Of a DNA stretch of 57,647 nucleotides, positions 1 through 57,647 are shown piece by piece (the first letter of the stretch is position 1; every line of letters starts with the position of its first letter). The notes under the pieces are model-generated. The model saw only the letters and a list, made by a program, of their open reading frames with translations. It ran no database searches and was not told where the DNA came from. The position numbers were made by a program, and so were the translations under genes. The stretch comes from a virus, in IMG/VR virus record IMGVR_UViG_3300048918_000350, positions 1 to 57,647 of that record. The stretch is one strand, 5' to 3'.

Positions 1-759
1 ATCCTCGGTGGTGTCCAGGCGTTCTGGACCGAGGAGGCCGCTCCGCTGACCGAGTCGCAGGGCTCCTTCGGCCGCGTGGTCCTGGACGCGAAGAAGCTGA
101 CCGCCTACGCCGAGGTCCCGAACGAGCTGTTGCAGGACGCCCCCGCCTTCGAGGGCTACTTCGACGGCACCTTCCCGAAGGCGATCTCGTGGTTCGAGGA
201 CGTCGCCTACCTGACCGGCACCGGTGTCGGCGAGCCGCTCGGGTTCATCAACTCGCCGGTCGCGATCCAGCAGGCCGTCGAGTCGGGCCAGTCCGCCGGC
301 ACGGTGGTGTGGGAGAACATCGTCAAGATGTTCAGCCGCATGCTGCCGACCTCGCTCGGGCGCGCGGTGTGGATCGCCTCGATCGACACCTTCCCGCAGC
401 TGGCCACGATGGCGCTGTCGGTGGGTACCGGCGGTGGCCCGGTGTGGATCGGCGGCCCGAACCAGCCCGGCGCGGACACCCCGCCGATCTCCATCCTCGG
501 CCGGCCCGTGTTCTTCACCGAGAAGACCGGCCCGCTCGGCACCCCCGGCGACATCAGCTTCGTCGACCTGAGCTACTACCTCATCGGCGACCGCATGGAG
601 ATGACGGTCAGCGCGTCGGAGCACTACAAGTTCGCGAACGATAAGACCGCGTACCGCGTGGTCCAGCGCTGCGACGGTCAGCCGTGGCTCAAGTCCCCGC
701 TCACCCCGAAGAACGGCGGCCCGACCCTGTCGCCGGTCGTCGAGCTCGCGGCCCGCTAG
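1..759 (+). CDS. Major capsid protein, C-terminal part (gene split by the window ends)
   Basis: This is the 3' part (252 residues plus TAG) of an HK97-fold major capsid protein, which forms the icosahedral shell. The frame is open from base 1. It begins ILGGVQAFW, and the run WTEEAAPLTES followed by a K-L-T-AYAEVPNELLQD segment is typical of the capsid E-loop/P-domain region. The missing N-terminus is the 212-codon fragment at 57011-57647, which ends in ILG. Merging the shared ILG gives about 461 residues. Protease and portal genes lie upstream across the junction and connector genes follow, the standard order. The family call is confident. Confidence 0.93.
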   Translation: MLGGVQAFWTEEAAPLTESQGSFGRVVLDAKKLTAYAEVPNELLQDAPAFEGYFDGTFPKAISWFEDVAYLTGTGVGEPLGFINSPVAIQQAVESGQSAGTVVWENIVKMFSRMLPTSLGRAVWIASIDTFPQLATMALSVGTGGGPVWIGGPNQPGADTPPISILGRPVFFTEKTGPLGTPGDISFVDLSYYLIGDRMEMTVSASEHYKFANDKTAYRVVQRCDGQPWLKSPLTPKNGGPTLSPVVELAAR

Positions 760-848
760 CCAACCCGAGCCGGGTCTTCCATCCGGCCTGAGTGCGTCCC
801 ACCGCGGCAGTGACGCCCCGCAGAAGAGAACCAAGTCAGGAGTGACTC

Positions 849-1295
849 ATGGCAGGAATGGAAGGCCTCGGCCGGGTCCTGAACGTCATCCCGATCGCGG
901 CCGGCGCCGGCATGAAGGTGCGCGGCGCCTCGGCGATCACCTTCGTGTGCACCGGGAACGACACGTTCACCCTCACCGTCGCCTCGAGCTTCGGCGGGTC
1001 GTACGCCGCGCCGCAGACCACCGCGATCGGCGGCGGGATGATCCACAACTACTACACGTGCACCGCGACCAACGGCACCGCCGCGTGGGTCAAGACGGCG
1101 CTCGCCAACGGCAGCTACGTCAACGCCGTCACCATCGCCTCCGGCACCGTCGCGTTCACCATCTTCACCAGCCAGTTCGCCGACCCGACCAACTACATCA
1201 AGTGCTCGGTCGGCTCCGGCGGCCTGGTCACCGCGATCCACCACGACCTGATGGTCCAGCGCACCCCGGCGAACCTCGAAATCCTCGGAGCCTGA
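849..1295 (+). CDS. Conserved virion protein downstream of capsid, possible head decoration protein
   Basis: 148 residues, ATG preceded by AGGAG with about 6 nt spacing. The protein is rich in Ala, Thr, Gly and Val with alternating beta-strand character throughout and no membrane segment. It lies directly after the capsid gene and one base before the next similar beta-rich gene. That position and composition suit a capsid decoration or stabilising protein. This is inference from context; no diagnostic motif was seen. Confidence 0.6.
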   Translation: MAGMEGLGRVLNVIPIAAGAGMKVRGASAITFVCTGNDTFTLTVASSFGGSYAAPQTTAIGGGMIHNYYTCTATNGTAAWVKTALANGSYVNAVTIASGTVAFTIFTSQFADPTNYIKCSVGSGGLVTAIHHDLMVQRTPANLEILGA

Positions 1296-1296
1296 C

Positions 1297-1770
1297 ATGG
1301 CCTCCTACGATTCGGGCAAGTCGCTGCGCAAGCTGCTGTTCGGCAGCAAGGTCGAGGAGCCCGCGGCCGTGCTCCCCGCGACCGGGACCGGGCACATCTT
1401 CACCGTCTCCGGCGGCCGCGTCATCGTGACCGGTCTGGTCGGGCAGTGCACCACCGTGTGCACCAGCACCGCGACCACGCTGTCCATCGGCGTCACCCCG
1501 ACCAGTGGCACCGCGTCCACCACGGGTCTGTGCACCGCCACCGCGATCACCTCGGCCGAGGTCGGGTCGCTCGTCAGCCTGCCGCAGGTCAAGGGCGCGC
1601 TCCTGGTGAACACGGTCGCGGGCGGCGCGGTCCAGGTGAACGGGTCGGACGGCTACGTCGTCCAGCCCGGCACGATCGACATCACCACGTCGGCCACGAA
1701 CACGGGCGCGTTCAAGTGGACGCTGACCTACGTTCCGCTGGACGACGGCGCGACGGTGACGGCGTTCTGA
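1297..1770 (+). CDS. Beta-rich virion protein, possible capsid decoration/cement protein
   Basis: 157 residues, starting one base after the previous stop. A short charged N-terminus (MASYDSGKSLRKLLFGSK) leads into a Thr/Val/Gly-rich beta domain with little helix. The stop overlaps the next ATG (TGATG). Many phages of this type carry one or two such small structural proteins after the capsid gene. The assignment rests on position and composition; a fibre-like or collar role is also possible. Confidence 0.6.
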   Translation: MASYDSGKSLRKLLFGSKVEEPAAVLPATGTGHIFTVSGGRVIVTGLVGQCTTVCTSTATTLSIGVTPTSGTASTTGLCTATAITSAEVGSLVSLPQVKGALLVNTVAGGAVQVNGSDGYVVQPGTIDITTSATNTGAFKWTLTYVPLDDGATVTAF

Positions 1771-2033
1771 TGGCCTTCGAGACGTGCGTGTGCGGTGTCC
1801 GGTTCGCGGTGGGCCTGCTGCGGTGTCCGCGCTGTGGTGCGGTCGCCCCGCTGTTCGCCGGCCGCGTGCAGGAGCTGCCCGCGCGCGTCTCGGGGCCGGC
1901 GATGCCGGTGCTGGAGCCCTCGTTCAAGCAGCTGCGTGCCGTGGCGAAGTCCCTCGGGTTGCCGGCCGGCGGCACCGCGGCGGAGCTGCAGGCCCGCATT
2001 GCCGAGCACCAGCGGACCGAGGCGGGTGACTGA
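1770..2033 (+). CDS. Small zinc-ribbon protein with SAP-like C-terminal helices
   Basis: 87 residues beginning at the ATG that overlaps the previous stop. Residues 6-8 (CVC) and 19-22 (CPRC) form a four-cysteine zinc ribbon. The C-terminal half reads LRAVAKSLGLPAGGTAAELQARI, split here only by being quoted in parts: LRAVAKSLGLPAGG then TAAELQARIAEHQ. This resembles the helix-extension-helix SAP/Rho-N fold that binds nucleic acid. It sits in the head operon, so it may act in assembly or packaging, but its role is unknown. Confidence 0.7.
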   Translation: MAFETCVCGVRFAVGLLRCPRCGAVAPLFAGRVQELPARVSGPAMPVLEPSFKQLRAVAKSLGLPAGGTAAELQARIAEHQRTEAGD

Positions 2034-2035
2034 CC

Positions 2036-2293
2036 ATGCCGTGGTACCAGCTGCTCGACATCCGCAAGCAGGCCCGCATGGAGTTCGAACGCGACCCGTA
2101 CGTCATGGGGCCGCCGAGCTCGTGCCCGAACGACGGCACGCCGCTCGTTGCCGGACCGCCGTCCGACCCGGGGACCTGGTTCTGCCCGTTCGACGGCTGG
2201 TCCTATCCACGCGACTGGACCCGGCCCGAACCGCCCGCGGGCCTCTACGACGGAATCGCCGAGGCGCCGGGCGCCTACAGCGGACTCCCGTAG
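2036..2293 (+). CDS. Small hypothetical protein with Cys-Pro zinc-ribbon-like motifs
   Basis: 85 residues, ATG two bases after the preceding stop. Two CP motifs (CPNDGTPL near residue 30 and WFCPFDGW near residue 50) are spaced as in a zinc ribbon, but only two cysteines are present, so metal binding would need other ligands. Such proteins are common between capsid and connector genes in actinophages. The function is unknown. Confidence 0.65.
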   Translation: MPWYQLLDIRKQARMEFERDPYVMGPPSSCPNDGTPLVAGPPSDPGTWFCPFDGWSYPRDWTRPEPPAGLYDGIAEAPGAYSGLP

Positions 2294-2356
2294 CCCGTGC
2301 ACGACCCAGATGAGCCCTGATGAACCCCGATGACGACGGAAGGAGGTGACAGCCCG

Positions 2357-2941
2357 ATGAAGGCCGGACACGGACACACCAAGAAGCACGCCGGTGGCAC
2401 CAAGCACGCCGGATCGCTCAAGCACAAGCCGACCATCGCAGCTCTTGAGGCGCGCCTGAAGCTCCACCAGAAACTCAGCGCGGATGATCTGCATCGCCTG
2501 CACGAGGCGCACCTGCACGCCGTCGCCAAGCACCACAAGCACCCGAAGCCGGCCAAGTGGTCCCCCTACGCGGACCTGGCGGCCTGCGCGATCGAGGCGC
2601 TGGCCGCGTCCCTGCGCCTGACCGGACGGGCTGTTGCCGCCACCGACGTCATCGACCTGTACCAGCATGTTACCGACGACCCGGACGCCGGGATGCGCCT
2701 CGACCAGGCCGCCGAGGCCGCGGCCGTCTACGGGCTCGCTGGAGTACGGCTGCTCGACGCGCGCCCGGCCGCGCGCCTGACAGACGGCGTCGTGCTCGGC
2801 GTGGACCTCGCCGAACGCCACGCGCTGACTGTTGAGGGGCACGGGGTGTGGACGTGGGGCGAGTGGCGCCCGGCGTCCTGCGGGCTGCTCGCGGGCGCCG
2901 ATGAGGCGTGGGAACTGACCTGGGCCGGGGCGGTGGCCTGA
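2357..2941 (+). CDS. His/Lys-rich protein with possible papain/C39-like Cys-His pair
   Basis: The ATG at 2357 was chosen because AGGAGG lies 10 nt upstream; an in-frame ATG at 2330 lacks this. The product is 194 residues. The first 65 are very rich in His, Lys and Gly. The rest (about 70-194) looks like a compact alpha/beta domain in which Cys77 (LAACAIEAL) begins a helix and His155 (AERHALTVEG) precedes a strand, the layout of a papain-like or C39-like peptidase. A catalytic role is inference. It could act in head maturation or simply be structural. Confidence 0.6.
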   Translation: MKAGHGHTKKHAGGTKHAGSLKHKPTIAALEARLKLHQKLSADDLHRLHEAHLHAVAKHHKHPKPAKWSPYADLAACAIEALAASLRLTGRAVAATDVIDLYQHVTDDPDAGMRLDQAAEAAAVYGLAGVRLLDARPAARLTDGVVLGVDLAERHALTVEGHGVWTWGEWRPASCGLLAGADEAWELTWAGAVA

Positions 2942-4003
2942 ATGGCCGTCACCGAGCCCTGCTACTGCAGCCGCGAGGACGTCAAGCGCGCGGTGGACAT
3001 GAAGCAGACCGCGCGCAACAACTGGCAGGTCGACCGGGCGATCCAGTCGGTCAGCCGGAACATCGACAAGCACCTGCACCGCCGGTTCTACCCGGAGGAC
3101 ACCGTCCGCTACTTCGACTGGCCGAACTTCCAATACGCCTACCCGTGGCGGCTCTGGTTCGACCAGTACGAGCTTGCCGCGGTCCCGACCGCGGTGACCA
3201 CGGGCGGGGTTGCCATCCCGGTCAGCGCGATCAACTTCGAGCCGGTCAACTCCGGTCCTCCGTATACATACATGGAGATCCAGCGGAACACGAACTACGG
3301 GTTCGGGTCCGGCCCGACGCCGCAGCACGACATCGCGGTCACCGGCACGTTCGGGTACTGGCTGCAGACGAGCCCGGCCGGGTCGCTTGCCGCAGCGATC
3401 TCCTCGGTGTCGGCGACGTCGTGCACGGTGACGGACGGCTCACTCGTCGGGGTCGGCAACCTGCTGATCGTCGATGGCGAGCGGATGCTGGTGTCCGACC
3501 GGTCGAACGTCGCGACCACGCAGACGAACTTGACCGGCTTGACCACGGCCAGCGTCAACGACATCACGGGCACCGTCGCCGACGGAACACAGCTGCACGT
3601 GGACGAGGTCATCCAGATCGACTCCGAGCGCATGCTGGTCGTCGACGTCACCGGAAACGCGATCACGGTGAAAAGGGCTTGGGACGGGTTCCCGCTCGCC
3701 ACCCACAACACCGGGTCCACGATCTATGCGCAGCGGCAGCTCACGCTCGCCCGCGGCCAGCTCGGCACCGCCGCGACGACACACCTGAACGGCGCCCCCG
3801 CGGTCATCCACCGCGTCCCGCAGCTCATCCGCGACCTCGCGGTGGCCGAGGCGACCAACCGCGTGCTGGAGGAGACCGGCGGCTACTCCGACCCCGAAGG
3901 CGAGGGCGCCGGAGCCCTGCACGGCCTTGGTTCCGCGCTGGCCGACCTGTGGGACGAGGCCGAGACCGGATACGGGCGCAAGGCGCGGAGGCGGACGATA
4001 TGA
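2942..4003 (+). CDS. Head-tail connector (adaptor) protein with inserted beta domains
   Basis: 353 residues. The N-terminus (CYCSREDVKRAVD, then helices with NIDKHLHRRFYP) and the C-terminal helical segment (LIRDLAVAEATNRVLEETGGY) are typical of the gp6/gp15-type adaptor that docks on the portal. The middle (about 145-265) carries two copies of a beta module centred on DGERMLV and DSERMLVV, ending KRAWDG..LATHNTGSTIY. A related module occurs at the end of the tail protein at 14235-17084. The gene abuts the previous stop and overlaps the next start. Confidence 0.75.
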   Translation: MAVTEPCYCSREDVKRAVDMKQTARNNWQVDRAIQSVSRNIDKHLHRRFYPEDTVRYFDWPNFQYAYPWRLWFDQYELAAVPTAVTTGGVAIPVSAINFEPVNSGPPYTYMEIQRNTNYGFGSGPTPQHDIAVTGTFGYWLQTSPAGSLAAAISSVSATSCTVTDGSLVGVGNLLIVDGERMLVSDRSNVATTQTNLTGLTTASVNDITGTVADGTQLHVDEVIQIDSERMLVVDVTGNAITVKRAWDGFPLATHNTGSTIYAQRQLTLARGQLGTAATTHLNGAPAVIHRVPQLIRDLAVAEATNRVLEETGGYSDPEGEGAGALHGLGSALADLWDEAETGYGRKARRRTI

Positions 4004-4464
4004 GCCTCGATATCGTAGGGATCATTGGTGCGGTCGAGTCGCACGCCGCGTCGATCGACGGGATCGAACGGGTCGTGACGAACGAGCCGAAGAACGCTCC
4101 CGGCGACGGGATCTCGTGCGCGATCTGGGTCTCAGACATTGAGCCCCTAGGCGTCGCCTCGGGCCTGGACAAGGTCTCCGTCCTGCTGTCCCTGACGGTG
4201 CGGCTGATGAAGCCGCTGCTTTCCCAGCCCTACGGGCAGATCGACCCGGACCTGCTCGCCACAGCCGACCGGCTGATGCGCGCCTACGCCGGAGACTTCA
4301 CCCTCGGCGGCGAGGTGCGCAACGTGGACCTGCTCGGGATGTACGGGAGCAAGATGGCAGCCCACACGGCCTACATGACGCTGGCCAAAGGCTCCTACCG
4401 GATCGTGGACATCACCCTCCCGCTTGTGATCAACGACCTGTGGGACGAGGTGGCAGGCTCATGA
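4000..4464 (+). CDS. Head-tail connector/stopper-type protein
   Basis: 154 residues, starting at the ATG overlapping the previous TGA and ending by overlapping the next ATG. The sequence contains helices, DKVSVLLSLTVRLMKPL, and a terminal strand region (YRIVDITLPLVINDLW). Size and order (adaptor, this gene, gp10-like) match a head-closure or neck protein. The functional name comes from synteny. Confidence 0.6.
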   Translation: MSLDIVGIIGAVESHAASIDGIERVVTNEPKNAPGDGISCAIWVSDIEPLGVASGLDKVSVLLSLTVRLMKPLLSQPYGQIDPDLLATADRLMRAYAGDFTLGGEVRNVDLLGMYGSKMAAHTAYMTLAKGSYRIVDITLPLVINDLWDEVAGS

Positions 4465-4859
4465 GCGACGTCACCTTGTCGGGCCCCTTCTTCGACGACC
4501 GTGCCTCCGAGTGGACCGCCGAGGCCGTCGGCCACGTGCGCCGCGACATCGCCGACTACGCCCACGAGACCTGGGACGCCGGCATGGAGGCCAGCTTCCG
4601 CGTCAACGGCCACGTCTACCAGTCGATGGCACAGGTCAAGGACGACGGCCCGGACACGGTGGTCAACGACGGCTACGGCGAGACGAACGATCTGCCGTAC
4701 GGCCTGTGGCTCGAGGGCGTTGGCTCGCGCAACAGCCCAGTAACGCGCTTCCCGGGCTACCACAACCTGCGCAACGCCTATGTCGTGACCGACCGGGCCG
4801 TCCCCGACATCGCGGCGCCGCGCATCGACGCCCTGACCGACCGCATCAACACCGAGTGA
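4461..4859 (+). CDS. HK97 gp10-like head-tail joining protein
   Basis: 132 residues, ATG overlapping the previous stop. The segment YGLWLEGVGSRN followed by FPGYHNLRNAY fits the gp10/neck family pattern (Y-x-x-W-L-E-G, then a glycine-rich turn and helix). This family terminates the head-proximal end of the tail. The adjacent connectors support the call. Confidence 0.7.
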   Translation: MSDVTLSGPFFDDRASEWTAEAVGHVRRDIADYAHETWDAGMEASFRVNGHVYQSMAQVKDDGPDTVVNDGYGETNDLPYGLWLEGVGSRNSPVTRFPGYHNLRNAYVVTDRAVPDIAAPRIDALTDRINTE

Positions 4860-4866
4860 GGACGAC

Positions 4867-5148
4867 GTGACCACCATCAACCCGCAGACGGCCACCCTTG
4901 CCAGCGTGGCCTCGTCCGCCACGTCGGTGCAGCTGTTCGCGGCGGCCGGGAGCGTGCGCGGGCGCACCATCTTCAACGAATCCACGGCCGTGCTCTACGT
5001 CGCGTTTGCCGCGACCGCGTCCACGAGTGCATACACGGTGCAGGTCGCTGCCGGTGGCTACTACGAGCTGCCCGGTTCGCCCTACGGCGGCGTGGTCTCC
5101 GGCATCTGGGCTTCGGCCAACGGCAACGCTCGACTGACGAGCTGGTGA
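4867..5148 (+). CDS. Small beta-rich virion protein
   Basis: 93 residues from a GTG start. The protein is composed mainly of Ala, Ser, Thr and Val with aromatic turns (GGYYELPGSPYGG), consistent with a compact beta barrel. A similar-looking protein often precedes tail fibre or spike genes. No catalytic motif was seen. Function is unknown beyond probable virion location. Confidence 0.6.
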   Translation: MTTINPQTATLASVASSATSVQLFAAAGSVRGRTIFNESTAVLYVAFAATASTSAYTVQVAAGGYYELPGSPYGGVVSGIWASANGNARLTSW

Positions 5149-5152
5149 CCTG

Positions 5153-6829
5153 ATGCCCTACTACCCGCCTCCGAGCAGCGCGACTCAGCCGCACCAGTTC
5201 GACGTGACCAAGCAGGGCGCGAAGGGCGACGGCCAACTGTCGAACACCGGCGCGACCAACGGCACCACCACGATCACGATCGCCGAGTCGGCCTTCGCGG
5301 CCGGCGACGTCGGCAAGGTCATCATGGTCAAGAACGCGCTGCAGAACCAGACCACGACCGGCCAGACAACCTCCGTCGGCACCATCACCACCGTGAACAG
5401 CGCGACCTCGGTTACTGCGACGTGGAACACCACCCCCACGCTCACGGCGTCCGGGCTGCAGGTGCTGTGGGCCACCGACGACACGGTCGCGATCCAGGCC
5501 GCGATCGCGGCGGCGAGCGCGTACGCGGGGACGCACGGTGTCGCCGCCGAGGTGTTCTTCCCGGCGCCCGCGGGCCTCTACTACGGCGTCGGCGGTGCGC
5601 TCAAGTCCACCGACGGTACCAACGCCGTGTTCAACTCGCAGCTGACGATCCCGGTCAACGCCGAGCACAACCCCGGCATCACCCTGGTCTTCCGCGGGGT
5701 GGGCGGCGGCGGCCAAGCCCGCTACTGGAACACGCAGTACCCCGGGTTCGCCGGCTCCGCGCTCGTCAGCTTCGGCAACTTCGCCTCCGCTGGCGCGCAG
5801 ACCACCTCCATCACCGGCGGGGGCAACCCCAGCGTCATCGGCGGCCCCACCGGCAAGAACGCCTACGGCGTCGGCACCCCGACACCGCTGTACTCGAACG
5901 TGTGCGTCGAATTCCAGGACCTCTCGATCCTCAGCACGCACTCGAACGCGGCGTGGACGTACGGCGCGGCCAACATGTTCGGTGTCGCCCGGTTCCACGC
6001 GAGGAACTTCACCTACGGCTCGACGGGCGTGATCGAGCTCTACAACGGCAACAGCGGCGACTTCACGAACGTCACGCTCCTGAGCGGCGGCGTCTCGATC
6101 GGGCTGCTGATGCCCTCGAACGGCAACAACGCCAGCAACTACCTGAACAACGTGGTGTGTAACGGCGGCTACACCTACGGCCTGGTGGCGATGGAACATA
6201 CCGTCGGCAACGACGTGACGATCCTGTACTGCTGGTCGGGGATCTGCCCGTGCGGCAACTATGCCGACTCCGGCAGCAACGCCGTGAGCGCGCTGCACGC
6301 CTCGTGGTTCGACCAGTTGTGCGTCGAAGCGTGCACGTACCACGTCAACGTGTTCGGCGCGGGGGCGTCCGGCATCGGCCCGATCTTCCACGCGGTCATC
6401 GACACGGAAGGCACGATCCAGCTGCGGGACAACCCGAACAACGGCACCGCACTGGCCGCAGCGCTTGGCGAGATCCGCTTCACCGGCTCGCCGAGCACGA
6501 TCACACCGACGTTCGCGACCGGCATGCGGATCATCAAGCAGCAGAACCTTCCGGGCGTTTCCGCCTCCCCGCCTGCCCTGACCGCGTCCACCGCCGTCAT
6601 GAACAGCCTGTGGCGTCCGGCGACCGTATACCTCGTTGGCGGCACGACGGTCACCACGGTCCAGGTCTCCGCGCTCGCTGGCAGCGGCACCGCCCCGACC
6701 GTCAGTACCGTCGCCGACTTCACCGCGGCCGGCACGATCTCGACGCCGTTCCCGGTCCGGCTCGGCCCGGGGCAGTGGATCAAAGTCAACTGCGCGTCGC
6801 TGCCGACTGCCACATGGGTCCTGGACTAG
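5153..6829 (+). CDS. Pectin-lyase-like (right-handed beta-helix) virion protein, possible tailspike
   Basis: 558 residues. The N-terminal FDVTKQGAKGDG followed by DDTVAIQAAIAAAS is the classic opening of phage pectate-lyase-type beta-helix proteins (G-AKGDG-x-D-D-x-x-A-I-Q-x-A). The middle is repetitive Asn/Gly/Thr-rich strand sequence. The last roughly 80 residues form a separate beta domain. Such proteins bind or degrade surface polysaccharide. Its place inside the connector/tail-tube block, far from the other spike at 12388-14238, is unusual. Catalytic residues cannot be assigned by eye. Confidence 0.7.
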   Translation: MPYYPPPSSATQPHQFDVTKQGAKGDGQLSNTGATNGTTTITIAESAFAAGDVGKVIMVKNALQNQTTTGQTTSVGTITTVNSATSVTATWNTTPTLTASGLQVLWATDDTVAIQAAIAAASAYAGTHGVAAEVFFPAPAGLYYGVGGALKSTDGTNAVFNSQLTIPVNAEHNPGITLVFRGVGGGGQARYWNTQYPGFAGSALVSFGNFASAGAQTTSITGGGNPSVIGGPTGKNAYGVGTPTPLYSNVCVEFQDLSILSTHSNAAWTYGAANMFGVARFHARNFTYGSTGVIELYNGNSGDFTNVTLLSGGVSIGLLMPSNGNNASNYLNNVVCNGGYTYGLVAMEHTVGNDVTILYCWSGICPCGNYADSGSNAVSALHASWFDQLCVEACTYHVNVFGAGASGIGPIFHAVIDTEGTIQLRDNPNNGTALAAALGEIRFTGSPSTITPTFATGMRIIKQQNLPGVSASPPALTASTAVMNSLWRPATVYLVGGTTVTTVQVSALAGSGTAPTVSTVADFTAAGTISTPFPVRLGPGQWIKVNCASLPTATWVLD

Positions 6830-6839
6830 GGGGCGAATC

Positions 6840-7112
6840 ATGATTGTGACTATTACCCCGACCGTGATGGACGGCACCGTCCTGCGCTGGTATGCCGCCG
6901 ACGACGACACCGGCCGCCACCCGGTGATGAGCGTCTCGCGCAACCGCGTCGCGGTCTACGACCAGGGTCTGGTCACGCCCGAAGGTGCCCTGGCCGCGGC
7001 TGAGGCGCATGCCGCGCTCAGGTGCGACCGGTACGCGGACGTGCGCCGGTACGCCACCCACTACCGGACGCGGCGTACCGGCCTCGTCCCGATCACCAAG
7101 GCAGGTGACTGA
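6840..7112 (+). CDS. Small hypothetical protein
   Basis: 90 residues from ATG 6840. It begins with beta strands (MIVTITPTVMDGTVLRWY) and continues with an Ala-rich helix and Arg/Tyr-rich tail (RRYATHYRTRRTG). It lies between the spike-like gene and the first tail-tube-like gene, with two bases before the latter. Probably a minor virion or assembly protein; no known family recognised. Confidence 0.55.
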   Translation: MIVTITPTVMDGTVLRWYAADDDTGRHPVMSVSRNRVAVYDQGLVTPEGALAAAEAHAALRCDRYADVRRYATHYRTRRTGLVPITKAGD

Positions 7113-7114
7113 CC

Positions 7115-8068
7115 ATGGCCAAGTCGACCGGCCTCGGCAACCGCTTCTACTTCGGCGGCTACGACATCTCCGGCGACACCCAGTCGCTAGGAAAGATCGG
7201 TACGGGCGGCAACAAGACCATCGACCTGACCGGTATCGACAAGTCGGCGTTCGAGCGCGCGCTGGGCGAGTTCGACGGCCAGTGGGCCTTCACGGTCTAC
7301 TTCAACAAGACGAATGCGCACGTACCGCTCTCGGCGCTCCCGCGCACCGACGTGCAGGGGATGTTCGCCATCAGCCCGACGATCGGCGCCGATGCCGCCT
7401 GCATGGTGGCGAAGCAGACCGACTATCCGCCTACGCGCGCCAACGACGGATCGCTGACCATGGCCGTATCCGCTCAGTCGAACGGGTTCGGCTACGAGTG
7501 GGGCAAGCTGCTGACGGCCGGCGTGCGCACGGACACCGCGGCAACCAGCGGCGCCAGCTTCGATTCGGGCGCCGGGGTCACGGCCCCGTCGGTGCCGGCC
7601 TCGGGAACGCCCGTCACCAACCCGTCGCCGATGCCTGCGACTGTGGTGATTTCGGGCGGCACGATGTCGAACGTCGTCATCAACGGCGTTTCGGTCGGCA
7701 CCGGGGCCGGGACGTACACGCTGCCGCAGGGTGCCACGATCACGCTGACGTACACGGTGGCCCCGACGTGGACCTGGACGGTGAGCACCGCGTTCGGCGC
7801 GCAGATGTATCTGCAGGTCATGGCGTTCACTGGTACGGACGCGACGGTCACGGTCCAGGACTCGGCCGACAATTCGACCTTCACGAACATCGCTTCGGCC
7901 AGCTTCGCCCAGGTGACCTCGGCGCCGCAGGGACAGCGGATCGCGCTTTCGAACTCGGCGACGGTGCGCCGGTACCTGCGGGTGGCGACGACGACGAGCG
8001 GCGGCTTCTCGAACCTGCAGTTCGTCGTGATGGTGAACCGCAATCTGGCGGCAGGGGTGGCGTTCTGA
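7115..8068 (+). CDS. Tail-tube-like protein, long paralogue with extra C-terminal domain
   Basis: 317 residues. The first 130 residues resemble the 135-aa protein at 8521-8928: both start MAK-TGLG and share TGIDK-AFER-LG followed by FN, a tail-tube signature. The remainder (about 150-317) is an added Thr/Val-rich beta domain with an immunoglobulin-like look. It may be an alternative tube subunit displaying a surface domain or a tail terminator. The stop overlaps the next start. Confidence 0.65.
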   Translation: MAKSTGLGNRFYFGGYDISGDTQSLGKIGTGGNKTIDLTGIDKSAFERALGEFDGQWAFTVYFNKTNAHVPLSALPRTDVQGMFAISPTIGADAACMVAKQTDYPPTRANDGSLTMAVSAQSNGFGYEWGKLLTAGVRTDTAATSGASFDSGAGVTAPSVPASGTPVTNPSPMPATVVISGGTMSNVVINGVSVGTGAGTYTLPQGATITLTYTVAPTWTWTVSTAFGAQMYLQVMAFTGTDATVTVQDSADNSTFTNIASASFAQVTSAPQGQRIALSNSATVRRYLRVATTTSGGFSNLQFVVMVNRNLAAGVAF

Positions 8069-8505
8069 TGCTGAACCGGATCGCGCCGCAGGGTCGGCCG
8101 GAGGACTACCAGACCTTCCAGGTCACCACCCCGCGCGACGGCGGCGTACTCACGGCCTGTCCGCAGGCTGGCTGCCGGTTCTACCGCGAAGGCTGGCAGT
8201 CGATCGTTGACGAGCGCACGCCGCTAGGCCGGGCGCAGGCCCACTACTTCCGTCACCAGTCGGGGCGCACGATCACCCGCGAGCAGAAGACCGCCGACGG
8301 CCAGACGGTCTTCGTGTTCGCGGCGCACCAGCGCTGCTTCCAGGAGCACTACACCAAGCCCGAGATCTACGTGGTGAGCGGTGGTGACTGGCGGGGCAAT
8401 CCAACCGGCGCCTTCCGGCAGCACGCGAACGCAGCGGACTGGGTGGAGGACTTCGGTCTCAACCAGCAGAAGCTGGCCGACCAGGCCCGACAGGGCATGT
8501 ACTAG
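8068..8505 (+). CDS. Conserved phage protein between two tail-tube paralogues
   Basis: 145 residues, ATG overlapping the previous TGA. The sequence has two cysteines in ACPQAGCRFYREGW and His/Gln-rich helices (GRAQAHYFRHQSG, HQRCFQEHY), which could bind a metal. Its place among tail genes suggests a virion or assembly role. No enzymatic family is recognised. Confidence 0.55.
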   Translation: MLNRIAPQGRPEDYQTFQVTTPRDGGVLTACPQAGCRFYREGWQSIVDERTPLGRAQAHYFRHQSGRTITREQKTADGQTVFVFAAHQRCFQEHYTKPEIYVVSGGDWRGNPTGAFRQHANAADWVEDFGLNQQKLADQARQGMY

Positions 8506-8520
8506 AAAGGATGTAAGGAC

Positions 8521-8928
8521 ATGGCTAAGGCTACTGGTCTCGGCTGGACCACGCTGAGCGTGGACGACGCGTCGAACACCCAGCAGGCGATCAAGAACGA
8601 CATCAACGACGTGAAGATCTCGACCCCGATGGCCGTGATCGACACGACCGGAATCGATAAGTTCGCGTTCGAGCGGCTGCTCGGCCTCGCGGACTGCTCG
8701 GTCACCCTCGACGGCACCTTCAACTCCGCGGCCAACATGAGCCATGCGGTCTTCAGCACCGTCCCCAGCACCCGCGTGGCCCGGCTGACCACCATGGTCG
8801 TCAACGCCGCGACGCTCTCCCCGACACTGCTCTACACCGACTACGCGCTCACCCGTGCGACCGGCGGAGCGCTGACCTGGCAGGCACCCGGCGTGCTCAG
8901 CAACGGCACCGCGCCGACGTGGAGCTGA
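8521..8928 (+). CDS. Major tail tube protein (probable)
   Basis: 135 residues with a clear AAAGGA ribosome site. The short Thr/Ala/Val-rich beta protein has the repeated tube motif VIDTTGIDKFAFERLLG and FNSAANMSH. It is immediately upstream of the tail-assembly chaperone gene, the usual place of the major tail protein. The paralogue at 7115-8068 shares the same core. This shorter protein is the better candidate for the main tube subunit. Confidence 0.75.
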   Translation: MAKATGLGWTTLSVDDASNTQQAIKNDINDVKISTPMAVIDTTGIDKFAFERLLGLADCSVTLDGTFNSAANMSHAVFSTVPSTRVARLTTMVVNAATLSPTLLYTDYALTRATGGALTWQAPGVLSNGTAPTWS

Positions 8929-8929
8929 C

Positions 8930-9364
8930 GTGACCGACTTCGAGCTCGAGGACGACGAGTACCACCTGTTCTTCGAGGACCCCAAGTACAACGGCCTCGA
9001 GGTCGTCATGGCGGACATGTCCCTCGAGGACGCCCTGGAGCTCGACGAGGCGCGCTTCGCGGTTCCCGAGACGATCGCCGACATCAAGAAGCAGGCCCGG
9101 ACGCTCGCCGAGCTCATCGGCGAGCGGCTGGTGTCGTGGAACCTGACCAAGAAGGGCGTCGCAGTCCCCGCCGACGCGAAGGGGCTACTCCAGCAGAAGC
9201 GGGGCTTCCTCGACGCGGTCGTCGGAGCCTACGTGCAGGCGCTGCGAGGCGTCCCGGCCCCTTTGGCGCTCGGCTCGAGCGATACCGGCTCGAGCTCGAA
9301 CGATGGCTCGCCCTCGGACCAGGTGCCGCCGATTCCGATGGAACCGTTGTCCGAGCCCCAGTAG
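8930..9364 (+). CDS. Tail assembly chaperone, upstream frame (gpG-like)
   Basis: 144 residues from GTG 8930. The N-terminus is very acidic (FELEDDEYHLFFEDP) with helices MSLEDALELDEARF and TIADIKKQARTLAEL, and the tail is Ser/Asp/Pro-rich. Position between tail tube and tape measure is diagnostic for the first chaperone. A heptamer CCCTTTG in the zero frame (C CCT TTG) at 9259-9265 with a downstream hairpin would allow a -1 shift to the second chaperone frame. Confidence 0.8.
   Translation: MTDFELEDDEYHLFFEDPKYNGLEVVMADMSLEDALELDEARFAVPETIADIKKQARTLAELIGERLVSWNLTKKGVAVPADAKGLLQQKRGFLDAVVGAYVQALRGVPAPLALGSSDTGSSSNDGSPSDQVPPIPMEPLSEPQ
9259..9295 (+). promoter_or_regulatory. Programmed -1 frameshift site
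   Basis: Slippery heptamer CCCTTTG is in the X XXY YYZ register (9259-9265). After a 7-nt spacer, GCTCGAGC at 9273-9280 and 9288-9295 can pair through 8 bp around a 7-nt loop. Spacing and stem fit known stimulatory hairpins. The frame entered is the chaperone T frame. Confidence 0.65.
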
Positions 9365-9528
9365 AACCCGTGGAGCTCCGGCACGCCCGGTTTGTGCTGG
9401 AGACCTGCGAGAGGTACGGCACGCTGCCGTGGCCCGGCTCGCTGATGCAGCAGCCGGCGCGGTTCCTGCGCCTGCAAGAGATCGTCCGACTAGGCACACC
9501 GGAGAGGAGGACCGCCGCAGATGGCTAA
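9259..9528 (+). CDS. Tail assembly chaperone, -1 frame extension (gpGT-like)
   Basis: This open frame (-1 relative to the 8930 gene) continues past the first chaperone stop to TAA 9526-9528. From the slip site it reads GARLERYRLELERW, then LRHARFVLETCERYGTLPWPG and LMQQPARFLRLQEIV. The later part is typical of the T region that contacts the tape measure. It lacks its own convincing ribosome site, so a fusion of about 199 residues by -1 slippage at 9259-9265 is expected. Its end overlaps the tape-measure start. Confidence 0.7.
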   Translation, partial: PFGARLERYRLELERWLALGPGAADSDGTVVRAPVEPVELRHARFVLETCERYGTLPWPGSLMQQPARFLRLQEIVRLGTPERRTAADG

Positions 9529-12391
9529 CGTGATCGAGATCCGCATCAAGGCGGCCTCCGACACCGATGCTGCGTACGCTGCGGAGACGGCGAAGGCCGC
9601 GGCAGCCGGCCGGGACGCCTCGGCCGCGTACTCCTCGGCGGTGGCCTCCCATCTGCGGACAGAGGGTGGCGCGGACATTGCGCAGTCCCTGTCCGCGTCC
9701 CTCGCCGGCGCCACGAGCTCGGTGCGCGGGGACGCTGGGGGCGAGATCGCCGATGAGATCGTGGATTCGATCTCGGACACGATCGGGAAGGACCTGCCGC
9801 CGAAGATCCAGGATCCGATCAAGAAGTCGGGCACCGTCTCCGGGACCGTGTTCTCCTCGGCGTTCCAGGGCCAGCTCAGTCAGGGCCTGTCCAGCAGTGG
9901 CGTGGCCGGGATGGCTCAGCAGCAGGGCCAGAAGTTCTCCGTGTCCTTCGGCCAGGGAGCGAAGACCGGGATCGCGGACGCGAACCTCGCTGGCATCGTC
10001 GGCGACGCCTTGGGCGATGGGCTTGCGGATGCGGTCCCCGACGACGTGCTCGCTCCCGACAGCCCGGCTGGCGAGAAGATCCGAGAGAACTCGAAGAAGA
10101 CCGGTGAGGCCGCGGGCAAGGATATGGGCGACGCCATATCCCCGCTGCTGACCACCGCCATCGTCGGCGGCTTGTCGGCGGGTGCGCCCCTGATCCTGGG
10201 TGCGTTCGGCGGCATCATGGCCGGGGTTACTGCGCTGGCGCTGAAGAGCAACGTGGTGATCGCGCACGACTTTGCGGCGATCGGTTCGACTGCGCAGGCG
10301 GCCCTTACGCAGGCTGCGGCGCCGGCCGCGGGTACTCTGCACCAGGCGTTGATGAGCGTCGAGACGACCGTGCAGAACCTGACGCCGCAGCTCAAGGGAA
10401 TGTTCGTCAACGCGGAACCGGACATCACGGCCGTGGCTTCCGGGATCGGCGCGTTCGCCACGAACATCCTGCCGGGGATGTCGGCGGCCCTGGCCAACTC
10501 GCAGGGCATCGTCGCCGACCTCGGCCAAGCCCTGGGTTCGCTGGGCTCCGGTGTGGGCGGCATGTTCGAGGGCCTGACCCGGGACGCTTATACGACGGGC
10601 GCCGGGATGGAGTCGCTGCTGGGCACCGTGGGGCATCTGGCGTCCACGCTGGGCTCCGTGCTGGGGTCGGCTGCGTCGGTGGGTTCTACGGCGCTGATGG
10701 GCCTAGACCCGGTGCTCAACACAACGCTGTCTCTGGTGCAGAAGATCGCCAGTCCGGGTGTGGTCGGCGCGGGGGCCGGGCTGTTTGCTGCTTTCAAGCT
10801 GGACTCGTCGATCTCGGGTGGGCTCAAGAGCGCCGCTGACGGGGTCTCGACGCTCGCGCTCAAGTCGATGGACGCCGAGGGCGTGTTCGGGAAGATGTCT
10901 GGCGCCCTGGCGGGGACGTCGTCCGCGCTGGAGAAGGGCGCGTCGGTCATGTCCGGCCCGTGGGGCCTGGCAATCGGTGCCGGCGTGGGGCTGGTGACGG
11001 GCCTGGTCGGGTCGCTGATCAACGCGTCGCATGCCTCGGACGCGCTCACGCTGTCGCAGCAGGGGCTGCAGCAGGCCGTGGCACAGGACCAGGGGACCAT
11101 CGGGACCGCCACCGCGGCGTACGTCGCGGCGCAGGCCCAAGCCGACGGGCTGGCCAAGTCCGCGGCCGACGCGGGCGTGTCGCTGGAGACCTGGACGCAG
11201 GCGGTGATCGGGAATAAGAACGCTCAAGCCGCGGTGACCGCGGCGGTCAACACGACGAACCAGATCATCCAGAACCAGAAGGCAGCCACCGACGATGCGG
11301 CGCGCTCGAGCGGGAAATTCTCCGGCGAGCTTCAGGATGCGACCACCTCGGCCCAGGACGCGGCGGCGGCGAACAACACGCTCACGGGCCAGAACCAGCA
11401 GCTGATCAACAGCATGCATGCGCAGACCCAGCAGATCACGCAGGCCGTGCAGAAGCAGGCGGACCTGACCGAGGCGACGAACATCCTGACCAACTCGACG
11501 GACATCTTCGGCGCGTCGCTCAACGCCTCCTACCAGCAGCTCGTCTCCTCCTCGCAGCAGTCGGCGCTGAACACGGTCGCGGCGATGAACCTGGGGGACG
11601 CGAACGTGGACCTGTCGCAGAGGCTCTACAACTCCGTCTCTGCGTATTCGCAGGCCACTGCTGCCGCTCAGGGGTACAGCGCGGTGCTCACGTCTCTGAA
11701 CGGCACGACGATGAGCGTGGATCAGGCGCAGAACACGCTCGCGCAGCAGATGATCGAGGCGAAGAAGTCGTTCAAGCAGAACAACGAGTCCCTCGACCTT
11801 TCGACGCAGGCCGGCGTCAAGAACCGGGAGGCGCTCGTCTCGGCCGCTCAGGCGATCCAGGCGCTGGGTGATGCCGAGTACCAGAAGACCGGTTCCATCA
11901 CGGACGCGAATGCGGCGATGAAGAAGCAGGAGGACGCGTTCATCGCGGCGACGGGCGCGACGGGGAAGGCGAAGACCGCGATCGAGCAGTACATCGATCA
12001 GCTGTTGAAGATCCCGTCGTCGGAGACCACCACCATTACGCAGGTCTATACGACTAAGGGCGGTGAGGTGCGCAGCACGGGCAGCGGCGCCCGTGGCGCG
12101 TACGCGATGGGCGGCGTGGTCTCGACCGCAGCGACGGGCGGCAACCGTGGTGGCCTCGTGCAGATCCATGAGCACGGGACCGAGCTGGTGCGCCTGCAGA
12201 ACGGGTCCACGGTGATCCCGCATGCGAACGTCGAGTCGATGGCCGCGACCGGTCAGCTCGGCGGCCAGATCGGCAATGTCGGGCTCGAGGTCAGTTTCGG
12301 CGGCGACCTGGACGGGGCGTTCGCTACGTATTTCATGAAGCTCGTCCGTGACGGGAAGATCCAGATCAAGCAGAAGGCGATCGTGCGATGA
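9521..12391 (+). CDS. Tape measure protein
   Basis: 956 residues. It sets tail length and is ejected with the DNA. GGAGAGGAGG lies upstream of the ATG. Ala/Gln/Ser-rich helices dominate; hydrophobic stretches near residues 205-242 and 478-503 may insert in the host membrane. At about 1.5 angstrom per residue the tail would be near 140 nm. The C-terminal region (ATGGNRGGLVQIHEHG) resembles the conserved end of other tape measures. Its stop overlaps the next ATG. Confidence 0.92.
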   Translation: MANVIEIRIKAASDTDAAYAAETAKAAAAGRDASAAYSSAVASHLRTEGGADIAQSLSASLAGATSSVRGDAGGEIADEIVDSISDTIGKDLPPKIQDPIKKSGTVSGTVFSSAFQGQLSQGLSSSGVAGMAQQQGQKFSVSFGQGAKTGIADANLAGIVGDALGDGLADAVPDDVLAPDSPAGEKIRENSKKTGEAAGKDMGDAISPLLTTAIVGGLSAGAPLILGAFGGIMAGVTALALKSNVVIAHDFAAIGSTAQAALTQAAAPAAGTLHQALMSVETTVQNLTPQLKGMFVNAEPDITAVASGIGAFATNILPGMSAALANSQGIVADLGQALGSLGSGVGGMFEGLTRDAYTTGAGMESLLGTVGHLASTLGSVLGSAASVGSTALMGLDPVLNTTLSLVQKIASPGVVGAGAGLFAAFKLDSSISGGLKSAADGVSTLALKSMDAEGVFGKMSGALAGTSSALEKGASVMSGPWGLAIGAGVGLVTGLVGSLINASHASDALTLSQQGLQQAVAQDQGTIGTATAAYVAAQAQADGLAKSAADAGVSLETWTQAVIGNKNAQAAVTAAVNTTNQIIQNQKAATDDAARSSGKFSGELQDATTSAQDAAAANNTLTGQNQQLINSMHAQTQQITQAVQKQADLTEATNILTNSTDIFGASLNASYQQLVSSSQQSALNTVAAMNLGDANVDLSQRLYNSVSAYSQATAAAQGYSAVLTSLNGTTMSVDQAQNTLAQQMIEAKKSFKQNNESLDLSTQAGVKNREALVSAAQAIQALGDAEYQKTGSITDANAAMKKQEDAFIAATGATGKAKTAIEQYIDQLLKIPSSETTTITQVYTTKGGEVRSTGSGARGAYAMGGVVSTAATGGNRGGLVQIHEHGTELVRLQNGSTVIPHANVESMAATGQLGGQIGNVGLEVSFGGDLDGAFATYFMKLVRDGKIQIKQKAIVR

Positions 12392-14238
12392 CCGCGTGGA
12401 TGACGCTTCCCCAAGGCCCTGTCGTCGCCGGCCAGTCCGGGCACATTAATGACTCCAACCTGGTCAAGACGGACCTCATGACGCTGTGGGGCGCCGCGAA
12501 CCAGGCCGTGGTCAACGTGTGCGCGCCGCCGTACAACGCGGTCGGGGACGGGGTGGCGGACGACACGCTGCCGATCCAGAACGCGCTGAACGCCGCAGCC
12601 GCTGGGTCGATCGTGCAGCTGCCGCCGGGGACTGTCTCAGTCTCCTCGCCGCTGACGGTGCCGCCGCAGGTGCAACTGCAGGGCTCGCACTCCTCGCACA
12701 TCGACTCCACCTCGGCGTCGGTCATCAAGCCGACGGCCGGGTTCACGGGCGCCGCGGTGATCCTGCTGGTGGACCAGTCCACGGGCGGCTATGCGATCCC
12801 CTCGACACAGCAGTCGATCCGGATGCTGACGATCGACGGGTCGAACCTGTCGGGGTCGACGATCGACGGGATCCAGTCGCAGGGGTTCGTGCACGGCGTC
12901 GTGATCGAGGACGTGCAGATCCGGTCCATGCCGAACCATGCGATCGCCATGGTCAGCAACGGGTCCGGCTTCGGGTACTCGTGGCGCGGGACGCGGATCC
13001 TGGCGAACAACTGCCAGGGGTACTCGTACTCGATCGGCGGTATGACGGACTGCACGTGGATCGACCTGGAGTCGATCGGCAGCGGGAAGTCCGGGTTCCT
13101 GCTCAACGCGCAGCCGTCGAACACCGTGTTCACCAACTGCCGGTCGGAGTACTCGAACCAGAACGGCTTCGAGTTCACGGGCGCGTGGACGGGCAGCAAC
13201 ACGGGTGGCGGAGGCTGTCAGCTGATCGGCTGCTCGACCGACGGGTCCAACAGGAATGGGATCCTGATCACGGCGACCGGCGACACGCCGCTGTCGATCA
13301 TCGGCGGGTACTACCGGCGCGACGGCGCGAACGTCATCGCAGGCGGCGGCGGGTACGCCGGGATCCAGTGCACCGGCTCGACGATCCCGGTGTCGATCAC
13401 GCAGCCTACGGTGCTGACCGGGCTGGCCAACTCCGGCGCCGGCCAGACGACGCCCGGCCCGCAGTACGGCGTCGCCATCACCTCGACCTCCTCGAACCTG
13501 TCGGTCAACGGCGGCGTCATCTACGGCAACACCACGGCCTGGTTCGACGACGGCAGCAACAGCGCCATCAGCCGCGGCGCGAACCTGCTCGAGCGCGTGG
13601 GCGGCCAGACCGGGTACACCTCGGCCTCCCACGGCCTGCAGTCCTCGCTCACTGGGGTCACGTGGGACTCAGGACCGTCGAGCACGGTCATCTCGCTGCT
13701 GCAGAACAACCTGACGCCGGAGGAGATCGGCTACATCCTCGGCACGGTGCCGACCGACGCACTGCAGTCGACGCAGACGCTCGTCTCCGGCACGGTCTAC
13801 CTGGCTCGGGTGGTCGCCCGCCAGTCGAAGACGATCAGCAACCTGACGCTGTGCCAGACCACGATCGGCTCCAGTCTGACCGTGGGACTGGCAGGGATCT
13901 ACAGCGCGGCCGGGACGCTGCTGCAGAAGACCGCGGACCAGTCGACGAACTGGTCGACGGGCTCGCCGCCGCTGACGCGGACGATGGCGCTGGCGAGCTC
14001 GCAGGCCGTGGTGGCCGGGCAGTACTACTACCTCGCCGTCGTCTCGGTGTTCACCGGCACGGCGCCCGTGTTCATGCGCACGGGTGGCACGTCGGCGACC
14101 GGTAGCTTCATGAACCTGGGTGCGGCCGCGGGTTCGCCGCGGTGGGCGACGCTCGCGGGGCAGTCGACGCTGCCGTCCTCGATCACCCTGTCCTCGACGT
14201 CGCTGGCCGCCTCCTGTATGGGGGTGTTCGCCACGTGA
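12388..14238 (+). CDS. Pectate-lyase-type tailspike or receptor-binding protein
   Basis: 616 residues, ATG overlapping the tape-measure stop. Residues about 48-110 carry YNAVGDGVADDTLPIQ-ALNAA and PPGTVSVSSPL, the Pectate_lyase_3 beta-helix start. A long Gly/Asn/Ser repeat helix follows. A distinct C-terminal domain (about 450-616) looks like a jelly roll. It probably recognises or cleaves host polysaccharide. No distal-tail gene separates it from the tape measure, which is unusual. Confidence 0.75.
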   Translation: MTAWMTLPQGPVVAGQSGHINDSNLVKTDLMTLWGAANQAVVNVCAPPYNAVGDGVADDTLPIQNALNAAAAGSIVQLPPGTVSVSSPLTVPPQVQLQGSHSSHIDSTSASVIKPTAGFTGAAVILLVDQSTGGYAIPSTQQSIRMLTIDGSNLSGSTIDGIQSQGFVHGVVIEDVQIRSMPNHAIAMVSNGSGFGYSWRGTRILANNCQGYSYSIGGMTDCTWIDLESIGSGKSGFLLNAQPSNTVFTNCRSEYSNQNGFEFTGAWTGSNTGGGGCQLIGCSTDGSNRNGILITATGDTPLSIIGGYYRRDGANVIAGGGGYAGIQCTGSTIPVSITQPTVLTGLANSGAGQTTPGPQYGVAITSTSSNLSVNGGVIYGNTTAWFDDGSNSAISRGANLLERVGGQTGYTSASHGLQSSLTGVTWDSGPSSTVISLLQNNLTPEEIGYILGTVPTDALQSTQTLVSGTVYLARVVARQSKTISNLTLCQTTIGSSLTVGLAGIYSAAGTLLQKTADQSTNWSTGSPPLTRTMALASSQAVVAGQYYYLAVVSVFTGTAPVFMRTGGTSATGSFMNLGAAAGSPRWATLAGQSTLPSSITLSSTSLAASCMGVFAT

Positions 14239-17084
14239 GCTACTCCGACATCTACTCGGACATCTACGGTCCGGCGTTCCCGCAGTCGCAGCTGGACCTG
14301 CGTACCGAGCTGCTGCTCGGCGGGGTGTGGACGGACATCTCGAAGCTGGTCTACCAGCGTGCCGGGACGACTATCACTTACGGCCACGCGGACGAGTCGT
14401 CGCAGTTGCAGCCGTCGACGGCGCCGATGCAGCTGAACAACCGGTCGGGGAACCTGTCGCCGCGCAACCCGTACGGGCAGTGGTTCGGGCTGCTCGGGCG
14501 CAACACGCCGCTGCGCCTGTCGACCCCGGCCGCGTCGTCGTATCTGCGACTGGAGAACGACGCCGTCTCCTACGCCACCTGCCCGGACCGTTCGACGCTC
14601 GACATCACCGGCGACATCGACGTGCGCGTCGAGATGCGCCCGACGAACTGGGCGTCGGCCGCGCTGGCCTCGAAGGCCACGGTCTTGACGAACCAGGAGT
14701 CGTGGCTGTTCCTGATGAAGTCGACGGGCCAACTCGAGTTCGCCTGGTCCCCGGACGGCACGATCGGCAGTACGAAGCTGGTGGTCTCGACGGTGGCGAT
14801 CCCGGTCGGGCGGATCGCGGTGCGCGCGACGCTGACGGCGTCCACGGGCACCGTGACGTTCTACACCGCGCCGAGCCTGTCCGGGTCCTGGACCCAGTTG
14901 GGCGCCCCGGCGTCCGGCACGTTGGGCGCGCCCACGACTATCTTCTCTTCCAGTGCGCCGGTCCAGCTGGGATACAACGTCAACGGGGGGACCAGCGGCT
15001 TCCAGGGGCAGATCTTCGGGTTCCAGCTGCGCAGTAGCATCGGTGGGACGCTGGTGGCCAGTCCGGACTTCACCGCCCAACTGGCGGGAACGACGAGCTT
15101 CTCCGACGCGCAGGGCAACCTGTGGACGATGGCGGGCACCTCGGAGGTCTCCAACCGTCGCTACCGGATCCACGCGGAGGTCCCGGCGTGGCCGCCGCGG
15201 TGGGACAACACGGGCCAGGACCAGTACGTCCCGGTGGAACCGGCGGGCCTCACACGCCGACTGACGCAGGGCACCCCGCCAGCGCAGTCCGCGCTCTACC
15301 GGGCGTACGCGACGCTCTCCGGGTCCCTGGCGCCGCTCGGCGGGCTGCTCGCGCCGGTGGCGTACTGGCCGTGCGAGGACGGTTCGGGCGCGACCTCGCT
15401 CGCCTCGGCGCTGCCCGGCGGTTCCCCGATGGCCGTGACCGGCACGCCATCGCTGGCTTCGGGCAGCGGATTCGTGTGCTCGCAGGCCGTTCCGGTGCTA
15501 GCTGGCTCGAGTTGGCGCGGCCAGGTCGCGACGGGCTTGTCGTGGCCGGCGAACACGTTCCGGTTCCTGATGCAGGTACCCGCGGCCGGCGACACGAACG
15601 GAGCGATCCTCGCCCGGATGTACACCGGCGGCACGGTCGCGCGGGTCGACGTGGTCTACAACTCTGGCGCTTCCGGATCGCTGACGGTGAACTGCTACAA
15701 CTACGTCGGCACGCTGACCGGCACGGCGAACCTGTCCGGGTTCACGCTGCCGTCCGGCGGCTCTGGCGGCTGCAACAGCTGGCCGATGCGGATCGGGGTG
15801 GACCTGCAGCCGTCCGGCGGCAACGTCGTGGTGACCCTGTCGGGGTTCATCGCCGGGGCGTCGGGGCTGGTGTCGATCCCGGTCACGGTCTCGAGCGCGA
15901 CGATCGGCGCTGTGACCTCGGTCCTGATCAACCCGGGCGGCGCGCTGACGCAGACCGCGGTCGGGCACATCACGATCCAGCGGATCTGGGACTCCCCGTT
16001 CGACCTGGCGGCTGCGCTGAATGCGAACTTCGGTGAGACCGCTGGGGCGCGCTTCGTGCGGCTGTGCACGGAGGAGGGGATCGCCTCGCGGATCGTCGGG
16101 TCGCCGGACGACACGGTGCCCATGGGCTACCAGCCGCCGCTCGCGTTCGTCCCCCTGCTCCAGCAGTGCGAGGATGCGGACAGGGGGCTCCTGTTCGAGC
16201 CGAAGCAGGTTCTCGGCTACGGCTACCGGACCCGCGCGTCGATGTGCAACCAGGCCGCGGCGGTCGCCCTGGACTACGCGCTGAGCCAGCCGTCGATGCC
16301 GTTCGAGCCGACGGACGACGACCAGTACACGGTCAACGATGCGGTCGTCACCCGCTCGTCGGGCACCGTCACCGGGTCCTCGGCGCGCCAGTACACGGGC
16401 AGCGGCCCGGAGTCCGTTCTCTCGCCGCCGTCGGGGGTCGGGGACTACGGCAACGCTTACTCCCTGAACCTGGCCACCGACGGCCAGGCCGCGCAGGAGG
16501 CCGGGTGGATCGTGCACGTCGGGTCGGTGGACGAGCCGCGATACCCGGCGATCACGGTAGACCTGACGCGGCCTGCGAATGCGTCGCTCGTCAATGCGGC
16601 CCAGGACGCCGAGGTCGGGGACCGGGTCACGGTGGCGAACACGCCGACGCAGCTGCCCCCGGACGGGGTGAGCCAGCTCATCCGCGGCGGCACCGAGGCG
16701 CTGAACGGTTTCCAGCTGACCGAGACGTGGGTGTGCGTACCCGAGTCGCCCTACCGGGTCGGGGTGTACGACGACGCCACGTTCGGCCACTACGACACGG
16801 ACGGCTCGAGCCTGTTCTCGCCGGTCACCGCCGCGGCGGTCACGTTGAAGGTGGCGACGCTGAACGCCGGCTCGCCGTTGTGGACCACCAACGCCGCGGA
16901 CTTTCCGTTCGACATCGAAGCGAGCCCGGCCGGGACGTCCGGCGAGCGCATGACGGTCACGAACATCACCGGTGCCTCATCACCGCAGACGTTCACGGTG
17001 ACGCGCGCCGTGAACGGCGTCAGCCGCTCCTGGCCGGCCGGGACCGATATCCGACTCTTCCAACCCGCCGTCTACAGCCTCTAG
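14235..17084 (+). CDS. Large minor tail protein with lectin-like inserts
   Basis: 949 residues from GTG 14235, which overlaps the previous stop; an in-frame ATG at 14142 would overlap far more. The N-terminus (LDLRTELLLGGVWTDIS, then NNRSGNLSPRNPYG) matches actinophage minor tail proteins that replace Dit/Tal. Residues about 95-300 and 380-560 look like LamG/concanavalin-like modules (VAYWPCEDGSGAT). The end (GERMTVTNI to RAVNGVSRSWPAGTDIRL) is a beta module also seen in the connector at 2942-4003. Probably the baseplate hub and sugar binder. Confidence 0.75.
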   Translation: MSYSDIYSDIYGPAFPQSQLDLRTELLLGGVWTDISKLVYQRAGTTITYGHADESSQLQPSTAPMQLNNRSGNLSPRNPYGQWFGLLGRNTPLRLSTPAASSYLRLENDAVSYATCPDRSTLDITGDIDVRVEMRPTNWASAALASKATVLTNQESWLFLMKSTGQLEFAWSPDGTIGSTKLVVSTVAIPVGRIAVRATLTASTGTVTFYTAPSLSGSWTQLGAPASGTLGAPTTIFSSSAPVQLGYNVNGGTSGFQGQIFGFQLRSSIGGTLVASPDFTAQLAGTTSFSDAQGNLWTMAGTSEVSNRRYRIHAEVPAWPPRWDNTGQDQYVPVEPAGLTRRLTQGTPPAQSALYRAYATLSGSLAPLGGLLAPVAYWPCEDGSGATSLASALPGGSPMAVTGTPSLASGSGFVCSQAVPVLAGSSWRGQVATGLSWPANTFRFLMQVPAAGDTNGAILARMYTGGTVARVDVVYNSGASGSLTVNCYNYVGTLTGTANLSGFTLPSGGSGGCNSWPMRIGVDLQPSGGNVVVTLSGFIAGASGLVSIPVTVSSATIGAVTSVLINPGGALTQTAVGHITIQRIWDSPFDLAAALNANFGETAGARFVRLCTEEGIASRIVGSPDDTVPMGYQPPLAFVPLLQQCEDADRGLLFEPKQVLGYGYRTRASMCNQAAAVALDYALSQPSMPFEPTDDDQYTVNDAVVTRSSGTVTGSSARQYTGSGPESVLSPPSGVGDYGNAYSLNLATDGQAAQEAGWIVHVGSVDEPRYPAITVDLTRPANASLVNAAQDAEVGDRVTVANTPTQLPPDGVSQLIRGGTEALNGFQLTETWVCVPESPYRVGVYDDATFGHYDTDGSSLFSPVTAAAVTLKVATLNAGSPLWTTNAADFPFDIEASPAGTSGERMTVTNITGASSPQTFTVTRAVNGVSRSWPAGTDIRLFQPAVYSL

Positions 17085-17094
17085 GAGCCCTGCG

Positions 17095-17535
17095 ATGCCA
17101 TCGACCACACCGGCCGCCGGGGCCCGGATCAAAGCCGCGAACACCCCGGCCCCGTACGTCGTCTCGGCGGCGTGCTCGAGCAACCTCTCGACGTCCAGTT
17201 CGACGGCCGCAGACCTCGTCGGCGCGACGGTCACGTTCACGACCGCGCAGGCGAACGCGACCGCGATGGTTATCGGCGTGTTCGACGTGACGACGTCCTC
17301 GACCGGCGGCAACGGCGTCGGGACGTGCGTGGTGGACAGCTCGACGCAGTCGGGGCAGGCGATCCACGCGCTAGCGACGTCGAACGACCGGGACACGGTG
17401 TCGCAGACGTGGAACATCACCCTGTCGTCCGCCGGGTCGCACACGATCAAACTACAGGGCGCGGCCACCTCGACCGGGACCGCGCTGTTCGGCAACACCC
17501 ACTCGACGATCACCGTGCTCGTCCTGGACTGGTAG
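17095..17535 (+). CDS. Small beta-sandwich minor tail protein
   Basis: 146 residues, ATG after AGGAG. The Thr/Ser/Val-rich sequence with evenly spaced hydrophobic residues (ATVTFTTAQANATAMVIGVF, TWNITLSSAGSHTIKLQG) suggests a jelly-roll or Ig-like fold. It follows the large tail protein and precedes the lysis genes. A tail-tip accessory or fibre role is inferred. Confidence 0.6.
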   Translation: MPSTTPAAGARIKAANTPAPYVVSAACSSNLSTSSSTAADLVGATVTFTTAQANATAMVIGVFDVTTSSTGGNGVGTCVVDSSTQSGQAIHALATSNDRDTVSQTWNITLSSAGSHTIKLQGAATSTGTALFGNTHSTITVLVLDW

Positions 17536-17544
17536 GAGGGATCA

Positions 17545-17727
17545 ATGCACGAATGGCTCGACTCGTGGTTCGCGTGGCCAGGCGGCGGCATCTGGTCCAA
17601 CGTCGCGGCGTCCGCGCTCACGACCGGCGTGGGCCTCACGTGGCACCACCGCAAGATGAAGCAGCACGTGACGGCCGCCGTCCAGCAGGCCGCGACATCG
17701 AAGGAGTCCGATGACCATCGCGTATGA
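17545..17727 (+). CDS. Small membrane protein at start of lysis cassette (holin candidate)
   Basis: 60 residues with GGAGG upstream. One hydrophobic segment (GGGIWSNVAASALTTGVGLTW) is followed by a basic tail (HHRKMKQHV). It overlaps the endolysin gene by 17 bases. Holins and holin-like proteins usually flank endolysins, but one membrane span and small size leave the role open. Confidence 0.55.
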   Translation: MHEWLDSWFAWPGGGIWSNVAASALTTGVGLTWHHRKMKQHVTAAVQQAATSKESDDHRV

Positions 17728-18532
17728 CTACTCGGGCGGCCGCATTCCCTCGGCCGCGCTCATCGCCGCCGGCGTGCGCACGGTGATGCGCTACGTCTCG
17801 ACGCCCGGGAACCCGAAGAACATCACGAAGGCCGAGTACGAGGAACTCACCGCGGCCGGCATCACCGTCGGCCTGGTGTATGAAACCACGGCGTCGTGGA
17901 TGCTCGGTGGCTACTCGGCCGGCCTCGCCGCGGCGCGTTCGGCCAGGGTGCAGGCGACCGCAGTCGGCTACCCGGCTGCGCACCGGATTTGGTACGCCGC
18001 GGACTTCGAGGCGAGCGCCGCTCAGATCTCGACGGTCCTCGACTGCCTGAACGGCTGCGCCGCGGCGGACGGCGGCCGGGCGGCCGGGCTGGCCGACATC
18101 TACGGCGACTACGACGTGGTCGAGAAGACGTTCGCTGCCGGGTACACCGCGCCGTGGCAGACCGCTGCGTGGTCGCAGGGCAAGCGCTCGAACCACGCGG
18201 TGCTCTACCAGACCACGATGCAGACCACGTGCGCCGGCGTCCAGGTCGACATCAACGAGGTGCTCGCGCCTCTGTTCTCGTCCCCGCCGGCGGCGAAGCC
18301 GGCCACCACTACCGAGGAGGATCTCGACATGATGTGCATCAGCGTCCCCAACAGCGCGACCGTGGCGCCCACCGACGCGAAGGACCGGCAGGTGTGGCTG
18401 CTCTCGCCCATCGCGTACGTGCACCTGGACTCGCCGTCGTACGCGTCGCTGATGGAGCAGGGCGTGAAGACGGCGCACTGGACGTGGGCGCAGCACCAGG
18501 CGATGCTCGCGGCCACCAGCCACGCTGCCTGA
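17711..18532 (+). CDS. Endolysin with DUF1906 (GH25-like) domain
   Basis: 273 residues. Residues 1-190 match the DUF1906/Rv2525c-like glycoside hydrolase fold: YDYSGG (Asp6), GLVYETT (Glu58), YAADFE (Asp98, Glu100), YGDYDVV and the terminal GVQVDIN (Asp180). This fold cleaves or binds peptidoglycan in actinobacteria. A Pro/Ala/Thr linker near 190-203 leads to a small C-terminal domain of about 70 residues that may bind the wall. It has no signal peptide, so release would depend on the neighbouring membrane proteins. Confidence 0.85.
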   Translation: MTIAYDYSGGRIPSAALIAAGVRTVMRYVSTPGNPKNITKAEYEELTAAGITVGLVYETTASWMLGGYSAGLAAARSARVQATAVGYPAAHRIWYAADFEASAAQISTVLDCLNGCAAADGGRAAGLADIYGDYDVVEKTFAAGYTAPWQTAAWSQGKRSNHAVLYQTTMQTTCAGVQVDINEVLAPLFSSPPAAKPATTTEEDLDMMCISVPNSATVAPTDAKDRQVWLLSPIAYVHLDSPSYASLMEQGVKTAHWTWAQHQAMLAATSHAA

Positions 18533-18578
18533 CGCAGGACGCTGAAACCACAGGGGGTCGCCATGATCGGAGGTGAGC

Positions 18579-18905
18579 GTGAGTGAGGCACTGCCGCGCA
18601 CAGAGTTCGACCTCTACCGCGGGGGAACTGACCGTCGCCTGGACCGGCTCGAGGACCGGCTCGACCACCTCGACGACGCGCTCGAAGACGCTCTCCGGGA
18701 TGTGGCCAAGCAACGGGAAGGCGACCTCAAGGCGGGGACGGACGCGCTGGCGAAGGCCATCGCGGACTACGACAAGCGCCGCAAGGAAGAGCTTCAGTCT
18801 CAGCAGACAACTCGGGACCGGTCATGGCAGCGAACATTCGGCATAGCGGCCACGTTGGGCGCCCTGGTGGCGGCGTGGTACGAAATCCTCAGTCACATCC
18901 GCTGA
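18579..18905 (+). CDS. Coiled-coil protein with C-terminal membrane anchor (lysis/holin candidate)
   Basis: 108 residues. GTG 18579 was preferred over GTG 18573 because GGAGG then sits 5 nt upstream. A charged coiled coil (DRRLDRLEDRLDHLDDALED) spans about residues 18-65, and the end is a transmembrane helix (TFGIAATLGALVAAWYEIL). This architecture resembles XhlA-like lysis helpers or antiholins. Its stop overlaps the next ATG. Confidence 0.6.
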   Translation: MSEALPRTEFDLYRGGTDRRLDRLEDRLDHLDDALEDALRDVAKQREGDLKAGTDALAKAIADYDKRRKEELQSQQTTRDRSWQRTFGIAATLGALVAAWYEILSHIR

Positions 18906-19318
18906 TGCTGTTCTGGCGGGCGCATGGCCGTACGACGGCCTGGTGGTCGCTGGCGACGGCGAGCGCGGCGACGGCGATAGCGGCGGCGCAGCTGCTCGGC
19001 GCGCCCGCGGCTGGGGTGGGTGCGACGTCGCCCCCGGTGCCGCCCTCGTCGTCGAGCTCGGCGGCAGCGCCGGCACCGGGAGTGGGTGTGTCCTCGACGC
19101 CCCGGATCGTGGAAGCGGGTTCGCAGCCGTCACACCGGGTGCCGGTGCCGTCGCAGTCGCCGTCGGCGCCGTCGACCAGTTCGAGTCCGCACCCGTCGCC
19201 GGTGCGCAGTAGCGCCCCGCACCCGACGGTGTCGGGCGGGGGCGCGTCTGCTGGCGGCGTGTCGGTCGCAGTGGATGTGCTCGGCGTCCGCGTGGCGGTC
19301 GGGCTCAGGTTCCGGTGA
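18905..19318 (+). CDS. Membrane-anchored Pro/Ser-rich protein, end of late operon
   Basis: 137 residues. An N-terminal hydrophobic helix (TTAWWSLATASAATAIAAAQLLGA) can act as a signal anchor. It is followed by about 90 Pro/Ser/Ala-rich residues likely to be extended and exported, and a short beta end (VAVDVLGVRVAVGLRFR). The layout suggests a wall-spanning lysis accessory. No family is recognised. A terminator follows directly. Confidence 0.55.
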   Translation: MLFWRAHGRTTAWWSLATASAATAIAAAQLLGAPAAGVGATSPPVPPSSSSSAAAPAPGVGVSSTPRIVEAGSQPSHRVPVPSQSPSAPSTSSSPHPSPVRSSAPHPTVSGGGASAGGVSVAVDVLGVRVAVGLRFR

Positions 19319-19320
19319 CG

Positions 19321-19359
19321 ACGAAGCGCCCCGTCTCTCGCGGGAGTGGGACGCTTCGT
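19321..19359 (+). terminator. Terminator of the late operon
   Basis: ACGAAGCG (19321-19328) and CGCTTCGT (19352-19359) form an 8-bp perfect stem with a GC-rich loop, followed by a short T-containing tract. It lies three bases after the last late-gene stop. Confidence 0.7.
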
Positions 19360-19409
19360 TTGTTCCGTGGTCAGGCGGAACCTGCCTGCTCGGCCTGTTC
19401 GGCCACTTC

Positions 19410-19577
19410 TCAGCTCTCCGCGCTGGCGGCGACGTGGGCGTTCAGCCAGCAGTCGTAGCACATGTCGCCGTCGTCGCCGCGCAGGGGGCGCCCGCATTCG
19501 GGGCACTCCAGGGGCAGCTTGTCTGCGGTTTCCCACTCGTCGGCGTGGGTGATGACGTGCTTGATGTGGTCGTTCAT
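19410..19577 (-). CDS. Small zinc-ribbon protein
   Basis: 55 residues on the - strand, ATG at 19577 preceded by AAGGAG with 7-nt spacing. The core is CPECGRPLRGDDGDMCYDC, a four-cysteine zinc ribbon, flanked by acidic and His-rich ends. It begins the leftward lysogenic gene block. Function is unknown; nucleic-acid or protein binding is plausible. Confidence 0.65.
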   Translation of the reverse strand: MNDHIKHVITHADEWETADKLPLECPECGRPLRGDDGDMCYDCWLNAHVAASAES

Positions 19578-19619
19578 GTCAGGCTCCTTCGTATCCGTTT
19601 CGATCTGGTCGGGCTGCGC

Positions 19620-19655
19620 GGGCGCCGGTTCCCGGGGAGACGGGCGCCGGTTCCC
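19620..19655. repeat. 14-bp direct repeat, two copies
   Basis: GGGCGCCGGTTCCC occurs at 19620-19633 and 19642-19655, starts 22 bp apart (two helical turns). It lies between the zinc-ribbon gene and the gene to its right. It could be a protein-binding site or a simple duplication. Confidence 0.5.
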
Positions 19656-19666
19656 ACGCGGCCCGG

Positions 19667-19885
19667 TCAGGTCTCGTTGAGCACCTGGGTGAGTTGAATG
19701 CGCAGGTCGCAGATCTGCTCAACCTGCTCCGTCAGGATCTTGTACAGCGGGTCCTCGCGGGGGGTGCGCGCCTTCCCGTCGACGATGTTCTTGCCGCGGT
19801 CCCGGAGGGCTTCGTCGAGCAGGATCGCCTGGTCGTGGGTGAGGTTCAGCGGGCTAGTCTTCGGGGCGGTTTCGGGGAGGCTCAT
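19667..19885 (-). CDS. Small hypothetical protein under operator control
   Basis: 72 residues. ATG 19885 was chosen over ATG 19891 because AAGGAG is then 6 nt away. The sequence has helices around DQAILLDEALRDRGKNIV and DPLYKILTEQVEQICDLRIQL, suggesting a dimeric helical protein. A promoter with TTGCCA and CATAGT lies upstream between two palindromic operators, so expression is probably regulated. The family is unrecognised. Confidence 0.55.
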   Translation of the reverse strand: MSLPETAPKTSPLNLTHDQAILLDEALRDRGKNIVDGKARTPREDPLYKILTEQVEQICDLRIQLTQVLNET

Positions 19886-19909
19886 TGCCATCTCCTTAGT
19901 CAGTCGCTT

Positions 19910-19964
19910 AAGTGGCTTGCCACTTATGACTATGGCACGGCGCCCTAGAAATGGCAAGCCACTT
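19910..19964. promoter_or_regulatory. Divergent promoter with paired AAGTGGC palindromes
   Basis: AAGTGGCTTGCCACTT (19910-19925) and AAATGGCAAGCCACTT (19949-19964) are near-identical palindromes with centres 39 bp apart. On the - strand, TTGCCA (19952-19957) and CATAGT (19929-19934) with 17-bp spacing resemble -35/-10 elements. The two sites cover the -35 box and the predicted start point. Confidence 0.6.
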
Positions 19965-19981
19965 GTGCGATGATTCCTGCC

Positions 19982-20197
19982 ATGGCCGACCGACACCGAG
20001 ACCCACCCCTGACCGTCCGGCCACCAGCCGAAGTCCTCGGGAGCGCTCAAGTCGTCCTGGCTGACCGGGGCGTCGAGATGCGCGCTTTCGTGTCCGCCTG
20101 CCTCTCCGCGCTCGCTGCCGACCCCGACGGCGTGCTGCGGTCGCTGGACGGACACTGGCCGCCGGAGAAGCCGCGCGGTCGGCCACGCGCTACCTGA
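19982..20197 (+). CDS. Small hypothetical protein, divergent from the 19667 gene
   Basis: 71 residues from ATG 19982; an in-frame ATG 19970 is possible. The sequence holds a helical stretch (VEMRAFVSACLSALAADPDGVL) and ends in a basic tail (KPRGRPRAT) of AT-hook type. It could be a small DNA-binding protein, and the palindromes at its promoter might be its own operators. Evidence is limited to composition and context. Confidence 0.5.
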   Translation: MADRHRDPPLTVRPPAEVLGSAQVVLADRGVEMRAFVSACLSALAADPDGVLRSLDGHWPPEKPRGRPRAT

Positions 20198-20213
20198 CGG
20201 CGCGCCAACGCGA

Positions 20214-20245
20214 ACGGCCCCTCCCGGTCGAGCGGGAAGGGCCGT
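20214..20245. terminator. Terminator between convergent genes
   Basis: ACGGCCC (20214-20220) pairs with GGGCCGT (20239-20245), extended inside by CCCG and CGGG. It lies between the + gene ending at 20197 and the - gene ending at 20270 and could serve both. Confidence 0.6.
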
Positions 20246-20269
20246 GCGCTGCCTCGTAGCTGAAGCAGT

Positions 20270-20488
20270 CTACGCCGCGACAGCCCGGGGCCTAACTCGG
20301 ATTGCCGGTGTTGGCTGCACGACGTACAGGGGCGCCTGCCCCGGAGGCACCGGAAGTGGGCCGACGGGAGTCAGGCCGACCGATCGCAGCAGGGCCGTGA
20401 CTTGCTCCATGGCGGCGACGGGGATGGCGAGCTGCACAACCGCCGGAGTGCCATCGGTGGCATAGACGTTGATCGGGTGCACATCCAT
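20270..20488 (-). CDS. Small hypothetical protein
   Basis: 72 residues, ATG at 20488. The sequence MDVHPINVYATDGTPAVVQLAIPV and a Pro-rich C-terminal half suggest a small beta protein. It starts 5 bases after the stop of the upstream - strand gene, so it is in the same leftward operon. Function is unknown. Confidence 0.5.
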   Translation of the reverse strand: MDVHPINVYATDGTPAVVQLAIPVAAMEQVTALLRSVGLTPVGPLPVPPGQAPLYVVQPTPAIRVRPRAVAA

Positions 20489-20493
20489 GGCGG

Positions 20494-20793
20494 TCAGCCT
20501 ACTGCCGCATCGGGCCGCAGCCGTGCCGCGTACCGGGCGTGCGACTCCGCCGCAGCCGCGAGCGCCTGGTCCACGTCCACGCCGAGCTCAGCAACGAGCC
20601 GCAACCGGGTAAGAGCGCCGTTAGCGAGCTCGCGGACGAGCTCCGGCACGTCGAGCGGGCCGCCCTCGGCGTGGCTGCGCAGGATCCGGAGCACGTCGCC
20701 GTCCGGGACGCCGAGTATCAGCGGGATGTGCCCGACCGGCGTCGGGTCGGGGAACGCCGCACGGCTGGCGGCTACGGCCTCGTCGAGAGTCAC
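20494..20793 (-). CDS. Helical protein, weak MazG-like similarity
   Basis: 99 residues from GTG 20793, one base after the upstream gene's stop. The helical pattern VPELVRELANGALTRLRL and VAELGVDVDQALAAAAES, then HARYAARL, recalls the C-terminal half of MazG-like nucleotide pyrophosphohydrolases, but the metal-binding acidic motif is not clear. The call stays hypothetical. Confidence 0.5.
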   Translation of the reverse strand: MTLDEAVAASRAAFPDPTPVGHIPLILGVPDGDVLRILRSHAEGGPLDVPELVRELANGALTRLRLVAELGVDVDQALAAAAESHARYAARLRPDAAVG

Positions 20794-20794
20794 G

Positions 20795-21130
20795 TCACGC
20801 CGCCGTCAGGGCCGTGAGCCGATCCAGGAACGCGATGTCGGCCTGCGTCGACAGCCGGAACTCGATGGAGTCGTCACCGGTCATCCCGGCGTTGTCGCGC
20901 AGCCACTCCAGCGCGACGCGGCGGGCCCGCAGTAGCGTGACCAGCTCCGGGTGCGCGACCGTCACGGTCCCGATCTGCCGCCGGACGCTCGGGTGCTCGT
21001 CGTCGATCAGGTTGCCGAGACTGGCCGGGGCCTCGTCCGCCAGGCGGATTAGCTGGCAGAACGTCAGGTCGACCTTCAGCCGCTCGCCGGACGAGTCCGG
21101 CCGCCACGTCGCCTCCACCTGGAAGTACAT
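20795..21130 (-). CDS. Hypothetical protein in leftward operon
   Basis: 111 residues; AGGAGG precedes ATG 21130. Beta strands open the protein (MYFQVEATWRPDSSGERLKVDLTF), followed by mixed helices with conserved-looking Trp and Arg residues (RRVALEWLRDNAG). It lies between the lipoprotein gene and the MazG-like gene in one operon. No known family recognised. Confidence 0.55.
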   Translation of the reverse strand: MYFQVEATWRPDSSGERLKVDLTFCQLIRLADEAPASLGNLIDDEHPSVRRQIGTVTVAHPELVTLLRARRVALEWLRDNAGMTGDDSIEFRLSTQADIAFLDRLTALTAA

Positions 21131-21138
21131 CCCGCCTC

Positions 21139-21612
21139 CTACTGGTTGCAGCTGCTCGCGGTGTACGACTGGCTGTCGGTCGCCTCGTCTGATTTGAACG
21201 TAGCACCGGACTGGCTGATCCCGGAGATGGCCGCGTAGGCCCGCATGTCGTAGCCGGGCAGGCAGATCGCGTCGGCAGTGACGGTGACGGGCGGCGATTC
21301 GAGGCTCTCGCGCGGGTCGTCCACGTCGTGCCAGGTGCTGGTACCGGTCTCGCGGGCCTGGAACTTCAGGGTGGTGTGCGTGGCGAGCGCCACGAAGTTG
21401 CAGGTGACGGTCGCGGCGGCGACGATCTGGCGGTGTGTCGGCTTGCGGATGACGAGCACGAACTTGCACACGTCGGAGCCGCCGGGGTTCTGGATGCTCA
21501 CGTGCGTGGTGTAGCCGTTCGGCTTGCCGCTGGAGCCGCAGCCGGCCGCAGTGGTGGCGAGCAGCGCGGTGAACGCGCCCGCGGCGGTCAAGGTGGTGCG
21601 GAGTCGGTTCAT
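21139..21612 (-). CDS. Secreted lipoprotein, candidate lysogenic-conversion or exclusion factor
   Basis: 157 residues, ATG 21612 with a purine-rich site. A type II signal peptide is evident: MNRLR, a hydrophobic core, then the lipobox TAAGC with Cys25. The mature part is a beta-rich domain with four further cysteines. Small lipoproteins expressed from prophages in other systems block superinfection. Its place in the lysogeny block supports such a role, but function is inferred. Confidence 0.65.
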   Translation of the reverse strand: MNRLRTTLTAAGAFTALLATTAAGCGSSGKPNGYTTHVSIQNPGGSDVCKFVLVIRKPTHRQIVAAATVTCNFVALATHTTLKFQARETGTSTWHDVDDPRESLESPPVTVTADAICLPGYDMRAYAAISGISQSGATFKSDEATDSQSYTASSCNQ

Positions 21613-21640
21613 GTTCCCCTCCCTGGGATGTGGTGTGGCG

Positions 21641-21835
21641 TCAGATGCCGCCCTCGGCGTAGCCGAAGGCCTGGAGCTCCGGGTCAGTGTGCACGCCGTG
21701 TTCGGGGCAGAAGTCGTAGACGCGGATGGTCATCGCGCTGGGGTGCTCGTATACGGTGCGCGGTTTCGGGGCGAAGCCGACCTCGGGGACGGTGACCTTC
21801 TTGTCGGCGTCCTGTGCGGGGGGCTGCTGGTCCAT
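21641..21835 (-). CDS. Small hypothetical protein controlled by the GntR operator
   Basis: 64 residues, ATG 21835 with GAGGAG 7 nt upstream. The sequence (TVYEHPSAMTIRVYDFCPEHGVHTDP) includes Cys and His residues that could bind zinc. The promoter lies in the 28-bp inverted repeat shared with the divergent GntR gene, so it is probably part of that regulon. Function is unknown. Confidence 0.55.
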   Translation of the reverse strand: MDQQPPAQDADKKVTVPEVGFAPKPRTVYEHPSAMTIRVYDFCPEHGVHTDPELQAFGYAEGGI

Positions 21836-21852
21836 CTGACTACTCCTCAAAT

Positions 21853-21880
21853 GGTACACGTGTTATAGGACACGTGTACC
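21853..21880. promoter_or_regulatory. 28-bp perfect inverted repeat, GntR operator
   Basis: GGTACACGTGT (21853-21863) and ACACGTGTACC (21870-21880) are exact inverse copies around TATAGG. The site sits between the divergent - gene at 21835 and the GntR gene at 21935. It is the expected kind of site for autoregulation by the adjacent HutC/KorA-like protein. Confidence 0.75.
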
Positions 21881-21934
21881 ACCCCGGTGCTACGCTGCCA
21901 AGACTCGCCACTGAAAAATCTGAGAGGAATTCAG

Positions 21935-22666
21935 ATGACGCACCAGCGCAAGCCTGAGACGAACACGCGCGAGATCGTCGCCGCCAAGCTGCGCGGCCGC
22001 GTCTTCTCCGGCGAATGGGGACCAGGCGCGCAACTGCCCACCGTCCGCGGCGTCGCCGAGCAGTACCAGTGCAGCCACGTCACCGCCCACGAGGCCATCA
22101 AGATCCTGGAGGCCGAGGGGCTCATCATCCTGCGGCCCCGGCAGCGCGCCGTCATCGCCGACACGCGACGCTCCATCGCCGGGTCCCGCGAACGCCTCGC
22201 CAGGTCGGCCGAAGGCGGCCTGTTCCGGCCTACCGAGACCCCTGAGATCCTGCGCGCGGAGATCGCCACACGCCCACATCCCGAAGCGCTCGAAGCCTTC
22301 GGACCCGACGCCGGGGACCGGCTCGGCCGGCGCGAGTACCTGGTGCGCATCGGCGGCACCGTCGTAACCTACGGCTGCTCCTACTTCCACCTGGCGATCT
22401 GGGCCCAGGTCGACGAGCTGCGCGTGGCCGAGCCGATCGTGGACGGCGCCGTCGGCGCGATCCGACGCGCCATCAACCGTAAGGTCGCCGTGATGCCTCC
22501 GCCGATCCACATGGCCGCGGCCGCCACCGATCTGGAGTCCGACCGGCTCGGCGTGCCGGAGGACAGCCCGGTGTTGGTGGAGACGACCACGTGCATCGAC
22601 TCCGCTGGAGAGGTGCTGGAGTGGAACATTCAGGTGCACCCGGCCGGCTACCGGATCGGCGCCTGA
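21935..22666 (+). CDS. GntR-family (HutC/KorA-like) transcriptional regulator
   Basis: 243 residues; AGAGG precedes ATG 21935. The N-terminal winged helix reads KLRGRVFSGEWGPGAQLPT then VRGVAEQYQCSHVTAHEAIK and LEAEGLIILRPRQRAVI, diagnostic of GntR. The C-terminal 140 residues match a UTRA effector domain (PVLVETTTCIDSAGEVLEW). In Streptomyces plasmids and AICEs the KorA/KorSA/TraR regulators of this family control transfer and copy number. The operator upstream supports autoregulation. Confidence 0.85.
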   Translation: MTHQRKPETNTREIVAAKLRGRVFSGEWGPGAQLPTVRGVAEQYQCSHVTAHEAIKILEAEGLIILRPRQRAVIADTRRSIAGSRERLARSAEGGLFRPTETPEILRAEIATRPHPEALEAFGPDAGDRLGRREYLVRIGGTVVTYGCSYFHLAIWAQVDELRVAEPIVDGAVGAIRRAINRKVAVMPPPIHMAAAATDLESDRLGVPEDSPVLVETTTCIDSAGEVLEWNIQVHPAGYRIGA

Positions 22667-22683
22667 GCGGTCCCCGAACAAGA

Positions 22684-22714
22684 CGAAGGCCCCCGCTGGA
22701 ACCGGGGGCCTTCG
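22684..22714. terminator. Bidirectional terminator
   Basis: CGAAGGCCCCCG (22684-22695) and CGGGGGCCTTCG (22703-22714) form a 12-bp perfect stem with a 7-nt loop between the convergent GntR gene and the - gene ending at 22727. Confidence 0.8.
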
Positions 22715-22726
22715 TGGTTCAGCGGG

Positions 22727-23449
22727 TCAGCAGGGGTCCCAGGTGCCGTCGAAGGACGAGCACACCTCGGCCATGGCGATGTTGTAGCCGCCGGACGCGG
22801 CCGCGCTCTTCACGGTGCTGTCGCCGTCCTGCGTCACGGTAGTCGTGCAGGTGACGTGGCCGCCACCCTGCAGCTGCGCGGTGACGGAGTAGTACTCGGC
22901 GGTGTCGTCCAGGGTCATCGTCTTGGTGAACGGCAGGTGCGAGGCGCTGAAGTTCGATCCTTCGGGCCCGTACATGATGTCGATGCCGTCGCCATCGGTG
23001 CTCCCGGTGCAGTGGAAGACGACCTGGTCGGGCGGCGTGGCGGTCGTGGGCGCGTCGGTCGGCGGCGGCACGATCGGGACGTCAGTGTACGAGTCGTCGG
23101 TCGGCGTAGCCCAGTTGATGCCGTCGGTGGAGTACGGGCTCGGCCAGGACGGCTCCGGGCTGCTGCTGCCTGCGGCGGTGGTCGTGGCCGGGCTGTTCGA
23201 GGTGGCCGCGCCGATGATGATGCACACGACCAGGACGCCGAGGGCGCTGAGTGCGATGTTGCGGGCCGTGTGCTTCTTCTTCGGCGGCTGTGGGGCCGGG
23301 TAGTAGCCGACCTGTGTGGCCGGCGGCTCCTGCGGCGTGTGGCCCGAGCGGCTGCGCGTGGGCGCGTCGTCGTCCGGCCGCGGGCCGCTGACGCGCCTGT
23401 GCGTCGTCCCGTCGTCCTCTTGCCATTCCTGGCCGCTGTCGTAGCTCAT
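22727..23449 (-). CDS. Membrane-anchored protein with MmpS-like exported domain
   Basis: 240 residues, ATG 23449 after a G-rich site. A Pro/Lys-rich cytoplasmic head of about 60 residues precedes one transmembrane helix (ARNIALSALGVLVVCIIIGAAT), a Ser/Thr/Pro linker, and an outer domain. The outer domain has MYGPEGSNFS, PFTKTMTLDDTAEYYSV and QLQGGGHVTC, close to the MmpS-type beta fold common in actinobacteria and their prophages. A lysogenic surface change or exclusion role is plausible. Confidence 0.65.
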   Translation of the reverse strand: MSYDSGQEWQEDDGTTHRRVSGPRPDDDAPTRSRSGHTPQEPPATQVGYYPAPQPPKKKHTARNIALSALGVLVVCIIIGAATSNSPATTTAAGSSSPEPSWPSPYSTDGINWATPTDDSYTDVPIVPPPTDAPTTATPPDQVVFHCTGSTDGDGIDIMYGPEGSNFSASHLPFTKTMTLDDTAEYYSVTAQLQGGGHVTCTTTVTQDGDSTVKSAAASGGYNIAMAEVCSSFDGTWDPC

Positions 23450-23534
23450 GAGTTCCCCCTCCAGTTGCGTGACGGTGCGTCACGGTACTCTGACGGATCT
23501 GCGGTCGGCAGGTGGCGTGCCCCTGGCGATAGGG

Positions 23535-23594
23535 CCTACCTATGCCGCTGTTAGGTTTTCTCGGGCGAGAATAACTGACAGGTATAGAGGTGGC
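23535..23594. other. Candidate attP of the serine integrase
   Basis: An imperfect inverted repeat with 29-bp arms (19 of 29 positions matching) is centred on GG at 23564-23565, with TTCTCG and CGAGAA directly flanking. It lies just upstream of the integrase gene, the usual place for attP of large serine recombinases, and has their typical size and symmetry. The GG would be the crossover dinucleotide. Confidence 0.6.
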
Positions 23595-23609
23595 AAGTAC
23601 CATGGGGCC

Positions 23610-25043
23610 ATGGAATCGTTGCGAGCCTTCGTCTATGACCGCACGTCACGCGACATCAAGGGCACTGCGAGCGAGCGGGCCAACGCGGACCAGAACACCG
23701 AGAACGAGCGGATCTGCCAGCGGCTCGGTGCTGTGATCGTGGCCCGGTTCACGGATCCGGGCAAGGGGGCGTCGCGGCACTCGAAGTCGAAGCGCGACGA
23801 CTACGAGCGGATGGTCGAGCGGGTCGAGCGGGCCGAGTGCGACATCCTCGTGGTGTGGGAGGCGTCCCGGGCGTACCGGGAGCTCGGGATGTATGTGCGG
23901 CTGCGTGACCTGTGTACGAAGCACAAGGTGCTGCTGTGCTACAACGGCCAGGTCTTCGACATGACGCGCGGCAACGACCGGTTCCTGACGGGTCTGAACG
24001 CGTTGCAGGCGGAGCTGGAGGCGGATGTGATCCGGGACCGGGTGCTGCGCACGACGCGGCTGAACGCGGAGCGGGGCCGGCCGCACGGGCGGCTGCCGTA
24101 CGGGTACCGGCGTGTCTACGACGAGCGTACGGGCGCGCTGGTCGAGCAGGTGCCGGACGAGGAGCAGGCGCCGATCGTGCAGGAGATCGCGCGGCGGGCC
24201 GCGGGTGGCCAGTCGCTGTATCTGATCGCTAAGGATCTCAACGACCGCGGTGTGCCGGGGCCGACGGGGCGGCCGTGGGATCCGCAGATATTGCCGGATC
24301 TGATCCGGAAGCCGACGTATATCGGCAAGCGGCAGCACCAGGGGCGCGTCGTGGGCGATGCGGTGTGGGAGCCGATCCTGGACGAGGAGACGTACTACGC
24401 CTGCGTGCGGCTGTTCTCGGATCCAGCGCGCCGCACATCGAAGGGCAGTGCGGTGAAGTTCCTGCTGTCGGGGATCGCGCGGTGCTCGGTGTGCAAGGGG
24501 GTGGCGAGGCCGCGCCGGTCGTTCGAGAAGGACCGGTGGGCGTATACGTGTGTGGCGACGGGCTGTTTCAAGGCCTCGATTCAGGTCGTGCCGTTCGATG
24601 CGCTCGTGAAGGAGGCGCTGCTGGAGTATGTCGAGCGTCCCGAGTTTGTGGCCGCTCTGGGCCGCAGTGCGGGCGGCGATGCGACGGCGGCGGCGCTGGC
24701 TGAGGCGGAGGCGCTGGAAGCACAGTTGGCAGACGCTCGAGAGATGGCGGGGCGGTGGGAGAATGGCCAGTTGGCACTGTCTGTGGCGTCGTTGGCGTCG
24801 TTGGAACGGCAGTTGCTGCCTCGGATCGAGTCGGCACGTGAGCGTGCGCAGTCGGCGGAAGTACCTCATGCGCTGCGGGAGATCGCGGGGCCGGGCGCGC
24901 GCGCGAGGTGGGATGCGATGGGGGAGGATTTGACGTGGCGCCGGTCGGTGGTCAGGCCGCTGGTGGTGCCGTGGATGAATCCGGCGGGGAAGGGCGTGCG
25001 GGGGATCCGGCCGGGCAGGTTTGATCTGGAGTGGCTGTACTGA
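23610..25043 (+). CDS. int: Large serine recombinase (phage integrase)
   Basis: 477 residues. ATG 23610 follows attP. The N-terminal catalytic domain has AFVYDRTSRD with Ser13 as the likely nucleophile and the arginine cluster RDRVLRTTRLNAERG. The Recombinase domain (LPYGYRRVYDE, LNDRGVPGPTGRPWD, LIRKPTYIGKRQHQG) and a zinc ribbon (CSVCKG near residue 292, YTCVATGCF) follow. A coiled coil lies in the C-terminal third. It should catalyse attP x attB integration. The convergent gene ends nearby across a terminator. Confidence 0.95.
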   Translation: MESLRAFVYDRTSRDIKGTASERANADQNTENERICQRLGAVIVARFTDPGKGASRHSKSKRDDYERMVERVERAECDILVVWEASRAYRELGMYVRLRDLCTKHKVLLCYNGQVFDMTRGNDRFLTGLNALQAELEADVIRDRVLRTTRLNAERGRPHGRLPYGYRRVYDERTGALVEQVPDEEQAPIVQEIARRAAGGQSLYLIAKDLNDRGVPGPTGRPWDPQILPDLIRKPTYIGKRQHQGRVVGDAVWEPILDEETYYACVRLFSDPARRTSKGSAVKFLLSGIARCSVCKGVARPRRSFEKDRWAYTCVATGCFKASIQVVPFDALVKEALLEYVERPEFVAALGRSAGGDATAAALAEAEALEAQLADAREMAGRWENGQLALSVASLASLERQLLPRIESARERAQSAEVPHALREIAGPGARARWDAMGEDLTWRRSVVRPLVVPWMNPAGKGVRGIRPGRFDLEWLY

Positions 25044-25044
25044 G

Positions 25045-25073
25045 GCCCGCGCCGGGGAAGCGGACGCGGGCCC
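25045..25073. terminator. Terminator after the integrase gene
   Basis: GGCCCGCG (25045-25052) pairs with CGCGGGCC (25066-25073) in an 8-bp stem two bases past the integrase stop. It also lies just beyond the end of the convergent 25086 gene. Confidence 0.6.
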
Positions 25074-25085
25074 GTCCAGGGACGG

Positions 25086-25703
25086 CTACTTGACGCAGAC
25101 GTGCAGGATGCCGGGTACGACGGCTCTGAGTAGGCAGACAGTCGAAGAGGGCGCGGGGGAGGGCGCTAGGACGGGTGGAGGCGTTGATGCCGGGGGTGCA
25201 CTGGGGGCCGCGGGCGCGGTTCCGGAGGATGTCGGCGTGGGCCGCGGGGGCGGCGTGTAGAGCGAGATGGGGATGATGGTCGGCACGGCGTTCGCAGGCT
25301 GGCTCGCGGCCGGTGGGGGGAGCGCGTTTGAGCCTGCGATGGAACTGCTCGGTGGGAGTGCGATCGTCGTGTCGGGCTGCGTGCCGCCGGTTGGGACGGT
25401 CAGGACGAGTATGGCGGCGGCGAGCCCGGTCATCGCGGCACCGATGGCGACGGGGCGCCGGGGTCGGTATCTGGCGAGCGCTCCCAGGCCAGCCGGGATA
25501 GTGACGGCCCCGGCGCCGCCGCCTCGGATGATGGTGAAGCGCCGCCGCCGCTCCTCGGGGGTAAGCGGCGCGGCGGCTTCGACCCGCGCGCGGGCCCGGG
25601 CTTCGAGCTGAGCCAGCCTCGCGGTCAGCGTGTGGAGCTGTCGCCGGATCTCGGCGACCTCCTGTTGATCTACATCACCTTCTGATGGCATGTCAGATGA
25701 CAT
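25086..25703 (-). CDS. Coiled-coil membrane protein with Pro-rich exported tail
   Basis: 205 residues. ATG 25703 was chosen because GGAGG lies 6 nt upstream; the longer frame would overlap the next gene. The N-terminal 60 residues form a coiled coil (VAEIRRQLHTLTARLAQLEA). A transmembrane helix (AIGAAMTGLAAAILVLTVP) leads to about 90 Pro/Ser/Ala residues and a short Cys-containing end (TVCLLRAVVPGILHVCVK). It may remodel the lysogen surface. Family not recognised. Confidence 0.6.
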   Translation of the reverse strand: MSSDMPSEGDVDQQEVAEIRRQLHTLTARLAQLEARARARVEAAAPLTPEERRRRFTIIRGGGAGAVTIPAGLGALARYRPRRPVAIGAAMTGLAAAILVLTVPTGGTQPDTTIALPPSSSIAGSNALPPPAASQPANAVPTIIPISLYTPPPRPTPTSSGTAPAAPSAPPASTPPPVLAPSPAPSSTVCLLRAVVPGILHVCVK

Positions 25704-25779
25704 ATACCCCTCCGTGTGGACAGCGTCCGTAGCGAGGCTATGCATCGTAGAGCGAGAAGATTGAGAGGTAAAGAGATGG

Positions 25780-25989
25780 TCAGCTACTTCTATCGGGTGA
25801 ATTCTGGCCACCCTGCCGCAGCGCTCTGATCTGCCCCTTCAAGTCCTCAATGTCCCACCTGGCGTGATTGCCGGGGGTAACAAGGGTCGGCGTGACCGTC
25901 CCCTCCTGCCACCAGCGAGCGAGGGTGGAGTGGGCGACGCCGATCGCCTTCGCGGCGACTCCGGTAGGCACGAGGGGCGCGTCAGACAT
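25780..25989 (-). CDS. MerR/AlpA-like DNA-binding protein (possible excisionase or repressor)
   Basis: 69 residues from ATG 25989; ATG 26007 in frame is an alternative. The winged-helix motif TGVAAKAIGVAHSTLARWW followed by TPTLVTPGNHARW is typical of MerR/Xis-type proteins. Position next to the integrase makes a recombination directionality or lysogeny-control role attractive. A 12-bp inverted repeat covers the start region, which implies autoregulation. Confidence 0.65.
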   Translation of the reverse strand: MSDAPLVPTGVAAKAIGVAHSTLARWWQEGTVTPTLVTPGNHARWDIEDLKGQIRALRQGGQNSPDRSS

Positions 25990-26014
25990 GCCGACACGAT
26001 CAGGCATGTCCGAC
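25981..26014. promoter_or_regulatory. Operator overlapping the MerR-like start codon
   Basis: GTCAGACATGCC (25981-25992) and GGCATGTCCGAC (26003-26014) are inverse copies with one mismatch, spaced by 10 bp. Both possible ATG codons of the MerR-like gene lie in the arms, so binding there would block its expression. Confidence 0.55.
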
Positions 26015-26078
26015 GCGATTTCACCTCGGAATGGACGATCACGGCTGTTCGAGACGATTAAGCGGTTACAGGATGCTG

Positions 26079-26468
26079 TCAGGCGCCCTTGCGGGTTGAA
26101 ACAGCCCCCCCGTCGGCCCGGGCTTCTAGGGCCTCGGCTCGGGTGAGGAGTTCTGCCGCCAATGCCCGCAGGCTGCGGATCTCGTCGGCGAGTTGGGCGT
26201 CGGTGGGGCTCGGCGGTTGTGGGCGTTCGCCGCCGGCCCAGAGTACTTCTACAGTCCCTGCCTCCCATTCCAGAATGCGTTCGAGTTCGGTTCGTGTGCG
26301 TCGCGTGGGCTTGACCTCAGTGCGGCCGGACCAGAGTCGTTGGATGGTGGATCGACCCAGGCCGCTGTGGTGGATGAGGTCTTCCTGCAACCAGCCGCGG
26401 TCCGCGCAGGCTTCGCGGATCGCTTCGGCTAGGCGCGCAGGATGTGGGCGCCCTCTCTCGGTGGTCAC
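26079..26468 (-). CDS. XRE-family repressor (CI-like, probable immunity repressor)
   Basis: 129 residues from GTG 26468. The helix-turn-helix (LAEAIREACADRGWLQEDL then IHHSGLGRSTIQRLWSGRT) is of the XRE/Cro-CI class. The second half is a long helical segment (ADEIRSLRALAAELLTRAEA) likely to dimerise. It is divergent from a Cro-like gene with three operators between them, the standard lysis-lysogeny arrangement. No peptidase domain is present, so induction may depend on the antirepressor. Confidence 0.75.
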   Translation of the reverse strand: MTTERGRPHPARLAEAIREACADRGWLQEDLIHHSGLGRSTIQRLWSGRTEVKPTRRTRTELERILEWEAGTVEVLWAGGERPQPPSPTDAQLADEIRSLRALAAELLTRAEALEARADGGAVSTRKGA

Positions 26469-26488
26469 GCCCTCATGATGCCCTACCC

Positions 26489-26506
26489 AGGCACCAATTG
26501 GTAACA
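26489..26506. promoter_or_regulatory. Operator O1 of the CI/Cro-like switch
   Basis: AGGCACCAATTGGTAACA matches the palindrome consensus AGGCACC-N4-GGTGCCT in one full half and part of the other. It is nearest the repressor gene. Confidence 0.65.
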
Positions 26507-26551
26507 CCGCCCCGGCTTTCATGGCTCTCACGTGGACCGATAGAGCGCGCC

Positions 26552-26569
26552 CGGCGCACATTGGTGCCC
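26552..26569. promoter_or_regulatory. Operator O2 of the CI/Cro-like switch
   Basis: CGGCGCACATTGGTGCCC keeps a strong right half (TTGGTGCC) and a degenerate left half. Its centre is 63 bp from O1 and 62 bp from O3. Confidence 0.55.
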
Positions 26570-26606
26570 AGATGGAAGTGCGTGCGCCGGTAATTTTCAA
26601 TGGGGC

Positions 26607-26636
26607 TTGCGTTAGGCACCATATGGTGCCTACGAT
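26607..26636 (+). promoter_or_regulatory. Promoter of the Cro-like gene
   Basis: TTGCGT (26607-26612) and TACGAT (26631-26636), 18 bp apart, fit a sigma-70-type promoter. The start point would fall at or next to ATG 26643, suggesting a leaderless mRNA, consistent with the lack of a strong ribosome site. O3 lies between the two boxes. Confidence 0.5.
26614..26631. promoter_or_regulatory. Operator O3 of the CI/Cro-like switch, perfect palindrome
   Basis: AGGCACCATATGGTGCCT is an 18-bp perfect palindrome lying in the spacer of the Cro-gene promoter. Repressor bound here would shut the early operon. Confidence 0.75.
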
Positions 26637-26642
26637 GGGGCC

Positions 26643-26852
26643 ATGAGATTGAACGCCCCGGCCGTCGACGCGCTGTGCCGCACCAAGCGGATAGGAAACA
26701 GCGAGCTCGGACGGCACATCGGCAAGACACGCCAGTTCGTTGGGCGCCTGCGCCGGGGTCAGCGTGGAGCCTCAGAGGGCACCATCCAGGGTATCGCTGA
26801 AGCCTTGGACGTGTCGGTCGAGGCCATCACCATCCCGGAGGCTGCCCAGTGA
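26643..26852 (+). CDS. Cro-like XRE DNA-binding protein
   Basis: 69 residues, almost all one helix-turn-helix domain: NSELGRHIGKTRQFVGRLRRG then SEGTIQGIAEALDVSVEAI. It is the first gene of the rightward early operon and overlaps the antirepressor start. By position it should compete with the repressor for the three operators. Confidence 0.75.
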   Translation: MRLNAPAVDALCRTKRIGNSELGRHIGKTRQFVGRLRRGQRGASEGTIQGIAEALDVSVEAITIPEAAQ

Positions 26853-27685
26853 CCGAGATCCAGCCCTTCACCTTCCCAATCACCGGCGAGGGCGTCCGAA
26901 CCCTCCTCGTAGACGAAACGCCGTGGTTCGTTGCCACTGACGTGTGCGCGGTGCTCGGCCACACCAACGCGAGCATGGCCATGGCCATGGTGGACGACGA
27001 TGACCGGTGGACCATCCGCAGGTCAGATGCCCTAAGCTTCGCTTACCCCTTCGACGACCTGCGAATTCAGGCGGTCAACCTCGTCAACGAATCAGGGCTT
27101 TTCTCCCTGATCCTCCGTAGCAACGTGACGGGGGCGCGTGAGTTCAAGCGTTGGGTCACCTCCGAGGTGCTGCCGTCAATCCGCAAGACCGGTAGCTACT
27201 CACAGCCGGAGCTTTCCCGCAAAGACCTCGCGCTGATGGTCATCGCGGCCGAAGAGGCGCTGGAGCGGGCCGAGAACCGCGCGGCCATGGCCGAGATCCA
27301 GGCCGCCGACATGGCTCCGGCCGCCTACGCCTGGGACACGCTCGCCTCGGCGAACGGCGACTTCTCCGTCGGCGACGCAGCGAAGATCCTCAGCCGCGAC
27401 AAGGCCATCAAGACCGGTCAGGGCCGACTGTTCACGACCCTCTACCGCCTCGGCTGGACCTACCGACAGCAGGGCGACGGCCGTTGGCGCGTCAAGCAGA
27501 CCGCCATCGACGCGGGGCGCCTCTCGGAGCTGGCCGGGTCCCACTACCACCCGCGTACTGGGGAGCTGATTCTCGACGCTCCGCAGGTGCGCGTGACGGT
27601 CAAGGGCGTGCTGGCGCTCCAGAAGCACCTAGGGGGCCACGACGAGCTTCCTGGGCTGATGCCCGAGGAGTTGACGGCCGCATGA
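26849..27685 (+). CDS. Phage antirepressor (BRO-N plus KilAC domains)
   Basis: 278 residues from GTG 26849 overlapping the previous stop. Residues 1-115 match BRO-N (VDETPWFVATDVCAVLGHTN, NESGLFSLILRSN, EFKRWVTSEVLPSIRKTG). Residues about 125-260 match the KilAC domain (DTLASANGDFSVGDAAKIL, GQGRLFTTLYRLGW). Such proteins interfere with repressors or act early in induction. A coiled segment links the domains. Confidence 0.9.
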   Translation: MTEIQPFTFPITGEGVRTLLVDETPWFVATDVCAVLGHTNASMAMAMVDDDDRWTIRRSDALSFAYPFDDLRIQAVNLVNESGLFSLILRSNVTGAREFKRWVTSEVLPSIRKTGSYSQPELSRKDLALMVIAAEEALERAENRAAMAEIQAADMAPAAYAWDTLASANGDFSVGDAAKILSRDKAIKTGQGRLFTTLYRLGWTYRQQGDGRWRVKQTAIDAGRLSELAGSHYHPRTGELILDAPQVRVTVKGVLALQKHLGGHDELPGLMPEELTAA

Positions 27686-27876
27686 GCGCCAACTTGGCCA
27701 TCGAAGCCGAGCCCTACGCGGGTGAGTCATCGAAGGCCCGCGCCCTCGCCCTGCTCGGCCCCGAGGTGATGGCCGATATCGCGGCCCGCGTCGCGGCCGC
27801 GCCCCCACCGTCGCCGGAGAAGGTCGCGCTGGTCGCGCGCCTGTTCGCGGTGATCCCACCGGCGCGCACCCCCTGA
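27682..27876 (+). CDS. Small hypothetical protein
   Basis: 64 residues, ATG overlapping the antirepressor stop. It is Ala-rich and helical (SSKARALALLGPEVMADIAARVAAAP). It may be a small early regulator. No family recognised. Confidence 0.5.
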   Translation: MSANLAIEAEPYAGESSKARALALLGPEVMADIAARVAAAPPPSPEKVALVARLFAVIPPARTP

Positions 27877-27884
27877 ACGCACAT

Positions 27885-27909
27885 CGGCCCCGGAGGCTAC
27901 CCGGGGCCG
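27885..27909. terminator. Hairpin in early operon (attenuator or terminator)
   Basis: CGGCCCCGG (27885-27893) and CCGGGGCCG (27901-27909) make a 9-bp perfect stem with a 7-nt loop between two early genes. No T run follows, so attenuation or RNA stability is as likely as termination. Confidence 0.5.
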
Positions 27910-27941
27910 TGCATCCCAATCCCAGCACAGGAAGGAAGATC

Positions 27942-28520
27942 GTGTTCGGTCTCAAGGATAGCAGGGCCCGTCACCGGGTCATCAACGAGCACGGCGACCC
28001 GCTGGAGGACACGTGGGTCGGCAAGCTGCGGTTCGCTGCGGGCCTGGCGGTGCGTGAGGAGGCCCCGGAGTCGACGGAGCTGCTGCCGGCCGTGGCGCCG
28101 GCGACGCGGACGCTGCCGTTCAAGGGCGCGCAGACGGTGGCGTTGCGGGTGCCGGCTGCGCCGCAGCGGCGGTCGCTGTGGCGTCCGGCGCCGGGCCCGA
28201 TCCCGAACCCGTTCCAGGTGCATCCGTTCGGCAAGAAGTGGTTCTCGGAGTGGCTGGGGACGTTCTCCCACAACGCCCGGGCGTGGAAGTACCGGGTGCG
28301 GGCGGCCGAGGTCCGCTGGGATCAGATCGACGCGAAGGTCGACGCCGCGATCGTCCGGGTGAGGGCGAAGCGGGTCGAGTTCGACGCGAACTGGGGTGCC
28401 ACGGAAACGCGGCTGGCCAAGCTGGCGGCGCAGCGCCCGTCGGAGCGGCCGACGACGGAGATGACCGGCCTGGTGCGCGACCTGAACGCGATGCTCGCGG
28501 GTGAGCGGGTGGCGGCGTGA
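27942..28520 (+). CDS. Hypothetical early protein
   Basis: 192 residues from GTG 27942 with GGAAG upstream. A basic N-terminal half contains PFKGAQTVALRVPAAPQRRS and a Trp/Phe cluster (FGKKWFSEWLGTFSHNARAW). The C-terminal half is helical and rich in Arg and Lys (RVRAKRVEFDANWG, ETRLAKLAAQR). Nucleic-acid binding is plausible. Function is unknown. Confidence 0.55.
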   Translation: MFGLKDSRARHRVINEHGDPLEDTWVGKLRFAAGLAVREEAPESTELLPAVAPATRTLPFKGAQTVALRVPAAPQRRSLWRPAPGPIPNPFQVHPFGKKWFSEWLGTFSHNARAWKYRVRAAEVRWDQIDAKVDAAIVRVRAKRVEFDANWGATETRLAKLAAQRPSERPTTEMTGLVRDLNAMLAGERVAA

Positions 28521-28717
28521 ACGCGTTCAAGGTGGGCGACGAGGTGACGGTGGAGTCGCCGGCGCCGCACGCGGGTCAGGTGGGCGTGATCCGGGAGGTG
28601 GACGCGGACCACTCGATCACGCTGTTCCGGGTTGTGGGCGAGGCGTTCGACGCCTGGTACTGGGGCGAGGAGATCTCGCTGCGGGTGCTGGTGTCCGGAT
28701 CGGTGGTGAACCGGTGA
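28517..28717 (+). CDS. Small KOW/SH3-like protein
   Basis: 66 residues, GTG overlapping the previous stop. The pattern FKVGDEVTVESPAPHAGQVG and VIREVDADHSITL is the usual small beta-barrel (KOW/SH3-like). It likely binds nucleic acid or protein. It belongs to a run of overlapping small early genes. Confidence 0.55.
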   Translation: MNAFKVGDEVTVESPAPHAGQVGVIREVDADHSITLFRVVGEAFDAWYWGEEISLRVLVSGSVVNR

Positions 28718-28989
28718 GCGCCCTGTTCGTGGACCCGCGTATCGGCCGTGAGTTCCAGTCGGCCGCCGAGGTGGAGTCGCTGCCGGTCGGTGCGGTGCTC
28801 ATCGACTCGGACGGGGACGCGTGGCAGTGCGCTCGGTCAGGCGTCTGGTATGGGGCATTCCCCGGCTCGTCTGTCGGCGAGGTGTCGTCGTTGCTGGCCG
28901 AGCAGTTCGGTCCGCTGCTGCTGGTGTGGATCCCGCCGGGCTCGGAGCTGAAGGTCGAGCCGGAGTTCGAGGCGGTGAGCGCCCGATGA
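28714..28989 (+). CDS. Small hypothetical protein
   Basis: 91 residues, GTG overlapping the previous stop. Beta-strand rich with SLPVGAVLIDSDGDAWQ and VWYGAFPGSSVGE. The WQCARSGVWYG part resembles small carbohydrate-like folds but no real match is known to me. Confidence 0.5.
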   Translation: MSALFVDPRIGREFQSAAEVESLPVGAVLIDSDGDAWQCARSGVWYGAFPGSSVGEVSSLLAEQFGPLLLVWIPPGSELKVEPEFEAVSAR

Positions 28990-29288
28990 GCGCCACCTTC
29001 GAACGCGGCCCGCTGCGCACCTACCAGGTGACGTACAAGAGCGGCCACATCGAGCAGTACCAGGGCCACCAGGTGATCATCCCGAACCTGCTAGACCTGC
29101 CGCCGATCTTCGGGGTGGCGACGAAGAAGCGCGACATGATCACCATCCACGGCGACTTTCCGGACGGCTGGCGCCTCGTGCTCGCCGTGCGCGAGGACCT
29201 CGTGGAGTCCGTGAAGGACGTCACCGGCATGGACCTGTGGGCCCAGCTCGGCGTACGCCCGGACGCCGAGGATGGTGACCCGTCGTGA
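28986..29288 (+). CDS. Small hypothetical protein
   Basis: 100 residues, ATG overlapping the previous stop. Begins with beta strands (YQVTYKSGHIEQYQGHQVII) and ends acidic (PDAEDGDPS). Part of the overlapping early operon. No recognised domain. Confidence 0.5.
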   Translation: MSATFERGPLRTYQVTYKSGHIEQYQGHQVIIPNLLDLPPIFGVATKKRDMITIHGDFPDGWRLVLAVREDLVESVKDVTGMDLWAQLGVRPDAEDGDPS

Positions 29289-29629
29289 CTATCGCCGCTG
29301 GTATCTCCCCGCTGGTGCCGCCGCAGGTCCACGGTGACGGTCGCGCCTCGGACCTGGGCGTGTGGGTGGAGGGCGCGGATCTGCGGGTCGGCTGGATGGT
29401 GCGGCTGGGTGATGGCCGGTGGGCCGAGGTGGTCGGGGCGCCGGTCCTGTCCCTGCTGGGCCGGGTGTCGGTGGAGGTGTCGTGGCTGGGGCTGCCGCCG
29501 GAGCAGGTGCTGGTCGGGTTCCGGCGGGTCGTGTGGGCCCGGACCCCGGTCATGGAAGCGGAGTACGTCAGGGCCCTGTTCGAGGGCCGGGAAGAGGGAG
29601 GGGAACTGACATGCAGTTCGGACAGCTGA
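29285..29629 (+). CDS. Small hypothetical protein
   Basis: 114 residues, GTG overlapping the previous stop. Trp/Val-rich beta sequence (DLRVGWMVRLGDGRWAEVV, VSVEVSWLGL) suggests a small barrel. Its 3' end overlaps the next gene by 19 bases. Function is unknown. Confidence 0.5.
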   Translation: MTIAAGISPLVPPQVHGDGRASDLGVWVEGADLRVGWMVRLGDGRWAEVVGAPVLSLLGRVSVEVSWLGLPPEQVLVGFRRVVWARTPVMEAEYVRALFEGREEGGELTCSSDS

Positions 29630-29913
29630 CTATCGAGCACCTGCAGAAGCGCCTCAGTGAGTTCGAGGCGCAGGCCAAGTCGAAGCGCGGGGCCGCGCGG
29701 GACCACCTGGTTTACGCGGAGCAGGCGCGCATCGCGGCGGAAGAGGCCGAGGCGAACGCGGCCGAGCTGAAGGACCTGCTGGGTTACATCGGCCGCGCGA
29801 ACGACGACGCCCCGGCCCCGCACGACCCGGCCGACTGCGGCACCTGCGACGACCACGCCGACACCCAGCGCGACCAGGACCGGGCCGAGCAGCAGCTGGA
29901 CGGTGCGCTGTGA
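29611..29913 (+). CDS. Coiled-coil protein upstream of RecT
   Basis: 100 residues; GGAGGGG precedes ATG 29611. Helical with heptads (IEHLQKRLSEFEAQAKSK, ARIAAEEAEANAAELKDL) and a C-terminal CGTCDDH that could bind zinc. It overlaps the RecT-like start, so it may help recombination or be a scaffold. Confidence 0.55.
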   Translation: MQFGQLTIEHLQKRLSEFEAQAKSKRGAARDHLVYAEQARIAAEEAEANAAELKDLLGYIGRANDDAPAPHDPADCGTCDDHADTQRDQDRAEQQLDGAL

Positions 29914-31112
29914 CCGCCGACCTGGAGATCCGCCGGCCGGAACTGCCATCCGCCGCCGACATGAGCGCCGCGATGCTCTACGCCGAGCGGCTGGCCAACT
30001 CGGGCCTGCTCAAGCCCCAGTACCGCAAGCAGCCCGCGAACGTCCTGTGGGCGATCGAGTACGGCCGCATGATCGGACTGTCCCCGATGGCCGCCATCAC
30101 CGGCGTGCACGTGATCGAGGGCACGCCCTCCGCGTCCGCCGCGCTCATGTCCGCGCTGGTGCGCCGGGCCGGGCACAAGCTGCGGGTGCGCGGCGACGCC
30201 ACGTCGGCGACCTGCCGGATCATCCGCAGTGACGACCCCGACTTCGTGTTCGAGGCGACCTTCACGATCGAGGAAGCGCGGGCGGCCGGGCTGGCCAAGA
30301 AGGCCGTGTGGCAGAGCTACCCGGCTTCGATGCTCAAGGCGCGGGCCATCTCGCAGTGCTGCCGTGATGCCTGCGAGGAGGTGCTGTTCGGTCTGCACTA
30401 CGTGCCCGAGGAGTTGGGCGCGGAGGTGGACGAGGAGGGTATCCCCGTCGGCGAGGTGCACCACGTTGAGCAGTCGGCGCCTGCCGAGCGCTCGCGTCCG
30501 GCGCAGCCCGTCGAGGACGAATGGACCGAGCCGCATCACGCCTCGTACCCGGTGGAGATCGACGACGTCGAGGTCGTGGGCGAGGAGCCCGAGCCGATGG
30601 CGTCCGACGCGCAGAAGAAGATGCTGCACTCGCTGATCACGAAGAAGCTCGGCCCCCAGTCGGACGCGGACCGCCACGGCCGGATGTCGGCGTTCACGAA
30701 GCGGACGATCACCTCCGCGTCGCAGCTGACGAAGACCGAGGCGTCGCAGATCATCGACGCGCTGACGAAGCGGGACGACTTCGTGCCGCCGCAGCCCGAG
30801 CCCGGGCCGGTGCCGCTCTCGATCCGCCAGACCGAGGACGAGGCCACCATCGCCGCCGCACAGGCCCTCCTGCCCCTCGTCGAGGCCGACCAGGCCGAAG
30901 CGCTCGAGCAGCGGTTCCGCGACCTGATCGAGTCCGCATGGGACTACGTGTCGCTCGACGACGCGCTCGACCAGGCACACGGCGCGGTCTCCGACGGGGT
31001 GCTCGAGATGGACCGGTTGAAGCGGCTGATGGCCGCTGGCGAGGTGAAGCGGCGGGACCTGGACGCGCAGGCCAAGCGGGCGCAGCAGACGCGAGAGCCG
31101 GTGGCGGCATGA
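29910..31112 (+). CDS. recT: RecT-like single-strand annealing protein
   Basis: 400 residues from GTG 29910 overlapping the previous stop. The core pattern IGLSPMAAITGVHVIEG, SASAALMSALVRRAGH and SYPASMLKARAISQCCRDAC, then PEELGAEVDEEG, matches the RecT-like family of actinophages. RecT anneals complementary strands in recombination-dependent replication. The C-terminal third (DAQKKMLHSLITKKLG) is a separate helical domain. No separate exonuclease gene was recognised. Confidence 0.8.
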   Translation: MTADLEIRRPELPSAADMSAAMLYAERLANSGLLKPQYRKQPANVLWAIEYGRMIGLSPMAAITGVHVIEGTPSASAALMSALVRRAGHKLRVRGDATSATCRIIRSDDPDFVFEATFTIEEARAAGLAKKAVWQSYPASMLKARAISQCCRDACEEVLFGLHYVPEELGAEVDEEGIPVGEVHHVEQSAPAERSRPAQPVEDEWTEPHHASYPVEIDDVEVVGEEPEPMASDAQKKMLHSLITKKLGPQSDADRHGRMSAFTKRTITSASQLTKTEASQIIDALTKRDDFVPPQPEPGPVPLSIRQTEDEATIAAAQALLPLVEADQAEALEQRFRDLIESAWDYVSLDDALDQAHGAVSDGVLEMDRLKRLMAAGEVKRRDLDAQAKRAQQTREPVAA

Positions 31113-31306
31113 GCGACGAGCGGATGTCGCGTGCGCAGGAGATCGCCCTACAACTGGGCCACGACGTTGAGTCGGATCCGCCGTTCATGTCGTCGGCGAG
31201 CCGCTGGACGTGCAAGCGGTGCGGCCGGGCGGTGCTTCAGAACGGCCGCGTGGTCTATGGGCAGGCCTCGGAAGAGCGCTGCGAGCCGATCGGGGCCGAG
31301 TCGTGA
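31109..31306 (+). CDS. Small zinc-finger protein
   Basis: 65 residues, ATG overlapping the RecT stop. Central WTCKRCGRAVLQNG with a later Cys (EERCEPIG) suggests a small zinc ribbon. A common companion in actinophage early operons. Function is unknown. Confidence 0.55.
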   Translation: MSDERMSRAQEIALQLGHDVESDPPFMSSASRWTCKRCGRAVLQNGRVVYGQASEERCEPIGAES

Positions 31307-31668
31307 GCGGCGCCTGGATCCTGCTGGCCGCGATCGGCACCGGCAGCGTGGCCGCATGGGCCGCGCACTGGCGGCAGAAGACCGCCGACCTGCTCGACGA
31401 CCCGTCGCCGGCTGAGGCCGCCGAGGAACGCCGCTACGGCCGTGACCGGTACGTCGCGCTCCCCGGCTACCCCGGGCCGGACGCGGCGGACGGCGACCCG
31501 GGTCCGGACATTTGGTCCGCGACCTACCCGGCCGGCGTCCTCGGCGAGCATCCCGAGAGCCCCAGCGTGCCCGGACCGCTCAGCGAGCACCCGCAGGACG
31601 TCGAGGACTTCCTGACCGGGGTGCTGCGGCACTCCCGTGCGGCCGGCTCGGATCGTCCGGCTTCCTGA
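31303..31668 (+). CDS. Hypothetical protein with N-terminal hydrophobic helix
   Basis: 121 residues from GTG 31303. Residues 4-21 (AWILLAAIGTGSVAAWAAHW) may span the membrane. The rest is acidic and Pro-rich (LPGYPGPDAADGDPGPDIW). Function is unknown. Confidence 0.5.
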   Translation: MSGAWILLAAIGTGSVAAWAAHWRQKTADLLDDPSPAEAAEERRYGRDRYVALPGYPGPDAADGDPGPDIWSATYPAGVLGEHPESPSVPGPLSEHPQDVEDFLTGVLRHSRAAGSDRPAS

Positions 31669-31752
31669 CTGCGTGGCGCGGGGCCCGCACTGCCCTGCGC
31701 CGCGCGCTGATCGCCCGGCCCCCGCCGCTGCCGAACCGTGGCGGGGGTCGGG

Positions 31753-31784
31753 ACACCACAACCACTACCAGCTTGGAGATTCCC
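31753..31784 (+). promoter_or_regulatory. Duplicated leader sequence, copy 1
   Basis: GACACCACAACC is followed by TACCAGCTTGGAGA and ATG. A nearly identical leader stands before the gene at 32484. The GGAGA is the ribosome site; the rest may be a shared regulatory element. An upstream GCCCCCGCC / GGCGGGGGT hairpin lies at about 31717-31748. Confidence 0.5.
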
Positions 31785-32405
31785 ATGGGTTACGACATGA
31801 CCGCCGTCACCAAGGACGACGGTGAGCGGGAGCGCGTCGCCAAAGCGCGCGAGGTGTTCAACGGCGCCTGCGCTGCCCGCGACAAGCTCCCGCGCGGCAC
31901 CGACGAGTACGGCGCCGCTCAGCAGGAGGTGGACGCCGCCATGGAGGGGATGTACGCCGAGGAGCGCTCCTACTTCCGCCTCAACATCTGGGGCATGGGC
32001 ACCGCCCGCGACATGATGCACCGCTTCGGGATGCTCGACGTCGAGACCAACCACCCGGAGTGGCCCGACCGCAAGGCGTTCGGCGTCACCGACGAGCAGT
32101 GGGACGAGTACGACTCGGACCTGATCGACGAGGCCACCCCGCAGGCGCTGCGCAACTTCCACGCGGCCCACGAGGCCGTCGTCGGCCACGCCCCCAAGGA
32201 GCCGACCGGGATCTGCGTGTTCAAGCTCGGGTCCAACGACGGCTGGCTGGTGACGCCGCCCGAGATCGAGGCCGCTCTGAAGACGTACTACGCGCTCGAC
32301 GACGTGGTCCGTATGAACAACCGGCTCTACGAGATCACGTGGTGGAGCAAGTGGATCGCCTACCTGGAGTACTGCCAGACGCGCGGCGGCTTCCGCGTCT
32401 GGTAA
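31785..32405 (+). CDS. Conserved actinophage hypothetical protein
   Basis: 206 residues with GGAGA upstream. It begins MGYDMTAVTKDDG, then has an aromatic region (YFRLNIWGMGTARDMMHRFG), and ends with ITWWSKWIAYLEYCQTRGG. Similar starts occur in many actinophage early proteins of unknown function. The dense aromatic content suggests a compact globular fold. Confidence 0.6.
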   Translation: MGYDMTAVTKDDGERERVAKAREVFNGACAARDKLPRGTDEYGAAQQEVDAAMEGMYAEERSYFRLNIWGMGTARDMMHRFGMLDVETNHPEWPDRKAFGVTDEQWDEYDSDLIDEATPQALRNFHAAHEAVVGHAPKEPTGICVFKLGSNDGWLVTPPEIEAALKTYYALDDVVRMNNRLYEITWWSKWIAYLEYCQTRGGFRVW

Positions 32406-32450
32406 TCCCCCGCCGCCCCCGGGGCCGGGTGGACCCGGGCGCGGCGCACG

Positions 32451-32483
32451 ACACCACACCTACCTACCAGCTTGGAGACCACC
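32451..32483 (+). promoter_or_regulatory. Duplicated leader sequence, copy 2
   Basis: GACACCACACC is followed by TACCAGCTTGGAGA and ACCACC before ATG 32484, matching the leader before 31785. It contains the ribosome-binding GGAGA. Confidence 0.5.
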
Positions 32484-32807
32484 ATGACCAGCTACGAAGA
32501 GGTTCCCGTCCACCAGGGCGGCAAGCGCTGCGGGCTCCAGTGGGCGCCGTGGATGGGCGACTGGTTCACCTCCTGGTCGCCGCGCAACGACAACTGGAAC
32601 GCCGAGGGCACCTGGGACCACTGGGTCGACCTGGCCATCCTCATCCTTCAGGACCCGATGACCGCGATCGTGCGCCCGGACGCGCACCGGATCGCGCAGG
32701 AGCTGGCCGCGATCGGCTTCTACAACGAGTCGGGGCGCGTGCTCACGGACGACGAGCTGAAGGCGCGCTTCGCCACTCCGGACGCCCCGGCGGTCGCTGA
32801 TGTCTGA
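32484..32807 (+). CDS. Small conserved hypothetical protein
   Basis: 107 residues. Trp-rich first half (WAPWMGDWFTSWSPRNDNW) and helical second half (DAHRIAQELAAIGFYNESG). It shares its leader sequence with the previous gene. The stop overlaps the next start. Function is unknown. Confidence 0.55.
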   Translation: MTSYEEVPVHQGGKRCGLQWAPWMGDWFTSWSPRNDNWNAEGTWDHWVDLAILILQDPMTAIVRPDAHRIAQELAAIGFYNESGRVLTDDELKARFATPDAPAVADV

Positions 32808-33264
32808 GTCGCCGGTCCCCACGCCCGCCGAGGCCCCTGCGGCCGTGCTGCGCCGCGCCGCCGAGAAGATGCGCACGCTGGCCCAGCGCGCCACCGATGG
32901 ACCGTGGACCGCGAGCCCGGTCTACAGCCCCGACGCCAGCGCCACCAGCGGCGTCTACTCGTACGCGCACCCCACAGGGACGGTCCTGTCGGAGGTCGTC
33001 GCGTCGGGCCGCATCAAGCAGGGCTACGGCGGCATCCGGCACCCCGGGAACGCCGTGTACATCGCTGCGATGCACCCCGGTGTCGCCCTGCTGATCGCCG
33101 AATCGTGGGCCGCGCACGCCACGGAGATGGAGGAGTACGGAGCCACCGAGTCGCGGAGCGGAGTCGAAGCCCAGACGGTATGGGGCAAGCCTGACCCGGT
33201 CTGGAGCACGGCTCTTGCTGCCGCCCGCGCCTTCCTCGCCGAGGCGGTGCGCACGGATGGCTGA
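32800..33264 (+). CDS. Conserved phage hypothetical protein
   Basis: 154 residues. VLRRAAEKMRTLAQRATDGPW followed by YIAAMHPGVALLIAESWAAHA is a pattern I associate with a widespread actinophage and Streptomyces small protein family of unknown function. An Asp/Pro-rich middle contains no clear catalytic motif. Confidence 0.6.
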   Translation: MSESPVPTPAEAPAAVLRRAAEKMRTLAQRATDGPWTASPVYSPDASATSGVYSYAHPTGTVLSEVVASGRIKQGYGGIRHPGNAVYIAAMHPGVALLIAESWAAHATEMEEYGATESRSGVEAQTVWGKPDPVWSTALAAARAFLAEAVRTDG

Positions 33265-33460
33265 AACCGGTCGCCTCGTCTCCATCGCCACCGCGTCCCG
33301 CATGCGCCGCGACCTCGACGACGGCGTGATGCCCGACCCGGACCAGGTCAGGGCACTGTGCGACTCGTACCTGACCGTCGCGCGCGACCGGGGCCGGCTG
33401 ATGGCTGAAATGACGCGCATGGTCGGGATCGCGCAGGTCACGCTCGCGGAGGTGGGGTGA
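33257..33460 (+). CDS. Small helical protein
   Basis: 67 residues, ATG overlapping the previous stop region. Helical and Arg/Asp-rich (ASRMRRDLDDGVMPDPDQVR, ALCDSYLTVARDRGRLMAEM). Function is unknown. Confidence 0.5.
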   Translation: MAETGRLVSIATASRMRRDLDDGVMPDPDQVRALCDSYLTVARDRGRLMAEMTRMVGIAQVTLAEVG

Positions 33461-33759
33461 TGGTGCTGGCGAAGGGTGCCGGGTTGGACGCGTCGCTCGG
33501 CGACCGCAAGAACGCGCTGCTCGCCCCCGCGCCGAACACCCGGGCCCAGCAGATCGCAGCCGCCAACGCCGCCCACCACTACAGCCATGGTGACGACGAC
33601 TTCAGGGCGCTGATGGCGTACCTGTTCGCCCCGATGCGCCCGGCCACCCCACACGGCACCGGCCGCAGACACCCGGCCGAATGCAGCTGCGACCGGTGCC
33701 GGATCAGGCGCGGGAAGCGCGCCAAGACCCAGACCATGACGAAGGGGGAGGCCCGATGA
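33457..33759 (+). CDS. Small Cys/Arg-rich protein
   Basis: 100 residues from GTG 33457 (ATG 33460 also possible). The C-terminal CSCDRCRIRRGKRAK is a zinc-knuckle-like basic segment. The middle is Ala/His-rich. Probably nucleic-acid binding. Confidence 0.5.
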   Translation: MMVLAKGAGLDASLGDRKNALLAPAPNTRAQQIAAANAAHHYSHGDDDFRALMAYLFAPMRPATPHGTGRRHPAECSCDRCRIRRGKRAKTQTMTKGEAR

Positions 33760-33935
33760 GCAGGGCCGAGATGACGATCAGCCAGTACGGGCGCGGGGAG
33801 TGCCCGGTGTGCGGTCGCGACATCGCGCTGACGAAGAAGGGCTTCCTGCGGGTCCACAACGGCGACATCGCCATCGGTGGCCGAGCCACTCGCTGCCACG
33901 GCATCGGCCTGCTCCCGATGGGGGCGGCCCGGTGA
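33756..33935 (+). CDS. Small zinc-ribbon protein
   Basis: 59 residues, ATG overlapping the previous stop. The motif CPVCGRDIALTKKGFLRVHN followed by a later Cys (RCHGIG) fits a zinc ribbon or DksA-like finger. A common small gene in Streptomyces phages. Confidence 0.6.
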   Translation: MSRAEMTISQYGRGECPVCGRDIALTKKGFLRVHNGDIAIGGRATRCHGIGLLPMGAAR

Positions 33936-34393
33936 GCGGCTGGCCGCGCTGGCGGCGTAACCCGGCACCGATCCGCAGCCTGTGCGACGAGACGACCCGC
34001 AACGAGGAGCTTCCGGACGCAGAGGCCGAGCAGCTCGCCGCGCTCTACGCCGAGCGCCAGCAGCCCAAGGCCCGCGAGCTGATGGGCCGCTACGAGCTCG
34101 GACGGTCGCACACCATCGAGCAGTCCCCGGCGCGGACCTCGCCCGGTGCCGAGATGTACGACCCGGACTACCTGCTCGCCGAGACCGAGCGCGAACGCGA
34201 CTACGAGGCGTCGGTCAACGCCGAGCTGCGCGCCCGGATCACCGAGCTGGAAGCGCAGCTGCGGGCCGCGCACCGCGAGCTCGACGAGCGCGGCGCGCCC
34301 CGGATGGCGATGCGGGCCGACGAGACCCTCATCATGCCGCGCACCCGTTCGATGCCCGCGCCCGGCCGGCCGGAGGCGAACCGTGGCCGATGA
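33932..34393 (+). CDS. Coiled-coil hypothetical protein
   Basis: 153 residues from GTG 33932. An Arg/Trp/Pro start is followed by a long coiled coil (ERERDYEASVNAELRARITE then LEAQLRAAHRELDERG). It overlaps the next gene by 11 bases. Possibly a scaffold in the early operon. Function is unknown. Confidence 0.5.
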   Translation: MSGWPRWRRNPAPIRSLCDETTRNEELPDAEAEQLAALYAERQQPKARELMGRYELGRSHTIEQSPARTSPGAEMYDPDYLLAETERERDYEASVNAELRARITELEAQLRAAHRELDERGAPRMAMRADETLIMPRTRSMPAPGRPEANRGR

Positions 34394-34844
34394 GCAGCTC
34401 GACCTGTTCCAGGTCGATGAGTCCCTGCGGATGCCGCTCCCCGAGCCCGCCCCCGACCCGTACGCGGGCCTGTCGGCCGACCGGCGCCGCACTCTGCGGC
34501 AGGCCACGGTCCTCGCCGACGGACGCCACCCGCTGACCGGCTACGCCCTGCACGCCGAGGCCGCCCCGGCCGGCGACCGGCGCGCGCCCGGCCGGCGGTG
34601 CGGCAACTGCTGGCACCGCACCGCCGCCACCTGGCACGACCGAACGCACCTGAAGTGCGGCTGGACCGGGGCCATGGGCGCGGACGAGGTCGCCCGCACC
34701 GCACCCCCGCGGGTGACGCACGGCGCCGGGACCGACCTGCGCGACTGGTGGCCCGCATGCGGCGACCACGAGTACGGCGACCCGCAGCTCTCCCCGGACG
34801 CAGCCCGCTACGTCCCGCCGACAGGAGGCGACGATGCCGCTTAA
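34383..34844 (+). CDS. Cys-rich hypothetical protein
   Basis: 153 residues from GTG 34383. The C-terminal half has CGNCWHRTAATWHD, KCGWTGAMG and DWWPACGDHEYG, four cysteines and histidines in zinc-site spacing. The N-terminal half (DEQLDLFQVDESLRMPL) is acidic. Its stop overlaps the next gene by 11 bases. Confidence 0.55.
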   Translation: MADEQLDLFQVDESLRMPLPEPAPDPYAGLSADRRRTLRQATVLADGRHPLTGYALHAEAAPAGDRRAPGRRCGNCWHRTAATWHDRTHLKCGWTGAMGADEVARTAPPRVTHGAGTDLRDWWPACGDHEYGDPQLSPDAARYVPPTGGDDAA

Positions 34845-35313
34845 GGGCAACGCCACACCGACCCCGTGCCCGTCCGAACAGGCCTACCGGCGCCACATCG
34901 CACACGGCGAACAGCCCTGCGACGGCTGCCGCCAAGCGCACCTCGAGTACGGCCGTGCACACCGGCCACCGCCCGTGAGCACGAGCGGCATCCACATCGG
35001 CGAGCAGCCCCTCGGCCCGGGCGAGTGCGGCACGATCCGCGGCTACCGGTGGCACCGCAAGGCCGGCGAGCCGACCTGCCAGGCCTGCCGGAACGCGCAC
35101 GCCGAGGACCGCCGCGCCCGGCACGGGAAGGCCACCGGCACGCAGCCGGGCCGCGCCATGCAGCCGTGCGGAACCCCGGCCGCCTACGCACGTCACCTCC
35201 AGCACGCCGAAGAGCCCTGCGACGAATGCCGGGCCGCGCACGCCGCCTACACCAACGTCCTGAACAAGACCGCCCGCATCGTCGCCGCGATGACGAGGGA
35301 GGCCGGCCGGTGA
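34834..35313 (+). CDS. Triple zinc-knuckle repeat protein
   Basis: 159 residues. Three copies of one unit are evident: CPSEQAYRRHIAHGEQPCDG, CGTIRGYRWHRKAGEPTC, and CGTPAAYARHLQHAEEPC, each followed by a C-x-AH motif. A C(x2)C-type metal site can be built per unit, with one divergent copy. It overlaps both neighbours and precedes a second protein of similar units. Nucleic-acid binding is likely. The role is unknown. Confidence 0.6.
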   Translation: MPLKGNATPTPCPSEQAYRRHIAHGEQPCDGCRQAHLEYGRAHRPPPVSTSGIHIGEQPLGPGECGTIRGYRWHRKAGEPTCQACRNAHAEDRRARHGKATGTQPGRAMQPCGTPAAYARHLQHAEEPCDECRAAHAAYTNVLNKTARIVAAMTREAGR

Positions 35314-35699
35314 GCCTGATCGCGCACGGCACGATGACGCGCTACCGCAAGGGCTGTCGGTGCGAGGACTGCCGTGCCGCCAACGCCCGACGCGTCCACC
35401 TCCAGCGGCTGCCCGCGCGGAGGGAACGCGAGCTCCGCGCCCGCCACGGCCGTTCCGGCACCTACACCAACGACGGCTGCCGGTGCGCCCAATGTCGCGC
35501 CGCACACGCCGCCTACCAGGCCCGGATGAGGGCCGCAAAGCGCCGCAACCCCGAACCCGACCGGATCCCCCACGGCACCGTCGGCGGCTACGACAACTGG
35601 TCGTGCCGCTGCCCGGACTGCCGGCGCGCCTCCAGCCAGGACCGGGCCGCACGGCGCCGCGACCTCGTGCCGGGGCAGCGTGTCGTGGCACCTGAGTAG
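35310..35699 (+). CDS. Second zinc-knuckle repeat protein
   Basis: 129 residues from GTG 35310, overlapping the previous stop. Three repeats: HGTMTRYRKGCRCEDCRAAN, SGTYTNDGCRCAQCRAAH and HGTVGGYDNWSCRCPDCRRA. Each has C-x-C-x2-C. The protein is very Arg-rich. Together with the preceding gene this makes six related units, suggesting duplication. Expected to bind nucleic acid; exact role unknown. Confidence 0.6.
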   Translation: MSLIAHGTMTRYRKGCRCEDCRAANARRVHLQRLPARRERELRARHGRSGTYTNDGCRCAQCRAAHAAYQARMRAAKRRNPEPDRIPHGTVGGYDNWSCRCPDCRRASSQDRAARRRDLVPGQRVVAPE

Positions 35700-35742
35700 C
35701 ACTGAACCTGGCACATCCGGATCCACTAGAAAGGCTGCTCAG

Positions 35743-36468
35743 GTGGCAATCAGCAAGCGGCTGCGCTTCGAGGTGCTGCGGCGAGACGGCTTTCGATGCG
35801 TCTACTGCCATCGCAGTGACGTGATCCTGACCGTCGATCACGTCACCCCCAAGGCTCTCGGGGGAACGGACGACCCTTCCAACCTCGTGACGTGCTGCGA
35901 TGACTGCAATACGGGCAAGTCCTCCAGCGGCAGCCTGGAGGCTGGCCAGCGCCTCGACCATCAGGTCGTCATCAACGCTGCCGCCCAGGTGTGGCGCACC
36001 TTCTGGATGCCCGAGCACCAGGCCGAGCCACCCGCGGAACTCGTTGCAGAGTTTCACGCCCAGGCGTCCGCGCTCTACCCCGACCTGATCGGCGCTCCTG
36101 AGCTCATGAGCGCCGCGCAGCGTGTCGCGTTCTGGAAGACGCCGGACCTCAAGCGCTGGTGCGACGTCGAGTTCGAGTCCGACGACTGGAACTGGGGCGC
36201 CTTCGACGCCATGCGCACATGGTGCCAGAGGTGGACGAGTGTGGCCGGCGCGCGCCCGACAGATGAAGACGTGCAGCGGGCCGAGCTCAACCTTCGGGCC
36301 GCAATCTCGGCCGGATACGGCGAACTCGACGTAGCTGCCTATCTGGCCGCTAGCGACCAATCCACTGAGATCGCCACCTACTTCACGACGGCACCAGCCC
36401 TGCTCAAGGGCCTCCTCAACGACGCGGCCTGGGACGCGGCGCGCAACAGTGAAGGGGAAGAATCCTGA
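35743..36468 (+). CDS. HNH endonuclease
   Basis: 241 residues. GTG 35743 was chosen for the AGAAAGG 8 nt upstream and the start AISKRLRFEVLRRDGFRCVY. The HNH core is CVYCHRSDVILTVDHVTPK, then ALGGTDDPSNLVTCCDDCN, with two CxxC pairs holding zinc. The C-terminal 160 residues are a helical extension of unknown role. It lies beside the replication initiator and overlaps its start. It may nick DNA during replication or act as a homing-type gene. Confidence 0.85.
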   Translation: MAISKRLRFEVLRRDGFRCVYCHRSDVILTVDHVTPKALGGTDDPSNLVTCCDDCNTGKSSSGSLEAGQRLDHQVVINAAAQVWRTFWMPEHQAEPPAELVAEFHAQASALYPDLIGAPELMSAAQRVAFWKTPDLKRWCDVEFESDDWNWGAFDAMRTWCQRWTSVAGARPTDEDVQRAELNLRAAISAGYGELDVAAYLAASDQSTEIATYFTTAPALLKGLLNDAAWDAARNSEGEES

Positions 36469-37493
36469 TGGCCCGCATCCGAACGATCAAGCCGGAGACC
36501 TTCACCTCCGAGTCCATCTCCGCCCTGACTCTGGCTGCTCGATGGACGTTCGTCGGACTGTGGACACACGTCGACGACGAGGGCCGGTGCCGCGACAACG
36601 CGAAGATCATCCGTGGCGCGCTGTGGCCCAACGAGGATGAGACGGTCACCTCGAAGGACGTCGAAGCCCACCTCGCCGAGCTCGAGCACGCGGAGATGAT
36701 CTGCCGGTACGAGGCCGGCGGCGCCCGCTACATCCACGTCGTCAACTTCCACAAGCACCAGAAAATCAGCCACCCCACGCCCTCGAAACTGCCGGAGTGT
36801 CCGCACGCTGTGCACCCGGCGCCGAAGCCGCCCCCCTCGGACGACTCCGGAAGTTCTCCGGAGGATTCCGGAAATCCTCAGGAGCCCTCCGGATTACTTT
36901 CCCTTGACCTTCCATTGGGCAGAGAAGACTCCGCATTACTCCCCGTTGAACTCGAAAGTTCCCCGGAGCTTTCCGGCCTCGTGCGCGCGCGCGAGGAAGT
37001 GGAAGTGGAGAGTGGATCTGGAAGTGGAGGGCTTGCGCCCGTTCCGCCTCCGGCGGGGCGCCGGGCGCCGCGCACCGCCGCGCCGCTCCAAGCCGTGCCC
37101 GACGAGCCCACCGCCCAGCTGATCCTCGGCGAGTACCTCGACCGCTGCGCCAAGCGACCTCCCGGCGCCGTCATCGGCCAGCTCGGCAAGCTCATCAAAG
37201 CGATGCTCGCCGAGAGCATCGACCCCGACGACATCCGCCGCGGCATGGCCGCCTGGAAAGCCAAGGGCCTGCATCCAGCGACCCTCCCGTCCGTAGTCAA
37301 CGAGGTCATGAACGCGCGGCCCGCCGCCATCGGCGCGCCGTCCATCGCCGCCGCCGTTCAACCGGCGCCGATCGACGCCTACCAGGCCGACCTGGCCGCG
37401 CACGCCGCGGCCGCCGCGGCCCCGGCCACGGTCGACGCCTACGCCGACGAGTTCGACGGACGCACCGTCCTGCAGCGGATCGGTGTCGTATGA
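36468..37493 (+). CDS. Replication initiator/replisome organiser-like protein
   Basis: 341 residues, ATG overlapping the HNH stop. Residues 1-110 form a winged-helix-type domain typical of phage initiators (MARIRTIKPETFTSESISAL, FVGLWTHVDDEGRCRDN, HVVNFHKHQKISHPTPSKLP). A low-complexity Ser/Pro/Glu linker (about 115-200) follows, then a helical C-terminal domain (LIKAMLAESIDPDDIRRGMA). It probably binds the origin and loads the host helicase. Six CCGG iterons lie in the DNA encoding the linker, as in lambda O. Confidence 0.75.
   Translation: MARIRTIKPETFTSESISALTLAARWTFVGLWTHVDDEGRCRDNAKIIRGALWPNEDETVTSKDVEAHLAELEHAEMICRYEAGGARYIHVVNFHKHQKISHPTPSKLPECPHAVHPAPKPPPSDDSGSSPEDSGNPQEPSGLLSLDLPLGREDSALLPVELESSPELSGLVRAREEVEVESGSGSGGLAPVPPPAGRRAPRTAAPLQAVPDEPTAQLILGEYLDRCAKRPPGAVIGQLGKLIKAMLAESIDPDDIRRGMAAWKAKGLHPATLPSVVNEVMNARPAAIGAPSIAAAVQPAPIDAYQADLAAHAAAAAAPATVDAYADEFDGRTVLQRIGVV
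36846..36976. repeat. Candidate replication origin iterons inside the initiator gene
   Basis: TCCGGA occurs at 36846, 36857, 36867 and 36888; related CCGG sites lie at 36963 and 36973. Start spacings of 11, 10 and 21 bp and a further 74 and 10 bp are close to whole helical turns. The copies occur in different reading frames. The interval is more AT-rich than its surroundings. This matches origins nested in phage initiator genes. Confidence 0.6.
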
Positions 37494-37903
37494 CCGGCAT
37501 CGACTGGCGCAAGCGCTACGCCGCCGCAGCGGCAGCAGGCCGCAACCACGCCGCCGAGAACCGCGAACTCGTCCTCGGCTACGACGACCTTGCCGCACGG
37601 CTCACCAGACCGCCCATCGGCTACGCCACTGCGCAGGCCTGGTCCGGCTACATCGCGCCTGCGATGACGCCGGCCCGCAGCGACTACGAACGCAACCTGA
37701 CGGGGCGCCGCGTCCAACTTGTCGCGCTCGTGCGCGAAGCCATCGAACGCAAGCACGGCCCGGAGGCGGCCCGCCAGTGGCTTGAGGACGTCAACGCCGA
37801 CCGCTGGACCCCGAGCCGCTCCACCTCCGTCTACGACGCCATGCACCGAGCGGCCGACGTCCTCGACCGCAACACACCCGCCTGGGCCAAGGAAGGAACC
37901 TGA
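37490..37903 (+). CDS. Hypothetical replication-operon protein
   Basis: 137 residues, ATG overlapping the initiator stop. Mostly helical (IDWRKRYAAAAAAGRNHAAE, RRVQLVALVREAIERKHGPE). Its position suggests a replication accessory role, for example a helicase-loader partner. No motif was recognised. Confidence 0.5.
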   Translation: MTGIDWRKRYAAAAAAGRNHAAENRELVLGYDDLAARLTRPPIGYATAQAWSGYIAPAMTPARSDYERNLTGRRVQLVALVREAIERKHGPEAARQWLEDVNADRWTPSRSTSVYDAMHRAADVLDRNTPAWAKEGT

Positions 37904-37905
37904 CA

Positions 37906-38649
37906 ATGACGGCCCCCTACTTCACCGACGGCACCGTCACCCTTTACCTCGGCGACTGCCGCGACATCCTCCCCACCCTCGAACTGCAGGCCGACCTCAT
38001 CCTGACCGACTGCCCCTACGGCGACACCAACCTCCACTGGGACGCCTGGCAAAAGGGCTGGCCGGCACTGGCCGCGTCCGCATCCTCGGCGCTGTGGGCG
38101 TTCGGCTCGATGCGGATGTTCCTCGAACACGGAGCAGAGTTCGCCGCCGCCGGCTGGAAGTTCGCACAGGACATCGTCTGGGAGAAGCACAACGGATCCG
38201 GTTTCCACGCGGACCGGTTCAAGCGGGTTCACGAGCACGCGCTGCACTGGTATCGCGGCGACTGGCGCAACCAGCACCGCGACGTACCGACCACTGCGAA
38301 CGCGGTCAAGCACGTGGTGAGGACGAAGCGACGGCCCCCACAGATGGGTCAGATCGACAAGTCGCCGTTCATGTCGGAGGACGGTGGGCCGCGCCTCATG
38401 CGTTCGGTGCTGCAGGTCCGCTCCATGCACGGCCGGGCGATAGCGCCGACGGAAAAACCGGTCGGGATCTTGGATCCGTCGATCAGCTACTCATGCCCAC
38501 CCGGCGGCCTAGTCCTCGACCTGTTCGCCGGATCCGGTTCCACGCTGGAAGCGGCGCGCCAGTCCGGGCGCCGTGCCATCGGCATCGAACGCGACGAAGC
38601 CCAGATCGAACGTACTGCCCAACGACTCGCCCAAGCGGTGATCGCGTGA
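37906..38649 (+). CDS. DNA methyltransferase (beta-class N4/N6 amino-methylase)
   Basis: 247 residues. Catalytic motif DCPYG at residues 35-39 stands in place of the usual DPPY/SPPY. The SAM motif DLFAGSGST lies near residue 205 after it, the beta-class order. ERDEAQIERT ends the protein. It likely methylates phage DNA against host restriction; no partner nuclease is adjacent. Target sequence cannot be read from the gene. Confidence 0.85.
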   Translation: MTAPYFTDGTVTLYLGDCRDILPTLELQADLILTDCPYGDTNLHWDAWQKGWPALAASASSALWAFGSMRMFLEHGAEFAAAGWKFAQDIVWEKHNGSGFHADRFKRVHEHALHWYRGDWRNQHRDVPTTANAVKHVVRTKRRPPQMGQIDKSPFMSEDGGPRLMRSVLQVRSMHGRAIAPTEKPVGILDPSISYSCPPGGLVLDLFAGSGSTLEAARQSGRRAIGIERDEAQIERTAQRLAQAVIA

Positions 38650-39008
38650 TCCTCCACAAGCGTCGGATCGTCGTATGCGCCACCTGCGGACACACACGCC
38701 CCCACGCCGCACGCGGCGACTGCAACGCCTGCTACAAGCGCTGGCTACGCCGCAACCCCTCACCCCACCGCATCCCACCCGACCGGCTCACCATCGACGA
38801 GCAGGCCGTCACCCTCGCCGTCACCGGGGAACGCCCCGTCACCCTCAACATGCTCGAGCGCCGCGCCGCCTATCGGCAGCTCCAGCCCCGCGGCCTGTCC
38901 GCCGCGCAGATCGCCGCACGCATCGGGTGCCACCAGCGCACCGTCGTGCGCTACCGGGCCGCAGAACGCGCCCAGGGCGCCTCACAGGACACCGACGCCC
39001 CCGACTGA
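38646..39008 (+). CDS. Zinc-finger plus helix-turn-helix protein
   Basis: 120 residues from GTG 38646. N-terminal CATCGHTRPHAARGDCNACY holds four cysteines. A C-terminal helix-turn-helix (LSAAQIAARIGCHQRTVVRY) follows. Likely a small transcription factor of the early operon. Confidence 0.6.
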   Translation: MILHKRRIVVCATCGHTRPHAARGDCNACYKRWLRRNPSPHRIPPDRLTIDEQAVTLAVTGERPVTLNMLERRAAYRQLQPRGLSAAQIAARIGCHQRTVVRYRAAERAQGASQDTDAPD

Positions 39009-39078
39009 CCACCCGGGCGCCACAAGCCGCCCACGCGCCCCACAACAGGCCCCCCGACACCACCGAAAGGCACAGACC

Positions 39079-39363
39079 ATGACCACCTACCGTCCCCGCG
39101 CAACCGTCGAAGCCATCCAGTGGACCGGCGACAACATCAACGAGATCTGGGACGCGTTCACCTGCGCCCACATCTACGGACCCACGCCCGAGAAGAACCC
39201 CGACTGGCTGATCGTTACCACCGTGCGCGGTGAAGTCCGGGCCGATATCGGCGACTGGATCGTGCGCGGCATCACCGGGCTGCTCATGGTCTGCCGCGAA
39301 GCCGACTTCGACGCGATCTACGAGGCCGTCACCGCCGTCCCGTCCGGCACCGAGGAGAACTGA
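39079..39363 (+). CDS. Conserved actinophage hypothetical protein
   Basis: 94 residues, ATG 39079 with AAAGG upstream. TYRPRATVEAIQWTGDNINE and ADIGDWIVRGITG resemble a family found widely in siphophages of unknown function. The domain has a compact beta appearance. Confidence 0.6.
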   Translation: MTTYRPRATVEAIQWTGDNINEIWDAFTCAHIYGPTPEKNPDWLIVTTVRGEVRADIGDWIVRGITGLLMVCREADFDAIYEAVTAVPSGTEEN

Positions 39364-39364
39364 C

Positions 39365-39607
39365 ATGCCGGTACCCCGCAGCCCCCGACCACAGAACGCC
39401 CACGACGACCGCCCCAGCCGCCTGCGCCGCCAGCTCGCTGAGGCCATCACCCACCTCCACCGCCTCGTCGACCACCAGGACGACCCCTGCGACTTCGACC
39501 ACCACGGCCAATGCCAGACCCACTCCACCGACGGCAGCGAGCCCGGCAAGTGCGGCGTCGCCGAAGCGCGCGCATGGCTCGCCGAACACGACCCCGCTGC
39601 CGGCTGA
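39365..39607 (+). CDS. Small His/Cys-containing hypothetical protein
   Basis: 80 residues, ATG one base past the previous stop. His-rich centre (THLHRLVDHQDDPCDFDHHG) and later Cys residues could bind metal. Function is unknown. Confidence 0.5.
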   Translation: MPVPRSPRPQNAHDDRPSRLRRQLAEAITHLHRLVDHQDDPCDFDHHGQCQTHSTDGSEPGKCGVAEARAWLAEHDPAAG

Positions 39608-39633
39608 CCGCCACACCACACCAGGAGACGACC

Positions 39634-40020
39634 ATGGACGACCCCATCCGGCCCGAACGGCTCGCCGAGATCCGCGAAGCCGACGGCCAGTTCCCGCTGC
39701 TGCCGAGCGCCGCGAGCGTGTACGGCCACCGCCGCGCGCTGCTCGCCGAGGTCGACCGGCTCACCGCCGAACTCGCCAAGGCCACCAGCCGCGTCGCCGA
39801 GATCGAAGGAGAACGCGAGCAGCAGTCCGCCGAGTGGGAGCCCAGCCGGTGGTACCGCGTCACGCAACCCAACGGCGACCTGTGGATGGAGACATCCGAC
39901 CGCGAAGAGGCAGTCAACGCCGCCCACAAGACGGGATGGGAACTGACTCGGCTGTGGCGGTCCGAGAGCCACGCGTGGCGCCCGACCACCAGCGACGTCG
40001 CCGAGGGGGACCCGGCATGA
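39634..40020 (+). CDS. Hypothetical protein with duplicated DREEA-type C-terminal domain
   Basis: 128 residues; AGGAGA precedes ATG 39634. A coiled N-terminal half leads into a C-terminal domain (SRWYRVTQPNG, LWMETSDREEA, then LWRSESHAWRP). That domain recurs as a stand-alone protein at 47987-48181. The stop overlaps the next start. Function is unknown. Confidence 0.55.
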   Translation: MDDPIRPERLAEIREADGQFPLLPSAASVYGHRRALLAEVDRLTAELAKATSRVAEIEGEREQQSAEWEPSRWYRVTQPNGDLWMETSDREEAVNAAHKTGWELTRLWRSESHAWRPTTSDVAEGDPA

Positions 40021-40970
40021 CACACGACGCCGAAGAACGCGTACGCGACCTCACCCAGTACACCCCCGGCGCACGCATCCTGCTGAAGCGCGACCAAGAC
40101 GACCTGACCGCCGTGCTGCAGGCGCTCGCCGACACGCGACAACAACTCGACGAGGCACGCGGTCGCATCACCGAACTCGATCAGCGGGCCGTAACCGCTA
40201 CCGGCCGCCAGATCTTCGCGCAGACGGAAGCCGACGAAATGCGGCAGCGCCAGCGCACCTCCAACGGCCTCGCACGTCAACTCGCCGACCGCACCGACGA
40301 ACTCGACACACTCCGAGCGCAGTACGGCGACCTCAAAGACCTGTGCAGTGAACACAGCGCCGAGTTGGCCGCGACCCAGGTGCGACTGGAGGACGCGGAC
40401 GCTGCGGTTACGCGACTCGGGGATGCCGCTGCCGACCTCGTGGAGAAGGCGAAGGTGTTCCGGGCCGAACGCGACGAGGCACGCAGCCTCGCCCGATACC
40501 TCCGACTGGAACTGATCGACGACGGCGATCCGAAAGACGTCGACCGCACCATCCGGGAGGTCGAACTCGACCTCGACGAGGACGACCCGCTGCCCGGCTG
40601 GCTCACCGACGAACCGCAGCCCGGACCCGGGCCGACGCGACACGGCCACGACGGGGCACAGACGGCACAGGAGCCAGCCACAGCGCCCCACAGCACGCCC
40701 ACGGACACAGACGCCACCCGACACGCGGAAGCCCCGCAGAACGGCGCTACGGACCTCCGTACCCCGCAAGCCTGGTGCGACCGCTACGGACTCGACATCC
40801 GCGACACCGACGGCTGGCGAGGCAAGGACGCACTCTCGTGGGAGACGCCGATCACGCTGCCCGACTTCTGGCATCGCTTCGGCCAATCCACCGTCAGCGG
40901 CATCACCACCACCGACTACGACCGCATCATCGCCGACGTACGCGCGGCCAAGGCAGACGGGACCGACTGA
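40017..40970 (+). CDS. Coiled-coil protein with C-terminal globular domain
   Basis: 317 residues, ATG overlapping the previous stop. A long coiled coil covers about residues 20-165 (ADTRQQLDEARGRITELDQR, SNGLARQLADRTDELDTLRA). A Pro/Thr-rich linker follows, then a globular end (LPDFWHRFGQSTVSGITTTD). It may organise replication or nucleoid contacts. Function is unknown. Confidence 0.5.
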   Translation: MTHDAEERVRDLTQYTPGARILLKRDQDDLTAVLQALADTRQQLDEARGRITELDQRAVTATGRQIFAQTEADEMRQRQRTSNGLARQLADRTDELDTLRAQYGDLKDLCSEHSAELAATQVRLEDADAAVTRLGDAAADLVEKAKVFRAERDEARSLARYLRLELIDDGDPKDVDRTIREVELDLDEDDPLPGWLTDEPQPGPGPTRHGHDGAQTAQEPATAPHSTPTDTDATRHAEAPQNGATDLRTPQAWCDRYGLDIRDTDGWRGKDALSWETPITLPDFWHRFGQSTVSGITTTDYDRIIADVRAAKADGTD

Positions 40971-41326
40971 TGCGCATCCACCTCGACTACACGCGCTCCA
41001 TCCGCTGCCACCTCGGCCGCCACGACCAGGGCGACGCCGAACACGGCTGCCAAGGCGGATTCCGACCCCTCGGCAGCGGTTGCGCACGGTTCTGCGCCTG
41101 CGATTGTCACGACCGGCCCAGCGGGTTCATCCAGTTCGACGAACCGCTCACCGAAGCCCAGGCCGAAGACCTCAAGCGGCGATTCCTCGAAGCCCAGAAG
41201 ACGCAGCCGATCCGCTGGCTCGACGACGAAGACCCGGCCGCGCTCTGGGCCGCATACGACGACGCCGTCGAACGCGGCGACACCGTCACCACAGCGCCCC
41301 CCGACGACGACGGGAGCGGGACGTGA
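40970..41326 (+). CDS. Cys/His-rich hypothetical protein
   Basis: 118 residues, ATG overlapping the previous stop. CARFCACDCHDRPSG is a dense metal-site-like segment. The C-terminal half is helical and acidic. Function is unknown. Confidence 0.5.
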   Translation: MRIHLDYTRSIRCHLGRHDQGDAEHGCQGGFRPLGSGCARFCACDCHDRPSGFIQFDEPLTEAQAEDLKRRFLEAQKTQPIRWLDDEDPAALWAAYDDAVERGDTVTTAPPDDDGSGT

Positions 41327-41394
41327 ACGCCAGACCACACGACCCCCAACCCGTCGCCGGCACACACGCCCGCGGGGCGGAGGCGTGGCCGTGA
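41323..41394 (+). CDS. Possible 23-residue peptide gene
   Basis: A GTG-started frame overlaps the stop of the previous gene and the start of the next. It encodes a 23-residue Pro/His-rich peptide. It may exist only for translational coupling. Evidence is overlap geometry alone. Confidence 0.25.
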   Translation: MNARPHDPQPVAGTHARGAEAWP

Positions 41395-41582
41395 CCCGCA
41401 GCCCCGACCGCGCCTGCCACGGCAAACAGCCGCACGCCACCCGGGCAGCAGCCACAGCGGCACTGCACGCGCTAGCCCAGAACCGCCATGTGAACCCGCG
41501 TGAACTGCAGGTATACCGGTGCCCGTTTTGCGCGCAATTCCACTACGGACACCGCATTAACCAGCCGAAAGGACGGAAGTAG
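41391..41582 (+). CDS. Small zinc-finger-like protein
   Basis: 63 residues from GTG 41391 with GGAGG 7 nt upstream. The C-terminal YRCPFCAQFHYGHR is a C2H2-like motif. The N-terminal half (CHGKQPHATRAAATAALHAL) is helical with Cys/His. It resembles a widespread small actinobacterial protein. Function is unknown. Confidence 0.6.
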   Translation: MTRSPDRACHGKQPHATRAAATAALHALAQNRHVNPRELQVYRCPFCAQFHYGHRINQPKGRK

Positions 41583-41583
41583 C

Positions 41584-41907
41584 ATGAGCTACGACATCTG
41601 GCTTGAGATCGACACTGGCGGCGAATACGCCGCGCAGCTCACCGAGGCCTGGAACCCCACCTACAACCTCGCACCCATGTTCACCGAAGCCCTCGGCGAC
41701 TCCATCCGGACCCTTGACGCCAAGAATGCCGGAAGCGTCACCGCGCAGATCCAGCGAGCCATCGCCGACCTGAAGGCGAGGCCCGAGCACTACGATGCCA
41801 TGGCGCCGGCCAACGGCTGGGGCAGCCGCGACGGCGCGATCACCGTCCTCGGCTGGATCGCGGACGCCTGCGTTGCCCACCCCAAAGCCACGATCCGGGT
41901 CAGCTGA
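41584..41907 (+). CDS. Conserved hypothetical protein
   Basis: 107 residues. Begins MSYDIWLEIDTGGEYAAQL; continues WNPTYNLAPMFTEALG. I recognise this as a widely conserved small protein of actinobacteria and their phages without known function. Confidence 0.65.
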   Translation: MSYDIWLEIDTGGEYAAQLTEAWNPTYNLAPMFTEALGDSIRTLDAKNAGSVTAQIQRAIADLKARPEHYDAMAPANGWGSRDGAITVLGWIADACVAHPKATIRVS

Positions 41908-41990
41908 CTGCGCTACCAGAGCCCCGTGCCCACCCGGCCACGGGGCTGTACCATGCAAGGAGGTGTCCGCATAGCGAACGGAAGTGTCCG

Positions 41991-42341
41991 ATGCCCGAAC
42001 CCGTGGCCCAGATCGCCGCCCAGATCGCCGCGCCGGTCGTCTCCGCGCTCCTCGAGGACCTCCACGCCGCCGCCAGCAACGAAATCACCCGCCTCGAAGC
42101 CGCAGCCCCCGCACGCATCGCCGCCGCCGAACAGGACGTCCAGGACTACGTGGCCGACCTCCACGCCACCCTCCACCGCCTCGTCGCCCGCATCGGAGGC
42201 GCCCGCGCCAACGTCACCACCGCGGTGAGCCCGGGACCTACCGCCGCGGAGACCGGCACCTCTACCGCCACCTCCGCACCCACCACCGCCACCACCACGC
42301 AGGCCACGGACCCCGCCGCCGCGAAGACTAAGGCCAGCTGA
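41991..42341 (+). CDS. Helical protein with Thr-rich tail
   Basis: 116 residues. Amphipathic helices over residues 5-85 (LEDLHAAASNEITRLEAAAP, AEQDVQDYVADLHATLHRL) precede an unstructured Thr/Ala tail. AGGAGG lies nearly 30 nt upstream with other start options. Function is unknown. Confidence 0.5.
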   Translation: MPEPVAQIAAQIAAPVVSALLEDLHAAASNEITRLEAAAPARIAAAEQDVQDYVADLHATLHRLVARIGGARANVTTAVSPGPTAAETGTSTATSAPTTATTTQATDPAAAKTKAS

Positions 42342-42508
42342 TGGCCGACATCACCGAGCGCGAGCAACTCGTCCACGACGACCCCGAACTCGCCGAGCAG
42401 ATCCGCGAAGGCATCGCTCAGGCCGAACGCGGCGAAACCATCGACCTCGGCAGCTTCGCCCAGTACCTCGGCGACGACGAACCGGAGGCGACCGAATGCG
42501 CGGCCTGA
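42341..42508 (+). CDS. Small acidic protein, antitoxin-like pattern
   Basis: 55 residues, ATG overlapping the previous stop. The pattern ELAEQIREGIAQAERGETID, then LGSFAQYLGDD, recalls short antitoxin/prevent-host-death C-terminal sequences, but no toxin gene is adjacent, so the match may be chance. Its end overlaps the next gene by 13 bases. Confidence 0.5.
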   Translation: MADITEREQLVHDDPELAEQIREGIAQAERGETIDLGSFAQYLGDDEPEATECAA

Positions 42509-42945
42509 CCGCCGAGTGGTTCACCCACCACCGCAGCCGCATGGCCTGCTGGCACCACGAACGACCCGAAGAAGCCCTCGAAGACATCCGGCGCATGGAA
42601 GCCGAAATCCTCGAACTCCTCGAACAACGCAGCACCACCCCCACCAGCATCAGCATCTACACCACCCTCGAAGGAGCCCCCATGACCACGTTCGCCCCCG
42701 GCCAGACCATCACCTTCACCGCCGTCAGCGACAACGCCGAAGGCCAGCCCGTCGCCGACACCTACACCTGGTCGACCACCACCGGCACCATCGTCGACGG
42801 CGCCGACTCGACCACCGTCACCATCTCCGACGCCCCCCTCGGCGACCTCACCGTCACCGCCACCGACCCCACCGGCCTCACTGGTGAAGTCACCGTGACC
42901 GTCGCCGACCAGACCCCCGCCAGCGTCACCGTCACCGCCAGCTGA
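42496..42945 (+). CDS. Helical head fused in frame to an Ig-like domain
   Basis: 149 residues from ATG 42496. Residues 1-55 are helical (HHERPEEALEDIRRMEAEIL). Residues 63-149 are a Thr/Val-rich Ig-like domain (FAPGQTITFTAVSDN, TYTWSTTTGTIVDG). An internal ATG at 42682 has AAGGAG upstream and would make the 87-residue Ig domain alone. Either a fusion or two products from one frame. Such Ig domains often decorate virions. Confidence 0.6.
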   Translation: MRGLTAEWFTHHRSRMACWHHERPEEALEDIRRMEAEILELLEQRSTTPTSISIYTTLEGAPMTTFAPGQTITFTAVSDNAEGQPVADTYTWSTTTGTIVDGADSTTVTISDAPLGDLTVTATDPTGLTGEVTVTVADQTPASVTVTAS

Positions 42946-42946
42946 C

Positions 42947-43294
42947 ATGTACAAGCGCCCGCCGGAGACAGCCGACTGCGACATGTGCGTCGGCAACCGC
43001 CAGCTGCTCAACCAGCTGCTGGCGGACGTCGCCGCGCTCAGCGAGAAGGTGACCGAAGGACGCGCACCGGCAACCCGCCAACGCCACTACGTCATGACCC
43101 TCCAGAGTGGCGACGGCGGCGAGCCGTACATCTACGGCACCGTGAGCGGCCCGCTCTGCGGCTACACCGACGAGGACGCCGCATTCGAGACGATCCGGCG
43201 CGCAGCCTGCGAGAAATTGACCGGGCTGAGCGACCGCGAGTGGACACCCGAGAACTCCGCGGTGCTGTTCTACCGACTGGTGGAGGACGCGTGA
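42947..43294 (+). CDS. Small hypothetical protein
   Basis: 115 residues, ATG two bases past the previous stop. Begins with CDMCVGNRQLLNQLLADVAA, then a mixed alpha/beta part (YVMTLQSGDGGEPYIYGTVS). The CDMC pair suggests metal binding. Its stop overlaps the next start. Confidence 0.5.
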   Translation: MYKRPPETADCDMCVGNRQLLNQLLADVAALSEKVTEGRAPATRQRHYVMTLQSGDGGEPYIYGTVSGPLCGYTDEDAAFETIRRAACEKLTGLSDREWTPENSAVLFYRLVEDA

Positions 43295-43536
43295 AGCGCT
43301 ACTGGCTCGCGTGGTTCGTACTGACCTTCCCCGTCGGGTTCCTCGTGCCCGAGGTCATCGCGCTCGTCCGCGGCCGAGTCGACGACACGCTCTCCGGCGC
43401 GATCTGGGACCTCGAGCAGCTCACCCCAGGTCAGCCCATCGGACACTGGACCGCGTTCCACCTGCTGTTCATCGCGGTGCTCGGCGTCCTGTTCATCTGG
43501 CTGTTCTTCCACTTCGGCGAAGGATGGTGGCGATGA
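43291..43536 (+). CDS. Small two-helix membrane protein
   Basis: 81 residues from GTG 43291. Two hydrophobic helices (YWLAWFVLTFPVGFLVPEVI and HLLFIAVLGVLFIWLFF) flank an acidic loop. It sits just before the terminase genes. An inner-membrane role in defence or DNA injection is possible. No family is known. Confidence 0.55.
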   Translation: MKRYWLAWFVLTFPVGFLVPEVIALVRGRVDDTLSGAIWDLEQLTPGQPIGHWTAFHLLFIAVLGVLFIWLFFHFGEGWWR

Positions 43537-43595
43537 ACGCCCCGACCCGACCCGCACGCCATGACTGGGGTGCACGTCATGACGAAGGCGATTAG
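43533..43595 (+). CDS. Possible 20-residue peptide gene
   Basis: ATG 43533 overlaps the previous stop and encodes 20 residues ending inside the terminase small-subunit start region. It may serve translational coupling only. Confidence 0.2.
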   Translation: MNAPTRPARHDWGARHDEGD

Positions 43596-44148
43596 CGGCG
43601 GCCAGCAGTGCGGCGGCCGCAAGCGTCAGGGAACCGGCCTGTGCGCGAAGCCGGCCGGGTGGGGAACGAACCACCCGGGGTTCGGCTCATGCAAGCTCCA
43701 TGGCGGCTCTACACCCAACGCAGCGAAGGCCGCGGCTGAAGCCGAAGGCGTGTACCTACTGGGGAAGTTCGTCGGCGAGCGCAAGCCGGTGGACGACCCG
43801 TTCGCGGAGCTGCGCCGCATCGGCGCGCTCGCGCTCGCGTGGATGGAAGCCTGCCAGGACACCATCAAAGATCTGAAGAGCTTCCGGTACGAGGACGCCA
43901 AGGGCGCGGAGCAGCTGCGCAGCGAGATCCCGATGTTTGAGCGGTCCATGGACCATGCGGCCACGCTGCTCGCCACGATCGCGAAGCTCGGGCTCGACGA
44001 ACGCGAGGTCGCCGTCTCTGAGGCGAAGGCCACGATGATGCTGCGCGCCCTGGAAGCCGGCCTGGCCGAGAACGGCATCAGCGGGCCGCAGGCGACCGCG
44101 GTCCGGCAGGCCACGAGCCGCCACCTGAGGATCGTCAAGGAGGCCTGA
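43579..44148 (+). CDS. Terminase small subunit (probable)
   Basis: 189 residues from ATG 43579; ATG 43561 in frame is an alternative. The N-terminal zinc motif (CGGRKRQGTGLCAKPAGWG then GSCKLHGGSTPN) is characteristic of actinophage terminase small or packaging regulators. The helical remainder (AKATMMLRALEAGLAENGI) suits an oligomeric DNA-recognition protein. It directly precedes terL, which supports the call. Confidence 0.75.
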   Translation: MTKAISGGQQCGGRKRQGTGLCAKPAGWGTNHPGFGSCKLHGGSTPNAAKAAAEAEGVYLLGKFVGERKPVDDPFAELRRIGALALAWMEACQDTIKDLKSFRYEDAKGAEQLRSEIPMFERSMDHAATLLATIAKLGLDEREVAVSEAKATMMLRALEAGLAENGISGPQATAVRQATSRHLRIVKEA

Positions 44149-44151
44149 GCC

Positions 44152-45576
44152 GTGCTCGACGAGCTGGACATGCTCGCCGAGCGGCTCGGCGGGAAAGCCT
44201 CCGGTTACCCGACGCCGGGGCATCTCGCCCGCGCGCTCGAGCCGCGCACCGTGCAGACCACGGCGCTCGACGTCCTCGACAGCGCACTGGTGGACACGAT
44301 CGACGGCCACCCGCGCCTGATCTTCACGATGCCGCCGCAGGAGGGCAAGAGCCAGCGCGTCTCCCGCTGGTACACGCTGTGGCTGCTGCTCGGAAACCCC
44401 GACCTGCGCGGCGGCATCGTTTCCTACTCCGACGCCCTGGCCCGCCGGTGGGGCCGCACCGTCCGCAACGACATCCGCGACCATCCCGAACTCGAGCTGA
44501 CCGTGCGCGGCGATACCGCGGCCGCGAACGAATGGCAGCTCGACGGCCACGACGGCGGCCTGATCACCGTGGGTATCGGCGGGTCGCTCACCGGCCGGCC
44601 GCTCGACTTCGCCATCGTGGACGACCCGTTCAAGGGCCGCAAGGAAGCCCAGTCCGAGGTGCAGCGCGCCACGGTCACCGACTTCTGGAAGTCGTCCCTG
44701 TCCACCCGCATGTCCGAGGGCGCGCCCGTCGTGGTGATTCAGACGCGCTGGCACCAGGGCGACCTGGCCGGCTACCTCCTCGCCGAGGACCCGGACGAGT
44801 GGCGGCACATCAACATCCCGGCGCTGGCCGACCACAGCCCCGAGAAGGGCGAGACGGACGTGCTCGGCCGCGCACCCGGTCAGTGGATGCCCTCGGCGCG
44901 CGGCCGCACCGCGGAGGGCTGGCGCCGCCGCCAGAAGGACGCGGGCGCGTACGACTTCGCAGCCCTCTATCAGGGTCGCCCGTCGCCCGGCGAGGGCGGC
45001 GTCATCAAGCGCGACTGGTGGCGCTACTACACCGGCCAGCGCGCCGTACGGCGGGCAGACGGCACCTGGCACGCCCCGGGCGCCTCCGAGGTGCTGCAGT
45101 CCTGGGACCTGACATTCAAGGACACGAAGGGCTCGGACTGGGTCGTCGGCCAGGTGTGGGCCAAGTCCGGTCCGAAAGCATGGCTGCTCGACGAGGTCCG
45201 GGCCCGCGCCGGATTCCCGGAGACGTGCCGGCTGATCCGGGCGACTTCGGCGAAGTGGCCGCAGGCGTCCCGGAAACTGATCGAGGACAAAGCGAATGGC
45301 CCGGCGGTCATCGCGCAGCTGCGCACGGAGATCGGCGGCATCGTGCCGGTCACCCCGGTCGACTCGAAGGAAGCCCGCGTGCACGCGGTCTCCCCGTTCA
45401 TCGAAGCCGGGGACGTCGAACTGCCCGACCCCAGCATCGCGCCGTGGATCGGGGAGTTCGTGGAGGAGTGCAGCGCGTTCCCGAACGGCGCCCACGATGA
45501 CCGGGTCGACACGATGTCGCAGGCGTTGCATCAGTTCTTCCTCGGGCCGAAGCCAGGGATCAGGGTCCTGCGCTAG
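44152..45576 (+). CDS. terL: Terminase large subunit
   Basis: 474 residues from GTG 44152. Walker A-like PPQEGKS (residues 61-67), Walker B LDFAIVDD (151-158) and the RNase-H-like nuclease motifs SWDLTFKD and HDDRVDTMSQAL are present in order. It is the packaging motor and headful or cos nuclease. It ends four bases inside a convergent - gene. Size fits the short Terminase_6 group. Confidence 0.93.
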   Translation: MLDELDMLAERLGGKASGYPTPGHLARALEPRTVQTTALDVLDSALVDTIDGHPRLIFTMPPQEGKSQRVSRWYTLWLLLGNPDLRGGIVSYSDALARRWGRTVRNDIRDHPELELTVRGDTAAANEWQLDGHDGGLITVGIGGSLTGRPLDFAIVDDPFKGRKEAQSEVQRATVTDFWKSSLSTRMSEGAPVVVIQTRWHQGDLAGYLLAEDPDEWRHINIPALADHSPEKGETDVLGRAPGQWMPSARGRTAEGWRRRQKDAGAYDFAALYQGRPSPGEGGVIKRDWWRYYTGQRAVRRADGTWHAPGASEVLQSWDLTFKDTKGSDWVVGQVWAKSGPKAWLLDEVRARAGFPETCRLIRATSAKWPQASRKLIEDKANGPAVIAQLRTEIGGIVPVTPVDSKEARVHAVSPFIEAGDVELPDPSIAPWIGEFVEECSAFPNGAHDDRVDTMSQALHQFFLGPKPGIRVLR

Positions 45577-45752
45577 TGCTGCTGTAGCACGCACACCAAG
45601 AACATGAGCGCGGCGGCGACACGGATCGCGGTGCCGATCCACCGCCAGTGCCGGGCGGCTAGCAGGTCGCGCCAGACGGGGACGGCCGGGTCGGCCTCGT
45701 AGGCCCGTAGCGGCTGCCCGGTGGCGGCGTTGGGGCCGGTGATGGTCGCCAT
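45573..45752 (-). CDS. Small membrane protein in the accessory island
   Basis: 59 residues on the - strand, ATG 45752 overlapping the upstream stop. Residues 37-57 (WRWIGTAIRVAAALMFLVCV) form a transmembrane helix. Its stop overlaps the terL stop. Co-transcribed with the HTH gene. Function is unknown. Confidence 0.6.
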   Translation of the reverse strand: MATITGPNAATGQPLRAYEADPAVPVWRDLLAARHWRWIGTAIRVAAALMFLVCVLQQH

Positions 45753-46324
45753 TAGGCCACCAGCCCGAACAGGCCGCGCGTGCGGGCGTAAGCGGCGGCT
45801 CCGGCGTGCAGGTCGCGGATGTCGGCGTACCGGGCGACGTGCCAGACGCGGCCGCGCAAGATGACCCGACCGCCGTGCGCGTCGGGCTCGGTGCCGTGGT
45901 TGCTGCGGTAGGTGGCCGCGATCTTCCGGCCCGCTGCGGACTCGTACTTGCCCACGAACTCAGGGTCGCAGCCGATACCGACAAGGTAGTCGCGTACCAG
46001 GATGTGGCCGGTGTTCGCGGCGGCGATCAGGGCGCGCTGCTGGTGGCCGATGACGCGGGTGCCGTACTCGCGGGAGGTGGCGCGGGCCAGCGCGCGGGCC
46101 TCGCAGCGGCGCAGCGCCCGGCCGGTCAGCCGACGGACGCACTCGCCGCGAGCGGGCCGGTCCGACGCCGGGCAGACGACCCGGGCCACGGCCGACGGCG
46201 CGATCACCCAGCGGCCGTGGCGCTTCGACGCGGCCAGTTGGCCGGTGCGGCACCAGGCGCGGACCGTACGGACGGTGACGTGGGCGGTGGTGGCGGCTTC
46301 GGTGGCGGTGAGCGTGCTGGTCAT
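45752..46324 (-). CDS. Helix-turn-helix (AlpA/excisionase-like) regulator
   Basis: 190 residues, ATG 46324 after GAGGGAGA. An N-terminal winged helix (TATEAATTAHVTVRTVRAWC, then GQLAASKRHGRWVIAPSAV) resembles AlpA/Xis-type domains. The longer C-terminal part (about 70-190) is unknown, with Cys and Arg-rich helices. It is divergent from an RHH gene with three shared operators, so it probably controls the island. Confidence 0.65.
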   Translation of the reverse strand: MTSTLTATEAATTAHVTVRTVRAWCRTGQLAASKRHGRWVIAPSAVARVVCPASDRPARGECVRRLTGRALRRCEARALARATSREYGTRVIGHQQRALIAAANTGHILVRDYLVGIGCDPEFVGKYESAAGRKIAATYRSNHGTEPDAHGGRVILRGRVWHVARYADIRDLHAGAAAYARTRGLFGLVA

Positions 46325-46345
46325 TGGCGTCTCCCTCGCCTTGTT

Positions 46346-46412
46346 CTGTAAGTACAGAGTACTGCCGCTGTAAGTACAGCACAAGGGGGATCCGCTACCG
46401 AATCGTACTTAC
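46346..46412. promoter_or_regulatory. Three GTAAGTAC operators in divergent promoter
   Basis: CTGTAAGTACAG occurs at 46346-46357 and 46368-46379 (22 bp apart, two turns). An inverted core GTACTTAC lies at 46405-46412. They sit between the HTH gene (leftward) and the RHH gene (rightward) and are unlike the operators elsewhere in the window. Confidence 0.7.
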
Positions 46413-46429
46413 ATGTGGGAGACTGGAGC

Positions 46430-46612
46430 ATGACCAAGCAACCCGCCGGCCCCACCCCCGTTCGCAACGTCAGAGTTTCTGACGACGTGTGGGAAACCGC
46501 CTTGGCCAACGCGCGCGCCGAAGGCAAGACCATCACCGAGGTCATCATCGGCTGCCTCAAGCGCTACAACGCTGCCACCGCTCGCCGCCAATCCAAGGAG
46601 TCCGACGAATGA
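46430..46612 (+). CDS. Ribbon-helix-helix DNA-binding protein
   Basis: 60 residues from ATG 46430. PVRNVRVSDDVWETALANAR then GKTITEVIIGCLKRY matches the Arc/CopG/ParD-type RHH fold. It is the first rightward island gene, overlapping the next start. It likely binds the GTAAGTAC sites together with or against the HTH protein. Confidence 0.75.
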   Translation: MTKQPAGPTPVRNVRVSDDVWETALANARAEGKTITEVIIGCLKRYNAATARRQSKESDE

Positions 46613-47148
46613 TCCCCATGCGCGTAGCCGCCATCAACGGCCTCGTCCTGACCTACGACGTGGACGACGTCGAAGACGTGAAGATCAGCACCCCGAACGA
46701 CGCCATCGAAACCACGCAGCCCGACGACACCGCACGGCACTGGAAGCTTGGCAAGTCCCACCTGGACCTGCACATCGACTTCAAGGAGGGAACGCGGGCA
46801 CGCTGGGTCGATCAGGCCACTGCCGCGCTCCCGGACCTCCGCCGTGGCGGCGAGACGCTGCGGGCCGCGCTCGACGCCGAGGGCATCCCGGCCGACGTCG
46901 CCTCACGGATCTGGAACCGGTTCTTCTACGGCCAGCCATGGGGCCTCGACATGCCGCCGATGACGCCGGAACAGGCCGACGCGTGGAAGGAGCAGGAACT
47001 GGCCGCACAGACGTCTCCGGACGGACAGTCGCCTGTCGAGCAATTCGCGGCCGCCATGGACTCGGTCATGCTGGCCTCGGCCCGGCGCCACTTCGGCGAC
47101 AAGATGGCCGACCGCATGAAGGAGCGGATGGGGATGGAGGGAAAGTGA
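46609..47148 (+). CDS. Hypothetical island protein
   Basis: 179 residues, ATG overlapping the RHH stop with AAGGAG upstream. Mixed alpha/beta (VAAINGLVLTYDVDDVEDVK) with a Trp/Arg segment (ASRIWNRFFYGQPWGLDMPP) and a helical Met-rich end. No family was recognised. Confidence 0.55.
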   Translation: MIPMRVAAINGLVLTYDVDDVEDVKISTPNDAIETTQPDDTARHWKLGKSHLDLHIDFKEGTRARWVDQATAALPDLRRGGETLRAALDAEGIPADVASRIWNRFFYGQPWGLDMPPMTPEQADAWKEQELAAQTSPDGQSPVEQFAAAMDSVMLASARRHFGDKMADRMKERMGMEGK

Positions 47149-47149
47149 C

Positions 47150-47317
47150 GTGACCACTGCCCTGATCGTGATCCTGTTCATCTGCCTGGCGCTGATCCTG
47201 GTGTGCATCGCGGGGGCCTGGTACGAAGCCCTGCGCGGACCCGACCACTACGTCAACGGTGTCAAGCACAAGGGACTGACGTGGGAGTGCGCCAAGTGCA
47301 AGCGTGGAGAGGCCTGA
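47150..47317 (+). CDS. Small membrane protein with CxxC end
   Basis: 55 residues from GTG 47150. An N-terminal transmembrane helix (ALIVILFICLALILVCIAGA) and a C-terminal WECAKCKRG zinc-type pair. Part of the rightward island operon. Function is unknown. Confidence 0.55.
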   Translation: MTTALIVILFICLALILVCIAGAWYEALRGPDHYVNGVKHKGLTWECAKCKRGEA

Positions 47318-47318
47318 C

Positions 47319-47468
47319 GTGAACATCGCCGGCATCGTCATCGTGGCCGTCGTTGCCGCCGCCGCCATCGGCGTCAACGTCCTCGGATACAGCACGTGGC
47401 GGCTCCAGCGGAAGGTGTTCCGCGAGGAGCGCGAGCGCTGGCGGCGTGAGGGCGGCTACCGTGGCTGA
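47319..47468 (+). CDS. Small membrane protein with basic tail
   Basis: 49 residues from GTG 47319. A transmembrane helix (AGIVIVAVVAAAAIGVNVLG) is followed by a strongly basic/acidic helix (RKVFREERERWRREGG). It overlaps the next gene by 8 bases. Confidence 0.5.
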   Translation: MNIAGIVIVAVVAAAAIGVNVLGYSTWRLQRKVFREERERWRREGGYRG

Positions 47469-47994
47469 CGTGGACATCGCCGAGTTCCTGACCGTCCAGC
47501 TGGACGCCGATGAGCTGTGGGCGCGCGAGGCCAGCCGGCGCGGCGACAACCCGGTGCCAGACGGCGGCGTCCACTGGCAGTGGGTGACCGACGATGACGA
47601 GGTAGTCGAGCTCGACACGAACACCATGGAGTACGTGGACGAGGGCTACCGCATCAGCCTGCGCAGCCGCGAGGAGTTCCCCACCAGCTACGGCAGGACG
47701 CTGCCACAGTTCGCGATCAGCGCCGCCGAGGAAGTGCAGATCGCGGTCGGCGGCCACATCGTGCGCCACAGTCCGGCCCGCGTGCTCGCCGACATCGCGG
47801 CCAAGCGGCGGATCGTCGAGGAGTACCACGCCGCACGCGAGAACTGGCGCCACGGCGCGGGCACGATGGGCACGACCGAGGAGATCGCCCGGGCCACCGA
47901 ACGCAGAGACGTCCTGGAGTTCGCCGTACGGCTGCTCGCCGCCCCGTACGCCGACCGTCCCGGCTACAACGACGCCTGGAGGATCAATGGCTAA
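47461..47994 (+). CDS. DUF6221-like hypothetical protein
   Basis: 177 residues from GTG 47461. IAEFLTVQLDADELWAREAS, PVPDGGVHWQWVTDDDEVV, GGHIVRHSPARVLADIAAKR and LAAPYADRPGYNDAW fit a family common in Streptomyces and their phages (DUF6221). Its function is not known. The stop overlaps the next start. Confidence 0.7.
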   Translation: MADVDIAEFLTVQLDADELWAREASRRGDNPVPDGGVHWQWVTDDDEVVELDTNTMEYVDEGYRISLRSREEFPTSYGRTLPQFAISAAEEVQIAVGGHIVRHSPARVLADIAAKRRIVEEYHAARENWRHGAGTMGTTEEIARATERRDVLEFAVRLLAAPYADRPGYNDAWRING

Positions 47995-48181
47995 GCACGA
48001 CTGGGTTCCCGGCCGCTGGTATCGCGTGCTCCAGCCGGACGGCTCCCTATGGATGGAGACGTCGGACCGGGAAGAGGCGCAGCAGGAGGCCGAGGCCAAG
48101 GGTTGGCCCGTGTTCCAACTGTGGCGCTGCGAATCAACCAAGTGGCGCCCGGTAGAGGCTGCTGGGAGGATCGATGGTTGA
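47987..48181 (+). CDS. Stand-alone DREEA-type domain protein
   Basis: 64 residues. PGRWYRVLQPDG, LWMETSDREEA and LWRCESTKWRP closely match the C-terminal half of the protein at 39634-40020, showing intragenomic duplication or shared ancestry. Function is unknown. Confidence 0.6.
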   Translation: MAKHDWVPGRWYRVLQPDGSLWMETSDREEAQQEAEAKGWPVFQLWRCESTKWRPVEAAGRIDG

Positions 48182-48437
48182 CCGCCTTGCAGCCGTCGCC
48201 GTCGGCCCATCCCGCCACGACCCGGGCCCGATGGCCATCCGCTACGCCGCGCCCGTCTGCGAAGTTTTCGCCTACGCCCCGCCAGCCGAGCCGGACCCGG
48301 AGCGACCGTGGCGCGGATACGCGATGTACCCCGAGGACGTACTGCGCGCATTGGCGGACGAGCGCTCCCTACGCTTCCTCGCCACCCAGTTGGCGTGGCT
48401 CGGGATCGACGCATTCGCTTTCCGATCAACAACATAA
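48174..48437 (+). CDS. Small hypothetical protein
   Basis: 87 residues, ATG overlapping the previous stop. Pro/Ala-rich middle and a helical end (EDVLRALADERSLRFLATQL). Function is unknown. Confidence 0.5.
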   Translation: MVDRLAAVAVGPSRHDPGPMAIRYAAPVCEVFAYAPPAEPDPERPWRGYAMYPEDVLRALADERSLRFLATQLAWLGIDAFAFRSTT

Positions 48438-48519
48438 GAGGCAGTATGTGGATTGATCGGCTCAGGGAGGCGCCGCGGATTCCGGTACTGATCAACCGGG
48501 ATCCGCGAGACACTGGAGC

Positions 48520-48987
48520 ATGTCCGACTCGCCGTACAGCCCCCTGCCGAAGTTCGTGATCCCCGCCGATCACCCCATGCTTGATGCGTCCGGGTTCGTT
48601 GACGCCTACGCCGTCGGCTACCACGCGCTCGAGCACCCGGCCGGCCAGTCCGCGGGCGAACGAGTGGCCGCGATCCTCGACGACGCGGGCTTCGGCGACG
48701 CACTGCCCGAGCCGGGCGCCGAGATACCGCACGTGCCCGAGCGCCGCGGTGCGCTGGAGTCACTGGCCGACCTCGCCGCGCCGCTGATCGCTTCCACGAT
48801 GTACTCCATGACGATGGTCACCAAGATGGCCCACGTCATCCCACTGACGCCGGAGCTCGCCGCCGAGGTGGCCGATACGTCCGAGGCGCAGGCCGCAATG
48901 GTGCGGCTGCTCAACGGAACTGCGACACCGGAGGAGAAGGCGGCAGCCGAAGAGCGTCGAGCCGCATGGCAGGCCGCCCGCGACTAG
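48520..48987 (+). CDS. Island protein ending at an in-frame TAG
   Basis: 155 residues, TGGAG upstream. A helical protein (SEAQAAMVRLLNGTATPEEK) that stops at TAG 48985-48987. The same frame then continues, without a start, for 66 conserved-looking codons to 49188, so the gene appears to be interrupted. A possible 37-residue frame starting at ATG 48446 lies just upstream and overlaps this gene. Confidence 0.6.
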   Translation: MSDSPYSPLPKFVIPADHPMLDASGFVDAYAVGYHALEHPAGQSAGERVAAILDDAGFGDALPEPGAEIPHVPERRGALESLADLAAPLIASTMYSMTMVTKMAHVIPLTPELAAEVADTSEAQAAMVRLLNGTATPEEKAAAEERRAAWQAARD

Positions 48988-49188
48988 CGCCACGCCGAGG
49001 CCGTAGCCGACTGGGAGGCGACCCACGCCCGGTACGCCGACAATCCGGCCGTGCTCGCGGTGCTCGACATCCACCAGCCCGACGAGGATGGCCGGTTGGA
49101 GTGCCAGCATCCGTACTTCGGCTGGGAGTCCGACGCCGAGGACTGGCCGTGCAGCACCTACGTGGCGATCAGGGATGCGGTGAGCTGA
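48988..49188 (+). pseudogene. Downstream half of an amber-interrupted gene
   Basis: After TAG 48985-48987 the frame continues with ADWEATHARYADNPAVLAVL and HPYFGWESDAEDWPCSTY, ending TGA. The Cys/Trp-rich end is typical of a real protein domain. It may be produced by readthrough, or be dead sequence after a recent nonsense change or an assembly error. Confidence 0.5.
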
Positions 49189-49189
49189 C

Positions 49190-49347
49190 CGCGCCTCCCC
49201 GCTATCCCGCTACCCTGGCACCGTGGCCGGTAGTGTAAGCGGACGCTGAGCGCACAGGCGTTCCCCGGTAGCACGGCACGCGGCAGGAGACTGCGACCCC
49301 GGCGCGGGGGCGTGCCAGAGCGGTTCGAGTCCGCCACGCCGCACACC
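49190..49347. other. Non-coding segment with T-arm-like minihelix
   Basis: No convincing gene. Near the end, GGCGTG and CACGCC (about 49308-49340) enclose CGG-TTCGAGT-CCG, which looks like a tRNA T arm on a short acceptor stem. A full cloverleaf could not be built. It may be a tRNA remnant, a small RNA or an attachment scar. Confidence 0.35.
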
Positions 49348-49381
49348 GTAGCCCCCGCCACCACCAGGTGACGGGGGCTAC
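49348..49381. terminator. Bidirectional terminator at the traB-like 3' end
   Basis: GTAGCCCCCG (49348-49357) pairs with CGGGGGCTAC (49372-49381) in a 10-bp perfect stem between the rightward island genes and the convergent translocase gene. Confidence 0.75.
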
Positions 49382-49382
49382 C

Positions 49383-51527
49383 TCACGCACTCGCCACCGC
49401 ATACCCAGCGAGCACATCCGACCGCTGGTACACGTCCGCCGCCGGGCCGCCCTTCCCGCGCCGCTCACCCACCCGCACGACCAGCCCGCGATCACGCCAC
49501 GAGTCCAGATACTTCTGCACCGTCCCGCGACCGCCCGGCAGCCCCGCAGCCGTCGCCTCCGTGCCCACATCCCGGTACGTGAACCCGTCCGGCAGCCGCT
49601 TCAGCACCTCCCACATCGCCCGCCACGCCTCCGACTCGAACGGCGTGCCGTCCGGGTAGGTCGGCACCGACCGCAGATGCGTGCCGCGCCAGCCGGCCAC
49701 CGGCCCCGGCGCATCCTCGACCGGCTCGCCACCACCGCCCGGGCCCGGCACGATCGGCGGAGGCGCCACGAAACCGGCCCGCACCGAATCGACGATCCGA
49801 TACCGCTCCTCAGCCACGATCCGATGCGTCCGCACCCGAAACGGCTTACGCCCGGGCAGCCCCTTCAGGTAGCCGATGCCGTTGAACTCGTCACCCACCG
49901 GGATCTCATGCGCCGGGAACTGCTTCGCCATGCCCCGACCGAGAATCGTGTCGACCTGCTCAGGCGTCTCGCACCGCAGCGCCAGCTTCATCGGCACCAT
50001 GTCCCGGATCGCCGACGGCACGATCGTCGACTCGGGCTTCTGCGTGTCGTACACCCCGAACACGCCCACCGCGCGGCCGCGCGCCGCGATATCCCGCAGC
50101 TTCAGGATGAACTTGCTGCGGGCCTTCGCGTTGTCGTAGTTCGTGAAATAGGCGAGCTCGCCGATGAACAGGGCGATGCAGTCGAGCTCCATTTCCTCGG
50201 CCAGCTCCCGGGTCAACTCGGTCGCCCGGTATTCCTTGAGCAGGTCAGCGCGCTCTCCGATGTGCTCCTGCAGCGCCTCGAGGAATCCGATCGCGGCAGC
50301 CATGTCGGGCCCGCAGTGCTGGTGCGCGACGTCCTCGAAGATGACCAGTTCCCGGCCCGACCCGTCGATGGTCCACAGTTCGCAGTCCACTGCCTGCGCC
50401 ACGTGGCACAGGGGAGCGGCGACGGCGTTCGACTTGCCGGAGCCCGGCGAGCCCGCGACGAGGATTCCCGGCGTGCCAGCCAGGATCACGGTGACCTCGG
50501 CGCCGTCGTCGTCCACGCCGAGCTGCATCGGGTCCCAGATCGACACTGACCGACCCGGCGCCTCCACGGCCGGGTGCGCGCCGGGCCGGGGCAACTCCGC
50601 GACGGGCACGTTGTTGACCGAGAACACCACCTGATGCGACCCACGCCCCTGCGTCAGCGTCAGGCCGCCCGCCACGATCCGCAGCGTCGCCGCGATCTGC
50701 TCCTGCCGCGCCTTCACCGACCGGAACGCGACCGCCGCCGGCAGATCCACCGTGAGCGTCCACCGGTCACCGCTCGGCACCGACGGCGCGTCGTTCACGA
50801 CCGCTCCCGGGAAACCGTTCACCGCGAGCGCGTGCACGACCTCCAGTGAGAGCGGATGCTGACCGGTCCCGTTCGGCGGCGGGGTGAAGTAGAGCGGCTG
50901 AGCGGTCGAGTGAGCGAGTTTCGCGACCGCTCGGATCCGCTCGGTCTCCCGCGCGTGACCGGTCGCCCGCGCCTGGTGGATCGCGGCCGCGTGAGCGATC
51001 GTCCCGCCGAACGTCGCGACGATCCCGGCGACCCATGACCCGGCGGAGAGCGCTCCGAGCCAGACGGTGGCCCCGACCGCAGTGAGGGTGAGCGCCATCC
51101 CGAACGCCGTACCGATGATCTTCCCGGCGTGGCCGGCGAAATCCGCCGCGGCATCCGACGGCGACGACGGGTTCGAGATCGCGGCCAGCGAGCCGATGCC
51201 GGTCCCCGCCGAGAACGCCAGCCCCAGGCCCAGTCCGATCCCGCCGGCCAGGGCGTGGTGCGGCAGCAGGTGCACCAGCGACGCACACCCCTCCGCCACC
51301 GCCACCACCAGCGGCGTGAGCAGCACCGCCTTGTACGCCAGCGCGCCCTCCACCATCCCGGCGACGGCCTGCTCGGCGATGCGCCGTGGGTAGTGCTCGA
51401 TCGGCGAAACCGCAGGCGGAAGCGGCAGCAGCTGCTCGAGCACGTGCATCTGATGTGATGTGAGGGGCGCGCGCTGGGCCGGTATCCGGCCGTAACCGGC
51501 GGGAATGTGGTCGTGCGGGCCGGACAT
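49383..51527 (-). CDS. TraB/FtsK-like membrane DNA translocase
   Basis: 714 residues from ATG 51527. Residues about 66-180 hold roughly four transmembrane helices. Walker A is AGSPGSGKS (358-366). The Walker B region is IALFIGELAYF (451-461), with Gly456 where the family has Asp and Glu457 kept. Then come RDIAARGRAVGVFGVYDTQKP and TPEQVDTILGRGMA, typical of Streptomyces conjugative translocases. Residues about 630-695 form a winged helix (FTYRDVGTEATAAGLPGG) like the DNA-recognition end of TraB/FtsK. It should pump double-stranded DNA across membranes. It follows the DUF2637 gene by 23 bp. Confidence 0.88.
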   Translation of the reverse strand: MSGPHDHIPAGYGRIPAQRAPLTSHQMHVLEQLLPLPPAVSPIEHYPRRIAEQAVAGMVEGALAYKAVLLTPLVVAVAEGCASLVHLLPHHALAGGIGLGLGLAFSAGTGIGSLAAISNPSSPSDAAADFAGHAGKIIGTAFGMALTLTAVGATVWLGALSAGSWVAGIVATFGGTIAHAAAIHQARATGHARETERIRAVAKLAHSTAQPLYFTPPPNGTGQHPLSLEVVHALAVNGFPGAVVNDAPSVPSGDRWTLTVDLPAAVAFRSVKARQEQIAATLRIVAGGLTLTQGRGSHQVVFSVNNVPVAELPRPGAHPAVEAPGRSVSIWDPMQLGVDDDGAEVTVILAGTPGILVAGSPGSGKSNAVAAPLCHVAQAVDCELWTIDGSGRELVIFEDVAHQHCGPDMAAAIGFLEALQEHIGERADLLKEYRATELTRELAEEMELDCIALFIGELAYFTNYDNAKARSKFILKLRDIAARGRAVGVFGVYDTQKPESTIVPSAIRDMVPMKLALRCETPEQVDTILGRGMAKQFPAHEIPVGDEFNGIGYLKGLPGRKPFRVRTHRIVAEERYRIVDSVRAGFVAPPPIVPGPGGGGEPVEDAPGPVAGWRGTHLRSVPTYPDGTPFESEAWRAMWEVLKRLPDGFTYRDVGTEATAAGLPGGRGTVQKYLDSWRDRGLVVRVGERRGKGGPAADVYQRSDVLAGYAVASA

Positions 51528-51550
51528 CACATCACGTGTCGTGCGGCGGG

Positions 51551-52507
51551 TCACGGCGCCGCCGTCCCGGCCGCGGCGACGCGCGCTGCCTTCACCTCGG
51601 GGTGGCGGTCCTCGACGTCTTTGCGGACGCGCTTCGCGGTGGGCACGGACGGCTCCGCGTAGACGGGGGCCAGCTGTCCGGCGGCGATCAGCCGGGCGAC
51701 TTCCTCGGCGAGAGCGTCCCGGTACGCGTTCTCGGTCGGCCGCCGACCGGTCGCGTCCTGCACGGCCACGTAGACCGGGTGACCGATCTCGACCCACCGC
51801 TTCACGGTCGTGCGAGCGCTCGCACCGGACGCCGGCTGAACGGTCGGTGCTGGCGGCCGGTGGGCGGTCGCCGGGGCGGGTGAGCGGTTGGTGTGAGCGG
51901 TCGCGGGCGCCGGTGTGAGCGGTCGGGCCGCGACGGCTGGCTGAACGGTCGCTGGAGACACGGGGGGCGCCTGGACGGTGGCCGACTGAACGGTCGCCGT
52001 CTGCTCCGGTTCGGCGGCCTCGACGGCGGCCGTCCGGCGGCCGTGGCTGTCGGCGAGGCGCCCCTGAAGATGCAGCAGACGCTCGACGATCAGCGACGGC
52101 CACGCGCCCACGAACGTGAGCACGATGTCCGACGCGGCATACGACCCGAGGTGCACCGCGCGGAACACGGCGTTGCCCGCCATCGACATGGCCAGGCCGA
52201 GCCGCGCGTTCCAGACCGCGGTACGCCGGGCCCGGTGACCCTCCGGCAGGAGCATGGCGATCAGGGTCGAGGTGACCGCGTAGACGTCGATCGAGATCGG
52301 CAGCAGCCACGGGTGCGCGATGCCGACGAGCGCGCCGAGACCGGTGAGTCCCTGGAACGAGACGGCGGCTGACGCGGCGAGGGAGATCGGGATGCCGACG
52401 GCCGCGACTCTGCGCACAGAGCGGGGCGTGCGTACGGACGGCGCTGATTCGTCGAGTTCTGGTCCTCGTCGCGGGCCGTTCTGATGGTTATCCTCTTCGA
52501 CAGGCAT
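51551..52507 (-). CDS. DUF2637/SpdB2-like membrane protein
   Basis: 318 residues, ATG 52507 with AGGAG 7 nt upstream. The first 150 residues hold about four transmembrane helices (AAVGIPISLAASAAVSFQGL, PWLLPISIDVYAVTSTLIAM, LGLAMSMAGNAVFRAVHLGS, SDIVLTFVGAWPSLIVERLL), as in DUF2637 and plasmid spread proteins. A low-complexity Ala/Thr/Pro/Val linker leads to a basic C-terminal domain (VKRWVEIGHPVYVAVQDATG). In Streptomyces plasmids such proteins pass DNA between mycelial compartments with TraB. The linker DNA holds eight TGARCGGTCG repeats. Confidence 0.8.
   Translation of the reverse strand: MPVEEDNHQNGPRRGPELDESAPSVRTPRSVRRVAAVGIPISLAASAAVSFQGLTGLGALVGIAHPWLLPISIDVYAVTSTLIAMLLPEGHRARRTAVWNARLGLAMSMAGNAVFRAVHLGSYAASDIVLTFVGAWPSLIVERLLHLQGRLADSHGRRTAAVEAAEPEQTATVQSATVQAPPVSPATVQPAVAARPLTPAPATAHTNRSPAPATAHRPPAPTVQPASGASARTTVKRWVEIGHPVYVAVQDATGRRPTENAYRDALAEEVARLIAAGQLAPVYAEPSVPTAKRVRKDVEDRHPEVKAARVAAAGTAAP
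51837..51996. repeat. Cluster of TGARCGGTCG repeats, candidate transfer locus (clt/TRS)
   Basis: Eight same-orientation copies or near copies start at 51837, 51861, 51881, 51894, 51916, 51942, 51972 and 51987 (consensus TGARCGGTCG). An exact copy also lies in the translocase gene at 50899-50908. Streptomyces TraB proteins recognise clustered short direct repeats (TRS), so these could be its binding sites. They also encode the linker (ATVQ/ATAH), a competing explanation. Confidence 0.5.
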
Positions 52508-52645
52508 TCGTCGCTCCTGGTTAGCGGCGGGTGTTCAGGTCCCTGGGAAGCGGCGGAATCGCTGACCGGGGACCGTTTTCGTCGTGCGCGGGGTATCCAG
52601 GGTACTGCTGCGGGCTCGTGGTTGAGGGGCGCATTACCGGGACGC

Positions 52646-52679
52646 GAAAGCCCCCGTCAGCATCGTGACGGGGGCTTTC
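52646..52679. terminator. Strong terminator after the tRNA genes
   Basis: GAAAGCCCCCGTCA (52646-52659) and TGACGGGGGCTTTC (52666-52679) form a 14-bp perfect stem with a 6-nt loop. It lies downstream of the leftward tRNAs and upstream of the DUF2637-traB operon, so it isolates that operon from tRNA transcription. Confidence 0.85.
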
Positions 52680-52796
52680 TGTCGCCCGGAAAGCAAGGAT
52701 GGCCGCCCACGGAGGTAAGCGGCCATGCCCTGTGCGCGCCGGCTGATCAGGCCGTCACGGCTTCCGGAGGAGGTGCCCCGCCCCGGCTCGAGGTCG

Positions 52797-52870
52797 TTGG
52801 TCCGGCAGGACTTGAACCTGCGACTCCCGCCTTATCAGAGCGGTGCTCTACCAAGCTGAGCTACGGGCCA
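52797..52870 (-). tRNA. tRNA-Ile (GAU)
   Basis: A 74-nt cloverleaf reads on the - strand: acceptor TGGCCCG/CGGACCA with one C-A mismatch, D arm GCTC/GAGC, anticodon stem CCGCT/GGCGG with loop CTGATAA (anticodon GAT), and T arm GCAGG-TTCAAGT-CCTGC. Discriminator A; CCA not encoded. Confidence 0.85.
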
Positions 52871-52940
52871 AGGGCCCGGCATGGCGCCGGGCTTGTCTCA
52901 GCGTCCTGCCAGGAGCTACCAGGCCGACTTTCTGAGTCCG

Positions 52941-53013
52941 TGGCAGCGACGGGACTCGGACCCGCGACCTCCGACGTATGAAACCGGCGAGCTACCAACT
53001 GCTCCACGCTGCT
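52941..53013 (-). tRNA. tRNA-Met (CAU), possibly Ile2-type
   Basis: A 73-nt cloverleaf: acceptor AGCAGCG/CGCTGCC with A1-C72 unpaired, D arm GAGC/GCTC, anticodon loop TTCATAC (anticodon CAT), T arm GCGGG-TCCGAGT-CCCGT. The anticodon stem lacks the three G-C pairs of an initiator. It could be elongator Met or a lysidine-modified Ile2 tRNA. Confidence 0.8.
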
Positions 53014-53171
53014 GCATACACGGTAGCCGTCCGGGCCGCTAGGGGCTAGCGAGATCGGCCCACTTCCCAAACGGGCGCGCACCTGTACCATGGCATCAGC
53101 GTCCTATATGCGGACATGATCGTTCGCTATGAGGGCGCAGCCCTAGTCGGAGCAACGCCGGGAGGTGTCGC

Positions 53172-53432
53172 ATGGCTGCCGCCACCGTGCCCGCGCACGC
53201 GCCCGCCATCACCCCCCCGTGGCGACGCGCCCGCGCAGCCCTGGCGCACGTCACCGCCAAGGGCAAGACGATGTGCAGCGCCGCCCGCGCCCGATACCGC
53301 AGGCCCGCGCTGCACATCGCCGCGTTCGGCGCCATCGACGCCTCCGCCTGGCACACCTTCGGCATCGGCGCCGGACTCGCCGTACTCGGCGGCTTCCTGC
53401 TGATCTGGGAGTTCCTCGGCGGCGACGAGTGA
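53172..53432 (+). CDS. Small membrane protein preceding the portal gene
   Basis: 86 residues; GGAGG precedes ATG 53172. A basic N-terminal half and a C-terminal transmembrane helix (FGIGAGLAVLGGFLLIWEFL). Its stop overlaps the portal GTG, so both are translated together. Role unknown; holin-like or head-associated are possibilities. Confidence 0.55.
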   Translation: MAAATVPAHAPAITPPWRRARAALAHVTAKGKTMCSAARARYRRPALHIAAFGAIDASAWHTFGIGAGLAVLGGFLLIWEFLGGDE

Positions 53433-55651
53433 AGTCCCTCGTCGGCAGCATCGCGTCAGCAGCCAGCCGCAGCACCCCCGCCAGCAGCGAGCCCCCCGTC
53501 ACCTACGCCCGCACCGGCATGGCCCCAAACACCCTCATGCAAGGCGGAGCCGACCCCGGCGCCTACATGCGCGCCTACGGCACCAGCGGAACCGTCTTCT
53601 CCATCGTCTCCACCCTCGCCCGCCAAACCGCGAAAAAGCAGTGGCACCTCTACCGCCAAGCCACCGAAGACGGCCGCCGCCGCTACACCACCGGCGACAA
53701 GGGCTCAGACCAGCGCACCGAGGTACTCAAGCACCAGGCCATGTCCGTCTGGAACCGGCCCAACGCGTTCATGACCGGGTTCATGCTCCGCGAGTACGCC
53801 CAGACCTACCTCGACCTCACCGGCGAGTCCTACCTGATCGTGCAGCGCGACGCCCGCGCGTCATTCCCCACCGGCCTGTGGCCCGTACGCCCCGACCGCA
53901 TGGAACCCGTCCCGCACGCCACGAAGTTCCTCGCCGGCTACGTCTACCGCGGCCCCTCCGGTGAAGCCGTCCCGCTCCAGCCTGAAGACGTCATCATGAC
54001 GAAGTACCCGAACCCGTACGACATCTACCACGGGCTCGGGCCGATCCAGTCGATCCTCGTCGACATCGACGCCGCGAAGTACTCGGCGCAGTGGAACCGC
54101 AACTTCTTCCTCAACTCGGCCACACCCGGTGGCGTGATCCAGGTCGACAAGCGGCTGTCGGACGAAGAGTGGGACGAGTTCACCAGCCGGTGGCGCGAGT
54201 CGCACCGCGGCATCGGTGCCGCGCACCGCGTCGCCGTCCTCGAACAGGGCGCCGTCTGGGTCCCCAACGCCCACACCATCCGCGACATGGACTTCGCCGG
54301 CCTGCGCAGCGTCAGCCGGGACGTCATCCGCGAGGCGTTCGCCATGCACAAGGCCATCCTCGGCACCAGCGACGATGTCAACCGCGCGAACGCCGAGACC
54401 GCCCTCGAACTGTTCGAGTCGTTCCAGATCACCGACCGGCTCGACCGGTGGCGCGACACCCTCAACTGCTTCTACCTGCCGATGTTCGGTGCCACCGGCG
54501 AGGGCGTCGAAATGGACCACGACGACGCGGTCACCGGCAACCGCGAGGCGGACGCGCTCGAGCTGAAGTCGAAGGCGGATGCCGCACAGGTGCTGGTGAA
54601 CGCCGGATACGAGCCGCACGCGGTGCTCGAGACCGTCGGGCTGCCGGACATGGAGGTCGTGGAGGAGGCGACGCAGGCCCCTGCGCTGCCTCCGGCGTGG
54701 GTCCCGGCGCTGCCGCCAGCGCCCGCGACCCCTGCGGCCCCGGCCGAAGGCGAGCAGGGCACACAGAACCACGGGCGCCGCGCCATCCTCGCCGCCGCGT
54801 CGCAGACCACGATCGACCTGTCCCAGATGGACGCGCAGCACTCCCGTGCCTCTGCGTCGCTCGCCGCCGACTACCAGCGACAGATCACCCCAGTGCAGCG
54901 GCAGCAGCTCGTCGACCAGATCCGCCAGCTCGTCGCCGCCGGAGCGATAGCCGGACTCGGCACGCTCGCGCTGTCCACCATGTCTGCGAAGTCGCTGATC
55001 CTCGCCGCGATGGTCGACTTCGGTGCCGCCTCCGCGCAGCAGGCGAGCCGCGAAGCCAAGCGGCAGGACGCCGACGCGCAGCCGGTACCGCCGCAGCAGC
55101 AGAACCTCGACGCCGTCGCCGAAGCCACCGCCGCGCTCCTCGCCGCCGAACTGGCGACCGCGGCCGGACGCGAGGCGACCCGTGCAGCTGGTGGCACCGC
55201 GACCCCCGATGCTGACGCCGTCGCCGAGCACGTCGCCGAGTTCCTCAAGGGACTGTCCGACGCCGGTCCCAAGGCACACCTCGCTGGAGCGCTCGCGGCC
55301 GCGCAGAACCAGGCCCGGCACGCCACGTTCACCGCCGGGCCTCGCTGCGAACTCGTGGCCAGCGAGGTCAACGACCGCAACACCTGCGGGCCCTGCGAAG
55401 CGATCGACGGCCGCAGCTTCGGCTTCTCCGACGACCCCGCGGCAGTCGACGCCGCGGCCGCCGCGTACCCGACCTCCGGCTACATCGCCTGCGAAGGCCT
55501 GGAACGGTGCCGCGGCGCCCTCGCGGCGGTCTACGACGCGAACCCCGACGACGGACCGAACAACTGGGCCCCGTCCTGGTTCCTGCACGACCTACCGCCC
55601 CCGGTCCACGCCGCCAACGGCCACCACAAGACCCCAGCAGGCGCCCGATGA
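53429..55651 (+). CDS. Portal protein fused to MuF-like domain
   Basis: 740 residues from GTG 53429. Residues about 40-410 are an HK97-type portal (SVWNRPNAFMTGFMLREYAQ, YPNPYDIYHGLGPIQSILVD, NRANAETALELFESFQI). After a Pro/Ala linker (about 420-440) and helices, the C-terminal part has NTCGPCEAIDGRSFG and GYIACEGLERCRGAL, the MuF (SPP1 gp7-like) minor head motif. One polypeptide therefore supplies both portal and MuF functions. Confidence 0.85.
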   Translation: MKSLVGSIASAASRSTPASSEPPVTYARTGMAPNTLMQGGADPGAYMRAYGTSGTVFSIVSTLARQTAKKQWHLYRQATEDGRRRYTTGDKGSDQRTEVLKHQAMSVWNRPNAFMTGFMLREYAQTYLDLTGESYLIVQRDARASFPTGLWPVRPDRMEPVPHATKFLAGYVYRGPSGEAVPLQPEDVIMTKYPNPYDIYHGLGPIQSILVDIDAAKYSAQWNRNFFLNSATPGGVIQVDKRLSDEEWDEFTSRWRESHRGIGAAHRVAVLEQGAVWVPNAHTIRDMDFAGLRSVSRDVIREAFAMHKAILGTSDDVNRANAETALELFESFQITDRLDRWRDTLNCFYLPMFGATGEGVEMDHDDAVTGNREADALELKSKADAAQVLVNAGYEPHAVLETVGLPDMEVVEEATQAPALPPAWVPALPPAPATPAAPAEGEQGTQNHGRRAILAAASQTTIDLSQMDAQHSRASASLAADYQRQITPVQRQQLVDQIRQLVAAGAIAGLGTLALSTMSAKSLILAAMVDFGAASAQQASREAKRQDADAQPVPPQQQNLDAVAEATAALLAAELATAAGREATRAAGGTATPDADAVAEHVAEFLKGLSDAGPKAHLAGALAAAQNQARHATFTAGPRCELVASEVNDRNTCGPCEAIDGRSFGFSDDPAAVDAAAAAYPTSGYIACEGLERCRGALAAVYDANPDDGPNNWAPSWFLHDLPPPVHAANGHHKTPAGAR

Positions 55652-55670
55652 CCAGAAAGGAGGCGGCACG

Positions 55671-57014
55671 GTGAAGACCTACCCCATGGCGTGCCACATC
55701 CGCGCCCAAGCCAACGCGACCCGCATCGACGTGTACGACGAGATCGGCGACGGCGGCATGTTCGGCGAAGGCTGCTCCGCGAAGGACTTCGCGGCACAGC
55801 TGGCCGGCGTCACGGGCCCCCTGGACGTGCACATCAACTCGTATGGCGGCTCCGTCAAGGACGGCATCGCCATCACCTCGGCGATCCGGTCCCACAACGG
55901 TCCGAAGCGCACGATCGTCGACGGCATGGCCTGCTCGGCCGCCTCCGTCATCATGCAGGCCGGTGACGAGCGGATCGTGCAGCCCGGCGCCATGGTCATG
56001 ATCCACGACGCGTTCGCTGGCGTCGTCGGGAACGCCGCTGAGATGCAGCGTGCCGCCGACGAGCTCGAGAAGTTCTCCGACAACATCGCCAAGGTCTATG
56101 CCGACCGGGCCGGTGGCACACCGGAGCAGTGGCGTACCGCGATGCGCGCGGAGAGCTGGTACACCGCCAACGAGGCCGTGGACGCGGGACTCGCCGACAA
56201 GGTCGGTACCGGCGCCGCGGCGCTCCCGGGCGAGCTGGACCTATCCGCGTTCGCGTCGGTGCCGGATCGGGTCATGGCGCAGCTGCGCGAGATGCCGCTG
56301 CGCCAGCCCGCCGCCGCGTACCAGCCGCAGCCGTACGAGCGCGAGTCCTGGGAGAACGTGCTGTGCCCGGTGTGCGGCTGCTACTCCGACGACGACGCGA
56401 AGTACTGCGGGCAGTGCGGCGTGATGCTTGCTGGCCGCGACGACGTCGCCAGCGAGCGCGCCGTGGGCGACGGTGACGGGTCCGACGGCGCGATGAACGC
56501 AGCCGGCCAGCAGGTCGCCAACGCCGCGCTCGAGTACCTGCGCCGTCAGGCCAAGCAGCACACACCCGCGGCCACGGCAACCGAGCCGACCGACGCCGCC
56601 TCGATCGACCAGTCCGACTGGGACGGACCCAAGGCCATGTCCATGGCCGCGAAGTCCGACGACCCGGCCGCGACCTACAAGGAGATCTGCGCCGGACGCC
56701 GCGACGGCGACCCCGCGACCCAGTCGTCGTGGGCGCTGCCCTACCGCTACCCCGGCAAGGACCCCAACGCCGCCGGAGTCCGCAACGCCCTCTCCCGCCT
56801 GCCGCAGACCCAAGGCCTGACCAACGAGGCCGCGGCCCGCGCGCTGCTCGAGCGGCTCATGAAGCAGATCAACCCCGACCACGACGGTGACGGCGCAGGC
56901 AACAGCGCCCCGTCGTGGGCCACCAACGAGACCGCGGCCCCTCCGGCGTGGCTCACCCAAGACCAGCCCGCCGCCCCGGCGTGGCTCAACCTCGCCAAGG
57001 AGGCGAACCAGTGA
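55671..57014 (+). CDS. ClpP-type prohead protease with zinc ribbon and C-terminal extension
   Basis: 447 residues from GTG 55671 with AAAGGAGG upstream. Residues 1-185 are the S14 protease: INSYGGSV (56-62), catalytic Ser89 in MACSAASV, His112 in MIHDA and likely Asp171. Then come a zinc ribbon (CPVCGC to YCGQCG near 228-246) and a conserved C-terminal domain (YKEICAGRRDGDP, PNAAGVRNALSRLPQTQGL). The protease matures the capsid; the tail may be scaffold. Its stop overlaps the capsid GTG. Confidence 0.88.
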   Translation: MKTYPMACHIRAQANATRIDVYDEIGDGGMFGEGCSAKDFAAQLAGVTGPLDVHINSYGGSVKDGIAITSAIRSHNGPKRTIVDGMACSAASVIMQAGDERIVQPGAMVMIHDAFAGVVGNAAEMQRAADELEKFSDNIAKVYADRAGGTPEQWRTAMRAESWYTANEAVDAGLADKVGTGAAALPGELDLSAFASVPDRVMAQLREMPLRQPAAAYQPQPYERESWENVLCPVCGCYSDDDAKYCGQCGVMLAGRDDVASERAVGDGDGSDGAMNAAGQQVANAALEYLRRQAKQHTPAATATEPTDAASIDQSDWDGPKAMSMAAKSDDPAATYKEICAGRRDGDPATQSSWALPYRYPGKDPNAAGVRNALSRLPQTQGLTNEAAARALLERLMKQINPDHDGDGAGNSAPSWATNETAAPPAWLTQDQPAAPAWLNLAKEANQ

Positions 57015-57647
57015 CGACCATGACCATCCCCGACTCCGCGGCGGGGCTCGCCGAGGCGCTCAACGACCGAAAGATCCTCAAGGACCTCTGGGATTCCCCC
57101 GAGAACCTGAAGAACTTCATCGAGGGCTACGCCGACAAGACCGTCCACTCCTTCAAGGCCCAGGTCAAGGAGGAGGTCCAGCTCGGCATCGCGGAGTTCC
57201 TCAAGGCCAACGGCTCCGACGCCAAGCCGCCGGTCAACTTCGCCGGCGAGAGCCGCTCGCAGCTGCGCCCCCAGATCAAGGACCTGCCGTCCGGCGCCCG
57301 CAAGTCCCTCTACAACCGGCGCGCCCCCGGCGTGCGCGCCGACGGCATCTTCGATGACGCCGCGGAATTCTTCCGCGCCACCTGGCACCGGGCCAGCTCC
57401 GCCAAGGACTACCGCGACGTGCTGGCGCCGAAGCTGGCGAAGCTCTCGGAGATCCAGAACTCGTACTCCTCGGAGGTCCCGTCTTCCGGCGGGTTCCTCA
57501 TCCCCGAGGAGCTCCGGAGCGAGATCCTGCAGCTGGCGCTGGAGACCGCGGTGGTGCGTCCGCGCGCGACCGTCATCCCGATGTCCTCGGCGCGCGTCCC
57601 GATCCCCACGATCGACGACACCTCGCACCAGTCGAGCATCCTCGGAG
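57011..57647 (+). CDS. Major capsid protein, N-terminal part (gene split by window ends)
   Basis: 212 codons from GTG 57011, overlapping the protease stop, running off the window end. The first 150 residues are a helical delta/scaffold-like domain (LKDLWDSPENLKNFIEGYAD, FLKANGSDAKPP). The mature part begins near SSGGFLIPEELRSEILQLAL with TVIPMSSARVPIPTIDD, the standard N-arm and spine helix of HK97-type capsids. It continues at base 1 after the shared ILG. Confidence 0.93.
   Translation, partial: MTTMTIPDSAAGLAEALNDRKILKDLWDSPENLKNFIEGYADKTVHSFKAQVKEEVQLGIAEFLKANGSDAKPPVNFAGESRSQLRPQIKDLPSGARKSLYNRRAPGVRADGIFDDAAEFFRATWHRASSAKDYRDVLAPKLAKLSEIQNSYSSEVPSSGGFLIPEELRSEILQLALETAVVRPRATVIPMSSARVPIPTIDDTSHQSSILG

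Follow-up and report, generated by a model that had tools for sequence, protein, structure and literature searches.

The window analysed here (57,647 bases; positions 1-57,647 of IMG/VR virus record IMGVR_UViG_3300048918_000350) is a complete virus of soil actinobacteria. A codon-usage gene caller places 86 genes in it, and PHROG profiles identify a major capsid protein, tail genes, terminase, portal, maturation protease, endolysin, serine integrase, anti-repressor, RecT-like protein and replication initiator, in agreement with an earlier sequence-only reading that full capsid, tail and integrase genes are present. The two ends of the record share an eight-base overlap and, when joined, keep the capsid reading frame (...HQSSILG then GVQAFW...). 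This indicates that the window is a complete circular map opened within the capsid gene, and that the two-gene cassette considered below is internal to it. With terminase, portal, capsid, tail and integrase genes together on a single complete molecule, the window qualifies as a temperate tailed phage. An AICE would carry integrase, replication gene and tra without virion genes, whereas here the integrase, a phage-type replication initiator and tra are accompanied by full head, tail and packaging genes. The features that bear on the argument are collected in Table 1.

Table 1. Features of the window discussed in the text
Feature	Position	Strand	Remark
GntR/UTRA regulator	21935..22666	+	Similarity to pSVH1 GntR in the DNA-binding part; candidate regulator
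Large serine integrase	23610..25043	+	Marks a temperate phage
Terminase large subunit	44152..45576	+	Left flank of the inserted block
Hairpin, 15-nt arms, 93% complementary	49348..49381	.	Directly after the P0001 stop; possible terminator
P0001, 714-aa TraB-like dsDNA translocase	49383..51527	-	N-terminal membrane segments, FtsK/SpoIIIE motor, C-terminal winged helix
Predicted C-terminal winged-helix domain of P0001	49386..49634	-	
FtsK_SpoIIIE motor domain of P0001	49935..50528	-	PF01580, E 8.9e-14 (own-genome search)
Codon 456 of P0001, GGC (Gly), in place of the Walker B aspartate	50160..50162	-	Asp in 39/40 aligned homologues
Walker A of P0001, AGSPGSGKS, residues 358-366	50430..50456	-	
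P0002, 318-aa SpdB2/DUF2637-like membrane protein	51551..52507	-	Pro/Ala linker, helical C-terminal domain; AGGAG precedes
Six direct [GA]ACCG[CT]TCA repeats in the P0002 gene	51837..51995	-	All three reading frames; candidate clt/TRS
Perfect 14-nt hairpin	52646..52679	.	Upstream of P0002, isolating the cassette
tRNA-Ile(GAT) and tRNA-Met(CAT) genes	52796..53013	-	Between cassette and portal
Portal protein	53429..55651	+	Right flank of the inserted block

P0002 and P0001 form an isolated cassette that is antisense to the virion genes, the former lying 23 bp upstream of the latter, as had been noted before. The pair sits within a block of ~7.6 kb that separates terminase from portal. In the related records L018 and L030, and in a Catellatospora prophage, portal-type genes follow the terminase almost directly, indicating that the block is an insertion. 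In the two nearest terminase relatives, antisense genes also follow the terminase, and both contigs stop there. Given the inserted block and the flanking hairpins, the cassette looks like a self-contained moron, and its codon use is phage-like according to the gene caller.

The sequence-only reading had described P0001 as a protein with membrane helices, an FtsK/TraB motor carrying a Walker A motif and a C-terminal winged helix, and each of these elements is borne out. Four hydrophobic segments span residues 59-175 in the hydropathy profile and provide an N-terminal membrane anchor, and residues 334-531 match FtsK_SpoIIIE (PF01580) at 43.5 bits in hmmscan (cut-off 24). A single-sequence model predicts the C-terminus as a winged helix of the order H-H-H-E-E (mean pLDDT 75.5), and the folds nearest to this model are winged-helix regulators. 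Family-level profiles, to which that reading had looked for confirmation, gave a divided answer. FtsK_SpoIIIE is above its cut-off, whereas the NCBIfam plasmid_TraB equivalog model, which represents one narrow subfamily, scores 49 bits against a cut-off of 800, and DUF2637 also falls short for the partner protein. Peptide scans of the viral and genome collections returned no close relatives of either P0001 or P0002.

The partner had been read as a four-helix DUF2637/SpdB2-like protein, a description that is supported for a divergent protein. The N-terminal half of P0002 contains three to four hydrophobic helices, the fold model of the protein being of low confidence, and its DUF2637 score of 19.8 bits (E 2.2e-5) is below the curated cut-off of 22.8. 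In 14 control genomes, DUF2637 gave no match at E 0.01, and the characterised SpdB2 of pSVH1 itself has no DUF2637 match in hmmscan. In hhalign, P0002 aligns with a profile built from three DUF2637 proteins (E 2.2e-4, 104 columns), whereas two further membrane proteins compared with this profile give E 0.34 and 0.15. BLAST detects no similarity between P0002 and pSVH1 SpdB2, and no match to P0002 was found in phage or plasmid records. On the basis of the profile comparisons, we take P0002 to be a divergent member of the DUF2637 family. The arrangement is also that of plasmids in which DUF2637/SpdB2 genes adjoin TraB. SpdB2 of pSVH1 is reported to bind DNA non-specifically, to oligomerise and to interact with TraB (PMC4170104).

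A repeat cluster had been mentioned together with the pair as well, and it proves to be real. Within the P0002 gene, six copies of [GA]ACCG[CT]TCA lie in direct orientation over 160 bp, and because their reading frames differ, they are more than a repeated peptide. None of 5000 synonymous-codon shuffles of the gene reaches four repeats, the maximum being three, with the motif having been picked after inspection. It is also the strongest clustered 8-mer across the 57.6 kb, and among 133 comparison pieces, each 3.2 kb long, a single one scores above the array. In the other phage-borne cassettes the motif was not found, apart from one isolated copy, and a search for a TRS motif common to these cassettes came up empty. 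TraB binds 8-bp repeats at clt and interacts with SpdB2 (PMC4170104), and clt carries direct repeats and can overlap a tra gene (PMC3583192). By analogy, the array is a candidate clt-like recognition site; the alternative is that it serves as the operator of a regulator.

The ancestry of the motor was examined in a tree of 40 motor domains that included plasmid and AICE TraB, chromosomal FtsK and the phage FtsK proteins of LittleE, Moonbeam and SpaA1. P0001 falls inside the plasmid/AICE TraB clade, and a branch with 98/98 support separates it from chromosomal FtsK and from the three phage proteins. AU tests reject P0001 as sister to chromosomal FtsK (p 1e-5), to LittleE FtsK (p 1e-4) and to all non-TraB motors together (p 0.012). 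Thus, the phylogenetic placement by which the earlier proposal of a TraB module was to be judged came out in its favour. Within the clade, P0001 is sister to a protein of Streptomyces zaomyceticus with 86/88 support, with long branches on both; upon removal of the S. zaomyceticus protein, P0001 remains beside short TraB proteins of Micromonosporaceae. As these branches are long, the exact sister group of P0001 is uncertain. Taken by their sequences, the identity of the cassette genes and the membership of P0001 with plasmid/AICE TraB appear strongly supported.

Starting from the observed gene identities, phylogeny, genomic context and repeat array, we infer a transfer function for the cassette. 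In the proposed mechanism, a temperate tailed phage infecting a filamentous actinobacterium would have acquired a transfer cassette of the AICE/conjugative-plasmid type. By extension from the pSVH1 system, P0001 would assemble into a TraB-like hexamer anchored in the membrane, and its winged helix would recognise a repeat array on the phage genome, the best candidate being the ACCG[CT]TCA repeats in the P0002 gene. The motor would then drive double-stranded phage DNA through the membrane, while P0002, as an SpdB2-like membrane and DNA-binding partner, would aid its passage across cross-walls. The separate position of the cassette and its orientation opposite to the lytic genes make expression from the lysogen or the excised circle probable. 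In this way, the phage genome could colonise neighbouring compartments or hyphae without lysis. We consider it about an even call that a captured, lysogen-expressed TraB-SpdB-type cassette moves phage DNA between hyphal compartments or hyphae. By comparison with the plasmid systems, we infer that either virion-free spread or septal pumping might be served.

The sequence fits movement between hyphae as well as movement within one hypha, and the pump might work within a single hypha. In such a scenario, excised phage genomes would be cleared or distributed through septa as these close, be they vegetative cross-walls or those of sporulation, and each compartment or spore would thereby receive prophage or phage DNA with no inter-hyphal transfer. 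FtsK/SpoIIIE proteins act at septa and SpdB proteins take part in intramycelial spread (PMC4170104; PMC9513070), the partner P0002 is of the spread type, and the window showed no further obvious spd genes. However, the P0001 motor falls among transfer TraB proteins and apart from chromosomal FtsK, and an integrated prophage is already inherited along with the chromosome. We therefore consider an exclusively within-hypha role unlikely.

A second alternative concerns the catalytic site. The Walker B motif of P0001 reads IALFIGE, in which Gly456 is unique among the 40 aligned motors and is followed by the usual glutamate. Walker A is intact, and the catalytic-position Glu457 and the TQKP and ILG motifs are kept. 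The Walker B change had gone unnoticed in the sequence-only reading. The residue replaced here is normally needed to power the pump. Judged by the sequence, Gly456 could cripple ATP hydrolysis; the change might be inactivating or tolerated, or might stem from an error in sequencing or in the consensus. Because of this substitution, we call P0001 TraB-like by descent and do not file it as a functional TraB, and our confidence in an active pump is lowered. The cassette could accordingly be a decaying or catalytically altered capture, in which P0001 has ceased to move DNA and is either being lost or has a non-motor role, such as the exclusion or poisoning of TraB pumps that belong to resident plasmids and AICEs. 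The divergent sequence and long branches of P0001 fit such an account, as does the unique glycine. In contrast, all 714 codons form an uninterrupted frame whose codon use is normal for the phage, the remaining motor motifs are conserved, and a single-base sequencing or consensus error is possible. On this evidence, a decaying or altered capture of this sort seems unlikely.

P0001 could also be an ordinary phage FtsK-like moron with no relation to conjugation, of the sort annotated in mycobacteriophages and Bacillus phages. PHROG phage FtsK-like families do match P0001 (phrog_1358, 7e-34), but the FtsK proteins of GenBank phages give only weak matches, the best being a mycobacteriophage FtsK at ~6e-8, far weaker than plasmid TraB with matches up to 2e-31. 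Together with the rejection of LittleE FtsK as sister and the pairing with a DUF2637-like protein, this makes an ordinary moron very unlikely. A defence-system reading was also considered and set aside, as overlaps of the FtsK-like motor with mads_8 and SspH were only weak. Finally, it is extremely unlikely that an AICE or plasmid merely adjoins, or was chimerically assembled into, the phage contig. IMG/VR does contain such a case, L226, a pSVH1-type SpdB2-TraB region accompanied by further genes, one of them integrase-like, at the edge of a virus record. The present cassette, in contrast, is bounded by terminase and portal, and the two ends of its genome connect in frame; none of the window genes is hit by BLAST probes for AICE replication or tyrosine integrase genes, and the codon use of the cassette is that of the phage.

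Cassettes of the preferred kind, a captured TraB module, are also seen in other phage genomes. A 66-kb IMG/VR record (L014) with terminase, portal, capsid and tape-measure genes carries a GntR gene and adjacent proteins resembling SpdB2 (pSVH1 SpdB2, 5e-37) and TraB (5e-22). A prophage of Catellatospora methionotrophica (G002 C1, about 1.557-1.614 Mb) is syntenic with the virion genes of the window (capsid 61%, TerL 52%, portal 44%) and encodes GntR genes, a four-helix membrane protein and TraB, all antisense to its virion genes. This TraB, a member of another TraB subclade, shares 26% identity with P0001, and its gene is located past the tail genes, not between TerL and portal. No convincing attachment repeats were found for this prophage; the layout, together with the absence of recognised AICE replication genes, suggests that the TraB gene belongs to it. 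A second TraB gene in the Catellatospora genome, 88% identical, has a tape-measure gene and a strong DUF2637 gene as neighbours. A single clade of the four phage-borne TraB proteins is rejected outright in a tree test, indicating that phages captured TraB more than once. Two candidates were dropped from this set: L226 as another TraB phage, its AICE-like region lying beside a prophage-type integrase, and the membrane protein of the Catellatospora prophage (P0003) as a DUF2637 protein, which profile comparison did not support.

TraB-like motors are present in 85 of 151 Micromonosporaceae genomes (E 1e-10) and in 12 of 299 Streptomycetaceae genomes (E 1e-20), where the inspected loci mostly look like AICE or plasmid loci. 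Our search saw no TraB-type module in the GenBank phage collection, and another two scans of viral records, run with profiles of TraB subfamilies, yielded no additional phages. The earlier suggestion that the pairing of motor and spread protein is unusual therefore holds for GenBank phages, which offer weak FtsK matches to P0001 and none to P0002. It does not hold for prophages and phage-plasmids, including pZL12.

Phages and conjugative elements are usually treated as separate routes of gene spread. In filamentous actinobacteria, one pump protein and a short DNA site suffice for conjugation, and a cassette of ~3 kb can therefore give a phage a conjugation route. We tentatively propose, while holding it somewhat doubtful as a whole, that the window represents a lineage of integrating actinophages with a second, virion-independent route, in which recognition through a clt-like array and double-stranded DNA pumping would carry the excised genome into neighbouring hyphae and through septa, and that this ability was acquired several times independently. 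If true, such a phage spreads both as a particle and as a conjugative element. The independent capture of unrelated TraB types by actinobacterial phages raises the question of whether lysogens pass on their prophage without virions, which bears on how phages cross mycelia and how prophages might mobilise host DNA.

Among known systems, the TraB/SpdB2 module of the Streptomyces plasmid pSVH1 and the tra regions of AICEs share with the window a membrane-anchored FtsK-type motor of the same clade, a C-terminal DNA-binding domain, a neighbouring Spd-type membrane protein with several helices, direct repeats in a cluster and a GntR regulator elsewhere in the element. They differ in that the present cassette is part of a complete phage genome that encodes virions and phage replication genes; compared with pSVH1, moreover, P0001 is 31% identical to TraB in the motor (over 316 aa) and has the Walker B glycine, and P0002 lacks the BLAST similarity to SpdB2. 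Mycobacterium Omegavirus LittleE gp198 is likewise an FtsK-domain motor in an actinophage, but it groups near chromosomal FtsK and has no Spd-type partner in its annotated neighbourhood. The 125-kb phage-plasmid of S. zaomyceticus NBC_00415 (NZ_CP107934) encodes portal and capsid, and its FtsK protein is the best plasmid match to P0001, full-length and colinear at 33% identity with the winged helix included. This record also contains a strong DUF2637 gene, but ~60 kb away, and differs from the window in its intact Walker B, annotated tyrosine integrase and circular plasmid form.

The precedent for virion and transfer genes on one molecule is the Streptomyces plasmid-phage pZL12/phiZL12 (GQ919031), which combines virion genes with a reported conjugal transfer locus and, in a 2010 report, is said to form plaques and transfer. 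Its FtsK-like gene 71c has no TraB-profile match, and 71c and 72c were accordingly rejected as direct homologues of the cassette genes; pZL12 also carries ParA/ParB genes, whereas the window phage has a serine integrase. The tra genes of pZL12 have been named (PMC3583192). Relative to pZL12, what sets the window apart is an integrase-type phage with an AICE/plasmid-type pump and a DUF2637-like partner, a candidate site inside the partner gene, and evidence for repeated capture.

The two ends of the window record overlap, sharing the sequence ATCCTCGG, and the junction that they form is in frame and falls within the capsid gene, indicating that this record acts like a complete circular map. Between the integrase and the anti-repressor, several minus-strand ORFs were left out by the gene caller, one of which encodes a helix-turn-helix repressor-like protein. 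The TraB-like motor P0001 carries a Gly instead of the Walker B Asp, the sole such case among 40 aligned motors.

Coordinates of features in the window and in the comparison loci
Feature	Location	Remarks
Overlapping record ends	window 1-8 and 57638-57645	
Omitted ORFs	window 25086-26717	minus strand
Walker B Gly, P0001	window 50160-50162	
tRNA genes, Ile GAT and Met CAT	window 52796-53013	antisense to virion genes; cassette directly downstream
L219 (Catellatospora)	G002 C13 75500-95400	
L013 (S. zaomyceticus phage-plasmid)	8457-28700	NZ_CP107934 47456-67699
L226 (virus record)	IMGVR_UViG_2918501144_000002, 1-16633	

L219 holds a second Catellatospora TraB, with 88% identity to the prophage copy, which together with a strong DUF2637 gene adjoins a tape-measure gene; this locus is another prophage or remnant with TraB. 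In the S. zaomyceticus phage-plasmid, portal and capsid genes have between them a 13-kb gene annotated as a UvrD-helicase; tgmA/tgmB, a RiPP pair of the ATP-grasp type, lies a short way ahead of the portal gene. L226 contains a pSVH1-type SpdB2-TraB region and an integrase-like gene, and a second integrase, at the end of the virus record, borders this region. The provirus boundary of that record probably takes in an AICE.
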